64,000 bases of DNA from Cymodocea nodosa. Lineage: Eukaryota > Streptophyta > Magnoliopsida > Alismatales > Cymodoceaceae. Shown here piece after piece: positions 1-64,000 of the stretch. A program made the translations under genes and the position numbers. The DNA is taken from the NCBI GenBank assembly GCA_036874045.1, contig CM072344.1, positions 6,358,501-6,422,500 on the forward strand, given 5' to 3'. The notes under the pieces are model-generated. The model did no database searches. It worked only from the letters and a program-made list of their open reading frames with translations, and was not told the DNA's origin. The stretch's first letter is position 1, and each line of letters begins with the position of its first letter.

Positions 1-17
1 CTCGTTAAGTTATAGGT
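1..17 (+). repeat. Left flank of solo LTR D (probable part of LTR E)
   Basis: These bases end in TAGGT (13-17), which matches TAGGT at 14498-14502 after LTR D. The stretch CTCGTTAAGTTATAGG resembles the interior of the Sirevirus-like LTRs (about 911-926). It continues at 14503, so it belongs to the older sequence that LTR D entered. Confidence 0.7.
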
Positions 18-578
18 TGTTTAGAATGAAAAAGTGCATAATATTAACGATTAAATGATGGTTAATGGCATAATATTTAGCTTATCATATGAGAATTAAG
101 CCATTATGTTATAATTGCACTATTATATGCTTTAATGAAAGAATCTGCATAATTTCAGGGAATTAGTGTTAATTAAGTACATTTCTGAACTATCGATAAG
201 TTATAGACTTTTTAATTTTTAAGTATCTGAATTGTTTGTTATTTAGGAGAGTTATATTGCATGTATCGAATAGTTATGTTTTAAATGCTTAAAGAATATT
301 TTATTATTTCCTAGAGTACACATGTTGAAACCTTAATACATGACTTAAGTGGATTTTTGGTAAGTTATCTGTTAACTATCTGAAATGCATCTAAGCATTG
401 TATAGTTAGGTTTGTAAGTATCCGAAATATCTAAACTTGTTAAGTTAGAATTATGCACGTGTTGAATTTAAATGTTTTATTACGTCACATGAGCTACACA
501 AGTATAACTTGTTAAGTTAACATAACTATACACGTGGAGTTACTTGAATATACACTAAGGTAACATGTTGTGTTTGTG
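18..578 (+). repeat. LTR D, 5' portion
   Basis: This is the reverse complement of about 22860-23328 in LTR A, with matching stretches in LTRs B and C. It stops where copia-1 begins; 574-578 (TTGTG) pairs with TAGTG at 13059-13063 as a target duplication with one mismatch. CGTTAAGTTA-type motifs lie near 440 and 505. Confidence 0.85.
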
Positions 579-1204
579 TGTTGAGTATTTTGTTTTGATG
601 ATATGTGATAAACAGATATAATCATATTTACTCAATTACTATTGTTTGTGAACATAATTTAAGAACATCAGTTAATACAAAAAAAGTTTATTGATATAAA
701 TACTTGTCTGTAGTGGATTTGAAATTATACTAAGTTAAATAACTAGTCGTTAAGTTATACTAACTTTTCATTTAACTAAACGTTAAGTTAACGTGTGTTT
801 TTATCGCAAAGCATGATATGTTTTGAAGTTATATTTTCTGTATCATGAATAGTGCATGTTTAGACAGTTCGTTGAGTTAGTGTGTTATTTGTATAAAAGT
901 CACGTGAGAACTCGTTGAGTTATAGGCTTAAAGGTTAAAATAGGTCATGTGAGAACTCGTTAAGTTAGTGAGTAAAAGAGCAGACAAACTCGTTAAGTTA
1001 GTATTGTACACGTGGTGAAATTAAAGTTTACGAATGTTATAGTGTATCACGTGAGTTGCACATGTTTAACTCGTTAAGTTAACATAACTACACGCATTGA
1101 GTTGTTATATTGAATACTAAGGCAATGTGTTAGGTTAGTGTTATAAACTTAAAGTTATTATTATTGTATGTGGTAAATACCTTATTATAAAAACATTTGT
1201 TTAT

Positions 1205-1325
1205 TACTAGTTCATTAAGTTATCTGTAACACAACGAAGTTGGTTCATTGAGTTAAGCGTAACACTATGAAGCTGTTTCGTTGAGTTAGCATAACACCAC
1301 AGACTTAATTCGTTGAGTTAGCTAC
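1205..1325 (+). repeat. Degenerate ~32-bp tandem repeat in the Sirevirus-like LTR
   Basis: Four units follow the pattern GTTCRTTGAGTTA, short spacer, TAACAC, ACNNAG. Similar arrays occur in the other LTRs of the family near 8796-8885, 12120-12240, 40795-40880 and 52247-52335. The number of units differs between the subfamilies. Confidence 0.6.
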
Positions 1326-1636
1326 AGTACTTGTCATGTGATTTAGCATATGACGAACTCGTTCAGTTAGATACGTTAAGTTATAAATCTACTTGTATTA
1401 CTTATTTAGTTAACATTAACACAACGACTTATTATTAGATTTGATGAAAAATTTTAGATGAGGAAGTTTATTTTGCAGGAAATTTTTCAAAGATCCAGGA
1501 TTGATGATTAAAGAAAATTTGAAAAGAAAACGTGGGTCAGAACGTGTGTATTTCGATGAAGGAAAATTAGAATACGTGAAGAGTGGAAAATTGATAGTGA
1601 TTAAACGTGGAGGATATTAATGAAGTGAATATACAA

Positions 1637-1645
1637 TATAAAAGG
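1637..1645 (+). promoter_or_regulatory. TATA box of copia-1 5' LTR
   Basis: TATAAAAGG is conserved in the matching LTRs at 12547-12555, 41190-41198 and 52646-52654. It lies about 500 bp before the LTR end, which fits a U3/R boundary shortly downstream. Confidence 0.65.
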
Positions 1646-2149
1646 CAAAGAATTCTCGTTGATTAGTTATCCCTACACACCAAAAGAAATATATTTTCAA
1701 GGATCAAAAACACCTCTTTGGGGAAAAGCTCTCAGATGGAAGAAAATTCAATGAAGCTGAAAAAGTCAGATTTATGTCACTAAAGATCTGAAGTATCAGA
1801 AGAAAGCAAATTCAGTGAAGCAAAGAAAGTCAAATATTTGTCACTGAAGAATTACAGAAGAAGAAAAAGAAAAAGAAAAATCTCGAACAGAGAGAAATGT
1901 TTTAAATTTTACAAATTAGTTTTCTTTGTTTGTAGTTATGAAATTGATTAGATGAAACATGGTATCGTTACATAATTGCATCTACAATTTTAGAGGAGAA
2001 TTGAATTGTATATTGTAATTGAAACCTTAAATAAAATGATTTGATTAAAATAGTGTCTTGACTTGTTTTTATTTTTGAAGTTTCAATTATAATCAAAAAT
2101 GTTGAAAAACACAATTCACCCCTCTTGTGTAGCCATTCGATCCTACAAG

Positions 2150-2161
2150 TGGTATCAGAGC
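2150..2161 (+). other. Primer binding site, initiator Met tRNA type (copia-1)
   Basis: TGGTATCAGAGC lies 2 bp after the LTR end. This is the standard plant copia primer site and is unmutated here. The 184-bp leader that follows (2162-2345) shows no other feature. Confidence 0.93.
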
Positions 2162-2345
2162 TGGTTAATAATCTTTGATATAAAATCGATACCAACTTAA
2201 TTAATATCATTGCTTATTCTGCCTTCTTTGTTTTTAAACAAAAATTAATATCTAAGCATACGTTTAACTTTCTTGATTTTAGGCTCAAGTTGTTTTAAAG
2301 TTTTAAACTGTTTAAAATCAAATAGGTTGAAAAATCTAAGGTAAG

Positions 2346-4598
2346 ATGGCTACTAGAAATGGTAATTTTTCTTTGTATGAAGGCCAAAATCTTAATCATT
2401 TGCCTTTATTTGATAGAATACATTTTGAATATTGGAAATATAGGATGACAGTCTTTCTTCAAAGTATAGATCACAAGTTCATGATCTCTAAACCATATAC
2501 TCTATTAACTACTCCTTATAATACCTAAACAATTACTGAAAAAGAAAATGAAACTTTGAATGCTATGGGCTTGAATATCTTATTTTGTGCATTGAGTTAT
2601 GAATAGTTTAGTAAAGTGTCGGTATATAAATCTACTTATGAGGTGTGGCATGCACTAGAAGTTTCATATGAAGGTACTTCTCAAGTTAAAGAGACTAAGA
2701 TTAATATGTTAATTCATAAGTATGAACTCGTTAAGATGCATGAAGACGAAAGTATTTCTAAGATGTTTTTCAGATTCCTAGATATAATAAACTCTTTAAA
2801 ATGCTTAGAAAAGAATTTTGAACAGAAGGATTTGGTGAGAAAAATTCTCAGATCCCTAAGTTCTAAATGGTCTCAAAAAGTAACATCTATTGAGGAATCA
2901 CGAGATTTAAATGTTTATACTATAAATGAACTTATAGGAAATTTAATTGCTTATGAAGTTCAATTAAATGATTCACTAAGTCACAACAAACTAAAAATGA
3001 AGAAAGAAATAGCCTTCGAAATTAATTCAGATTCTAAAATATCTACTGATTCTAACGAGGATTTGATTTTGTTGACTAGGAAATTCAAGAAAGCATGGAA
3101 AGCTATGAAACAGCAAAGGAACAAAAGTGACAAACCCTCAACATCAAAGTCACTAAATGAAAAGAATTCTTCATCCAAAAAGTATGTATGTTGCAATTGC
3201 AAGAAACCTGGACATCTTTCTCCAAATTGTCCTATAAGGAAAAATGAAAAGCAAAGTAGGACAAATCAGAAGAAGACAGCTCAGAAAACTTAGAAAAAGT
3301 TTTACAAGAAAAAAGCTTTGAAGGTCACTTGGGATGACACGTCAGAAGAGTCTGAAAATGAGGAATTATCATCAAAATCTTCACATTCAGAAGAAGAACA
3401 AGAGTTAGAAGACGTTGCTTATGTGTGCTTCATGGCAGATGAGTCTGAGCTAATATCTTATCTTAAAAGTCATTCAGATTTTAACTTTGATGAATTATTA
3501 TGTGCTTATCATGCATTATTACAAAAACTTAAAGTTTGTAAACTAGAAAATAAGAATATTAGAAACTCTTTGTCCATTTTGGAAGAAGAAAATTGTTTCT
3601 TGTCTACTACTTTAGAGAAGTTTAAATGTGATAATGAAAATCATGCTAGAGATTTGCATAAATTTAGATTTAATGAATGTGTCTTACATGAACAAATACA
3701 GAATATAAATGCTGAAAAATTAAAGATAGAATCTGAAAATGAAAAATTGAGAAACAACATAAATGATCTTGAGTTAGAGATTGACAGATTAAAAATGAGA
3801 GAGCTAGATTTAAATTCCACCATTGAGAAATGGAATTTAAGTCAAACTAAGTTAGACAAACTAACTAGTACCCCTGCGGTGTCATATAAATTTGGCTTAG
3901 GATTTGATTATCCTGAATACCTTGAAACTCAAGCTAACAAAGGATTTATTAGTTGCAGTTCAAGTAAATCTAAGACTAAAATTCCTTTTATCATGAAACA
4001 AGGTAATAAATATGTAAAAGTATGTACTTCAAGGGATAAATCAAGTAATAATTATATAAATCAATGTGATTTGTCTAAATGTACTTCTAACATGACTATT
4101 AATGTTTCTAAAAATCTTGTTTCTTATTCTGGAAATTTAGTTACTAATGTTTCTAAAATTTCAAACAATTGTAGTAAACTGAAAATTCAAAAACCTAAGC
4201 ATGAAATTCAAAATACTAGTAGTAGACAAATTACTAGTTCAGCATGTTCTTTATTTGAAAATTCATGTGTAGAAAAAGATTTTGTATGTATTGAAAATTT
4301 AAATACAAGTACAAAATGTTGATATGAACTTGCTGAAAAGTATGAGCATGACCAAAATAAATTAACATCTAAGAATAATCGATTTGGTCTTAGTTATATT
4401 ACATTTGAACATAAACAGAATGTTTATAAGAGCAATAATTCTATAAGTGAGTATGAAGCTAATGATGAATCAATAGTACTTACAACTAATAAGAATGTAA
4501 ATAATAATGTTAAGCTGTTTTTAAACAAAAAGAAGATATATGCTTTTAATGAACTTGGTCCTCAAAGGCATTGGGTATCAAGAAACAGTTCTTCATAA
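2346..4598 (+). pseudogene. gag: Copia-1 gag (Sirevirus-like), broken
   Basis: Gag forms the retroelement particle. One frame of 750 codons runs from ATG 2346 to TAA 4596. The N-terminus has the UBN2-type gag pattern (FEYWKYRM, then LIHKYELVKMHEDESI). A CCHC knuckle (CCNCKKPGHLSPNC) lies near residues 281-294, followed by an acidic stretch and then a long coiled coil rich in L, K, E and N (about residues 375-510). Premature stops are at 2526, 2604, 3291 and 4320; most fit C-to-T or G-to-A change, and copia-3 has a sense codon at 2526, 2604 and 4320. The terminal TAA is also in copia-3 (44149-44151) and may be the true gag end. The long coiled coil between knuckle and protease separates this from Tork or Ale elements. 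Confidence 0.88.
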
Positions 4599-7500
4599 TT
4601 TGTTTTGTAGGAGGAAACAACATCAAAATGGATTTTAGATAGTGGAGCTTCTAGTCACATGACTGGATGGAAAAGTCTATTAAAAAATTTTACAAATATC
4701 AAGAAAAGAAATGTAATATTTGGAAACAAAAGCAAAGATAAAATCATAGGTATGGGCAATGTTCAAATAACTCCTACTTGTGTTATTTCGAATGTACTGT
4801 ATGTAGAAAACCTAGGGTTTAATTTGCTGAGTGTTATAAAACTAATTGATAATGGATACTATGTAGTGTTTGAAGATAACATATGCAAAATTATTGATAA
4901 AAATACAGATGAACTTAAGTTTATTGCTAAAAGAAAAGGTTCTATATGTATTTTATCTTTACCTTCTAGTGTAGTTGATTTAAATTCTTGTTTGCTAGCT
5001 AAAACTAGTGATGCATATCTTTGGCATAGAAGGATTGGACATATAAATATGAAACTGTTACATAAACTGTCTAGAAAAAATTTAGTGAGAGGTTTACCAA
5101 AGATTAAATATTCAAAGGATTTCATATGTGATGCATGTGAGTTAGGTAAACTTCACAAAAACTCTTTTAAATCTGAAATTGATATATCAAGCAAGAGAGT
5201 CTTAGAACTTATACATATGGATTTATTTGGACCAACAAGAATCATGAGTCTTGGTGGTAAACAATATGTGTTTGTTTTAGTAGATGGCTTCTTTAGATAC
5301 ACTTGGGTATATTTTCTAGCAACTAAGACAGAAGTTTTTAAAACGTTTAAAATGTATTGCAATCTTATTCAAAATGAACAAAGTGTCTCTGTTCAAAAAC
5401 TTAGGAGTGATCATGGTACTGAATTTGAAAATGATCAAATAGATAATTACTGTAAAGATCATGGCATTGATCATAGATATTCATTTTCAAGAGCACCTTC
5501 TCAAAATGGTGTTGTTGAAAGAAATTGATCACTTCAGGAAATGGCCAGAACTATGTTACATGAACATAATTTACCTCAAAATTTTTCGGTTGAAGTAGTG
5601 AATACAGCTTGTTATATTATTAACATAAGTCACCTAAGACCTCTTGTTAATAAAACTCCTTTTGAAATTATGTTTGATAGAGTTCCAAAAATTTATTATA
5701 TGAAACCATTTGGCTGTAAGTGTTTTATCCTTAACACTAAGGATAAAAGGGATAAATTTCAAGTCAAAGCAGATGAAGGAATTTTTGTAGGTTATTCAAC
5801 TAGAAGTAAAGCCTATAGAGTTTATAATAAGACTTCTAAAACCATTGAAGAAACCCTTCATGTAAGCTTCAATGAAAATTCTTTTAGAAAATCTCAATCT
5901 AAAGCTGATAATGATGATATGATCAATTTCCCAAAAGAATTAGAGATCAATAGAGAGATTGAAGATTTATCTGAGAAAATTAAAAATATGAACTTAAATG
6001 ATCAAACTAATGATCAAAGTGATGTATCTCCAAATGTTGGTGAGAATATTTAGGAGAATCATAGAAATTGGCGTTATTCTTCATCACATCCCATCACTCA
6101 AGTTATTGGTAATATTAATGAGGGAGTTAAAACTAGAGCTTCAGTAAAATTAAATAATATGTGTATGTTTGTTTCTAGGGTAGAACCAAAGAATATAGAA
6201 GAAGCATTATCTAATGAAAATTGGATAGTAGCAATGCAAGAAGAACTAAATCAATTCATCAGAAATGATGTTTGGGAATTAGTCTCTCCACCAAAACATC
6301 AGTCCATAATAGGTACAAAGTGGATCTTTAGAAACAAAACTAATAAGACTAGTCAAGTTATAAGAAACAAAGCTAGATTAGTTGCATAGGGGTATACACA
6401 GGAAGAAGGCTTGATTATGATGAAACTTTTGCTCCTGTGGCTAGGTTAGAAAGTATTAGAATATTATTGGCCTATGCTTGCTATATGGACTTTAAACTAT
6501 ATCAAATAGATGTAAAGAGTGCATTTCTAAATGGTTTAATTAATGAAGAAGTTTATGTGAAACAACCACCTAGATTTGAAGATATTAAAAATCCTAACTA
6601 TGTATAAATTGAAGAAAGCCTTATATGGTTTGAAGCAAGCACCTAGATCGTGGTATGGAAGGTTATCTACTTTTCTAATAGAACAAGGATATATCATGGG
6701 AAAAGTAGACCATACTCTATTTATCAAGAAAGATGATAAAGATCAGATTGTTGTTCAAATATATGTGGATGATATAATCTTTAGAGCAACTTCTGATAAA
6801 CTGATAAAAATATTTTCTGAAGAGATGACTAGTCAATTTGAAATGAGTATGATACAAGAACTTTCATATTTTCTAAGACTTCAAATTAAGCAAATGGATA
6901 AAGGTATATTTTTAAATCAGGAAAAATATGTAGTTGAAATGCTTAAGAAATTTAATTTTAATGATACAAGGATTCGAGGAACTCCTATGAGTACTTCTTT
7001 AAAGTTAGATATTAATGACATAGGAAAACCAATGGATCAAAGGAAATACAGAAGCATAATTGGTTCTTTACTTTATTTGACAACTAGTAGACCTGATATT
7101 ATGTTTACTATGTGTGCTTGTGCTAGATTTCAATCTAATCCTAAAGAATCACACTCAATTGCTATTAAAAGAATATTTAGATATATACAAGGAACTAAAA
7201 ATTTCAGACTATATTATTTTAAGGATAGTATAATAGATCTTAAAGGATATATTGATGCTAATTACGTAGGATCTAAGTCTGATAGAAAGAGTACTAATGG
7301 CACATGTCAATTATTGGGAAATAATTTGATGTCATGGTTTAGTAAAAAGCAAAACTGTGTAGCACTTTCAACCATTGAAGCTAAATATGTTGCTACTGCA
7401 TTGTGTTGCACTCAAATTTTGTGGATAAGGCAAACTTTAGAAGATTTTGGATTATCTTATGATACAATTGAGATTTATTGTGATAGTAGTTCTATAATAA

Positions 7501-7712
7501 ATCTTTCCAAAAATCCTGTATTACATTCTAGAGCAAAGCATATAAAGGTTAGACATCATTTTCTAAGAGATAATGTAATTAAAGGAAAAATTAAATTAGG
7601 ATTTGTGTCTAGTAAAAATCAATTATCTAATATATTTACAAAACCTCTAGATGAAAATACATTCTGCAACATAAGATTAAATTTAGGTATTTATAGGTCA
7701 TGTGATGTGTAA
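4599..7712 (+). pseudogene. pol: Copia-1 pol: protease, integrase, RT, RNase H; broken
   Basis: Pol continues in the gag frame. The protease motif DSGAS starts at 4638. The integrase zinc domain reads HRRIGHIN then CDACELGK (about 5023-5150); the catalytic core follows with HMDLFGP, RSDHGTEF and GVVERN. RT begins near 6190 and has YVDD at 6762-6773. RNase H ends near 7600 and the frame closes with TAA at 7710-7712. Breaks: TAG 4608, TGA 5526 beside a small deletion, TAG 6051, TAG 6387, a 1-base loss near 6409 and a 2-base loss near 6603 that restores the frame. The order integrase before RT defines Ty1/copia. Catalytic residues of protease and RT are kept, but the protein cannot be made whole. 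Confidence 0.9.
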
Positions 7713-8711
7713 AATGCTTAAACTCCACAAAAGATAAATAATGTTGATGATGTTGATTACCTCATAGATATTATATACTTATCATAAATATCTAAGTAAT
7801 ATCTAAACTGCTACATGAGATACTATGTATCTATGATAAAATTATTGTAGTATCTTATTGATTTCACTTGTTTTTAAAGTTTAATGGTTTTTCAAAATTT
7901 GAAGTGGAAATATCTATGAAAGACATTAAATTCCTTTGAAATCCTGAAATTTTGATTAAGTGTTTTCTTTGGATCAATGAAAGTGCATATGATCAAAAAT
8001 GAGTTTGACTTGATTGATTAAACTTGTAGAATAATTTATATGTAAATCCTATTAAACTACTACTCAAAAGTATAAGCTTATTGAAATTGATTCATATTTT
8101 CAGTAAAATCATAGACGTAAAAATTGTATGAGATTTGTGTTTTATTGCATTTGTATTAATGAAATACATATATACTGTGCTTAAAATAAAAAGTTCTTAC
8201 AAAGTGAAAATCTTTGAGAGTTTATTGATCAGTTTGATCACAAGCCTCTTGTACTTGAGCAGATCGATATGTTAGGATTGTTGTCCTGAAAAAGGATTTT
8301 TTAAATCTAGCAACCTAAGGTCCTGATCAGATCTAAGATTGTTGACTGAAAGCTCATTACACAGGTACATTAGAAAGCTTTTGTATGATTCAAGCTTTTC
8401 AAACTAACTTTTAAAGAGAATTATCAATATTTACTGCTTTGAAAAGATAAAAGTTGTTTCATTAGTTACAGATATCTTTGAATCAAAATTAGTACTTTTG
8501 AAAGTGTTTATTTGAGATACATTCCTTTAGTTTGCTTGAGTTAATCAAATTAAATTCAAAGTTATCTTTTGATTCATATACGATTAGAGTTGATTCTAGA
8601 AATCATTCTTGATGAATTCAGGCTAACAAAAGTTTCTAAAAAGAAAATTTAAAGTATAGTTATAAGTAACACCTACTTTATACAAGTATATTTTGTATGT
8701 TATTAAATAAA
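7713..8711 (+). other. Copia-1 post-pol spacer, with sequence shared with gypsy
   Basis: No ORF of note. From about 7790 to the right end this aligns with copia-3 (47345-48303) and, in reverse complement, with the gypsy 3' spacers at 23341-24480, 38268-39400 and 62615-63740. The strings TTGAGAGTTTATTGA and TGTATGATTCAAGCTTTTC are common to both. The spacer is cut at about 8708-8711 by a foreign LTR fragment. Confidence 0.8.
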
Positions 8712-9775
8712 CGCGTTAGGTTAGCGTTATAAAACTTAAGTTGTTATTTTTGCACGTGATAAAATTCTTATTATAAAAACATTTGTTTATCACTGGTTCG
8801 TTGAGTTATCGTAACACCACAAAGCTGGTTCGTTGAGTTAGCGTAACACGACGGAGTTAGTTCATTGAATTAGCTACAGTACTTGCCACGAGAGTTGGCA
8901 CATGAGGAACTCGTTAAGTTAGAAACATTAAGTTATATATCTACTTGTGTTACTCGTTTAGTTAACATTAAAGTAATGACTTCTTATTATACTTGATGAA
9001 AAAATTTTGGACAAGAAAGTTTATTTTGTAGGAAATTTTTCAAAAATCCAGAATTGATGATTAAAGAAAATTCGAAATGTAAACGTGGGTCAGAACGTGT
9101 GTATTTCGATGAAGGAAAAAGAGAAGACGTGAAGAAGTGGAAAACTGATAGTGATTAAACGTGGAGGATATGTATGAAATGAAGATATAGTATAAAAGCA
9201 TAGAATTCTCGTTGATCATTTATCCCTACACACCAAACGAAAAATCTTTTCAAGGTTCAAAAACACTTTTCGGGGAAAAGCTCTCTGGTGGAAGAAAATT
9301 CAGTGAAGCAAGAAAAGGTAAGATCTATGTCACTGAAGATCTGAAGTATCAAAAGAAAGAAAATTCAGTGAAGTAGAAAAAGGTAAGATCTATGTCATTG
9401 AAGATCTGAAGTATCAAAAGAAAGCAAATTTGGTGAAGTAGAGAAAGATAAGATATTTGTCACTGAAGAATTGCTGAAGAAGAAAAAGCAGAAGAAGAAG
9501 AAAGATCTCAAATAGGGAGAAATGTTTTAAATTTCGCAAATAAGTTTTCTCTATTTGTAGTTATGAAATTGTATAGATGAAACATGGTATCGATATATAA
9601 TTGCATCTACAATTTTTGAGGAGAATTGAATTGTATATTGTAATTGAAACCTTGAATAAAATGATTTAATGAAAATAGTGTCTCGACTTGTTATTGAGTT
9701 TTGAAGTTTCAATTATAATCGAAAATGTTGAAAAACACAATTCACCCCCCTCTTATGTAGCCATACGATCCTACA
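8712..9775 (+). repeat. 5'-truncated Sirevirus-like LTR embedded in copia-1
   Basis: This stretch matches the last two thirds of the family LTR, from GCGTTAGGTTAGCG to the terminal CCTACA. It is closer to the copia-3 LTRs (for example TTGTTATTTTTG, then GTAAAATTC) than to the LTRs of its host copia-1. The left end is truncated and joined to the post-pol spacer. The right end is intact and joined to the middle of the env-position ORF, whose first roughly 318 codons are missing. Confidence 0.82.
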
Positions 9776-11056
9776 ATAAGATTCCAAAAGAGCTTAATGT
9801 AGATCAACCTATTTCAGAATCTATAGAACAAGAGTCTGAGAATTCACAACATGTACAAATGGAAATATCTATTGCAGAAACTGAAGAATTACAGATAGAT
9901 ACATAGGCTATTGAATTTGTGGAAAATTTGAACTCTGAACACTCTATAGAAACTGAACAAATGGATGTAACGGATATTGCAAATGTTCCTCAATCTATTG
10001 AAGTTGAAAAATCAAGCTTACCTGAACAACTTCAAGAAAATATTTTGATAGAGGAATACAATGACATTCATTTTGAAGAAGATGTTTCTGAAGATGAATA
10101 AATTCTGAATCAAGGTTTCAAGTATCACCTTCTTTATACAAAATACTACAAATTCAAGGAAATTCAATTTATTTTAGATCTGAGGAAGCATTGCAAAAAT
10201 ACAATAATTTGCTTTCATGTCAAATTCTACATGCTCACCGAATAAAGTTTAGAAATTTAATGGAAATAAGAGATCTATTTGAGTTTCAATGCTTAATTCA
10301 ATTCTTGCCAGTTGGAACAAAATGAAACCAATATAAAGAGCTTATTACACCTTTTTATAGCAATATAGTCAAGAATAACAATATATTGACAACTCAAATA
10401 ACTCAACAGGAGTTTACCTTATCTCTTGAATTGATTTTTGAAGTTTTAGTATTATAGAATGAAGGTGTTGTTGTTACTAACAGATTTGATATGGTTAGAC
10501 AGTTGGAATGGGACATTCAGTCTTTATCAAAGATTCCAAATGTATATTTAGAAATGAGAATAATGGAAAATCTGAATGTAGAGGCAATGTTTATTGCAAA
10601 TATTCTGCATGCCAATTTATTTCAGAGAGTTGGACATAATCTAGAAGTTAGCAGAAGTTGTTTATATGCAACTTATGGCCTCCTAAATAGAATTCAAATC
10701 AATTGGTTTGATGTTTTCATTTCTAAACTACAACATATGAGTTCAAAGTTATTTTTTGGTGATGCTGTATGTAGAATTCTTGCAAACCAATTAACTTTAT
10801 CCAACTGGCCCTTTGAAACTAAAGGTATGAGAGCTTTCAATATTAAAGATTTGCAAAAATACCAGTCTATGCATCAACAACAACCTGATATTACAAAAAC
10901 CAAACACAACAGCAAAACTTTTCAGATCAAGTACAACAGCAACCAGATCTACCTCCTACCTTAGATGTAGTGCTAAATGATATTAGAAATGATTTTAGGC
11001 ATCTAGGCGATAAAATTTGTACTGCTATTACAAATATCATTAGGAGGAATATATAA
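9776..11056 (+). pseudogene. Copia-1 env-position ORF, C-terminal remnant
   Basis: This is the counterpart of copia-3 48849-51111 from about codon 319 on. It begins right after the embedded LTR and ends at TAA 11054-11056. It keeps an acidic segment (SIETEQMD, then QLQENILIEE) and the C-terminal domain (LLNRIQINWFDVF, SSKLFFGDAV, NWPFETKGM). Stops and frame changes occur near 9904, 10099 and 10322. The C-terminal domain also occurs in the gypsy units. Its layout resembles the domain named 'putative plant transposon protein' (Pfam Transposase_32), recalled from memory and not searched. No signal peptide or membrane segment was seen, so calling it an envelope protein would rest on position only. 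Confidence 0.8.
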
Positions 11057-11493
11057 ATGTATTGTCATTTATTTGTTTGCTTGTTTTTGAATACAAAATG
11101 TAATGTTTATATTTATTGTTTGATTATTTGGACAATACTTTTACTGTAAATGATTTCATTCTTATTAATGTTTATAGAAAGTTTAGCTGTAAATGTGTAT
11201 CTTGGATTTTTATACTATGTAATCATCTTTTTGATTAATGACAAAAAGGGGGAGATAATTATGAGTTTATATATTAAAAATGGGAGATGATTCTGTGGTT
11301 ATTGAAATTTTTCTAGAAGTTTTACTTCTAAGAGGTGAATTTTACACAAACAACAGAAATAAGCTTAAGTGAACTTAAGTCAACAAAATTGTTTGTTGAA
11401 TTAAAACTTAACACAATGGAGGTGCTTCGTTGAGTTAAATATATTTCATAATTGATTTAATATGATTTTTGTCATCATCAAAAAAGGGGAGAT
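11057..11493 (+). other. Copia-1 3' untranslated region with two polypurine tracts
   Basis: Two near-identical tracts occur: 11243-11255 (AAAAAGGGGGAGA) and 11480-11492 (AAAAAAGGGGAGA). The second adjoins the 3' LTR and would prime plus-strand synthesis. Copia-3 has the same pair (51289-51301 and 51608-51620). As I recall, multiple polypurine tracts are described for Sireviruses. Confidence 0.8.
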
Positions 11494-13058
11494 TATTGAG
11501 TATTTTGTTTTGATGATATGTGATAAACAGATATAATCATATTTACTCAATTACTATTGTTTCTGAACGTAATTTAAGAACATCAATTAATACAGAAAAA
11601 GTTTACTAATATAAATACTTGTTTGTAATGGATCTAAAATTATACTAAGTTAAATAACTAGTCGTTAAGTTATACTAACTTTTCATTTAACTAAATGTTA
11701 AGTTAACATGTGTTTTTACTGTAAAGCATGATATGTTTTGAAGTTATACTTTCTGTATCATGAATAATGCACATTTAGACAACTCGTTGAGTTAGTGCAT
11801 TATTTCTATAAAGGTCACGTGAGAACTCGTTGAGTTATAGGCTTAAAGGTTAAATAGGTCATGTGAGAACTCGTTAAGTTAGTGAGTAAAAGTGCAGACA
11901 AACTCGTTAAATTAGTATTGTACACGTGGTGAAATTAAAGTTTACGAATGTTATAGTGTATCACGTAGTTGCGCATGTTTAACTCGTTAAGTTAACATAA
12001 CAGCACGCATTGAGTTGCTATATTGAACACTAAGGCAATGCATTAGGTTAGTGTTATAAACTTAAAGTTATTATTATTACACGTGGTAAATACCTTATTA
12101 TAAAAACATTTGTTTATTACTAGTTCATTGAGTTATCTATAACACAATGAAGTTGGTTCATTGAGTTAAGCGTAACACCACAAAGCTATTTCATTAAGTT
12201 AGCATAACACCACAGACTTAATTCGTTGAGTTAGCTACAGTACTTGTCACGTGATTTAGCACATGATGAACTCGTTGAGTTAGATACGTTAAGTTATAAA
12301 TCTACTCGTATTACTCATTTAGTTAACATTAACACAACTTATTATTACATTTGATGAAAAATTTTTGATAAAGAAGTTTATTTTGTAGGAAATTTTTCAG
12401 AGATCCAAGATTGATGATTAAAGAAAATTCAAAAAGAAAATGTAGGTCAAAACATATGTATTTCGATGAAAGAAAATTAGAAGACATGAAGAGTGGAAAA
12501 CTGATAGTGATTAAACGTGGAGGATATGCATGAAGTGAATATATAGTATAAAAGGCATAGAATTCTCATTGATTAGTTATCCCTACACACCAAAAGAAAT
12601 ATATTTTCAAGGATCAAAAACACCTCTTTGGGGAAAAGCTCTCAGATGGAAGAAAATTCAATGAAGTAGAAAAAGTCAAATTTATGTCACTAAAGATCCG
12701 AAGTATCAGAAGAAAGCAAATTTAGTAGAGTAGAGAAAGTTAGATATTTGTCACTGAAGAATTGCAAAAGAAGAAGAAGAAAAAGAAAAATGTCAAATAG
12801 GGAAAAATGTTTTAAATTCCGCAAATTAGTTTTCTCTATTTGTAGTTATGAAATTGATTAAATGAAACATGGTATTATTATATAATTGCATCTACAATTT
12901 CAGAGGAGAATTGAATTGTATATCGTAATTGAAACATTGAATAAAATGATTTGATTAAAACAGTGTCTTGACTTGTTTTTATTTTTGAAGTTTCAATTAT
13001 AATCGAAAATGTTGAAAAACACAATTCACCCCCTCTTGTGTAGCCATTCGATCCTACA
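11494..13058 (+). repeat. Copia-1 3' LTR
   Basis: It begins TATTGAGT (TG changed to TA) and ends CCTACA, followed by the target duplicate TAGTG (13059-13063). Length is about 1,565 bp against 1,569 bp for the 5' copy. TATA box at 12547-12555. Confidence 0.9.
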
Positions 13059-13063
13059 TAGTG

Positions 13064-14497
13064 TTATAAGCTTATAAGTTATTTCTTTATTGCACATGTG
13101 TTTTATAGTTAAATCAATGAAGTCCATTGAGTTACACTAACTCCACAAACCATTTATTTCTAATATGCCATTGTAGTAGTTGTAGAAACAAGAAATTCAA
13201 AGTAAAGCCACGATTGCACGTATCATGTAGGAATTCACTTGTGGAATGAAGAAGAAATCACTATCGTTGATATGAACAAAGGAAATCCAATCGATCATTT
13301 AAGTAGAAGTAGTTATTATTGAAAGAAATATAAAAGAAGAGGAGAAAGATGAAGAAAAAGTGTGGGAGAGAGGTGGAGAACCACACTAACTACAGGAAGC
13401 ATTGGAAGTTCCCTAAAGCTCCACACCACCACCAAAATCACCAACCATTGGAGGTCTATGAGGATACTTTTCGGATGTCGGGTTGATTCTGAGCCAAACA
13501 CGATGATTGACAACCACTGTGAGGAGTGATCGCATCACAAGAAGGGAAGTCATTTTCACCAAGCACCGACTCTGTCTTAAGAGATCATAAAGCTTCTAGC
13601 CTTGGTTTCGAGTTGATGCTAGTATGTCGAAAAGGTGATCATCTTACAATTCTTGGTTCGCGATTCTATAGGGAAAGGAGGCAAGATTTAAGTGATTAAA
13701 TTTTTAGTGGTCTAATCGCATCGCATATAGTGACGGAAGTTTTTACTATCGATAGAGATTTTTACATTTCACCATTCACTCATCTTTAGGAACATATCAA
13801 AACAAAAATACCAAAAATAACTAATTATTTGTATTTACATTTAGTATTAAAGTGTTGTATTGTTTTTTTTGTATCGTGATTAATGTTATCATTGTCAATA
13901 TTGTGAATATTTTATGTTTGTTTGATTCAGAAAATAGAAAATAGTTTTATTATTTACTGAAATTGATTCATTCTAGATACTTAAAGATTTTAATGGTTAC
14001 TATTTGAAATATCTGAATGTTAGTGTTGCTTAATGACAAATCTTAGATTAACTAACATTAAAGAGCTTAATTGATGTTATTTACATTTTGTGGAACCGCC
14101 CAATGGTTGGCCGAATTCCTCTATGAATAACAATATTTAACTAGAAAGGTAGGCTCGTGGAGTTAACTTAAGTCCACAAGGTTGGTCCTTTGAGTTAACC
14201 ATAACTCCATGAACTAAGTCTGTTGAGTTAACTATAACTTAACAGAGTGCTTAACTAAACACATATAAATACTAATATAAAAATAAAAATAGTACACAAT
14301 TTTTACTCAATCTCTATGGGATCAACTTGTACTTGCACACAAATACAATATACATTGTGCACTTGAAGTTAAAATACAAATTGGACTTAATATCTAATTT
14401 GTGTGAAAAGTCGTTTGTTTATTTCTAAAAGAATTTATTAATATAAGCATAAAAAAAAATCAAACAAGTTTTTGATTTAACTTTTCACAACAATACA
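13064..14497 (+). repeat. LTR D, 3' portion
   Basis: It continues LTR D after copia-1 and carries the TATA-like box (13329-13336) and the stretch AACCGCCCAATGGTTGG near 14094, conserved in all gypsy LTRs here. It includes inverted GTTGAGTTAAC / GTTAACTCAAC motifs near 14160-14245. The ORF on the other strand at 13316-13513 is chance. Confidence 0.85.
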
Positions 14498-16099
14498 TAG
14501 GTTTAAAGGTGTAAAAAGATCACTTGAGAACTCGTTGAGTTAGCAAATAAAAACTATAAGTTGTATATCTAAACTCGTTAAGTTAGATTTATGCACGTGT
14601 TGAAATTAAATACTTTATTATGTCACGTGAGATGCACATGTTTAACTTGTTAAGTTAGCATAACTATACGCATTGAGTTACTTGAATATACACTAAGGTA
14701 ACGCATTGTGTTAGTGTTATAAGGTTACAAGTTATTTCTTTATTGCACGTTTTTTTATAGTTAAGTCAACGAAGTAAGTCCGTTGAGTTACACTCACTCC
14801 ATGGACCATTTACTTTCTAACATGCCACTATAGCAGTTACAGAAATAGGAAATTCGATGGAAAACCACAATTGCACGTATCACGCAGGAATTAACTCGTG
14901 GAATGAAGAAGAAATCACCATCATTGATACGAATGAAGGAAATCCAACCGATCATTTAAGCAGAAATAGTTACTATTGAAAGAAATATAAAAGAAGAGGA
15001 GAATGATGAAGAAAGTGTGTTGTGTGTGTGGAGAATCATGCTAACTATAGGAAGCATTGAAAGTTCCCTAAAACTCCACAACACCACCAAAATCACCAAC
15101 CATCAGAGGTCTGTGAGGATACTTTCTGGATGTCAAGTCGATTCCTAGCCAAACACGATGACTAATAACCACTATGAGGAGTGATCGCGTCGTAGGAAGG
15201 GAAGCCATTTTCACCAAGCATCGACTCATATCTCAAGAGATCGTAAAGCTTCTAGCCTTAGCTTCGGGTTGATGCTAGTATATTGAAGAGGAGATCAACT
15301 TATAAGTCTTGGTTTGTGATTCTATAGGGAGAGAAGGCAAGATTGTAAGTAATTAAATTTTCAGTGGTGTAATCACGTTGCATATAGTGACAAAAGTTCT
15401 TACTATCGATAGAGATTTTTACATTTCACCATTCACTCATCTTTAGGAACATATCAAAACAAAAATACCAAAAATAACTAATTATCTGTATTTACATTTA
15501 GTATTAAAGTGTTGTATTGTTTGTTTTGTATCGTGATTAATGTTATCATTGTCATTATTGTGAATGTTTTATGTTTGTTTGATTCAGAAAATAGAAAATA
15601 ATTTTATTGTTTACTGAAATTGATTCATTCTAGATACTTAAATATTTTAATGGTTACTATTTGAAATATCTGAATGTTAGTGTTGCTTATTGACAAATCT
15701 CAGGTTAACTAACATTAAAGAGCTTAATTGATGTTATTTACATTTTGTGGAACCGCCCAATGGTTGGCCGATTTCCTTTGTAAATAACAATATTTAACTA
15801 GAAAGGTAGGCTCGTGGAGTTAACTTAAGTCCACGAGGTTGGTCCTTTAAGTTAACTATAACTCCATGAACTAAGTTTGTTGAGTTAACTATAACTCAAC
15901 GGAGTGCTTAACTGAACACATATAAATACCAATATAAAAATAAAAATAGTACACAATTCTTACTCAATCTCTGTGGGATCGACCTGTACTTACACACAAA
16001 TACAATATACACTATGCACTTGAAGTTAAAATACAAATTGGACTTAATATCTAATTGGTGTGAAAAGTTGTTTGTTTACTTCTAAAAATTTATTAATAT
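14498..16099 (+). repeat. Gypsy LTR E, middle portion, chimeric with copia LTR sequence
   Basis: From about 14560 it follows LTR D closely (second copy of 13064-14497 and of about 440-578). From 14503 to about 14560 it differs from LTRs A-D and instead matches the Sirevirus-like LTR (TTAAAGG, then GAGAACTCGTTGAGTTAG). CACGTG boxes lie at 14594-14599 and 14624-14629, and a TATA-like box at 14986-14993. Copia-2 interrupts it after AATAT (16095-16099). Confidence 0.82.
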
Positions 16100-16470
16100 T
16101 ATGATGCATGTGTCTTCCATCAAGTATATATATATGGCATTGTATATGGTTGTATTTCTTTGGTAATTTGTACAGGGGCAAACTTGTCTTTTGGGTATCA
16201 CCCATCGTTGTCCCTATATAAGGAGTCATCTTCGTCCAAGGGAAGGCCAACAAGCCAAATCCCTAGATTTCATTCTCCCCCTTCTTTGTACCAGCAACTA
16301 TACAGCAATGAATCATGATAGATTGATCATCCATGGATGTACCCGTGTTGGGGAATTACGTAAATTTGTTGTTCTTCCGAATTCTCCACTCGCATTCCTC
16401 TCATCCACGTTGATCTCTTCTCCATGCCACCCCTAGATGCTCCACGTTTGTTTGATCTTTCCGCACAACA
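16100..16470 (+). repeat. Copia-2 5' LTR
   Basis: It starts TATGATGC (TG changed to TA, as the partner starts TGTGATGC) and ends CACAACA. TATA box TATATAA at 16215-16221. The short ORF across 16191-16436 recurs in the other LTR and is not a gene. Confidence 0.93.
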
Positions 16471-16472
16471 AC

Positions 16473-16484
16473 TAGTATTAGAGC
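16473..16484 (+). other. Decayed initiator Met primer binding site (copia-2)
   Basis: TAGTATTAGAGC differs from TGGTATCAGAGC by one G-to-A and one C-to-T change and lies 2 bp after the LTR. The leader 16485-17009 (525 bp) is T/G-rich with no clear feature. Confidence 0.85.
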
Positions 16485-17009
16485 CAGGTTGGACATCTCC
16501 AGGTTTGCATCTGAAGTTTCAAAGAGTTTCATCAAGGTTCAAGCCATTTCCGCAAGGGATTCCTCCATTGCCGCAACTACCGTCGTCGCCAACTCGTGTG
16601 CTTTCCTCGTCCGTGCTCTGTTGCATCTCAAATTTTGAGGACATGTTGTAAGCTTCTTGACTTTCCTTCCTTTAAAATTTCGTGGTCAGAAGTTTTGTAT
16701 TCAGAGAGATACAGCAGGAGGCATCTGGCTAGGGCATAGTAGTTTTCTAGACAAGTGACTCTTTGATTGTCAAATTTTGGGCATTTTGTGATTGTGGTTT
16801 TGTGCTTGGTTTGTGCGGGTATTTGCTACTGTTTTGTGCTAAGTAGTGTGCTTGGCTTGTGGCTGATTGCATTTTGTTGAAATCAGTAGTTTCAGTAGCA
16901 TATTGTTGTTGAGATATTGCTTGCTATTATGTACCTTGCCGTAGAATTGTGTTTGTTGAAATCAGACTGTATATCATGTGTATTGTTGGTTGTTTTTTGA
17001 TTTGAAAAC

Positions 17010-17756
17010 ATGAATACTTCAGGGTTGAAGATAGAAAAGTTTGATGGTAAGAATAGCTTCAGCTTATGGCAAATTAAGATAAAAGCACTTCTAAAGCAAT
17101 AAGGTATTTGGGCTCCTTTAAATAAGGAAACTACTCTAAACAGAAATTCACCAGAGTTTGAATTGCAAGAGGAGAAAGCTCACTCCACCATCTTGTTGTG
17201 TTTGTCTAATGAAGTTATAATAGAAGTTGTTGATGAATCTACCTCTTTAGGTCTTTGGTAGAAACTTGAGTCATTGTATATGACTAAGTCTTTAACAAAT
17301 AAATTGTTGTTAAAGCAAAGACTGTTCTCTTTAAAGATGATAGAAGGTGTACCTCTCAAGCAGCATTTAAATCAGCTAAATGCTATTCTGATGGAACTCA
17401 AGAATATTGGAGTAATCATAGAAGATGAAGATGCAGCTCTTATCTTGCTTTGTTCACTCCCATTGAGTTATGAAAAGTTTGTTCAGTCCTGTGTAGTTGG
17501 AAGATATTCAATTACACTAGAGGAAGTGAGGTCCAGCCTTCATTCCAGGGAGCTCAAGCACATGGTGCATGGTAGAAACGAGGCAAGTGGTGTTAGCCTC
17601 TCAACTCAGCAGTAAGAGAACAAGGGAAGAAGCTAGAGACAAGGTGGAGGGAAGAATAGAAGTAGAAGCAAGTCGAAGGGCAAGTACTCTAGGGATACTT
17701 GCCATTACTGTAAGGAGAAAGGACATTGGAAATCACATTGTCCCAAACTTTTGAAC
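17010..17756 (+). pseudogene. gag: Copia-2 gag
   Basis: The frame opens at ATG 17010 (MNTSGLKIEKFDGKN) with the UBN2-type gag fold pattern (LWQIKIKALL, then LKQHLNQLNAIL). After a basic stretch the CCHC knuckle CHYCKEKGHWKSHC lies at 17700-17741. Gag and pol are one frame, so the end given is nominal. In-frame stops are TAA 17100, TAG 17259, TAA 17613 and TAG 17634; each is one transition from CAA, CAG, CGA or TGG-type codons. No frameshift is needed anywhere, as all open pieces have the same phase. Confidence 0.88.
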
Positions 17757-20700
17757 AAAGGAAAGGCTATTGTGGCAGAAACCAGTTTTGCGTCAGGTGA
17801 TGACTTTTCTCTTACAGTTTGTTGCAGTGCCTATTATGATGATCAGTGGATTATGGACTCAGGAGCTTCACACCATATGACTCCTACTAGGGAGTATTTT
17901 GACACCTACGAGCAGGTGGAGAGTGGTCAAGTGACCTTGGCCAATGATAATGTGTGTTCTAGAGTTAGTGTGGGCACTATAAAATTTAAACTGCATGATG
18001 GCACAGTTAGAATTTTGGAGGACGTTTGGCACGTTCCAAAGCTTGGAAAAAGTCTGATCTCACTGATTGCCCTTGATGCGAAGGGTTATAGATATATAGG
18101 TGGTGAGGGGAAGATCCGCATACTAAAAGGCTCATTAGTTGTTATGAAAGGAACCAAATCTAGTCCCTTATACATTCTGCAGGGCACTCCAATTGTTGGC
18201 GCAGCTACATCAGCTATATCTGGTCAGCAGGATTTTTCTGTCATGTGGCACTCAAGGATGGGTCATTTGGGGCAAAAAGGAATGTAGAAACTAAGTAGTC
18301 TGGGCAAGTTTGATGGACACAAGGTTGCTTGTATTGACATGTGCAAGCATTGTGTTTTTGGCAAACAAAAAAGAGTGTCATTTGCACGCAGTTAGCACAG
18401 CTCCAAGGGAGTTCTTGATTATATTCATGCTGATTGTTAGGGGCCTTCACGTCAACCTTCTATTGCAGGTTCTAGATATTTTCTTTCTATCATTGACTGT
18501 CATTCAAGGATGAACTGGGTTTTCTTTTTGACACACAAAAGTGAAGTTTTTTCTTGCTTCAAGCATTGGAAGAAGCAAGTAGAAAACCAAACAGGCAGAA
18601 AGGTAAAATATCTTAGAACTGATAATGGTCTTGAGTTTTGTTCTCAAGAATTTGATAACTTTTGTAAAGATGAAGGCATTACACGGCATAACACCGTTAG
18701 GTATACCCCTCAGCAAAATGGAGTGGCTGAAAGATTGAACAGAACACTCCTAGAAAAGGCACGTTGTATGCTGTCTCATGCAGGTTTGAGCAAAAAGTTT
18801 TGGGTAGAGGCTGCTAACACAGCTTCCTATCGGGTGAATAGGTCCCCTTCTAGTGCCTTAGATGGGAAGATACCTCTTGAGGTATGGTTGAAAAGATCTG
18901 CTAGTTATTCAAAGCTCAGAATTTTTGGATGTCTAGCTTACTATCATGTGAACAATGGCAAGTTGGAACCACGTGCCAAGAAAGGCATATTTGTGGGCTA
19001 TGGTGTTGGTGTAAAGGGATACAAGATATATGATATTGAGTCTCACAAAGTAATATATAGCCGTGATGTTACTTTTGATGAGAATTCTCTTTTGCAGGAA
19101 ATAGATAGACTAGCAGGTGAAACACTAGAAATTGAGCACACCCTTCCTGAATAGATAGAGATAGATGACACACAACAGCCGCCTATCACTAATCAAGTTG
19201 AAATTAGAAAAACTTTATCTAAAACTCAGGAAAATGAAATTGAGGAGGAAGAGGTGGAGCAACCACCAGCAAGAACCATTGGCAAAGATCGTCCTAGAAG
19301 AGATGTTAGACCTTCGATTAGATATGGCTACGACAGTTTGGTTGCTTTTGCCTTACAGGTAGCAGTTAAGGTGGAGGATTCTGTTGATCCACCTACATAT
19401 GAAGCTGCAATGAAAGATTCAAAAGTTAGTCTTTGGATGTCTGCTATGGAGGAGGAACTCCAATCTCTCCATAAGAACAAGACTTGGGAACTAGTGAAAC
19501 ATCCAAAGAACACAAATATTGTTGGTTGCAAATGGGTCTATAAGAAGAAGATTGGGACTCAAGGCAACGTAGGTGTGCAGCACAAGGCAAGATTAGTCGC
19601 TGAAGGTTATTCACAGTGAGAAGGAGTTGACTTCAATGAGGCATTTGCTCCTGTTGTACGTCATACATCTATTAGAATTTTGTTATCTATTGCTGCAACC
19701 CTGAATTTAGAATTGGAACAGTTAGATGTAAAGACGGCCTTCTTGCATGGTGAGTTAGAAGAAGATATTTGGATGGAACAACCAACAGGGTTTATGGTGA
19801 AAGGTAAATCTGATTGGGTGTGCAAATTAAATAAGTCCTTTTATGGACTTAAACAGTCACCACGCCAATGGTACAAGAGGTTTGATGCCTTTATAGTTAA
19901 AGTTGGTTTTAGACACAGCAACTATGATTCATGTGTATATGTTAAAACTCTTGATAAGAATACACATGTTTATTTGTTATTGTATGTTGATGATATTCTT
20001 ATAGCTGCGAAGAATATCGAAGTGATACAGGAGTTGAAGAACACATTAAAATCAAAATTTGATATGAAGGATCTTGGTCCAACTGGCAGAATTCTTGGAA
20101 TGGAAATTAGGCATGAAAGAAATTCTGGTAAGCTGTTTTTGAATCAACAAAAGTATATTGAAAAGATCCTTAGCAGATTTGGTATGGCTTCATGCAAAGC
20201 CATTAGCACGCCTTATGACAGAAATGTCAAATTGCCATCTACGATGTGTCTACAAACTGATTCTGAAAAGCTTGATATGCAAAGAGTTCCTTATGCACAG
20301 GTAGTTGGAAGTCTTATGTATGCTATGGTATGCACTAGGCCTGATTTGGCATATCCTTTGAGTGTTGTTAGTAGGTTCATGTCCAATCCGAGTAGAGAAT
20401 ATTGGAAAGTAGTTAAAAGGATATTCAGATATTTGAAAGGAACTCTAGGCGTTGGCTTGATGTATGTAGTAGATCAGGGTTGTACTATGGCTGGTTATAC
20501 AGACTCAAACTATGCAGGTGATGTTGACAGAAGGAGATCATTATCTGGTTATGTCTTTACATTTGTAGGTTCTATTGTGAGTTGGAAATCAACTCTTCAA
20601 CCTACGGTATCTCTGTCCACAATTAAGGTTGAATATGTGGCTATGACAGAAGCTGTAAAGGAAGGGATTTGGTTGAAAGGCTTACTTGGAGACTTTGGTT

Positions 20701-20945
20701 GGCGCATTGATAAAGTTGATATCTTCTGTGATAGTCTTAGCACTTATTGTCTCTCTAAAGATAATGTCTTTCATGATAGAACTAAACATATTGATGTTAT
20801 GTATCACTTCCTCAAGAATGAAGACAGGATAAAGATTATGAAGGTCAACACAAAGGACAACACAGCTGATATGTTTACAAAGGGTGTTGTTGAAAGCAAG
20901 TTCAAGCATTGCTTGGACTTACTCAACATCTATTACTGTTGCTGA
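17757..20945 (+). pseudogene. pol: Copia-2 pol: protease, integrase, RT, RNase H
   Basis: Same frame as gag, closing at TGA 20943-20945. Protease DSGASHH starts at 17856. The integrase zinc motif (MWHSRMGHLG, then CKHCVFGKQ) lies near 18240-18370; the core has TDNGLEF and QQNGVAERLN (about 18620-18740). RT opens near 19430, with KARLVAEGYSQ before a stop, QLDVKTAFLHG, and YVDD at 19983-19994. RNase H includes TKHIDVMYHFL. Stops in frame: TAG 18285, TAG 18393, TAG 18438, TAG 19152, TGA 19617. This fits Tork/TNT1 pol in order and motifs. It is inactive but recent enough to have escaped indels. Confidence 0.92.
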
Positions 20946-20999
20946 CCCACGTTGGGTCTTGGTGATCTACCACTTGTTAGTGGTGAAGATTGATGAAAG

Positions 21000-21013
21000 A
21001 CAAGGTGGAGATT
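21000..21013 (+). other. Copia-2 polypurine tract
   Basis: ACAAGGTGGAGATT lies directly before the 3' LTR (TGTGATGC). It is the usual purine-rich plus-strand primer of Tork-type elements. Confidence 0.75.
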
Positions 21014-21384
21014 TGTGATGCGTGTGTCTTCCATCAAGTATATGTATATGTCATTGTATATGGTTGTATTTCTTTGGTAATTTGTACAGGGGCAAACTTG
21101 TCTTTTGTGTATCACCCATCGTTGTCCCTATATAAGGAGTCATCTTCGTCCAAGGGAAGGCCAACAAGCCAAATCACTAGATTTCGTTCTCCCCCTTCTT
21201 TGTACTAGCAACCATACAACAAGGAATCACGATAAAATGATCACCCATGGACGTACCCGTGTTGGGGAACCACATAAATTTGTTGTTCTTCCGAATTCTC
21301 CACTCACATTCTTCTCATCCACGTTGATCTCTTCTCCACGCCACCCCTAGATGCTCCACGTTTGTTTGATCTTTCTGCACAACA
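21014..21384 (+). repeat. Copia-2 3' LTR
   Basis: 371 bp, the same length as its 5' partner, from TGTGATGC to CACAACA, followed by AATAT (21385-21389). TATATAA lies near 21129. Confidence 0.94.
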
Positions 21385-21431
21385 AATATAAGCAAAAAAA
21401 TAAATCAAAGAAGTTTTCCAACAGTAATACA
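21385..21431 (+). repeat. Gypsy LTR E, 3' end
   Basis: It resumes LTR E after copia-2 (AATATAAGCA, as at 14443 in LTR D) and ends GTAATACA, matching CAATACA of LTR D. Confidence 0.8.
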
Positions 21432-21492
21432 ATTTTTCTGGTGCCATTGTCAAGGAATCAATCAAGTTCTCTAGTGCCACCGAATAGACAAG
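21432..21492 (+). other. Primer site and leader of gypsy E, cut by the inverted array
   Basis: After a 7-bp spacer, 21439-21458 (TGGTGCCATTGTCAAGGAAT) is a decayed form of the Asp-tRNA-type site TGGCGCCGTTGCCGGGGA used by Athila elements. GTTCTCTAGTG (about 21465) recurs in the unit-2 leader near 60540. The leader breaks off at 21492, where the minus-strand array starts. ACAAG (21488-21492) would be its left target duplicate; the right one is outside the window. Confidence 0.8.
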
Positions 21493-23328
21493 TGTTTAGG
21501 GTTGTTAAGTTAAATTAGAAACTGTTTGATTTGTTTTTATGCTTATATTAATAAATTCTTTTAAAAGTAAACAAACAACATTTCACACAAATTAGATATT
21601 AAGTCCAATTTGTATTTTAACTGTAAGTGCACAATGTATATTGTATTTGTGTGCAATTACAGGTCGATCCCACAGAGATTGAGTAAGAATTGTGTACTAT
21701 TCTGATTTTTATATTGGAGTTTATATATATTCAGTTAAGCACTCCGTTGAGTTACAATTAACTCAACAGACTTAATTCATGGAGTTATGGTTAACTCAAT
21801 AAACTAACCTTATGGACTTAACTCCACAAGCCTACCTTTCTAGTTAAATACTGCTATTTACAAAGGAATTCGACCAACCATTGGGTGGTTCCACAGAATG
21901 TAAATAACATCAATTAAGCTCTTTAATGTTAGTTAATATTAGATTTTTCAATAAGCAACACTAACATTCAGATATTTCAAACAGTAACCATAAAAATCTT
22001 TAAGTATTTAGAATGAATCAATTTCAATAAACAATAAAACTATTTTCTATTTTCTTAATCAAACGAACATAAAAAATTCACAATACTAACAATGATAACG
22101 TTAATCATGATACAAAACAAACAATACAACACTTTAATACTAAATGTAAATACAAATAATTTGTTGTTTTTGGTATTTTTGTTTTGATATGTTCCTAAAG
22201 ATGAGCGAAAGGTGAAATGTAAAAATCTCTATTAAAAGTAAAAACTTTCATCACTACATGCAATGCGATTACACCACTGAAAACTTAATCACTTATAATC
22301 TTGCCTCCTCTCCCTATAAAATCGCGAATCAAGAATTGTACGATGATCTCCTCTTCAGCATACTAGCATCAACTCAAAACCAAGGCTAGAAGCTTTACGA
22401 TCTCTTGAGATATGAGTCGATGCTTGGTGAAAATGGCTTCCCTTCCTGTAATATGATCACTCCTCACAGTGGTTGTCAGTCACTGTGTTTGGCTCAGAAT
22501 CAACCCAACATCTAGAAAGTATCCTCACAGACCTTCGTTGGTTGGTGATTTTGGTGGTGGTGTAGAGCTTCAAGGAACTTTTGATGCTTCTTGCAGTTAG
22601 CGCAGTTCTCCACCTACACACACACACTTCTTCAACTTTCTCCTCTTCTTTTATATTTCTTTCAGTAATAACTGCTTTTGCTTAAATGATCGGTTGGATT
22701 TCCTTCCTTCATATCAACGATGGTGATTTCTTCTTCATTCCACGAGTAAATTCCTACATGATACGTGCAATTGTGGTTTTCCTTCGAATTTATTGTTTCT
22801 ACAACTATTATAGTGGCATATTAGAAAACAAATGATCCATGGAGTTAGTGTAACTCAATGGACTTACTTCGTTGATTTAACTATAAAACACGTGCATAAT
22901 TCTAACTTAACGAGTTCAGATGTTTTGGATACTTACAAACCTAACTATTCGATGCTCAAACACATTTTAGATAGTTACTAGACAACTTACCGAACATTCA
23001 CTTAAGTCATGCATTAAGGTTTTAACATGTGTACTCTAGGAAATAATAAAATATTCTTTAAGCATTTAAAACATAACTATCTAGTACATGTAATATAACT
23101 CTCCGAAATAACAGAACATTCAGATACTTAAGAATTAAAAACCTGTAATTCACTAACAGTTCAGAAATGTACTTAATTAATGCTAATTCCTTGAAATTAT
23201 ATAGATTCTTTCATTAAAGCATATAACAGTGCAATTACATAATGGCTTAATTCTCATATGATAAGCTAATTATTATGCAATTAACCATCATTTAACCATT
23301 AATATTATGCACTTTTTCATTCTAAACA
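21493..23328 (-). repeat. Gypsy LTR A (3' LTR of unit 1)
   Basis: In minus orientation it starts TGTTTAGAATG (23328) after the polypurine tract and ends CTAAACA (21493). It is 1,836 bp and lacks about 130 bp present in LTRs B and C; the gap near 22893-22897 is flanked by ACACGTG repeats. Confidence 0.88.
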
Positions 23329-23341
23329 CTTCCCCCATACT
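23329..23341 (-). other. Polypurine tract before LTR A
   Basis: In minus orientation AGTATGGGGGAAG adjoins the TG start of LTR A. Identical tracts stand at 38256-38268 (LTR B) and 62603-62615 (LTR C). Confidence 0.85.
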
Positions 23342-24480
23342 TAAATTTTACTAGTCCCTTTGCAAACTACTAAGATCTAACTAGTTGGTCTTTCTAAAGT
23401 GTTAGAACTAATTCTTCATTTTTTTTCTTTTCTTTAGAATACACAAATTAGATTAATATAAAGATATTCTGTATTTTTCAGTAATCTATTTTAACATTGT
23501 TTTCTCCTCTTCAACCTACAAATATATTTAAACATATGTAAATTACATAAAAAATATATTAGCATCACATAGGTGGTAATTATATTATCATTTTTTTCTT
23601 TTCAAACATCTGTTATCTTGAATTTTCCAATATGATTTCCAGAATAAATTTCAACTACATACGAATCAAAACACAATCCAACTCAATATGATTAAAACAA
23701 GAATAATAATGAATTGTATCTCAAATAAACAACTTTAAAAGTCTAATATAGATTCATACTTTAGTAATCTTAAATAACAGAAAATATACTCAATTCAAAA
23801 GATATCTGTATTTCACAAAACACCTTTATCTTTTCAGAACAGTATATGCATATTTGTACTTTAAAAGTTAATTTGAAAAGCTTGAATCATACAAGAACTT
23901 TCTAGCATACCCATGTATCGAGCTTTCAGTCAACAATCCCAGATCTGATAAGGATCATAGGTTGCCAAATTTAAAGAGTCCTTTTCCAAGTCAACAATCC
24001 TTACATCCTATCTGCTCAAGTACAAAAGGCTCGTGATCAAACAAATCAATAAACTCTCAAAGTTTTTCTCTTTTTTCCTCTTTTTTTCTTTTCAATACAG
24101 TATATATATATATTTCATTCACACAGATGCAATAAAACACAAATCTCATATAATCCTGCTTCTATAATTTACTGAAAACATGAATTCATATCAATAAGCT
24201 CATACTTTTTCTATAGTTTAATAAGATTTACACAAATTATTCTACAAGTTTAATTAATCAAATTAAATGTATCCTTGATCATATGTATTTCATTTAATCC
24301 AAAAATCAACAATTTAGCTCTTTTAGTATTTTAGATAATTTATTGAGTTTCAATTAAGCATTCTTATTTCTTTTAAAATTGTGAAACTGTTAAACTCATA
24401 AAATTTAGCAAAAACATAAGATACTATATCCAAATTTGTATTAATAGTAAAATTATGTAGCATCTTATATATGATTCTCA
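23342..24480 (-). other. Gypsy unit 1 3' spacer shared with Sirevirus-like copia
   Basis: Non-coding. In minus orientation it aligns over about 1.1 kb with the post-pol spacer of copia-1 (7790-8711) and copia-3 (47345-48430). Landmarks are TAGTATCTTA, ATTAAACTTGTAGAATAATTT, TTTGTGTTTTATTGCAT, TTGAGAGTTTATTGA and TTGTATGATTCAAGCTTTTC. It lies next to the polypurine tract here but between pol and the extra ORF in copia. Confidence 0.82.
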
Positions 24481-25285
24481 ATTATCGGATAGTTACAGTT
24501 CTTAAAAATTTGATAATCTCAATTATCGGATAGTTACAGCAAATTCATAATAATAAAAAATTTCAATTTCTACAAAAATTTGCAGCACAATCCTAGTTCC
24601 TCTAATTAACAAAATTACTTGGATTTTAATCTAATTACCTCCCCCCATACCTATATTTTGTATTGTCCTCAATGTAAAAGATTTTACAATAAATACAGTA
24701 AATGTTAGTAGGCATGAATATTGTTTTGTTGACTTAGCACCTAACTCAACGAACTTAATTCGTTGAGTTAATGAATAACTCCACAAACTGAGTTTAAATG
24801 TAAATTTATGATAAGTAATCAATTACATACCTTGTTCTTTTGTATGTCCTTCAATATCTTCTAACTTTTGATTCTAAAAAACTTTTCATTCACACATAAA
24901 AGCAGAATATATAACAAACTAACAATTTAACAACAAAACATAAATTGTTGAATCAGTGTCTTGTGTGGAACCCAAGCTCCTATACTTTTGGTGGCTCACA
25001 AGCAAGTTAGTTGGTTTCCCAAAATAGATACCAACAAATTAGATTGATATTTTGTTTTTCTTTTCTTTTTCTTATAAAATAAAACCAAAACTAAAAATTT
25101 TCTTTCTTCTTTCTTTTTTCTAAAAATAAATGTAGAGTACACACAACATTAAAAGTACAAAATCAAAATTTAAGAACATGATTGAAAAGTTGTAACAAAT
25201 GGAATAAACGTGTTAGTCTAAACAAACTTTTTAGGCATAATTCTTCTTGTTATTAATTCTGTTTTAATGCAGTCAGCTTTCCTTT
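24481..25285 (-). other. Unit 1 spacer between F-box gene and shared 3' spacer
   Basis: AT-rich, no convincing ORF. On the minus strand AACAAGGTATGTAATTG near 24820-24836 looks like a plant 5' splice site and is kept in unit 2 (near 39745). Inverted AACTCAACGAAC / TTCGTTGAGTTA motifs lie at 24733-24765. Confidence 0.6.
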
Positions 25286-26316
25286 TTAACTTGTAAACTT
25301 GTAGATATTATCAATACTAAATATAAGTGTATTACCATTAATAAATTGAAATGTAGAAAGGGATCCTCTTCTGTTCCAAGATAATGTAGTTGTTTCTATT
25401 TCTACATATATTTCAATATATTCTTCTTCCCACTTCCATTCATTTAGGTCTTTCATAATCCGTATTTGAAATTTCATTAGTTCATCCCACCATCTTATCA
25501 AACATAAAGTAGGATCATCATATTCATTATACCACATTCCTAATTGAATTTTATCATGTTCTGTAGATGGTGGTTTAATTATATCACTAGGTATAGGCAA
25601 TATTTCTATAAAGTCATCATCATAACTATCTATGCTTACTATGTATAAATCAAATCTAAATGCAACTGATATATTTGTGACAAAATATATATATCCATCA
25701 AGTATGACATGTATGATGTTAATTAATGCTTTCTATCCTAGATATATCATAGTATTTTCAGTCCAAGATCTATTCAGAAAATTATACACACTTAAGCATA
25801 AATCCTCATCTCAATTTCCAGTTGGTCTCTAGTAATACAATTTTTCAGGAATTGTCGAATTTTTATCAGAAAATATTAAAGCTAACCTACAATTATCAGT
25901 TGGTACTTCAAATCTATTAGGCCTTCCTATATTTCATTCTTCTCTAGTGATAGGATTTCTAATCAAAATATTAGATAACAGAATTACATACCTTGGTTTG
26001 GTTCTATAAATAATTAATCCTTCATCGATTCCCATAATATGATCTATTCCTTCTAATGTATTGGGTGAAATTCTAGTAGTTTCTTCCATATTCAGATATT
26101 CAGATATTCATAGCTGATTGAACTACGATTAAATGACTTCCATAAAAATCCATCTCTAATATTAGTCATTTTTGCAACTTATAGTCCATGAAAATATTTT
26201 TCTCTAACACATTCTTTAATTTCCTTTAACACACAACACAATCTACATAGATCTTTAGCTGATAAGTTACTCAGTACTTTCCTCAATACATCTAGTAGTA
26301 ATTTCATCAATTCCAT
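25286..26316 (-). pseudogene. Captured F-box protein gene, unit 1 copy
   Basis: F-box proteins link substrates to SCF ubiquitin ligases. The minus-strand ATG at 26316 opens with an F-box of the form LLLDVLRKVLSNLS followed by KDLCRLCCV. Later parts match the unit 2 copy, including YNEYDDPTLCLIRWWDEL (about 25480-25530) and WNRRGSLSTF; the frame closes at TAA 25286-25288. The copy is broken by stops and by a small duplication (ATTCAGATATTC) near 26093-26110. An acceptor-like sequence lies just upstream, as in unit 2. The family cannot be refined beyond F-box with an associated C-terminal domain. It lies in the same orientation as the retroelement, between the second gag part and the 3' spacer. 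Confidence 0.75.
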
Positions 26317-26534
26317 CTGTTGTGATTCTTTATAACATAAACAAAATTTAGTAGAGATAAAATTAACATAGCTACTTACTTACCCTCATGGAGTTAAGTC
26401 ATAACTCAATGGCCTAAGTTCGTTGAGTTAAGTAATAACTCTATAATACTACTAACTATAATTAAACTTACATTTTTTTCTTTTTATATTTTTCTACTTA
26501 CTATATTATACATAGTTGCTTCAATTACACTACT
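26317..26534 (-). other. Spacer between second gag part and F-box gene, unit 1
   Basis: On the minus strand GAGGGTAAGTAAG near 26378-26390 is a strong 5' splice-site match, followed about 60 bp later by an acceptor-like end. It also contains inverted CGTTGAGTTA motifs (26400-26440). Confidence 0.55.
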
Positions 26535-27872
26535 TCATTCAGTTTCCCTCCCAAAGGAGGTATCAATTTCATTAACAGTTCTATTGACAGGGTTAGGTAT
26601 TACTTGCATTGGCAATCCTCTACTAGGTCTAACTTCTATTGATTCCTTCTATCTAATGGGTATATTTCTATTCATATTTTGATTTAAATGGCAGTATTTC
26701 TAAATACATGATCTAGACAATTATTTAATTATTGAATTATCTTTTTTAACTTCTCTATTCTAGATCTTTGTTCAATTAATGCTTCATAACTTATATTTTT
26801 GTCATTTATATTTTCTCCTCCCTGAAAATTGTTATTTTTCCAAGATAGGTTTAGGTAATTTCTCCAATTAGGGTTATAAGAATTTCTAAATTTATCTTTC
26901 TGGTTTTCAACATAGATAATATCTAAGTCATTAATATTTGCATTCTTTTCTACTAGTTTTGGATGTAATGATAACTCTTCTATTTTTTTTGTTAATTTAG
27001 TTAATTTAACTTCAAGCATAGTGCTTGAATCTATTTCATGCATTCCCCTTAGCAATATTCTTTTATCTATAATAGCTTCAGCCAAGTTTTCCCACTGAGT
27101 AGTTCTTTTTGCAAACTTTTTCTAAGTATGCCCATGTTTCTTCACTTCACAGTTTTAAAAATCCATACTGATAGGTAGATTCTAATAAAGATTTAGTTGA
27201 AACATCTATGCCTTCATAAATTATACCTATTAATTATGCTTTACTCATTGCATAATGTGGACATTGAGTTAGTAAATCTTTAAATATTTCCAGAATGATT
27301 CTCCCTATTTTTGGCTACACATTAATATTTACCTTTTTCCTTTTAATCGTTTGGTGCGTTGGATAATATTTTTCTAGAAAAATAGAGCAAAATTCAGTTA
27401 TGCAGAAATTGAATTAGGCGATAAAGTATATAACCATCTCTTAGCTATGTCTTTTAAAGCAAAAGGGATATATCTAAGTTTAATAACATCAATACTCATG
27501 TTCGGCATTTTCATCATTTGACAAACTTCATTAAATTCTCTAAGAAAATAATAGGCATCTTCTGTTTCTAATCCATAAAAGTGTGGCAATTGACTAATAT
27601 AATTAGATTTCAATTCAAACCTATCTCCCTCAAAGTTTGGCAATCGAATACATGAAGGTTCATCAACTAATTCAGAATATAGAATTTTCCCTAATGGTTT
27701 TTCTACTAGAGCAGCCATATCTTCATTTTCTTTTAAAGAAAAGTTAGCTACACCCTTAAGGATTTTGTTAAAGTCCAATTCAAAAAATATTTCAATATGC
27801 CTTTGTATTGAATAATCCTATGTAGGTGTTTTTACTAATCATTTAGTGCTAGGAGAATGAATCCATGTGCTC
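26535..27872 (-). pseudogene. Second gag N-part lying after the env-position ORF, unit 1
   Basis: Minus strand. The retrotransposon gag domain is clear: FELKSNYISQLPHF, then DAYYFLREFNEVCQMMKM, then KDIAKRWLYTLSP, as in Athila gag. A middle part follows (NSYNPNWRNYLNLSW, then a coiled segment RIEKLKKIIQ), ending at TGA 26535-26537. Stops and a frameshift near 27370 break it. The first ATG of the unit 2 copy is lost here by a 2-base deletion. The gag C-part and protease of the same unit lie upstream of pol at 35081-36304, so this N-part is displaced by some 8 kb. A TATAAATA match lies near 28050 on the same strand. Confidence 0.82.
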
Positions 27873-28922
27873 AAACTCTTAACATAAAGTAAAAATAGTA
27901 GAAGATTAATTACATACCAATCTAAAGCATTGTTTTCAATAAATAGTTGTTGACGGATGAAGTTGAATTAGCTACTTCTCCTTCCAGTTCCCCAACGAAT
28001 TTTGTTTTCTTTCCTCAAGTCCTGGTAACTAGTAAATAACATTTTGTTCTATATTTATAATGCACGTCCATAAGGAAAATGAATCTTGTTGTAAGAACGT
28101 GTCTTATAACGTGCAGTATAGTTCCTATTTTTATGGATATGTGTTCCACTTCTAATTTCAAATTCCAATAATTGTTAAACCCACGAAGTTTCGTTCGTAG
28201 CTAAAAGAATAACTGTTCAGCTTAATCCACGAACTAACCTCGTTGAGTTACAGTTAACTCAACGGACGAGCCTTGGTTACTGTTTCTAACTCAACGAACT
28301 AATCTCGTTGAGTTACAGCTAACTCAATAGACTAGCTTCGTCGCTTATTTGCTAACTCCACAGACTAACTTTGTTGAGTTACAGATAACTCAACAAAGTG
28401 ACCTTATATTTTATTATGGACCTCATGGAGTTAAGGTTAACACAACAGACTTACTTCGTTGAGTTAATACTTAGCAAATTTTGTAAAACTTACTCCTTGT
28501 ATTAACTTCAATATATTTTCTCTTGCATTTTATCAACTTAAATAAAGTTAAATACATTTTATTAATGTAGTGTTCTAATTTAAACTCATTTAAATCTGAA
28601 CATTATATGCATATTTAACTTACAGTTCATTTCCTATTATGTAGAATTTACATTTTATTTTTCAATATGCAGATATATTCAAGCATTAACCAATCATCGT
28701 GCATTAACCATGTCATTAATAAAATTTGTAAAACTTTTAAACAGTCTTGCACATCTTTAAACCACTATATAATATTTGATTCAATATAGTTCTCAATTAT
28801 ATCATTCATTCATAAACATTAATTCAGAAACATTTGAAGTTCAAACATTCATATATATAAATAGTTTACATTTACATATAATCAGACTTTTTTTTTCAGT
28901 ATAAGTAGATGAACAATACATT
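27873..28922 (-). other. Spacer between env-position ORF and second gag part, unit 1
   Basis: No ORF. It holds the densest cluster of the inverted motif: CGTTGAGTTA (28241-28250) facing TTAACTCAACG (28254-28264), with further pairs to about 28465. On the minus strand ATTATAAATATAG near 28050 is TATA-like, and TTGGTATGTAATT near 27920 resembles a 5' splice site. Confidence 0.6.
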
Positions 28923-31127
28923 TTAATCTTTCTTCCTATGTTCATCTACTTCCTTCTAGAGCTTTTCTAATTATTGTTCTAACTGATTTATATGTTCTAT
29001 AACTCCTGTAATGCCTCTAGAAGATACAGTCATCTCAACAGCAACATAATTTTTGAATTCTTTCACTAAAATGGCTCTAGATCTTATCCTTTTAGACGTC
29101 CATTTCGTGAAATCAATACTATCCACCATCAGTAGTAGAATCAGATCTCTAAAAAATAATTTCTTCTTTACTGCTCTCAGTTTGGAGATAAATACTTTGT
29201 ACCAATTAACTTGAATTCTGTTCACAACTACATATGTGGTCCACTTGACAAATTGACTAAGTTCAATGTCGTGGCATTGTCTTTGATAAACAGTTTTTAC
29301 CAGTATGGTTGCAACCATGTGTGTCTTTCCATTTAAGTACTTAAATCTGTTCAGTAATGGCACACTAGGGTCGATGGCTATGCACTGTTTAATTTCCTAT
29401 TCAGCCCATTCCACTGTAGTTGTTTCTTCCAGAATTTCAATTTCTTCATTTCTCAGTTCGAAAATATTGTGGAGAAGCTCTAGTGTTATTAGTATATCAG
29501 CTTGCTCCACGTTGGAAATTAATCCTCTTTCTCCTCTCAAATTAGCATAAAAACAAGACACTAGATTTTCATATACTACATGCCCTCTTTGTTGAGAAAT
29601 AAATGCTAGTAGACCTTGAAACTCAAATAAGTCCTTAATTTCCTACATACCGTCCCAATTTACTGGTCTACTATATATAATATCATAATCCCTAATCTCT
29701 TGATATTTAGTCATTGCTTCCTAATTCCAAAAATATACTTCATTTAGAACTTGCTATAGGGAAGGGTTAGGAATTTGAATTTGTTCCTTTACTAGGGTTT
29801 GTTCTTGAATTTCTTCTTCAATTTGCTGAACTTGAGTTTGTTGGAAATGATCCAAAGATTCCTGCATTCTTGTTTCTACTTCTATCTGTGGTGGAGAGCC
29901 AGCAGAACTCTCCACTCTTTCTTCTTGAATTCTCTTAAAAATTTGCTGAAGAGTCTCTCCCTCTTCAATGGAATCTGTCGAGTCATTTCCTTTTTGTTCC
30001 ATATGTTCTTGTTCATCTTCTTCTCTTTCTTCTTCCTATTGACTACCAATCTACATTGTCACTGTTCTTTCTGATTCTATGGCAAATTGAGATGGAGTCA
30101 TGGGTAAATCAACTTCTGCCCCAACTTCAATTTCCTCTATTTGTACAAGCTGCAGACTAATTTCAGCCTATTTTTCTTCTCCGCTTTGCTCTTGTTGCTG
30201 CTCCTCCTTAGATTTAGATAATAAATCTACAAAAATGGGCTATTTATGCCCTACTATAGACATTATAGGTTCAAGTTTAATCTCTACGTGAGCTTTAGGC
30301 ACTATCTCTTTTCCTTTCCTTCTTCTAAATAATTGTGTCTGATCTTCTTCTTCTTCTTCTTCTGACACTAAGTCAACAAAACTAGACTCTGCAAGCTCTC
30401 GAGCCACAAGTACTAGCTCTTCCTGTTTTACTGTTTCTATAATTACTGGTCTCAAAGGACCAGCTTCAGTTTCTCTTACAATAGGTATGGCAGTGGCTTC
30501 TTGATGTTGTTCAACTTTAACTTTGTATTGGGCCTTTAACTTTTCTGCAACCCTCCTTTTGTGAAGTGCATCAAACACTAGATGTGCTTTAGCTACTACC
30601 AAATCTTTTGGTTCTCCTTGGTTTTTCCCAACTCAAATTGGTTCTTCAAACTCTCTTAACTCTTCTTCAGTAGAAGGCCCTATAACTACCACCCTTTCTA
30701 GTGGTTTAGGTGGTGGAATTGAAGGTCCTACTTGTTCTATTGCTGCAACTAGCATTTCTACTGTAGGTTCTTCCACTGCTTTCCTTTGTTGCTCCTTGAT
30801 TTCCCACCGGGCATGTCCAACAATATGTCTCACAAACCATAGTCTTGACATGTGCTAGATTAACTCTAGGGCAACCTCATTGTTAGGTCTAATTCTCCTT
30901 TCTCTATTTACAACAAATTTTGTTTCTACTTTGATTCTAGTTTCTACAATCTAAGGTATTCTAATATCTAAATCAACCAAAACTTTTCTCTAATAGAAGA
31001 TATCAGATTCTACATTTTCTAGTTCTTTTTCTCGTGTCGTGTTCCTGATCTTTTGACTTGTATGTCATTCTTCTGACTCTTTGAGAAACCTTGTAATGTC
31101 AACTGCCTCCCAAAACTCTAGCATCAT
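28923..31127 (-). pseudogene. Env-position ORF of gypsy unit 1
   Basis: Minus strand, from ATG 31127 (MMLEFWEAVD) to TAA 28923-28925. The N-terminal part contains EEWHT, RNTTREKE and VNRERRIRPNNEVALEL. The middle is rich in E, Q and P (about 30850-29760). The C-terminal domain has KDLFEFQGL (29610-29636), LELLHNIFELRNEE, RIQVNWYKVF and KKLFFRDL, then a leucine-zipper tail (INQLEQ, then KEVDE). The C-terminal domain aligns with the copia-1 and copia-3 extra ORFs. Several TAG/TAA codons interrupt it, mostly from CAG, CAA or TGG. No membrane segment or signal peptide was seen. It resembles the Transposase_32-type plant domain from memory; function unknown. Confidence 0.82.
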
Positions 31128-31868
31128 CTTGTCTTCGTGGTATGATGGAATGGAATGGAATCACTCTGATCTCTACTATTCTAAGCTCTAAATGATTCTA
31201 CGGATAATGCCCCCAAATCCTAAGTTCTAGTATAAATAAACCCTAAGTTTTTGGTAGGTAATCGGGACATTTTCCCACGCAAACTCTCACTCTCTCACTC
31301 ACTTCTCTCTGTGGAGCTACGATTTACTCCACGAACTAAATGTGTGGACTTAACTATAGTACTCTGTTGAGTTATAGTTAAATCAACGGAGTGAGTTCGT
31401 TAACTTATCCTAGACTCAATGGAATAAGTTTGTTAAGTATGTGTAACTCAACAGACCTCCCATAAAGTTATAACTAATAAAAATACTTATAATAACAATT
31501 TTTAATTCAATCAAGACTGAAGAATTTTTAGTCTAACCGATTTTTAATTTTTCAACATTTTAGAAGTTTCGGTCAAATCGTTATATTTCCTCGGTTGAAC
31601 CGAAATTAAATACTTTTTTCTTTCTTTTTCTTTTTTTTACTAGTTGAATCGATACCATGCTTCGGTAAAACCGATATCTTTACTTAATATAATATATAGA
31701 TTTTTTATGTTTTTATGTTTCAGTCAAACTAATGGATCCTTTCGATTGAATCATAACAATATTTTTTCTTTTAATATATGTTTTAGTGAAATCGATAATA
31801 TCTTTCGGTTGAACTGTGATTATATTTAAAATAAGTTTTTTTTTTCTAAACACAAATATATCTATCTC
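31128..31868 (-). other. Spacer between pol and env-position ORF, unit 1
   Basis: Non-coding. 31310-31460 has inverted GTTGAGTTA / TAACTCAAC motifs. 31540-31830 has a different degenerate repeat built on CGGTTGAACCG-like palindromes about every 60 bp, in a T-rich context. Unit 2 keeps both (59199-59345 and 59450-59700). Confidence 0.65.
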
Positions 31869-33481
31869 TTACTTAGTAAAGCTCAAGTAATCCTCTACTC
31901 TTACTTCTATAATTCCAAAGGAACTTTTTAGAATCTTTAGAATAGGTCTAAGTTTTTGTCCATTTACTTTAACTATATTCTGATTTTTAGGATTTTCAAT
32001 TTCAATTGCTCCATAAGAATAAATATTTCAAATTATGTAAGGCCTTGCCCATCTAGATCTTAATTTTCCTAGATGGTTATGAAGTCTAGTCATGTAAAGA
32101 TATACTTCTTGTCCTATTTCAAAAGTTTTTGGAATAATTTTCTTATCATGCCAAAACTTCATTTTCTCTTTTTCTTTTACAATTTTCGAATAAGCTTCAT
32201 TCCTAAATTCTTCTAATTCAATCAAATGCATTTTCCTATTTTCAACAGCTTGATTTAAATTAGTGTTTAGAGTTTTTAATGCCCAATAAACTTTATGTTC
32301 AATTTCAACTAGTAAATGACAACTTTTTCCATATACTAGTCTAAAAGGTGACATACCTAAGTTTGTCTTATAAGCAGTTCTATAAGCCCAAAGTGCCTCT
32401 ATCAATCTATTAGCTCAATCTGTTCTAGTAGGATTTACTATTTTTTCTAAGATTAACTTAATTTGTTTGTTTGCACTTTCTACTTGTCCACTTGTTTGCA
32501 GATGATATGATGTTGTAATTTTATGATTTACTCCATATTTTATCATTAAGGCTTCAAAACTTCTATTACAGAAATGAGTTCCTTTATCACTAATAATATT
32601 CCAAATCTAGCAATTATATTAGTTCTTATAAAATGTATTACCACTTTGTTGTCATTAGTTATTGTAGGAATAGCTTTTATCCATTTAGATACATAATCCA
32701 CCCCCAACAATATATAATTAAATTGATTAGACATAGGAAATAGACCCATAAAATCTATTCCCCACACATCAATGATTTCAACTTCAATAATAGGGTTTAG
32801 AGGCATCATATTCCTCTTTGATATTCTTCCTATTTGTTGACATCTTAAACAACTTAAGTAGTATTTATGAGCATCTTTCAATAGTGTTGGCCAATAAAAC
32901 CCACATTGCAGAATTTTGGTAGTAGTTTTTCCTAAACCAAAATGGCCTCCACATGCTTGATCATAACAGAAAGTCAATATGCTTTGATATTCAATTTCTG
33001 GAACACACCTCCTTAAAATGAGATTAGGACATTTCTTAAATAAGTATGGGTCTTCCCAATAGTAATATTTTACTCTTGAAAAGAATAATTTCATATCCTG
33101 TCTATTCCAATCCTTAGGTGTTAAACTAGTAACTAAGTAATTAACTATGTCTGCATACCAAGGCATTGTTTTTATAGTTATTAATTGTTCGTCAAGAAAA
33201 TTATCCTTAATTTCAATGTTTGATTTTTCTATTTATAATCTTGATAAATGATCTACTACTACATTCTCACAACCTTTTTTATCTTTAATTTCTAGATCAA
33301 ATTCTTATAATAATAATATCCATCGGATCAATCTAGGTTTAGTCTCTTTCTTTGCTATTAGGTGTTTTAAAGTTGAATGATCTATGTATACTATCACTTT
33401 AGCTCCAATCAGATATGATCTAAACTTTTCTAAGGCAAACACAACAGCTAATAGTTCTTTTTTAGTAGTTGTATAGTTAAC
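31869..33481 (-). pseudogene. pol: Gypsy unit 1 RNase H end and integrase
   Basis: Minus strand, closing at TAA 31869-31871. The H2C2 zinc domain reads HFGLGKTTTKILQCGFYWPT then CLRCQQIGR (about 33070-32840). Core motifs VWGIDFMG and GVDYVSKW follow. A 10-base loss near 32600 relative to unit 2 removes the second catalytic Asp region and shifts the frame. The C-terminal part ([34 protein letters not shown]) is readable from 32405 to 31869. Between 33481 and 33167 the pol frame runs on with stops only ([17 protein letters not shown]). Integrase after RNase H confirms Ty3/gypsy order. Confidence 0.88.
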
Positions 33482-35080
33482 TTAAGCATCATTTAATGTT
33501 TTACTTGCATAATTAATCACTCTAGGAGATTTTTCTATCTTCTGTCCCAACACTACTCCTACAGCAAAATCAGATGCATCGCACATTAATTCAAATGGAT
33601 GGCTCCAATCAGGTGCTTGTATTATAGGAGTTGAAATTAAGCTAGTTTTAAGCTTGAAAAATGCTTCTTTGCAATTTTTATCTAAGTTAAATGGGACATC
33701 TTTTAATAGATTTGTTAAAGGTCTAGCTATTTTGCTAAACTCTTTAATAAATCTTCTATAAAATCTTGCATGTCCTAGAAATGATCTAATATCTTTTACT
33801 GATTTAGGATCTGGTAGATTAGAAATTACTTCTATTTTAGCTTTATCTATTTCCAACCCTTTCTTTGAAACATGTCCCAAGACTATTCCTTGTTTAACCA
33901 TGAAGTGACATTTTTCCCAATTTAGAACCAGATTTTTTTCGACACAGCATTTTAATACTTGGTCTAAATTGTTTAAACACATTTCATATGAAGTTTCATA
34001 TACAGTAAAATCATCTATAAATATTTCTGAAAAATCTTTAGTCATTCTAGTGAATATGCCCTACATACACCTTTGAAAGGTGGTTGGTGCATTGCATAAT
34101 CCGAATGGCATTCTCTTAAAAGCATAAGTTCCATTAAGACATGTGAAAGTTGTTTTCTCTTGATCCTCTAATGCTACTGGAACTTGGTTATATCTTGAAT
34201 ACCCATCTAGGAAACAAAAATATTCTTGCCTTGCTAATTTCTCTAGCATTTGATTTATAAAATGTAAGGGAAAATGATCTTTCCTAGTAATAGTATTCAG
34301 CTTTCTATAGTCTATACACACTCTCCAACCTAATTGAATTCTAGTAGGTATCAAGTCCTGACTTTCATTCCTAATAATTGTTAATCCTGATTTCTTGAGA
34401 ACTACATGGATTGGACTAACCCATGAGCTATCAAAAATCAGATAAATTATGTCATTATCTAACCATATCACTATTTCCTTCCTAACTACTTGTTTAAGGT
34501 TTGGATTTAATCTCCTTTCAAGAATTCTAACTAGTTTAGCATTCTCTTCAAAATATATATGGTAATAATATAAAGTTGCACTTAACCCTTTTATATCAGT
34601 CATAAACCATCCTATTGCCTCTTTATAAGTTTTTACTACTTTTAATTTAAAATTTTGATCCTTTTTTAAATCTGAAGCAATAATGATTGGACATGTTCGT
34701 TTTTCTTCTAGAAATATATAGGTTAATTCAAGAGATAAAGGTTTTAAATCTAAATATTGACCATCAGAAGCTAAAGCTCCTAATTGAACATTTTCATCTT
34801 CACTATTAAACACTTCTTGATCTCCTTCTACATCTATGCTTTCACTTACTTTTAAAGTTTCAGAATCTAGTTGCCTATTTAATTCTTCTTGAATCACATC
34901 ATCTAGCATATCTCCTTCATCCTCTAAAAAGTTTATAGTATGTAAGGACATTTCTAACTCCTCAAACTTTTCTAGTTTGAAAATGTTTAGTTGAGTATCC
35001 TCATTACCATATGCTAATTTCATCACTCTAGTTTTACAATTTATAATAGCCCCTATTGTTGCTAAGAATGGTCTTCCCAA
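33482..35080 (-). pseudogene. pol: Gypsy unit 1 reverse transcriptase and RNase H
   Basis: Minus strand. From 35080 the protease end (MGRPFLATIGAIINCKTRVM) runs into a linker and then RT: VCIDYRKLN, ITRKDHFPLHFINQML, FLDGYSRYNQVPVALEDQ, MPFGLCNAPTTFQRCM. After a stop near 34058 the same frame gives the active-site box IFIDDFTVY (about 34025), then LVLNWEKCHFMV, then FLGHARFYRRFI. RNase H begins with LMCDASDFAVGVVLG (about 33590). These match Athila/Tat-type pol. Only stop codons, not frameshifts, separate the open pieces in this stretch. Confidence 0.9.
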
Positions 35081-36304
35081 AATTAAAGATGTATCATGAT
35101 TCTAATGCTTAATTTGTTGGGAATCCAAAATCACAATATCAATGGGATATATGAAGTTTTTTATTTTAATTAGGACATTTTCTATTTTTCCTCTAGGGTA
35201 TCTTATACTTCTATCTGCTAGGGATTAAGCCTTTTAATCCTAAGGATGCAAATATATCACTAGGCATAACATTTATACTTACACCGAGGTCTATTAAGGT
35301 ACTTTCTAGAATAGTATTTCCTATGGTGCATTATATAATAGGGATTCCAGGATCAGATAACTTTCTAGGAATTTGTGGCAGAAATAGGGAACTACTTTGC
35401 TCAGCTAAAATGACTTTCTTTAAAACTTTTCGCTCTCTTTTCTTAGTACACTAATCCTTAAGAAATTTAGCACAAGGTGGCATTTTCTGGAACAAGTCTA
35501 ATAAAGGAATGTTAACTTATACTTTTTCAAAAATTTCTCTAATTTTTTCTTATTTTTCAAGAAATGTTTGTTGTAATCTCTTAGGATAGGGTGCTAATGA
35601 ATGTGATTTGCAAGATTCTTTTTCTTTCATTTTATTCGTTTGATCATTTTTAGTCTCATTTTCAGATTCAGATTTCTCTTCATTGATTTCTAAGTATTCA
35701 GATATTACATTTTCATTATCATTTTGAATTTTGTTCTTATCCACCTTCACATTACTCTCTTTTTGAATTCTTGGTGGTATATCAATTCCAGATCTTTATG
35801 TTATACATACATCTTCTAGATTTTCATTACTTTCATGATGTTCTTGTATTTCATTTTCATGATTTTGATCTTCAAGTATTTTTAGTTTTAAATTACATTC
35901 TTTAAATTCTATTGCATTGGTATTTTTTTTTGTCTATATGTCTTGCAAATTATGCACATCTGTAATATTAAAGTTTTCATTTGTGTTTTCCTATTGCATA
36001 ACTTGTAATTTCTTTGTAAATTCATCCAAAGCTTTTAGCTTTCTTTCAAGATCATCTAATCTCATTGCATTCAATTTTTGATCAATTTTCATTATGGTTT
36101 TTTCAGTTTCATATATGATATCAATTTTAGGTTCTGAATATTCTTCCTTACAATTTAATTGGTTGACTTCTTGTTGCTGACACATGTATTATTCCAGTTT
36201 GTCCATGTTTTGTTCTAAACTACGCTCCAATCTGTCATACCTATCCCAAACTTTCTCGTCTCTCAACATATTACACGTTCTAAACTGACCGTTAGTTGGG
36301 TAAA
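35081..36304 (-). pseudogene. Gypsy unit 1 gag C-part and aspartic protease
   Basis: Minus strand. Coding begins immediately inside LTR B (QYIYPTNGQFRTCNM) with no start codon, primer site or gag N-domain. It has a coiled segment (YDRLERSLEQNMDKL, then LDDLERKLKALDEF), then SLAPYPKRLQQ, a typical Athila linker, and the protease active site DLGVSINVMPSDI (Asp codon at 35289-35291). The frame differs from the RT frame by one base, so an indel lies between about 35550 and 35080. Stops occur near 36190, 35990 and 35550. The missing N-terminal gag domain exists in the same unit, but at 26535-27872. Confidence 0.82.
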
Positions 36305-38255
36305 TGTATTGGTTGTGAAAGATTAGATCAAACAACTTGTTTACTTTGTCTTTATGCTTATATCAATAATTACTTTTAGAAGTAAACTAACAACCTTTCA
36401 CACAAATTAGATATTAATTCCAATTTGTATTTTAACTGCAAGTGTACAGTGTATATTGTATTTGTGTGAAAGTACAGGTCAATCCCATAGAGATTGAGTA
36501 AGAATTGTGTTCTATCCTGATTTTTATATTAGAGTTTATGTGTTCAGTTAAGCACTCCGTTGAGATATATTTAATACAACGGACTTAGTTCATTGAGTTA
36601 TGGATAACTCAACAGACTAACCTTGTGGACTTAAGTTAACTACACAAGTCTATCTTTCTAATTAAATATTGCTATTTACAAAGGAATTCGATCAACCATT
36701 GGGCGGTTCCACAAATTGTAAATAACATCAATTAAGCTCTTTAATGTTAGTTAATATTAGATTTATCATTAGGCAATACTAACATTCAGATATTTCAAAC
36801 AGTAACCATTAAAATCTTTAAGTATCTGGAACGAATCAATTTCAGTAAACTATAAAACTATTATCTATTTTTTGAATCAAACAAACATAAAACATTCACA
36901 ATATTGACAATGATAACATTAATCACGATACAAAACAAACAATACAAAACTTTAATACTAAATGTAAACACAGATACTTTGTTGTTTTTGGTATTTTTGT
37001 TTTGATATGTTCCTAAAGATGAATGAAATGTGAAATGTAAAAATCTCTATCAACAGTAAAAACTTCTATCACTACATGCGACGTGATTACACCACTAAAA
37101 ACTTAATCACTTACAATCTTGCCTCCTCTCCCTATAGAATCGCGAGTCCAAAATTGTAAGATGATCTCCTCTTTAGCATACTGGCATCAACCTGAAACCA
37201 AGGCTAGAAGCTTTACAATCTCCTGAGATATGAGTCGGTGCTTGGTAAAAATGGCTTCCCTTTCTGCGACACGATCACTCCTCATAGTGATTGTCAGGCA
37301 CCGTGTTTGGCTTAGAATCGACCTAACATCAGGAAAGTATCCTCATAGACCTCCGATGGTTGGTAATTATGGTGGTGGTGTAGAGCTTTAGGGAACTTCC
37401 GACGCTGCCTGTAGTTAGCGCGATTCTCCACCTCTACACACTTTTTCTTCGTCTTTTATATTTCTTATAGTAGTAACTGCTCCTACTTAAATGATCAGTT
37501 GAATTTCCTTCGTTCCTATCAACGATGGTGATTTCTTCTTCCTTCCACAAGTGAATTCCTGCGTGATACGTGCAATCGTGGTTTTCCTTCGAATGTCCTC
37601 TTTCTATAACCGCTACAGTGGCATATTAGAAAATAAATGGTTTGTGGAGTTATAGATAACTCAACGGACTTACTTCATTGATTTAACTATAAAACACGTG
37701 CAATAAAGAAATAAGCTACTAACATAACGTGTTACCTTAGTGTGCATTCTTGTAACTCAATGCGTATAGTTATGCTAACTTAATGAGTTAAACATGTGCA
37801 TCTCACGTGATATACTAAAGCATTTAAATTCAACACGTGTATAATTCTAACTTAACAAGTTCAGATATGTCAGACACTTACGAACCTAACTATCCGATGC
37901 CCAGATGCATTTTGAATAGTTAACAAATAACTCACCGAAAGTCCACTTAAATCATGCATTAAGGTTTCAACACGTGTATTCCAAGAAATAATAAAGTATT
38001 TTTTAAGCATTTAAAACATAACTCTCTAAAATACCAAAAAATTCGAATACTTAAGAATTGAAAAACCTGCAACTTACCGATAGTTTAGAAATGTACTTAA
38101 TTAACATTAATTCCCTAAAATTATGCATATTCTTTCATTAAAGCATATAATAGTGCAATTATAACATAATGGCTTAATTCTTATATGATAAGCTAAATAT
38201 TATGCAATTAACCATCATTTAATCATTAATATTATGCACTTTTTCATTATAAACA
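36305..38255 (-). repeat. Gypsy LTR B, shared by units 1 and 2
   Basis: 1,951 bp, TG at 38255 to CAATACA at 36305 in minus orientation. A polypurine tract precedes it and gag coding follows it, so it serves as the 3' LTR of unit 2 and the 5' LTR of unit 1. No primer site follows. Confidence 0.88.
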
Positions 38256-40166
38256 CTTCCCCCATACTTATATTTTGCTAGTCTCTTAGCAAACTAAGAT
38301 CTAACTAGTTGGTCTTTCTAAAGTGCTAGAATTAATTCTTCATTTTTTTCTTCTTCAGAAAACATAATTTAGATTACTATATAGATATTCTATATTTTTC
38401 AGTAATTTATTTTAACATTGTTTTCTCCTCTTCAACCTGCAAATATATTTAGAACATATGTAAATTACATACAAAATATATTAGCATCACATAGGTGTTA
38501 ATTATATTATCATTTTTTTCTTCTTATCAGCATCTATCATCCTGAATTTTCCAATATGATTTCCAAAATAAATTTCAACAACATACGAATTAAAACACAA
38601 TCCAATTCAATAATTAAGACAAGTAGAATAAAGAATTGTATCTCAAATAAACAACTTCAAAAGTCTATTCTAGATTCATACTTCAGCAATCTTAGATAAT
38701 AGAAAATATACTTGATTCAAAAGATAGTTGTATTTCACAAAACACTTTTATCTTTTCAGAACAGTATATGCATATTTGTACTTTAAAATTTAATTTGAAA
38801 AGCTTCAATCATAAAAGAGCTTTCTAGTGTACCCATGTATTGAACTTTCAGTCAATAATCCCAGATCTGATCAGGATCTTAGGTTGCCAGATTTAAAGAG
38901 TTTTTTTTCGGGTCAACAACCCTTACATACCTATCTGCTCAAGTACAAAAGGCTCGTGATCAAACAAGTCAATAAACTCTCAAAGTTTTTCTCTTTTTTC
39001 CTCTTTTTTTCTTTTCAATACAGTATATATACGTATTTCATTAATACAGATGCAATAAAACACAAATCTTGTATAGTCCTACTTCTATTATATACTGAAA
39101 ATATGAATCCATATCAATAAGCTCATACTTTTTCTATAGTTTAATAAGATCTACACATAAATCATTCTACAAGTTTAATCAATCAAATTAAATATATCCT
39201 TGATCATATGCATCTCATTTAATCCAAAAATCAACATTTCAGCACTTATAGGATTTATGATAATTTACTGAGTTTGAGTTAAGCATTTTGTTTTCTTTTT
39301 AAAATCGTGAAACTGTTAAACTCATAAAATTCAGTAAAAAACATAAGATACTATATCTAGATTTGTATGAATAGTAAAATTCTATATCATTTTATATAAC
39401 ATTCAAGCAGTTAGAGTTCTTAAAAATTTTACAGTTTCAATTATTGAATAGTTACAGCAAATTCATAAAAATTTTCAATTTCCATAGAACTTTGCAATAC
39501 CATTCTAATTCCTTTAATTAACAAAATTACATGGCTGTTACTTTAATTACCTCCCCTCCACACCTACATTTTGCATTGTCCTCAATGTAAAAGATTTTAT
39601 AGTAAATACAGTGATTGTGGCAGACATGAATATTATTTCATTGACTTAGCATCTAACTCAACGAACTTAGTTCATTGAATTAATGAATAACTCCACAAAC
39701 TGAGTTTAAATCTAAATTCAGAATAAGTAATTAATTACATACCTTGTTCTTTTGAATCTCCTTCCATATCTTCCGATTTTTGATTTTGAAAAACTTTTCA
39801 TTCATAAATAAAAGCAGAATATATAACAAAATAATAAAACATAAATTGTTAAATCAGTGTCTTGTGTGGAACCCAGACTCCTATGCCTTTGGTGGCTCAT
39901 AAGCAAGCCAGTTGGTTTCCCAGAATAGATACCAACAAACTAGATTGCTATTTTGTTGTTTTGTTTTTTTTCTTTCTTTCTTATAAAATAAAACTAAAAC
40001 TAAAATTTTTTCTCTTCTTTTTTTTTTTTTTTAAATAAATGTAGAATACACATAACATTAAAAGCACAGAATCATAATTTAAGAACATTATTGAAAAGTA
40101 GTTACAAATGGAATAAATGTGTCAGTCCATGCAAACTTTTTAAGCATAATTCTTCTTGCTATTAAT
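38256..40166 (-). other. Unit 2 3' spacer up to the copia-3 insertion
   Basis: Minus orientation counterpart of 23329-25240. It includes the polypurine tract (38256-38268), the copia-shared spacer (38269 to about 39400), the splice-site-like AACAAGGTATGTAATT near 39745 and a poly-T run (40018-40032). The plus-strand ORF at 38827-39120 is not conserved in unit 1 and is rejected. TTAAT (40162-40166) is the left target duplicate of copia-3. Confidence 0.82.
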
Positions 40167-41709
40167 TATTAAGTATTTTGTTTTGATGATGTGTGCTAAA
40201 TGAAAATAATCATATTTGCTCAATTACTATTGCTTGTGAAAAGAAATTAAAATCATCAATTAATACAGAAAAAGCTTACTGATATAAATACTTGTCTGTT
40301 TTGGATCTAAAATTATACTAAGTTAATAACTAGTCATTTCATTGCATTAATTTCTCATTTAACTAAACGTCAAGTTAACGTGTGTGTTTATTGAAAAGTA
40401 TGATATGTTTTAAAGTTATATTTTATGTATCATGAATAGTGCACATTTAGACAATTCGTTAAGTTAAAGTTTTGTTTGTATAGAGATCACGTGAGAACTT
40501 GTTAAGTTAGAGGCTTAAAGGTTAAAATAGATCACATAAGAACTCGTTGAGTTAGTGAGTAAAAGAAGAGACGAACTCGTTAAGTTAGTGTTGTACACGT
40601 GGTGAAATTATAAATTACAAATGTTCTATTGTATCACGTGAGGTGCACATGTTTAACTTGTTAAGTTAACATAACTAAACATGTTGAGTTGCTATATTGA
40701 ACACTAAGGCAATGCGTTAGGTTAGCGTTATAAACTTAAGTTGTTATTTTTGAACGTGGTAAAATTCTTATTATAAAAATATTTGTTTATTACTGGTTCA
40801 TTGAGTTATCATAACACAATGGAGATAGTTCGTTGAGTTATCCGTAACACCACGGAGTTAGTTCGTTGAGTTAGCTACAGTACTTGTCATGTAAGCTGGC
40901 ACATGAGGAACTCATTAAGTTAGAAACGTTAAGTTATATATATATTGTGTTACTCGTTTAGTTAACATTAAAGTAACAACTTCTTATTATACTTGATGAA
41001 AAATATTGGATGAGAAAGTTTATTTTGTAGGAAATTTTTCAAAGATCCAGGATTGATGATTAAAGAAAATTCAAAATGTAAACGTGGGTTAGAACGTGTG
41101 TATTTCGATGAAGGAAAAAGAAAAGACGTGAAGAAGTGGAAAACTGGTAGTGATTAAACGTGGAGGATATGCATGAAATAAAGATACAGTATAAAAGGCA
41201 TAGAATTCTTGTTGATCAGTTATCCCTGCACACCAAAAGAAAAATCTTTTCAGTGATCAAAAACACCTCTTCGGGGAAAAGCTATCAGGTGGAAGAAAAT
41301 TTAGTGAAGTAGAAAAAGGTGAGATATATGTCACTGAAGATTTGAAGTATCAGGTGAAAGAAAATTCAGTGAAGCAGAAAAAGGGAAGATATATGTCACT
41401 AAAGAATTGCTGAAGAAGAAAGAGAAGAAGAAGAAAGATCTCAAACAGGGAGAAATGTTTTAAATTCCGCAAATTAGTTTTCTCTATTTGTAGTTATGAA
41501 ATTGTATAGATGATACATGATATCGAGATATAATTGCATCTACAATTTCTTAGGAGAATTGAATTGTATATTGTAATTGAAACCTTAAATAAAAATGATT
41601 TTATGAAAACAGTGTCTCGACTTGTTTTTGAGTTTTAAAGTTTCAATTATATTCGAAAATATTGAAAAACATAATTCACCCCCATCTTGTGTAGTCATAC
41701 TATCCTACA
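40167..41709 (+). repeat. Copia-3 5' LTR
   Basis: Starts TATTAAGT (mutated TGTTGAGT), ends CCTACA, 1,543 bp. The gypsy-like block is at 40511-40735. TATA box at 41190-41198. Confidence 0.9.
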
Positions 41710-41711
41710 AG

Positions 41712-41723
41712 TGGTATTAGAGC
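41712..41723 (+). other. Primer binding site of copia-3
   Basis: TGGTATTAGAGC, one C-to-T change from the initiator Met site, 2 bp after the LTR. Leader 41724-41909 shows nothing further. Confidence 0.9.
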
Positions 41724-41909
41724 ATTGTTAATAATCTTTGATATAAAATCGATACCAACTTATTTAATATCATTGCTTATTTTTCCTTCCTTGTTTCTAA
41801 ACAGAAATTAATATCTGAGCATACGTTTAACTTTCTTGATTTAAGGCTCAAGTTGTTTTAAAGTTTTTAGACTGTTTAAAATCAAATAGCTTAAAAAAGC
41901 TAAGGTAAG

Positions 41910-44151
41910 ATGGCTACTGGAAATGGTAATTTTTCTTTATATGAAAGTCAAAATCTTAATCGTCCTCCTTTATTTGTTGGAATACATTTTGAATAGTGGA
42001 AATATAGGATGACTATTTTTCTTCAAAGTATAGATCATAAGTTGTGGTTCATGATTTCTAAACCATATACTCCACTATCTACCCCTTATAATACTTGGAC
42101 AATTACTAAAAAAGAAAATGAAACTCTGAATGCTAAGGGCTTAAATATTTTATTTTGTGCATTGAGTTATGAACAGTTCAGTAAAGTGTCGGCATATAAA
42201 TCTACCCATGAGGTGTGGCATGCATTAGAAGTTTCACATGAAGGTACTTCTCAAGTTAAAGAGACTAAGATAAACATGTTAATTCATAAGTATGAACTCT
42301 TTAAGATGCATGAAGACGAAAGTATTTCTGAGATGTTTTCTAGATTTCTTGATATCATAAACTCTTTAAAATGCTTAGGAAAGAATTTTGAACAAAAGGA
42401 TTTGGTGAGGAAATTTCTCATATCTCTAAGTTCTAAATGGTCTCAGAAAATAACATCAATTGAGGAATCACGAGATTTAAATGTTTATACCATGAATGAA
42501 CTTATAGGAAACTTAACAGCGTATGAAGTTCAATTGAATGAATCACTAAGTCACAACAAACTAAAAATGAAGAAAGAAATAACCTTGAAATTAATTCAGA
42601 TTCTGATATATCTACTAATTCTGACAAAGATTTGATCTTGCAAATTAGGAAATTTAAGAAAGCATGGAAAGCTAGGAAACAACAAATGAATAAAGAAGAC
42701 AAACCCTCAACATCAAAATCACTGAATGACAAGATTTCTTCATCCAAAAAGTATGTATGTTACAACTATAAGAAACCTGGACATCTTTCTCTAGATTGTC
42801 TTATAAGAAAAAATGAAAAGCATAGTAGGACAAATTAGAAGAAGACGCTCAGAAAACTCAGAAAAAGTTTTACAAGAAAAATGCTTTGAAGGTCACTTAA
42901 GATGACACGCCTGAAGAGTTTGAATCTAAGGAATCATCATCAAAATCTTCACATTCAAAAGAAGAACAAGAGTTAGAAGGCGTTGCTCATGAGTGCTTCA
43001 TGGCAGTGTCTGAGGTAATATCTGATCTTGAAAGTTATTTAGATTTTAACTTTGATGAATTATTATGTGCTTATCATGCATTATTACAAAAACTTAAAGT
43101 TTGTAAACTGGAAAATAAGAATATTAGAAACTCTTTATCCATTGTGGAAGAAGAAAATTGTTTCCTGTTTACTACTTTAGAAAAGTTTAAATGTGATAAT
43201 GAAAATCATGCTAGAGATTTGCATAAATTCAGATTTAATGAATGTGTCTTGCATGAACAAATACAGAATACAAATGCTAAAAAATTAAAGATAGAATTTG
43301 AAAATGAAATATTGAGAAAAAATATAAATGATCTCAAATTAGAGATTTCTAAATTCAAACTAAGAGAGCTAGATTTAAATTCTAACATTGAGAAATGAAA
43401 TTTAAGTCAAACTAAGTTAGACAAACTAACTAGTACCCCTACAATGTCATATAAATTTTGCTTAGGATTTGATTATCTTGAATCTCAAATGAATAAAGGA
43501 TTTATTAGTTGCAGTTCAAGTAAATTTAAGACTAAAATTCCTTTTATCATGAAACAAGGTAATAAATATGTAGTAGGTACTTCAAGGGATGAATCATGTA
43601 GTAATAATATAAATCAATGTGATTTGTCTAAATGTACTTCCAACATGACTATTAATGTTTCTAAAAATCTTGTTTTTTGTTTTGGAAATTCAATTTCTAA
43701 TGTTTCTAAAATTTCAGACAATTGTAGTAAACTGAAAATTCAAAAACCCGAGCATGTAATTCAAAACACTAGTGTTAGACCAATTACTCATTCTGCATGT
43801 GATAAATCTGAAAATTCTTGTGCAAAAAAAGATTTTGTATGTACTGAAAATTCAAATACATGTACAAAATCTTGGTATGAACTTACTAAAATGTATGAGC
43901 ATGACCAAAATAAATTAACATCTGATAAAAATCTGTTTGGTCTTAGTTATACTACATCTGAAAAAAAAAGGAATGATTATAAGAGCAATAATGCTAGAAG
44001 TAAGTATGATATTAATGATAAGTCAACAGTACTTACAACTAATAAGAATGTAAATGAAAATGTTAAACTGTGTTTAAATAAAAAGAAGAAATATGCGTTT
44101 AATGAACTTGGTCCTCAACAACATTGGGTACCAAGAAAAAGTTTTTCTTAA
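41910..44151 (+). pseudogene. gag: Copia-3 gag (Sirevirus-like), broken
   Basis: Homologous to copia-1 gag throughout. ATG at 41910 (MATGNGNFSLYE). TAG at 41994 and 1-base losses near 42584 and 42848 break the frame. The knuckle is damaged: the second Cys is replaced (CYNYKKPGHLSLDC near 42757-42800). A coiled coil of about 130 residues is open at 43000-43398. Further stops are TAG 42836, TAA near 42898 and TGA 43396. It ends at TAA 44149-44151, the same site as in copia-1. Confidence 0.88.
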
Positions 44152-47100
44152 TTTATTTTGCAGGAGGAAACAACATCAAAATGGATCTTAAACAGTAGAG
44201 CATCAAGTCACATGACCGAATAGAAAAGTCTACTACAAAATTTTACAAATACCATGAAAGGAAGTGTAACATTTGGAAACAAAAACAAGGATAAAATCAT
44301 AGGTATGGGTAATGTTCAAATAACTCCGACTTGTGTTATTTTGAATGTACTATATGTAGAAAACCTAGGATTTAATTTGCTGAGTGTTATAAAACTAACT
44401 AAGAATGGATATTATGTAGTGTTTAAAAATAATGTATGCAAAATTATTGATGAAAATACAGATGAAATTAAGTTTATTACAAAAAAAAAAGGTTTTGTAT
44501 GTATTTTATCTTTACCTTCTGGTGTAGTTGATTTAAATTCATGTTTGCAAGCTGAAACTAGTGATGCATATCTATGGCATATAAGGATTGGGCATATAAA
44601 TATGAAACTGTTACATAAACTATCTAGAAAAAATATTTAGTGAGAGGTTTACCAAAGATTAAATACTCAAAGGACTTTATGTGTGATGCATGCGAGTTAA
44701 GTAAACTTCACAAAAACTCTTTTAAATCCAAAACTGATATTTCAAGCAAGAGAGTCTTAGAACTTATACATATGGATCTATTTGAACCAACAAGAATCAT
44801 GAGTCTTGGTGGTAAACGGTATGTATTTGTTTTAGTAGATGACTTCTCTAGATACAATTGGGTGCATTTTCTAGCATCTAAGACAAAAGTTTTTGAAAAT
44901 TTTAAAATGTTTTGCAATTTTGTTCAAAATGAACAAAATGTCTCTGTTCAAAAACTTAGTAGTGATCACGGTATAGAATTTGATAATGATCAAATGGATA
45001 ATTATTGTAATGAGCATGGCATTGATCACATATTTTCTTTTCCAAGAGCACCATGTCAAAATGGTGTTGTTGAGAGAAAGAATAGATCACTTCAAGAAAT
45101 GGCCAGAACTATATTGAATGAACATAAGTTACCTCAAAATCTTTGGGCTGAAGTAGTGAATACAACTTGTTATGTTATTAACAGAAGTCACTTAAGACCT
45201 CGTATTAATAAAACTCCTTTTGAAATTATGTTTAATACGGTTCCAAAAATTTCCTATATGAAACCATTTGGCTGCAAGTGTTTTATTTTTAATACTAAGG
45301 ATAAAAGGGATAAATTTCAAGCCAAAGCGGATGAAGGAATTTTTGTAGGTTACTCTACTATAAGTAAAGCCTATAGAGTATATAACAATACTTCTAGAAT
45401 TATTGAAGAAACCCTCCATGTAAGCTTCAATGAAAATTCTTTTAGAGAATCTCAATCTAAAGCTGATAATGATGATATGATCAATTTCCCAAAAGAGTTA
45501 GAGATCAATATAGAGATTGAAGATTTATCTGAGAAAATCAAAAATATCAACTTAAATGATCAAACTCATGATGAAAGTGATGGACCTTCAGATGTTGATG
45601 AGAATATTGAGGAAAATCAGAGAAATTGGCGTTATTCTTCATCACATCCCATTACTCAAGTCATTAGTAATATTAATGAGGGAGTTAAAATTAGAGCTTC
45701 AGTAAATTTAAATAGTATGTGTATGTTTGTTTCTATGGTGGAACGAAGGAATATACAAGAAGCATTATCTAATGAAAATTGGATAGTGGCAATGTAAGAA
45801 AAACTAAATCTGTTTATTAGAAATGATGTTTGGGAATTAGTCTCTCCACTAGAAAATCAGTCCATAATAGGTACAAAGTAGATCTTTAGGAACAAAACTA
45901 ACGAAACTGGTCAAGTTATAAGGAACAAAGCTAGATTAGTTGCACAAGGGTATACACAGGAAAAATGACTAGATTTTGATGAAATATTTGCTCCTGTGGC
46001 TAGGTTAGAAAGTATTAGAATATTATTGGCCTATGCTTGTTATATGGATTTTAAATTATATCAAATGGATGTAAAGAGTGCATTTCTAAATGGTTTAATT
46101 ATTGAAGAAGTCTATGTAAAACAACCACCTGGATTTGAAGATATTAAAAATCCTGACTTTGTGTATAAATTGCAGAAAGCCTTATATGGGTTGAAGCAAG
46201 TACCTAGATCATGGTATGAAAGATTATCTACTTTTTAATAGAAAAAGGTTATATCTTGGGAAAAGTGGATCATACTCTATTTATCAAGAGAGATGGTAAA
46301 GATCAGATTGTTGTTCAAATATATGTGGATGATTAATCTTTGGAGCAACTTTTGATAAACTGATAAAAATATTTTTTGAAGAGATGACTAATCAGTTTGA
46401 AATGAGTATGATAGGAGAACTTTCATATTTTCTAAGACTTCAAATTAAGCAAATGAATGAAGGTATATTTTTAAATCAGGAAAAATATGTAAATGAAATA
46501 CTTAAGAAATTTAATTTTAATAATACAAGGATTCAAGGAACTCCTATGAGTACTTTAAAGTTAGATATTGATGACATAGGGAAATCAATAGATCAAAGAA
46601 AATACAAAAGTATGATTGGTTCTTTACTTTATTTGACTGCTAGTAGACCTGATATTATGTTTGTTGTGTGTGTTAGTGCTAGATTTCAATCTAATCTTAA
46701 AGAATCACACTCAATTGCAATTAAAAGAATATTTAGATATATACAATGAACTAAAAATTTCGGACTGTATTATTCTAAGGATAGTTCAATATATCTTATA
46801 GGATATACTAATGATGATTATGTAGAATCTAAATTTGATAGAAAGAGTACCAGTGGCACATGTCAATTATTGGGAAATAATTTGGTGTCATGGTTTAGTA
46901 AAAAGCAAAACTGTGTAGCACTTTCTACTACAGAAGCTGAATATGTTGCTATTGCACTATGTTGCACTCAGATTCTGTGGATAAGGCAAACTTTAGAAGA
47001 TTTTGGATTATCTTATGATACAACTGAGATTTATTGTGACAGTAATTCAGCAATAAATCTTTCCAAAAATCCTGTATTACATTCTAGAGCAAAGCATATA

Positions 47101-47268
47101 GAGGTTAGACATCATTTTCTAAAAGATAACGTAATTAAAGAAAAAATTAAATTAGAATTTGTGTCTAGTAAAAATCAATTAGCTAATATATTTACAAAAC
47201 CTCTAGACGAAAATACATTCTGCAACATAAGATTAAATTTGGGTATTTGTAGGCTATGTGATGTGTAA
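44152..47268 (+). pseudogene. pol: Copia-3 pol, broken; protease active site lost
   Basis: The protease motif reads NSRAS (about 44188-44202) where copia-1 has DSGAS, so the catalytic Asp and the Gly are gone. The integrase zinc region (HIRIGHIN, CDACELSK) and core (SSDHGIEF, QNGVVERKNRSLQEM) are mostly readable at 44577-45110. RT begins near 45750; YVDD is at 46322-46333 but a 2-base loss follows at once. RNase H is open at 46870-47268, closing with TAA. Other breaks: a 2-base gain near 44633, TAA 45795, TAG near 45880, TGA near 45966, a 1-base loss near 46236 and TGA 46747. Confidence 0.9.
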
Positions 47269-48848
47269 AATGCTTAAACTCCACAAAAAGATAAACATTA
47301 TTGATGATGTTGTTCACCTCATAGATATTATATACTTATCATAAATATCTAAGTAATATCTAAACTACTGCTTAAGATACTATGTATTTATTGTAAAATC
47401 ATAGTAGTATCTTATTGATTTTAAGTAGTTTATCAATTTTAATGGTTTTTACGATTTTAAATGAAAGTGTAAATGAAAAACATTAAATACTTCTAAAATT
47501 CTGAAAGTTTGATTAAGTGTTTTCTTTGAATCGAGGAAAGTGCATATGATCATGCACAAATTTGACTAAATTAATTAAACTTGTAGAATAATTTATATGT
47601 AACTCATCTTAAATTGTTAATCAAAAGTATAAGCTTATTGAAACTGATTCATATTTTCAGTAAAATCATAGAAGTAGAAATTGTATGAGATTTGTGTTTT
47701 ACTGCATTTGTATTAATGGAATACATATATATTGTGCTTAAAATGAAAAGTGCTTACAAAGTGAAAATCTTTGAGAGTTTATTGATCAGTTTGATCACGA
47801 GCCTTTTGTACTTGAGCAAATAAGTATGTAAGGATTGTTGTCCTCAAAAAGGATTCTTTAAATCTGGCAACCTAAGGTCCTGATCAGATCTGGGATTGTT
47901 GATTGAAAGCTCATTACATAGGTACATTAGAAAGCTCTTGTATGATTCAAGCTTTTCAAACTAAGTTTTAAAGAAAATTATCAATAGTTACTGTTTTGAA
48001 AAGAAAAAATTGTTTCATTAATTACAGATATCTTTGAATCGAATATAGTTTCTACCAATATGACTACTGATTTATTGAATCAACATTAGTACTTTTGAAA
48101 ATGTTTATTTGAGATACATTCTTTTATTCTCCTTGAATTAATCATATTGAGTTCAAAGTTGTGTTTTGATTCATATACAGTAGGAATTAATTCTAGAAAT
48201 CATTTTTGTTGAATTCAGAATAACAGAAGTTTTTGAAAAGAAAATTTAAAAGTCTAGTTATACTTAACATCTATTGTTATACAAGTATATTTTGTATGTT
48301 ATTGAATATATAAGAAGTATATTTGTAGGGGGGATTAACAATGTCCAAAACAGATTAATATAATTCAGAATACAAATCTTGGTTAATCTGAATTAAAGTC
48401 CTCTTAAGATCTTGATGAAACAATTTAAAAAGACAAACAAACTATTTTAGATTCATGAGACGAGAATGTTAGAATAGTTTACAATGTTCTCAAGATAATG
48501 TTAAGTATAGCATGTGTGTTGTCTTCAGAAGATTTCAATTGAAAGCATTCGAATTTTTGTTAAGTGTACTAACTGAACGTTATGTTATATAAGGTAACGT
48601 GTAAAACTACCTCTAGACAGTGTTTTACTCGTTAGGTTAGTTAACTCAATGAGTTATACTTGAATATTTCAGGTATCTTGATTGAATAAACTTTATTCAA
48701 TATTCATTTAAAATCCAAACCTGACTTCTATACACGTTGAGTTATTTGCCTAAAACCCTATTTAAACACTTATTACATGGGCACTTAGGTTATTCGTAAA
48801 CTTTGTCAAGAAAGTCTTTCCCACTTGTTGCTGTTACAACCTGCGACG
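47269..48848 (+). other. Copia-3 post-pol spacer
   Basis: Non-coding, uninterrupted version of the spacer in copia-1. About 47345-48430 aligns with the gypsy 3' spacers; about 48430-48848 has no gypsy match seen. The last 250 bp before the extra ORF contain GTTGAGTTA-type motifs near 48640 and 48737. Confidence 0.8.
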
Positions 48849-51111
48849 ATGGTCTCCAAGTTTTACAAAGGTTGTGGCAGAGGAAAAGGCAAAAGTAGAG
48901 GAGATGCAAAAGGAAAAGAAATAGATACTAATGAAGTTCCACGCACTTGATTCAAGAAAATACTTCGAGTGGACAAAAGGTTAGTAGAAATTTATAGAGA
49001 TTACTTCTTTCCTCAAGGTATACTAGATGAAGTTAGACAAGAGCTTCAAAATACTAATGAAAATATTACATATATGGGTATTCGAAGTAAATATGATAGA
49101 GAATACAGAATGAAATGTGCTGAAATTGACTTTCTCGAGCAGTATGCAAGATATTTGGAAAAAGGTGTAGGTACATCAACTAGAATTCCTAAAATACCAA
49201 TAAACGGTACAAGACTACATGCATTTGAGGAAGAGCATGAATCAGCTATCCCTACCCCTTTATATTCAAAACAAGTAGAATCACATATTGTTGTAGATAA
49301 AAGAAAAGTTGACAGTCTTCGAAAGGCTATAGTAATAGAAAGTGCTTTTGAAGAATTAAAGCAAAAAACTTTTTTGGAGCAATTTGAAAAGAAAATTGCA
49401 ATACTTAAAGAGGAGAAACAGAAATGTTATAGAAGAAGAAAAGTTAGAAAAATTATGTCTATAGAAACAAAGTCTATTGGAAAAGGACAATCGAATGAAC
49501 ATTTATTTCCAAAGGACAATGTATGTCTAGACTTTGTACCTTACAGTGCATCTGATAAACTCATCAGTTCCGAGCATACTGAAATTGATGAAGATAATGA
49601 GACTTTTTTTTCTCTTGCTAGAAAACTTGAGAAGAAATCCAAGTCAAATATGAGCTCAAGTTTTTCTATTAGTACAAGTCCTGATGATGTAGAAATTGAC
49701 AAATCAAAGCATCAAGCAACTAACATTGAACAACTTATTGCAGATATAATTGACAATGTTGAGGCAGTAACTAGTTCATAGGCTGAATTGTCTGGAGTAG
49801 CAGATATTGAAAACGTTAAGACTCCAGAAGAGCTAAACATCAACCAACCTTCTTTAGAATCTATAGAAGTAGAGTGTGAGAATTCACATGTACTTGAAAT
49901 TGAACTATCTATTGTAGAAATTGAAAAATTACAGATAGATACACAGGCTGATGAATTTGTGCAAAATTTGAACTCGGTATTTTCTATAGAAACTGAACAA
50001 ATGAATGTGGCGGATATTGAAAATGTTTCTTACACTGTTGAAGTTGAAGAATCAAGTATACATACGCAGCTTCAAGAAAATATTTTGATAGAGGAACAAC
50101 ATGACATTCATTTTGAAGAAGAAGTTCTTGAAGATGAATTAAACTCTAAATCACGGCTTCAGGTATCACCTTCTTTATGTACAGTATTACAAATTCAAGG
50201 AAATTCAATTTATTTTAGATCTGAGGAAGCATTGCAGAAATACAATAATCTGATTACATATCAAATCCTGCATGCTAAACCAATAAAATTTAGAAATTTG
50301 ATTGATATGAAAGATTTATTTGAGTATCAAGGCCTCATTCAATTCTTGCCAGTTGAAACAAAATGGAAGCAATATAAAGAGCTTATTGCATCTTTTTACA
50401 GCAATCTAGTCAAGAATGAAAATACTCTAAAAACTCAAATAAATAAATAGGAGTTCATATTGTCTCCTGAGTTAATTTTTGAAATTTTGGGATTAAAGAA
50501 TGAAGGTGTTGTTGTTACAAACAGATTTGACATGATTAGACAACTGGAATGGGACATTCAGTCTTTATCAAATATTCTAGATGTATATTCTGAAATGAGA
50601 TTAATGGAAAATCAGAATGCAGAGGCAATGTTTATTACAAATATATTGCATGCCAATTTATTTCAGAGAGTTGGACACAATATAGAAGTCAGCAGAAGTT
50701 ATTTATATGCAACTTATGGTCTGCTGAATAGAATTCAAATCAATTGGTTTGATGTTTTTACTTCTCAACTACAGTATGAGTTCAAAGTTATTTTTTGGTG
50801 ATGTTGTATGTAGAATCCTTGCAAGCCAATTGAATTTATCTGATTGGCCCTCCGAAACTAAAGGCATGAGAGCTTTTAGTATAAAAGATTTGCAAAAATT
50901 CCAAGCTTTGCATCAACCTCATCAACAACAACCAACAGATTCTATAGAACAAATTCGACCACAACACCCAAGTTATTCAGTTCAAGTAGAACAGCAAACC
51001 TAGATACCTCCTGACCTAGATGATGTACTTAACGACATCAAAAATGATATTAGGCATCTAGGAGATAAAATCTGTAATGCTATAAGTGATATACTTCGGA
51101 GGAATAGATAA
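48849..51111 (+). pseudogene. Copia-3 env-position ORF, near full length
   Basis: About 754 codons from ATG 48849 (MVSKFYKGCGRGKGK, a basic start) to TAA 51109-51111. Residues 45-180 are charged and partly helical (DEVRQELQNTNENI, LEQFEKKIAILKEEK). Residues 310-440 are acidic. Residues about 460-655 form the domain shared with gypsy: KDLFEYQGL (codon 488, base 50310), YKELIASFYSNL, LIFEILGLKNEG, RIQINWFDVF (codon 628), then KLFFGDVV. A Gln/Pro-rich tail follows. Breaks: TGA near 48951, TAG 49779, TAG 50448, a 2-base loss near 50775, TAG 51001. No signal peptide or membrane segment is visible. It resembles Transposase_32 by layout, from memory. Confidence 0.85.
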
Positions 51112-51621
51112 CTACTTGTTTGCTTGTATCTGAATACAAAATGTAATGTTTGTATTCATTATTTGATTCATTGAACAATACATTTTTTTCTATAAATGGT
51201 TACCATTCTTATTATTATTTATAGAAAGCATTGTTGTAAATATATCTCTTACCATATATTCTATGTAATTATCTTTTTGATTAATGACAAAAAGGGGGAG
51301 AAATGTTATATAAAAAAAAAATGATTATGATTTTAAATTGCATATAGTATAAAGGGAGATGATATTTATGGTTATTGTAATCTGACAGATGATAATGTAA
51401 TCTGAAAGGTAGAGAAATGATACTTATATAATTATTAACATTTGAAAGTTTTATTTTTGAGAGGTGAAATTTACACAAACAATAGAAATAAGCTTAAGTG
51501 AACTTAAGTCAACAAACTTGTTTGTTGAATTAAAAATTAACCCAGCAAAGGTGCTTTGTTGAGTTAAATATATTTCATAATTGATTTAATATGGTTGTGT
51601 CATCATCAAAAAGGGGGAGAT
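51112..51621 (+). other. Copia-3 3' untranslated region with two polypurine tracts
   Basis: Tracts AAAAAGGGGGAGA at 51289-51301 and 51608-51620, each in the context ATCA or GACA. The downstream one adjoins the LTR. No ORF. Confidence 0.85.
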
Positions 51622-53168
51622 TGTTGAGTATTTTGTTTTGATGATGTCTACTGAATAAAAATAATCATATTTGCTCAATTACTATTGCTTGTGAAAAGAA
51701 ATTAAAATCATCAATTAATATAGAAAAAGCTTATTGATATAAATACTTGTCTATATTAGATCTGAAATTATACTAAGTTAATAACTACTCATTTCGTTGC
51801 ATTAATTTCACATTTAACTAAACGTTAAGTTAACGTGTGTGTTTATCGAAAAGCATGATATGTTTTAAAGTTATATTTTCTGTATCATGAACAGTGCACA
51901 TTTAGACAACTCGCTAAGTTAGAGTTTTGTTTGTATAGAGATCACGTGAGAACTCGTTAAGTTAGAGGCTTAAATGTTAAAATAGGTCACGTGAGAACTC
52001 GTTGAGTTAGTGAGCAAAAGAAGAGACAAACTCGTTAAGTTAGTGTTGTACACGTGGTGAAATTATAAATTACGAATGTTATATTGTATCACGTGAGGTG
52101 CACATATTTAACTCGTTAAGTTAACATAACTAAATGTGTTGAGTTGCTATATTGAACACTAAGGCAATGCATTAGGTTAGCGTTATAAACTTAAGTTGTT
52201 ATTTTTTAACATGGTAAAATTCTTATTATAAAAACCTTAGTTTATTACTGGTTCGTTGAGTTATCGTAACACAATGGAGATAGTTCGTTGAGTTATCCGT
52301 AACACCACAGAGTTAGTTCGTTGAGTTAGCTACAATACTTGTTACGTGAGTTAGCATATGAGGAACTCGTTAAGTTAGAAACGTTAAGTTATATATATAC
52401 TTGTGTTACTCGTTTAGTTAACATTAAAGTAATGACTTCTTATTATACTTGATGAAAAATTTTGGACAAGAAAGTTTATTTTGTAGGAAATTTTTTAGAG
52501 ATCCAAGATTGATGATTAATGAAAATTTGAAATGTAAATGTGGGTCAGAACGTGTGTATTTCGATGAAGGAAAAAGAAAAGATGTGAAGAAGTGGAAAAC
52601 TGGTAGTGATTTAACGTGGAGGATATGCATGAAATAAAGATACAGTATAAAAGGCATAGAATTCTCGTTGATCAGTTATCCCTACACACCAAAAGAAAAA
52701 TCTTTTCAGGGATCAGAAACACCTCTTCAGGGAAAAGTTATCAGGTGGAAGAAAATTCAGTGAAGTATAAAAAGGTGAAATATATGTCACTGAAGATTTG
52801 AAGTATCAGGTGAAAGAAAATTCAGTGAAGCAAAAAAAGGGAAGATATATGTCACTGAAGAATTGCTGAAGAAGAAAGAGAAGAAGAAGAAGAAAGATCT
52901 CAAACAGGGAGAAATGTTTTAAATTCCATAAATTAGTTTTCTCTATTTGTAGTTATGAAATTGTATAGATGATACATGGTATCGAGATATAATTGCATCT
53001 ACAATTTCTTAGGAGAATTGAATTGTATATTGTAATTGAAACCTTGAATAAAAATAATTTTTTGAAAATAGTGTCTCAACTTGTTTTTGAGTTTTAAAGT
53101 TTCAATTATATTCAAAAATATTGAAAAACACAATTCACCCCCCTCTTGTGTAGCCATACGATCCTACA
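51622..53168 (+). repeat. Copia-3 3' LTR
   Basis: 1,547 bp, TGTTGAGT to CCTACA. The gypsy-like block is at about 51966-52190 and the TATA box at 52646-52654. It differs from the 5' LTR by several percent by eye. Confidence 0.92.
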
Positions 53169-53204
53169 TTAATTCTATTTTAATGCAATTCGCTTTCCTT
53201 TTTA

Positions 53205-54227
53205 GCTTGTAAACTTGTAGTATGTTATCAATACTAAATATAAGTGTATTTCCATTAATGAAATGAAATGTAGAAAGGGATCCTCTTCTGTTCCAAGATA
53301 ATGTAGCTGTTTCTATTTCTACATCTATTTCAACATATTCCTCTTCCTACTCCATTCATTTAGGTCTTTCACAATTCATATTTGAAATTTTCTCAATTCA
53401 TCCCACCATCTTATTAGACATAAAGTAGGATCATCATATTCATTATACCACATTCCTAATTGAATTTTATCATATTCTGTAGATGGTGGTTTAGCTATAT
53501 CACTCAGTATAGGCAACATTTCTATAAAATCATCAACATAACTATCTATGCTTACTATGTATAAATCAAATCTAAATGCAACTGATATATTTGTGACTAG
53601 ATATATATATCCATCAAGTATGACATGTATATTGTTAATTAAAGCTTTCTATCCTAGATATATCATAGTATTTTCAGTCCAAGATCTATTCAAAAAATCA
53701 TACACACTTAAGCATAAATCTTCAACCCAATTTCTAGTTGATCTCTAGTAATACTATTTTTCTGGAATGGTCAATTTTTTATCAGAAAAGATTAAAGCTG
53801 ACCCACAATTTTCAATTGGTACTTCAAATCTATTAGGCCTTCCTATATTCCATTCTTCTCTAGTGATAGGATTTCTAATCAAAATATCAGGTAGCAGAAT
53901 TGCATACCTTGGTTTGGTTCTGTAAATAATTAATCCTTCATCTATCCCCATAATATGAACTATTCCTTCTAATGTATTGGATGAAATTCCCATAGTTTCT
54001 TTCATATTTAGATATTCATAGTAGATTGAACTACGATTAAATGACTTCCATAAAAATCCATCTCTAATCTTAATCATTTTTACAGCTTGTAGTCCATGAA
54101 AATATTTTTCTTTGACACAGTCTTTGATTTCCTTCGATACACAACACAATCTGCACAGATCTTTAGTTGACAGGTTACTCAGTACTTCCCTCAGTGCATC
54201 CAGTGGTAATTTCATCAATTCCAACAT
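53205..54227 (-). pseudogene. Captured F-box protein gene, unit 2 copy
   Basis: Minus strand, ATG 54227. Residues about 5-45 are an F-box (MKLPLDALREVLSNLS, KDLCRLCCVSKEIKDCV). The next part carries LIRNPITREEWNIGRPN, typical of the associated domain of plant F-box proteins, and later VEDLCLSVYDFLNRSW and YNEYDDPTLCLIRWWDEL. About 340 codons in all, a usual size. Stops follow PEK (TAG near 53767) and recur later. Just upstream, TTATGTTATATAG ending near 54235 looks like a 3' splice acceptor, and GAGGGTAAGTAAG near 54286-54298 a donor, so a 5' UTR intron of about 60 bp may have come with the gene. Sense orientation relative to the element. Confidence 0.8.
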
Positions 54228-54441
54228 TTGTGATTCTATATAACATAAACAAAAATTTAATAGAGACAAAATTAACATGGCTACTTACTTACCCTCGTGG
54301 AGTTAGGTCATAACTCAACGAACTAAGTTCATTTAGTTAAGTAATAACTCTATGATATTACTAACTATAATTAAACTTACATTTTTTTTTATATATTTTT
54401 CTACTTACTATATTATACATAGTTACTTCAGTTTAACTACT
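54228..54441 (-). other. Spacer between second gag part and F-box gene, unit 2
   Basis: Holds the putative small intron (about 54235-54296) and inverted GTTGAGTTA / TAACTCAACG motifs near 54296-54345. Otherwise AT-rich and empty. Confidence 0.55.
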
Positions 54442-55789
54442 TCATTCAACTTCCCACCCATAAGAGGTATCAATTTCATTAACAGTTCTGTTGACAGGGT
54501 TAGGTACTGCTTGCATTGGCAATCCTCTAGTTGGTCTAACTTCCATTGATTCCTTCTATCTAGGGGGTATATTTCTACTCATATTTTGATTTTGAATGAC
54601 AACATTTCCAAATACAAGATCTAGACGATTGTTTAATTGTTGGATTATCTTTTCTAATTTCTCAATTCTAGATCCTTGTTGAATTAATGCTTCATAACTT
54701 ATATTTTTGTCATTTCTATTTTCTCCTCCCTAGAAATTATTGTTTCTCCAAGATAGATTCGGGTGATTTCTCCAATTAGGGTTATAAGAATTTTCAAAGT
54801 TATCTTTCTAGTTTCTAGCATAAATAATATCTAAGTCATTAATGTTTGCATTCTTTTCTACTAGTTTCTGATTTAATGATAACTCTTCTATTTTCTTTGT
54901 TAATTCAATTAATTTAACTTCAAGCATAGTGCTTGAATCTATTTCGTGCATTCCCCTTGGCAATATTCTTTTATTTGTAATAGCTTCAGCCAAGTTTTCC
55001 CACTTTGCAGTTCTTTTTACAATGTTTTCTAAATATGCCCATGCTTCTTCACTATACAGTTTTAAAAATCCATTCTGACAAGTAGATTCTAATAAAGATT
55101 TTGTTGAAACATCTATGCCTTCATAAATTATACCTATTAATTGTGCTTTACTCATTGCATGATGTGGACATTGAGTTAGTAAATCTTTAAATCTTTCAAA
55201 ATATTTCTAGAATGATTCTCCCTATTTTTGGCTACACATTAATATTTCCTTTTTCTTTTTAATCATTTGATGTGTTGGATAATATTTTTCTAGAAAAATA
55301 GAGCAAAATTCAATCCATGCAGAAATTGAATCAGGCGATAGAGTATATAACCATCTCTTAGTTGTGTCTTTTAAAGCAAAAGGGATATATCTAAGTTTAA
55401 TAGCATCTATACTCATGTTCGACATTTTCATCATTTGACAAACTTCGCTAAATTCTCTAAGGAAATAATAGGCATCCTCTCTTTCTAATCCATGAAAATG
55501 TGGCAATTGACTAATATAATTAGATTTCAATTCAAATCTATCTCCCATAGTTTGGCAATCGAATACATGAAGGTTCATCAACTAATTCAGAATACAGAAT
55601 TTCCCCTAATGGTTTTTCTACTAGAGCAGTCATATCTTCGTTCTCTTTTAAAGAAAGGTTAGCTACACCCCTAAGGATTTTGTTAAAGTCCAATTCAGAA
55701 AATATTTCAGTATGTCTCTATGTTGAGTAATCCTGTGTAGGTGTTCTTACTAATCATTTAGTGCTAGGAGAATGAATCCATGTGCTCAT
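54442..55789 (-). pseudogene. Second gag N-part lying after the env-position ORF, unit 2
   Basis: Minus strand from ATG 55789 (MSTWIHSPSTK, with a stop soon after) to TGA 54442-54444. In order: TPTQDYST, FSELDFNKILRGV, the gag core (FELKSNYISQLPHFHGL, FLREFSEVCQMMKM, KDTTKRWLYTLSPDSI), then NPNWRN, a coiled segment (QQLNNRLDLVF) and a tail RPTRGLPMQAVPNPVN. One net frameshift, near 55550. It has the same displaced position as in unit 1, so the order predates the split of the two units. The end looks like a true C-terminus rather than a cut, as a stop is kept at the same site in both copies. Confidence 0.82.
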
Positions 55790-56778
55790 AAACTCTTAAC
55801 ATAAAGTAAAATAGCAGAAGATTAATTACATACTAGTTTGAAGCTTTATATTCAGTAAATAGTTGTTGATGGATGAAGTTGAATTAGCTGCTTCTCCTTC
55901 TAGTTTCCCAACAAATTTCCTTTTCTTTCAAAAGTGCTGTAACTTGTAAATAACATGCTATTCTATATTTATAATGCATGTCCATAAAGTAAATGAATCT
56001 CGTTGTAAAAATGTGTCTTGTAACGTGTAGTGTGGTTCCTATTTTTATGGGTACGTGTGCCACTTCTAATTTCAAATTTCAGTAACTGCTAAACCCATGA
56101 AGTTTCGTTCGTGGCTAAAAGAATAACTGTTTAGCTTAATCCACAAACTAACCTTGTTGAGTTACAGTTAACTCAACGGACTAGCTTCGATTACTTTCGC
56201 TAATTCCACGGACTAACTTCGTTGAGTTACAGATAACTCAACGGAGTGACCTTATATTATATTATTGACCTCGTGGAGTCAATGTTAACTCAACGAACTT
56301 ACTTCGTTAAGTTAATACTTAGCAAATTTCTAAAACTTACTCCTCGTATTAACTTCTATATTTTTTTTCTCTCCTACATTTTTTCAACTCAAATAAAGTT
56401 AAATACATGTCATTACTGCAGTGTTCTAATTAAAACTCATTTAAATCTGATTATGATATGTATATTTAACTTACAGTTCATTTCCTGTTATGCAGAATTT
56501 ACATTTTACTTTGTAGCATGCAGATATATTCAGACATTAACCAATTATCATGCATTTAACCATGTGCTTTAAAATTTTTATAAATCTTTTAAACAGTTTT
56601 GCACATTGTTTAAACAGCTATATAATATTCAAGATAGTTCATCCATTACATCATTCATTCTCAAACATGAATGCAAAAACATCTGAAAAACATACATTCA
56701 TTTATATGAATAGTTTACATGACAATCAATCAGATATTTTTCATACAAATATAAGTACAAGTAGACAAACAATACAAT
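55790..56778 (-). other. Spacer between env-position ORF and second gag part, unit 2
   Basis: No gene. CGTTGAGTTA (56220-56229) faces TAACTCAACG (56234-56243) as a perfect 10-bp stem with a 4-base loop; further pairs lie at 56155-56180 and 56285-56315. TATA-like ATTATAAATATAG lies near 55965 on the minus strand. Confidence 0.65.
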
Positions 56779-59032
56779 TTAATCTTTCTTCCTAAGTTCA
56801 TCTACTTCCTTCTGGAGTTTTTCTAATTGTTGCTCTAATTGATTTATCCTTTCTACAACTCCTGTAATTCCTCTAGAAGGATCAGCAATCTCTACAGCAG
56901 CATAATTTCTATACTCTTTCACTAAAATGGTTCTTGATCTTATCCTTTTGGATGCCTATTTTGTGAAATCAATACTGTCCACCATCAATAGTGGAATCAA
57001 ATCTCCATAAAAAAGTTTCTTCTTTACTACTCTCAATTTGGAGATAAAAACTGCAGACCAATTAATCTGAATTCTTTTCACAACTGCATATGTGGCCCAT
57101 TTGACAAATTGACTCAGTTCTATATCATAGCCTTGTCGTTGGTAGACATTTTTAATCAAAATGTTAGCTATCATGTGTGTTTTACCATTTAAGTGCTTTA
57201 GTCTATTTAATAATGGCACACTAGGATTGATAGCTAAACAATCCTTTATTATCTGTTGTGTCCACTCGACTGCAATTGTGCTTTCCAGAATTTCTAGTCC
57301 TTCATTCTTCAGTCCTAAAATGTTGTGGAGAAGCTTTGGTGTTATCTCTATACATCAACTTGCTCTATGTTGGAAATTAATCCACTTTCTCCTTCTCTTA
57401 AATTTGCATAGAAGTAGGGCACTAGATTCTCATATACTACATGCCCTCTCTCTTTAGAAATAAACTACAGCAGACCTTGGAACTCAAATAAATCCTTAAT
57501 TTCTTGCATCCCATCCCAATTTACTAGTCTACTATAAATGATATCATAACCCTTAATCTCTCGATATTTATTATATGCTTACTGACTCCAAAAGTGTACT
57601 TCATTTAAAATTGTTACTTCAGTCGGGTCAGGAATGTGAATTTGTTGCTCTAGAGGGGTTTGTTCTTGAACTTCCTCTTCCATGTGCTGAACTTGCATTG
57701 ACTAAAAATGCTCTAGAGATTCCCGCATTTTTGCTTGTACTTCTGTCTATGGTGGTGAGCTGGCATAACTCTCCACTCTATCTTGAATTCTTTCTAAAAT
57801 TTGTTGAAGAGTTTCTTGCTCTTCAATGGAATCTGTCGAGTTATTTCTTTCCATATGTACTTGTTCAGCTTCTTGTTCAGTTTCTTCTTTTTCTTCTTCC
57901 TCTTGACTACCAATCTGCATTGTCACTATTCTTTCTGATTCTGTGGTAGATTGGGATGGAGTTACAAGCAAATCAGCTTCTGCCCTAATTTTTGTTTGTT
58001 TTGTTTGTACAAGCTGTAGATTAGTTTCAGCCTGTTTTTCTTTTTCTCTTTGCTCTTGCTGTTGCTGCTCCTACTCCTCCTCAGAATCAGAGAGTAGGTT
58101 TACAAAAATTACCTCTACAGGCCCTACTAATATTTGTATCTCAATTTTAATCTCTTCTTGATGTTTAGGCACTATCTCTTTTCCTTTCCTTTCTCTGATT
58201 AATTGTGTCTAGTCTTCCTCTTCTTCTTTTGAGATTAAATCTACAAAAATGGGCTCTACAGGCCTTTGAGTTGTAGGTACTAACTCTTCCTGTTTAACTT
58301 TTTCTATAATTGCTGGTCTCGAAGGACTAGCTTCAGCTCTTCTTGTAGTAGGTCTGGTAGTGGCTTCTTGATGTTGTTCAACTTTAATTTTATATTAGGC
58401 CTTCAACTTTTCTACAGCCCTCTTTTTGCACCGTGCATCAAAGACCAGATGTGCTATAGCTACTGCCAACTCTTCTGGTTCTCCTTGGTCTTTTCCAATT
58501 TGAACCAGTTCTTGAAATTCTCTTAATTCTTCCTCAGTAGAAGGCCCCAAAATTTCTGCTCTTTCTAACAACCTTGGTGGTGGAACTGAAGGTCTGGGTT
58601 GCTGTTCCTCAAGGACAAGTCTTTCAACAATCGATTCCTCTTATTCTTCAATTGCTCATTCATCAGTTCCTTTCCTTTGTTGCTCCCAGATTGCCCTCTA
58701 AGCCCATCACCTATGCGTGTTTTGAACTAGAGTCGGGACTTACGTTGGATCAATTCTAGGGCAACTTCGTTATTTGGTCTGATTTTTCTCTCTCTGTTTA
58801 CAGCAACTTCCATTGCTACTTTGATTCTCATTTCCATTATCTGAGGTATTTGTATACCTAAACCTACTAACACTTTCCTCTAGTAGAAAAGGTCAAATTC
58901 TACCTTTTGTAGCCCTTTTTCCCTCGTCGTATTTCTGATCTTCTACCTTGTGTGCCATTCTTCCGAATCTTTAAGAAATTCTGACGTGTCAACTACGTTC
59001 TCCCAAAATTCTAGTGTCATCTTTGTCATCAT
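56779..59032 (-). pseudogene. Env-position ORF of gypsy unit 2
   Basis: Minus strand from ATG 59032 (MMTKMTLEFWE) to TAA 56779-56781. Same plan as unit 1: N-terminal part with EEWHT and VNRERKIRPNNEVALEL, E/Q-rich middle, shared C-terminal domain (MIANILIKNVYQRQG, ATYAVVKRIQINW near 57060-57100, KKLFYGDLIP), and a zipper tail (RINQLEQQLEKLQKEVDEL). Stops near 58943, 58880 and 58735 and frame changes in the middle break it. RIQINW is identical to the copia-3 string. Plus-strand ORFs over this region are shadows. Confidence 0.82.
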
Positions 59033-59757
59033 GGAGTTACGAAACAGAACGAAATCGCTCTGATCTCTACTGTTCTAAGTTCTAAATGATTCTACGGATA
59101 ATGCCCCCAAACCCTAAGTTTAGTATAAATAAGCCCTAAGTTTAAGCGGGTAATCGGGTCATTTCCCACGCAAAACTCTTGCTCTCTCATCTACCTCTCC
59201 GTGGAGTTACAGTTAACTCCACGGACTTAGTCTGTGGACTTAACTACAATACTCCATTGAGTTATAGTTAACTCAACAGGGTAAACTCGCTAACTTATCC
59301 TAGACTCAACGGACTAAGTTCGTTGAGTTAAGTGTAACTCAATGGACTTTTCGTAAAGTTATATCTAATAAAAATACTTAAAATAATAATTTTTACTTTG
59401 GTCAAGACCGAAGACTTTCCAGTCTAACCAACTCTTAATTTTCCAATATTTTAACATTTTGATCAAACTGTTATATTCCTCGGTTGAACGAAAATTAAAT
59501 ATTTTCTTTTTTTCTTACCGGTTGAACAGATGCTATACTTCGATAAAACTGACATTTTTATTAAATATAATATATAGATTTCTTATGTTTTTATGTTTCG
59601 ATGAGACCGATGGATCTTGTTGGTTGAACCGCAATGATTTTTTTCTTTTAAAATATGTTTTGGTAAAACCGATAATTACTTTCAATTGAACCGTGGCTAT
59701 GTTTAAAAAAAATTTAATTATTATTATTATTTTTATATATACTTAAAAAATTTCTTA
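59033..59757 (-). other. Spacer between pol and env-position ORF, unit 2
   Basis: Holds a perfect 11-bp stem CCGTGGAGTTA (59199-59209) / TAACTCCACGG (59214-59224) and further motif copies to 59345, then the CGGTTGAACCG-type repeat (59450-59700). Non-coding. Confidence 0.65.
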
Positions 59758-60519
59758 CTAAGTAAAACTCGAGTAGTCCTCTATTCTTACTTCTTCTATA
59801 ATTCCAAAAGAACTTTTTGGTATTTTCAAAATAGGTCTAAGTCCTTGTCCATTTACTTTAAATATATTTTGATTTTAGGATTTTTAATTTCAATAGCTCC
59901 ATAGGGATAAATATTTCAAACTATGTAAGGTCTTGCCCACCTTGATCTTAATTTTTCTAGATGGTTATGGAGTCTAGTCATGTAAAGATATACTTCCTGT
60001 CCTATTTCAAAGGTTTTTGGAATAATTTTCTTATCTTGCCAGAACTTCATTTTCTCTTTTTCTCTTATAGTTTTCAAATAAGCTTCATTCCTAAATTCTT
60101 CTAATTCAATCAATTGCATTTTCCTATTTTCAGTAGCTTGATTTAAGCTTTATGTTCAATTTCAGTTGATAAATGACAACTTTTTCCATATACTAGCCTA
60201 AAAGGTGACATACCTAAGCTTGTCTTATAAGTAGTTCTATAAGCCCAAAGTGCATCTATCAATCTATTAACCAAATCTGTTCTAGTAGGATTTACTACTT
60301 TTTCTAAGATTAACTTAATTTTTTTGTTTGCACTTTCTACTTGTCCACTTGTTTGTGGATGATATGATGTTGCAATTTTGTGATTTACTCCATATTTCTT
60401 CATTAAGGCTTCAAAACTTCTATTACAAAAATGAGTTCCTCTATCACTGATAATAGCTTTAGGTATTCCAAATCTGGCAATTATATTAGTTCTTATAAAA
60501 TGTATTACCACTTTGTTGT
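59758..60519 (-). pseudogene. pol: Integrase C-terminal remnant of gypsy unit 2
   Basis: Minus strand. It starts within the catalytic core and keeps ISDRGTHFCNRSFEALMKKY and SYHPQTSGQVESANKKIK with the second Asp and the Glu, then [34 protein letters not shown], closing at TAG 59758-59760. Everything from gag to the integrase N-terminus is deleted: the sequence passes at about 60519-60522 straight into the leader. The junction shows TTGTTGT on both sides. This copy keeps the 10 bases lost in unit 1 near 32600. Confidence 0.88.
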
Positions 60520-60584
60520 TGTTTGGTTGCTTTAGGCGACACTAGAGAACTCGTTTGGTTCCCAAGCAACAACACCAAATAACT
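60520..60584 (-). other. Leader and Asp-tRNA-type primer site of gypsy unit 2
   Basis: In minus orientation the LTR end (AAATACA) is followed by a short spacer and TGGTGTTGTTGCTTGGGAAC (60557-60577), a decayed TGGCGCCGTTGCCGGGGAACC. GTTCTCTAGTGTCGCC after it matches the leader of gypsy E (21465). Confidence 0.85.
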
Positions 60585-62602
60585 TGTATTTGTTAACTTC
60601 TGTTTTTAACTTGGTTAATTTGTCTTTATGCTTATATTAATAATTTCTTTTTAGAAGTAAACAAACAACCTTTCACACAAATTAGATATTAATTCCAATT
60701 TGTATTTTAACTGCAAATGCATAGTGTATATTGTATTTATGTGCAAGTACAAGTCGATCCCATAGAGAATTGAGTAAGAATTGTGTACTATTCCGTTTTT
60801 TATACTATACTTGTTTAGTAATCACTCCGTTGAGTTACAGTTAACACAACAGACTAAGTTCGTGGAGTTATGGCTAACTCAATAGACTAATCTCGTGAAC
60901 TTAAGGTAAATCCACGAGCCTATCTTTCCAGTTTAATACTACTATTTACAAAGGAATTTGGCCAACCATTGGGCGGTTCCACAGATTGTAAATAACATCA
61001 ATTAAGCTCTTTAATGCTAGTTAATATTAGATTTATCATTAAGCAACACTGACATTCAAATATTTCAAACCGTAACCATTAGAATCTTTAAGTATCTAGA
61101 ACAAATCGATTTCAGTAAACTATAATACTATTTTCTATTTTCTGAATCAAACAAACATAAAACATTCACAATACTAACAATGATAACTTTAATCAAGATA
61201 CAAAACAAACAATACAACACTTAAATACTAAATATAAACATAGATAAGTTGTTGTTTTTGGTATTTTTGTTTTAAGATGTTCATGAAAATGGGCGAAAGG
61301 TGAAATGTAAAAATCTCTATCGATAGTAAATACTTCCATCACTACATGCTGCGTGATTACACCACTGAAAACTTAATCACTTACAATTCTACCTCCTCTC
61401 CCTATAGAATCGTGAGTCCAGAATTGCAAGATGATCTCCTCTTCAGCATACTGGCATCAACCCAAAACCAAGGCTAGAAGCTTTACAATCTCCTAAGATA
61501 TGAGTCAGTGCTTGGTGAAAATGGCTTCCCTTCCCGTGATGCGATCACTCCTCACAATGGTTGTCAGGCACCATGTTTGGCTCGGAATCGACCCGACATC
61601 AAGAAAGTATCCTCACAAACTTCTGATGGTCAGTGATTATGGTAATGTTGGTGATGTTGGTGAATTGTTGGTGATGGTGTGGATGATTCAGTGAACTTCT
61701 AACGCTGCCTGCAGTTAGCGCGATCCTCCACCTTTACACACACTACCACACACTACCAACCACCCCTTCTTCATTTTTTCTCCTCTTCTTTTATATTTCT
61801 TTAGTAGTAACTGCTTCTACTTTAGATGATCGGTTGGATTTCCTTCATTTAGATCAACGATGGTGATCTTCTCCCTTCCACGAATAAATTCCTGCGTGAT
61901 ACGTGCAATCATGGTTTTCCTTCGAATGTCTTGTTTCTGTAACCACTACAGTGGCATATTAGAAATTAAATGGTCTATGGAGTTACAGATAACTTAACGG
62001 ACTTACTTTGTTGATTTAACTATAAAACACGTGCAATAAAGAAATAAGCTGCTAACATAACACGTTACCTAAGTGTGTATTCATGTAACTTAACACGTAC
62101 AATTATGCTAACTTAATGAGTTAAACATGTGCATCTCACGTGATATACTAAAGCATTTAAATTCAACACGTGCATAATTCTAACTTAACAAGTTCAAATA
62201 TTTCGGACACATACGAACCTAACTATCTGATGCCTAGATGCATTTCAAATAGTTAACAAATAACTTACCAAAAATCCACTTAAATCATGCATTATGGTTT
62301 CAACACGTGTACTTTAGGAAATAATAAAATATTCTTTAAAACATAACTGTCTGTTACATTAAACATAACTCTCTGAAATAACAAAAAATTCGAATACTTA
62401 AGAATTTCATAGCCTGCAATTTACCAACAATTTAGAATTGTACTAAATTAACATTAATTCCCTAAAATTATGTAGATTCTTTCATTAAAGCATATACCAG
62501 TGCAATTATAACATAATGGCTTAATTATCATATGATAACCTAAATATTATGCAATTTACCATCATTTAACAGTTAATATTATGCACTCTTTCATTCTAAG
62601 CA
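60585..62602 (-). repeat. Gypsy LTR C, shared by units 2 and 3
   Basis: 2,018 bp. It starts TGCTTAGAATG (T-to-C change) at 62602 after a polypurine tract and ends AAATACA at 60585 before a primer site. It is therefore the 5' LTR of unit 2 and the 3' LTR of a further unit to the right. Confidence 0.88.
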
Positions 62603-64000
62603 CTTCCCCCATACTTAAATTTTGCTAGTCCCTTAGCAAACTAAGATCTAATTAGTTGGTCTTTCTAAAGTGCTAGAATTAATTTTTCACCTAGTTCTTC
62701 TTCAAAATAATAAATTAGATTACTATATAGATTTTCTATATGTTTCAGTAATCTGTTTTAACTTTGTTTTCTCCTCTTCAACCTGCAAATATACTTAGAA
62801 TATATGTAAATTACATACAAAATATATCAGCATCACATAGGTGTTAATTATATTATTATTTGTTCTTCTTTTCAACATCTATCATCCTGAATTTTCCAAT
62901 ATGACTTCCAGAATAAATTTCAAGTGCATACGAATCAAAACACAATCCAATTCATTATGATTAAGACAAGTAGAATAAAGAATTGTATCTTAAATAAACA
63001 ACTTCAAAAGTCTATTCTAGATTCATACTTCAGCAATTTTAGATAACAAAACATATACTCAATTCAAAAGATATCTATATTTCACAAAACACTTGTATCT
63101 TTTCAAAATAGTATATGCATATTTGTACTTTAAAAGTTAATTTGACAAGCTTGAATCATACAAGAGCTTTCTAGTATACCCATGTATCGAGCTTTCAGTC
63201 AACAATCCTAGATCTGATTAGGATCTTAAGTTGCCAGATTTAAAGAGTCCTTTTTCAAGTCAACAATCTTTACATACCTATTTGCTCAAGTACAAAAGGC
63301 TCGTGATCAAACAAGTCAATAAACTCTCAAAGTTTTTCTCTTTTTTTAAAAAAAAAAAACATATTATATGTATGTATTTCATTAATACAGATGCAATAAA
63401 AAATAAATCTCATATAGTCTTGCTTCTATTATTTACTGAAAATATGAATCCATGTCAATAAGCTCATACTTTTTCTATAGTTTAATAAGCTCTACACATA
63501 AATCATTCTACAAGTTTAATCAATCAAATTAAATGTATCTTTGATCATATGTATTTCATTTAATCCAAAAATCAACATTTCAGCTCTTTCAGGATTTTGG
63601 ATAATTTACTGAGTTTCAGTTAAGCATTCTGATTTCATTTTAAAATCATGAAATTGTTAAACTCATAAAATTCAGCAACAACATAAGATACTATATCTAG
63701 ATTTGTATGAATAATAAAATTTGTAGCATCTTATATAAGATTATAATTATAACATTCAAGTAGTTACAGTTCTTAAAAAATTCACAGTTTCAAATATCGA
63801 ATAGTTACAGCAAATTCTTGTTCAAAAAATTTTCAATTTCCACATATAGAACTTTTGCAGTACCATTCTAATTCCTCTAATTAACAAAATTACATGGCTG
63901 TTACTTTAATTACCTCCCCCCATACCTACATTTTGCATTGTCCTTAATGTAAATACAGTAATTATAGCAAGCTTGAATATTGTTTCGTTGACTTAGCATC
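62603..64000 (-). other. 3' part of a third gypsy unit, cut by the window edge
   Basis: Polypurine tract at 62603-62615, then the copia-shared spacer to about 63740, then the start of the spacer that leads to the F-box gene in units 1 and 2. Sequence ends at GTTGACTTAGCATC, as near 24727 and 39640. The plus-strand ORF at 63231-63461 is rejected. Confidence 0.85.

What the first reader, a model, noticed from the sequence alone, without database searches (positions are those of the whole stretch)
48849..51111. The ORF after pol is homologous in copia and gypsy elements
Copia-1 and copia-3 extra ORFs and the gypsy ORFs at 28923-31127 and 56779-59032 share a C-terminal domain in the same order: KDLFE(Y/F)QGL, a Y..L...FY.NL pattern, a LE(L/I)...I..L.NE pattern, an ANIL....(Y/F)QR.G pattern, RIQ(I/V)NW..VF, KLF(F/Y).D. 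RIQINW is identical in copia-3 and gypsy unit 2. The N-terminal halves look unrelated. An ORF in the env position moving between Ty1/copia and Ty3/gypsy would be a notable modular exchange.
Basis: partly seen in the sequence, partly recalled or inferred. Interest (0 to 1): 0.88.

Follow-up and report, generated by a model that had tools for sequence, protein, structure and literature searches.

The report
Accessory gene shared across retrotransposon superfamilies
Two only distantly related kinds of plant jumping gene, lying side by side in this DNA, carry after their polymerase gene a decayed extra gene with the same core domain, which points to exchange of that gene between the two kinds rather than ancient shared inheritance.

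Summary
Two Ty1/copia copies (Sirevirus-like by polypurine tracts) and two Ty3/gypsy units (Athila-like by layout) each carry a decayed coding stretch after pol with one colinear core domain: 34-43% identity in aligned positions, main pieces 6-33 SD above shuffles, hhalign probability 99.3%. Integrase matches only weakly between these elements, and the RT and gag pieces compared are near background, although within each lineage the extra ORF changes at least as fast. Sharing younger than the copia/gypsy split, direct or from a third source, fits best.

Between the gypsy units, the stretch from integrase end to just past the ORF is 79% identical, against 93% and 90% beside it. About 0.9 kb of copia linker is 74-76% identical to DNA in the gypsy array.

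No copy is intact, no scanned piece matched Transposase_32, and only one relative was found, so direction, age and interleaving are untested. Nine paper searches found no report of a post-pol ORF shared by plant copia and gypsy elements; env swaps within Athila are known. Likely product, inferred: nuclear accessory protein, not envelope.

The parts
40165..53168 (+). Copia-3 element with both LTRs and target-site duplication TTAAT; coding regions broken
   Evidence: LTRs 40165-41709 and 51620-53168 at 93.8%; the matching empty site of gypsy unit 1 has TTAAT once; its homologue copia-1 has RVT_2 and rve
48849..51111 (+). Decayed extra ORF of copia-3: stops after 49778, 50447 and 51000, frame change near 50760-50800
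   Evidence: open pieces listed; ends
50229..50860 (+). Shared core domain in copia-3: KDLFEYQGL 50310-50336, YKELIASFYSNL 50373-50408, LSPELIFEILGL 50460-50495, TNILHANLFQRVG 50637-50675, RIQINWFDVF 50730-50759, KLFFGD 50785-50802 (ends approximate)
581..13070 (+). Copia-1 element with both LTRs
   Evidence: LTRs 581-2158 and 11496-13070 at 92.5%; Retrotran_gag_2, Pol_BBD, gag_pre-integrs, rve, RVT_2
10188..10870 (+). Shared core domain in copia-1, broken (ends approximate)
8710..9776 (+). Partial copia LTR copy inside copia-1, where copia-3 has linker end and N-terminal half of the extra ORF
   Evidence: 85% to 40711-41710 and 52166-53172
28923..31127 (-).
   Evidence: open pieces 30854-28974; motifs
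29030..29720 (-). Shared core domain in gypsy unit 1: KDLFEFQGL 29610-29636, YENLVSCFYANL 29538-29573, ATILVKTVYQRQC 29274-29312, RIQVNWYKVF 29190-29219, KLFFRD 29145-29162 (ends approximate)
56779..59032 (-).
56960..57578 (-). Shared core domain in gypsy unit 2: ANILIKNVYQRQG 57130-57168, RIQINWSAVF 57046-57075, KLFYGD 57001-57018 (ends approximate)
28712..31945 (-). Divergent module of gypsy unit 1: 78.7% identical to unit 2, against 92.7% on the integrase side and 90.4% beyond
   Evidence: two-breakpoint fit, 2dLL 214; at the coarser step used for the control 211 against a maximum of 72.7 in 200 block permutations
47405..48372 (+). Copia linker stretch 76% identical to part of repeat R of the gypsy array (24426-23465, 39353-38436, 63671-62782, minus strand)
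   Evidence: sliding windows
51612..51619 (+). Sirevirus-type polypurine tract AGGGGGAG followed by AT and TG at the copia-3 3' LTR; a second exact copy at 51293
   Evidence: rule from PMC2829016

Best explanation
The stretch after pol in these copia (Sirevirus-like) and gypsy (Athila-like) elements is a decayed accessory gene whose core domain, about 200 residues, has one origin. It entered one or both superfamilies well after they separated, either directly from one element to the other or from a common third source, and it has since behaved as a replaceable 3' module. Shown: homology, position, much greater cross-superfamily similarity than the integrase, RT and gag pieces, and a module-sized identity drop between the two gypsy units. 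Inferred: the route, most likely template switching during reverse transcription of co-expressed elements, or recombination between nested copies. Inferred: the product is a nuclear or particle-associated accessory protein (charged, mostly acidic N-terminal part, conserved core, coiled-coil-like C-terminus in gypsy by eye) and not a membrane fusion protein.
For: Cross-superfamily comparison of the domain: 5 of 5 give 34-43% identity and scores 85-186 against shuffled means of 28-35; profile E 2.9e-20. Controls: 12 comparisons of INT, RT or gag pieces; 2 (copia-1 and copia-3 INT against 60146-60541) score 69 and 70 against 31-32, one scores 41 against 31, nine lie at or near the shuffled mean. 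By hhalign INT gives 4.4e-6 in one of two, RT and gag 0.18-0.82 in 4 of 4. Within copia the ORF is 68-80% identical in 4 pieces, gag/INT/RT/RH 80-89% in 7; within gypsy 61-78% in 4 pieces, INT/gag 80-90% in 5. Module breakpoints at the integrase end and after the ORF. DNA shared between copia linker and gypsy array. Precedents: env acquisitions by recombination among Arabidopsis Athila families (PMC2410132, passages); ORF3 types shared by unlike rotifer retroelements (PMC5408684, abstract and section 3.4). No membrane-strength hydrophobic segment in 19 pieces, highest 19-residue mean 1.25.
Against: No tree across plants, so direction, age and number of transfers are unknown. The rate argument rests on two copies per lineage and short pieces; for the core piece alone copia-1 against copia-3 is 80.0%, the same as the lowest integrase figure (80.0-82.8%). 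Gypsy within-lineage figures are inflated by the module swap. The control pieces of pol overlap only in part: the two integrase pairs that overlap best are the two that do match, so some of the nine background scores reflect non-overlap; one of the twelve used copia-2. All copies are pseudogenes. The nuclear role rests on composition, one basic cluster (RRRK) each in copia-3 and gypsy unit 1 and none in the other pieces scanned, and a DeepLoc prediction for a sunflower Athila ORF (PMC11728184, passages).
Confidence: 0.72

Rival explanations
1. Both superfamilies independently captured the domain from a third source: a host gene family or another transposon that carries it.
For: No relationship between the N-terminal halves fits separate captures. 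Neumann et al. conclude that extra ORFs were acquired independently from multiple sources (PMC6317226, passages and section 13).
Against: Same orientation and same place after pol in both, and colinearity over the whole core. No host or other-element homologue was found, but the collections searched returned only one relative in all, so this counts for little.
Confidence: 0.2
2. The ORF is cargo inherited from the common ancestor of copia and gypsy and is only better conserved than pol.
For: Same position after pol in both. The rate comparison rests on few copies.
Against: The ORF changes at least as fast as integrase within each lineage, yet is much more similar between superfamilies. Integrase precedes RT in the copia elements and follows it in the gypsy units, so the end of pol is not the same ancestral junction (inference).
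Confidence: 0.05
3. A recent nested insertion or assembly artefact placed gypsy DNA inside copia.
For: Copia-3 does lie inside the gypsy array.
Against: Two copia copies at different sites both carry the ORF inside their LTRs; copia-gypsy DNA identity in aligned domain codons is only 52-55%; copia-3 has a target-site duplication and an empty site.
Confidence: 0.02
4. The product is a retroviral-type envelope protein.
For: Position of env; such ORFs are called env-like (PMC7264820 section 4; PMC2829016 passages).
Against: No membrane-strength hydrophobic segment in 19 pieces, which do not cover every residue.
Confidence: 0.05

Closest known systems
Athila env-like ORF (Ty3/gypsy), including the Transposase_32 (PF20167) ORF of sunflower Athila 14
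   Same: Sense ORF in a gypsy element; the sunflower ORF has partial similarity to PF20167 at residues 133-312 of 487 (PMC11728184, passages). The motif order here resembles Transposase_32 proteins from recall only.
   Different: No scanned piece here matches PF20167 or PF03078; here the same core is also in a copia element.
Sirevirus (SIRE) extra ORF, eORF-3'F
   Same: Sense ORF in the linker of a copia element with more than one AGGGGGAG tract. 74% of SIRE elements have such an ORF (PMC6317226, passages).
   Different: [quoted passage not shown] the passages read mention no group shared with gypsy elements.
Athila env recombination in Arabidopsis (Marco and Marin 2008)
   Same: Env stretch exchanged between element families, like the mosaic of the two gypsy units here.
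   Different: Exchange within Athila, not between superfamilies (PMC2410132, passages).
Shared ORF3 types in bdelloid rotifer retroelements (Rodriguez et al. 2017)
   Same: Same accessory ORF types carried by unlike retroelement classes.
   Different: Different host and different ORFs (GDSL, DEDDy and others), shared between LTR and Penelope-like elements (PMC5408684, abstract and section 3.4).

Membership tests
Sirevirus (SIRE) lineage of Ty1/copia | Copia gag and RVT_2 reverse transcriptase, integrase before RT | tested here: met
   copia-1: Retrotran_gag_2, rve in 4611-5525, RVT_2 in 6561-7709; copia-3 is its homologue at DNA level
Sirevirus (SIRE) lineage of Ty1/copia | PPT octamer AGGGGGAG followed by AT and TG at the 3' LTR | tested here: met
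   copia-3 exact at 51612; the terminal copy of copia-1 departs by one base; rule
Sirevirus (SIRE) lineage of Ty1/copia | Additional PPT copies upstream of the 3' LTR | tested here: met
   one extra exact copy each, 51293 and 11247; the paper gives four PPTs per linker on average
Sirevirus (SIRE) lineage of Ty1/copia | Position in RT/INT phylogeny; CGG-CCG repeated motifs in the LTRs | not tested
   no reference set at hand; LTR motifs not looked for
Athila lineage of Ty3/gypsy | RVT_1 reverse transcriptase followed by integrase | tested here: met
   RVT_1 in 34064-35101, Integrase_H2C2 in 32549-33232 (unit 1), rve in 60146-60541 (unit 2)
Athila lineage of Ty3/gypsy | No second RNase H between RNase H and integrase (separates it from Ogre and Retand) | tested here: inconclusive
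   about 250 bp between the open pieces ending at 33485 and starting at 33232; RNase H was not scored
Athila lineage of Ty3/gypsy | Aspartate-tRNA-type primer binding site (sequence recalled) | tested here: inconclusive
   0 matches with up to 3 mismatches in the window; other tRNAs are also used and the unit is rearranged
Athila lineage of Ty3/gypsy | Position in RT/INT phylogeny | not tested
   no reference set at hand; assignment rests on layout and recall
Transposase_32 (PF20167) | Match to the Pfam model | tested here: inconclusive
   0 of 10 pieces and 0 of 5 rows of A1 at E up to 10; not every piece was scanned and the whole domain was never scored in one piece
ATHILA ORF-1 (PF03078) | Match to the Pfam model | tested here: inconclusive
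   no match, pieces only
Retroviral envelope protein | Membrane-spanning hydrophobic segment | tested here: not met
   19 pieces, highest 19-residue Kyte-Doolittle mean 1.25; pieces do not cover every residue

The most novel reading that the evidence does not exclude
The post-pol ORF is a cassette that belongs to a shared pool in the host plant rather than to one element lineage. It has crossed between Ty1/copia and Ty3/gypsy after the plant retroelement lineages radiated and is still being swapped among gypsy copies, so that extra ORFs counted as many independent acquisitions include exchanges of one gene.
Probability: 0.4. Interest if true: 0.78.

Novelty: new variant of a known kind. Interest (0 to 1): 0.62.

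Why it matters
In the survey read here, plant extra ORFs were grouped separately for copia and gypsy and taken as many independent captures. One homologous core in both would make them a trackable gene family, allow a test of whether it serves both kinds of element in the same way, and extend accessory-gene sharing between unlike retroelements (described in rotifers) to plant LTR elements. It also argues against reading the ORF as an envelope.

Tried and rejected
Broad tree: not possible. Viral-contig scans with C1d, G1e, A1, gypsy integrase and copia RT returned no relative, nor did genome contigs with A1. Three protein searches gave one relative, P0001, 115 aa, 88% to copia-1 over half the query.

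Pfam: no Transposase_32; four chance-level matches below their cut-offs, best DUF5713 at E 0.046. PDB sequences: best E 0.071, taken as chance.

Considered: gypsy repeat R as the gypsy LTR. Not settled. A gag part lies on each side of the F-box plus R stretch (gag named from recalled motifs; the one gag piece scanned gave no Pfam match), so R may be an insert in gag, but the end of R carries sequence that I recall from Athila LTR ends.

Considered: the shared linker/R DNA came in together with the ORF. Not supported: it is 74-76% identical while the domain is 52-55% at DNA level.

Full report
What is there. Copia-1 (581-13070, +) and copia-3 (40165-53168, +) have LTRs of about 1.55 kb that are 92.5% and 93.8% identical between the two ends of each element. 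Copia-2 (16099-21388, +) is a shorter copia element (RVT_2) whose pol ends about 70 bp before its 3' LTR, leaving no room for an extra ORF. Gypsy sequence lies on the minus strand as repeated units. Copia-3 lies between the F-box stretch and repeat R of unit 2: its target-site duplication TTAAT occurs once at the matching empty site of unit 1. It therefore inserted after the array had formed.

Element type. Copia-3 ends in the octamer AGGGGGAG followed by AT and TG, with a second copy at 51293; copia-1 has one exact copy at 11247 and a terminal copy with one changed base. Bousios et al. give this octamer, its multiple copies and its attachment site as Sirevirus features (PMC2829016, passages). 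The primer site TGGTATCAGAGC (recalled pattern) follows the 5' LTR of copia-1, and copia-3 has it with one mismatch. The gypsy units are called Athila-like from layout and recall; no tree was made and the one primer pattern tried was not found.

The observation. Every copy of the extra ORF is broken: all four have in-frame stops, and copia-1, copia-3 and gypsy unit 2 also change frame. Comparisons used separate open pieces. Local alignment of the C-terminal core pieces gives scores of 119-186 against shuffled means near 29, and the KDLFE pieces 53 and 85, with 0 of 500 shuffles as high; copia-3's last piece gives 67 against unit 1 and only 38 (7 of 500) against unit 2. Profile comparison gives probability 99.3% and E 2.9e-20 over 146 columns, at 26% identity. 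The domain extends about 27 residues before KDLFE. The N-terminal halves give nothing (6 of 6 hhalign comparisons at E 0.34-0.93).

Is it vertical? Twelve control comparisons of integrase, RT and gag pieces between copia and gypsy gave two clear but weak integrase matches (69 and 70 against 31-32), one marginal (41 against 31) and nine at or near the shuffled mean; one of the twelve used copia-2. The five extra-ORF comparisons gave 85-186. The pol pieces overlap only in part, and the two integrase pairs that overlap best are the two that match, so the fairest contrast is integrase 69-70 against extra ORF 181-186. By hhalign integrase reached 4.4e-6 in one of two comparisons, and RT and gag 0.18-0.82 in four of four. 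Yet within copia the extra ORF is 68-80% identical in four pieces against 80-89% for seven gag/pol pieces, and within gypsy 61-78% in four pieces against 80-90% for five integrase/gag pieces. A sequence that changes at least as fast as integrase but is much more alike across superfamilies has a younger common ancestor there. Its identity across superfamilies (34-41% in the core) is like that between two copia lineages in this window (copia-1 against copia-2: RT 35%, INT 41%; one copia-3 RT piece 51%). Limits: two copies per lineage, short pieces, and for the core piece alone copia-1 against copia-3 is 80.0%, equal to the lowest integrase figure.

A module that moves. Along the two gypsy units identity is 92.7% down to 31945, 78.7% from there to 28712, and 90.4% beyond, over 7245 aligned positions. 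Two breakpoints fit better than one rate by 2dLL 214; at the coarser step used for the control the value is 211, and the largest of 200 block permutations was 72.7. The drop includes the spacer between integrase and ORF (81.3%), while non-coding DNA after the module is 87.9%, so relaxed constraint alone does not explain it well. Synonymous divergence agrees in part: 0.98 and 1.60 in two ORF pieces, but 0.24 and 0.26 in two others, against 0.06-0.23 in three integrase and two gag pieces. I read this as an exchange of the ORF module between gypsy subfamilies. It is known for Athila in Arabidopsis, where at least 4 of 13 lineages are said to be recombinant and families acquired foreign env sequences (PMC2410132, passages). 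Separately, copia linker DNA (47405-48372; in copia-1 7939-8704) is 74-76% identical to part of repeat R of the gypsy array. That is younger than the domain sharing and shows that DNA has been shared by the two kinds of element more than once; its direction is unknown.

What it may do. No piece has a membrane-strength hydrophobic segment (19 pieces, highest 19-residue mean 1.25). Eight of nine N-terminal pieces have a pI below 7 (4.1-6.3; the ninth 7.2). Core pieces are mixed: 9.1-10.0 in four, 4.4-4.7 in three (one of them mostly N-terminal part), 7.0 in one. The gypsy C-terminus looks like a coiled coil by eye; no predictor was run. RRRK occurs once in copia-3 and once in gypsy unit 1 and in no other piece scanned. 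Core pieces have dN/dS 0.37 (copia-1 against copia-3, C1d-C3c) and 0.11 (gypsy), other ORF pieces 0.16-0.94; single RT and integrase pieces reach 1.01 and 1.16, so the estimates are noisy. Past selection on the core is likely, not proven. My best guess, perhaps one in three, is a nuclear or particle-associated accessory protein; a sunflower Athila ORF with Transposase_32 similarity was predicted nuclear (PMC11728184, passages).

What is known. Neumann et al. sorted extra ORFs into 45 copia and 314 gypsy groups and concluded independent acquisition; SIRE ORFs alone fell into 19 groups (PMC6317226, passages and section 13). In common bean, SIRE-like families share env-like ORFs with one another, while the 15 gypsy families studied had antisense ORFs without similarity to described envelope proteins (PMC4093653, passages). 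Passages seen in PMC2774666, PMC3599292 and PMC11963269 mention no such sharing. I found no report of one post-pol ORF shared by plant copia and gypsy elements in searches, which cover open-licence papers and were judged from their listings and the passages named here; Wright and Voytas 2002 is not held. Subscription papers and Pfam membership lists, which might already show such sharing, were not seen.

Verdict. The homology is real and vertical descent is unlikely; modular exchange is the best reading, with capture from a third source as the main rival. It is a new variant of a known kind: module exchange among retroelements, here apparently across superfamilies.

Noticed in passing
53757-54284 (-); counterpart 26379-25289 (-): An F-box protein piece (PF00646, E 3.3e-11 for the unit 2 copy) lies in the gypsy unit between a gag part and repeat R; unit 1 has the DNA counterpart, not scanned.
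   Followed up: partly
21523-63657 (-): The gypsy units form a tandem-like array in which a gag N-terminal part lies downstream of the extra ORF and a gag C-terminal part upstream of pol, with F-box and R between them (gag parts named from recalled motifs).
   Followed up: partly
47405-48372 (+) with 39353-38436, 24426-23465, 63671-62782 (-): About 0.9 kb of DNA without long ORFs is shared between the copia linker and repeat R of the gypsy array at 74-76%.
   Followed up: partly
987-1139, 40573-40726, 52029-52181 (+) with 37861-37718 and 62194-62052: About 150 bp of the copia LTR is 72-78% identical to part of repeat R in inverted orientation.
   Followed up: no
8710-9776 (+): A partial copia LTR lies inside copia-1 where copia-3 has the N-terminal half of the extra ORF.
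   Followed up: partly
13059-14444 and 14712-16099 (+): A direct repeat of 1.39 kb at 90%, inverted relative to R copies at 21523-22896 and 36338-37714, between copia-1 and copia-2.
   Followed up: no
32652-36334 (-): Unit 2 lacks the counterpart of this stretch (gag C-terminal part through RT): R is joined to integrase at about 60519-60608.
   Followed up: no
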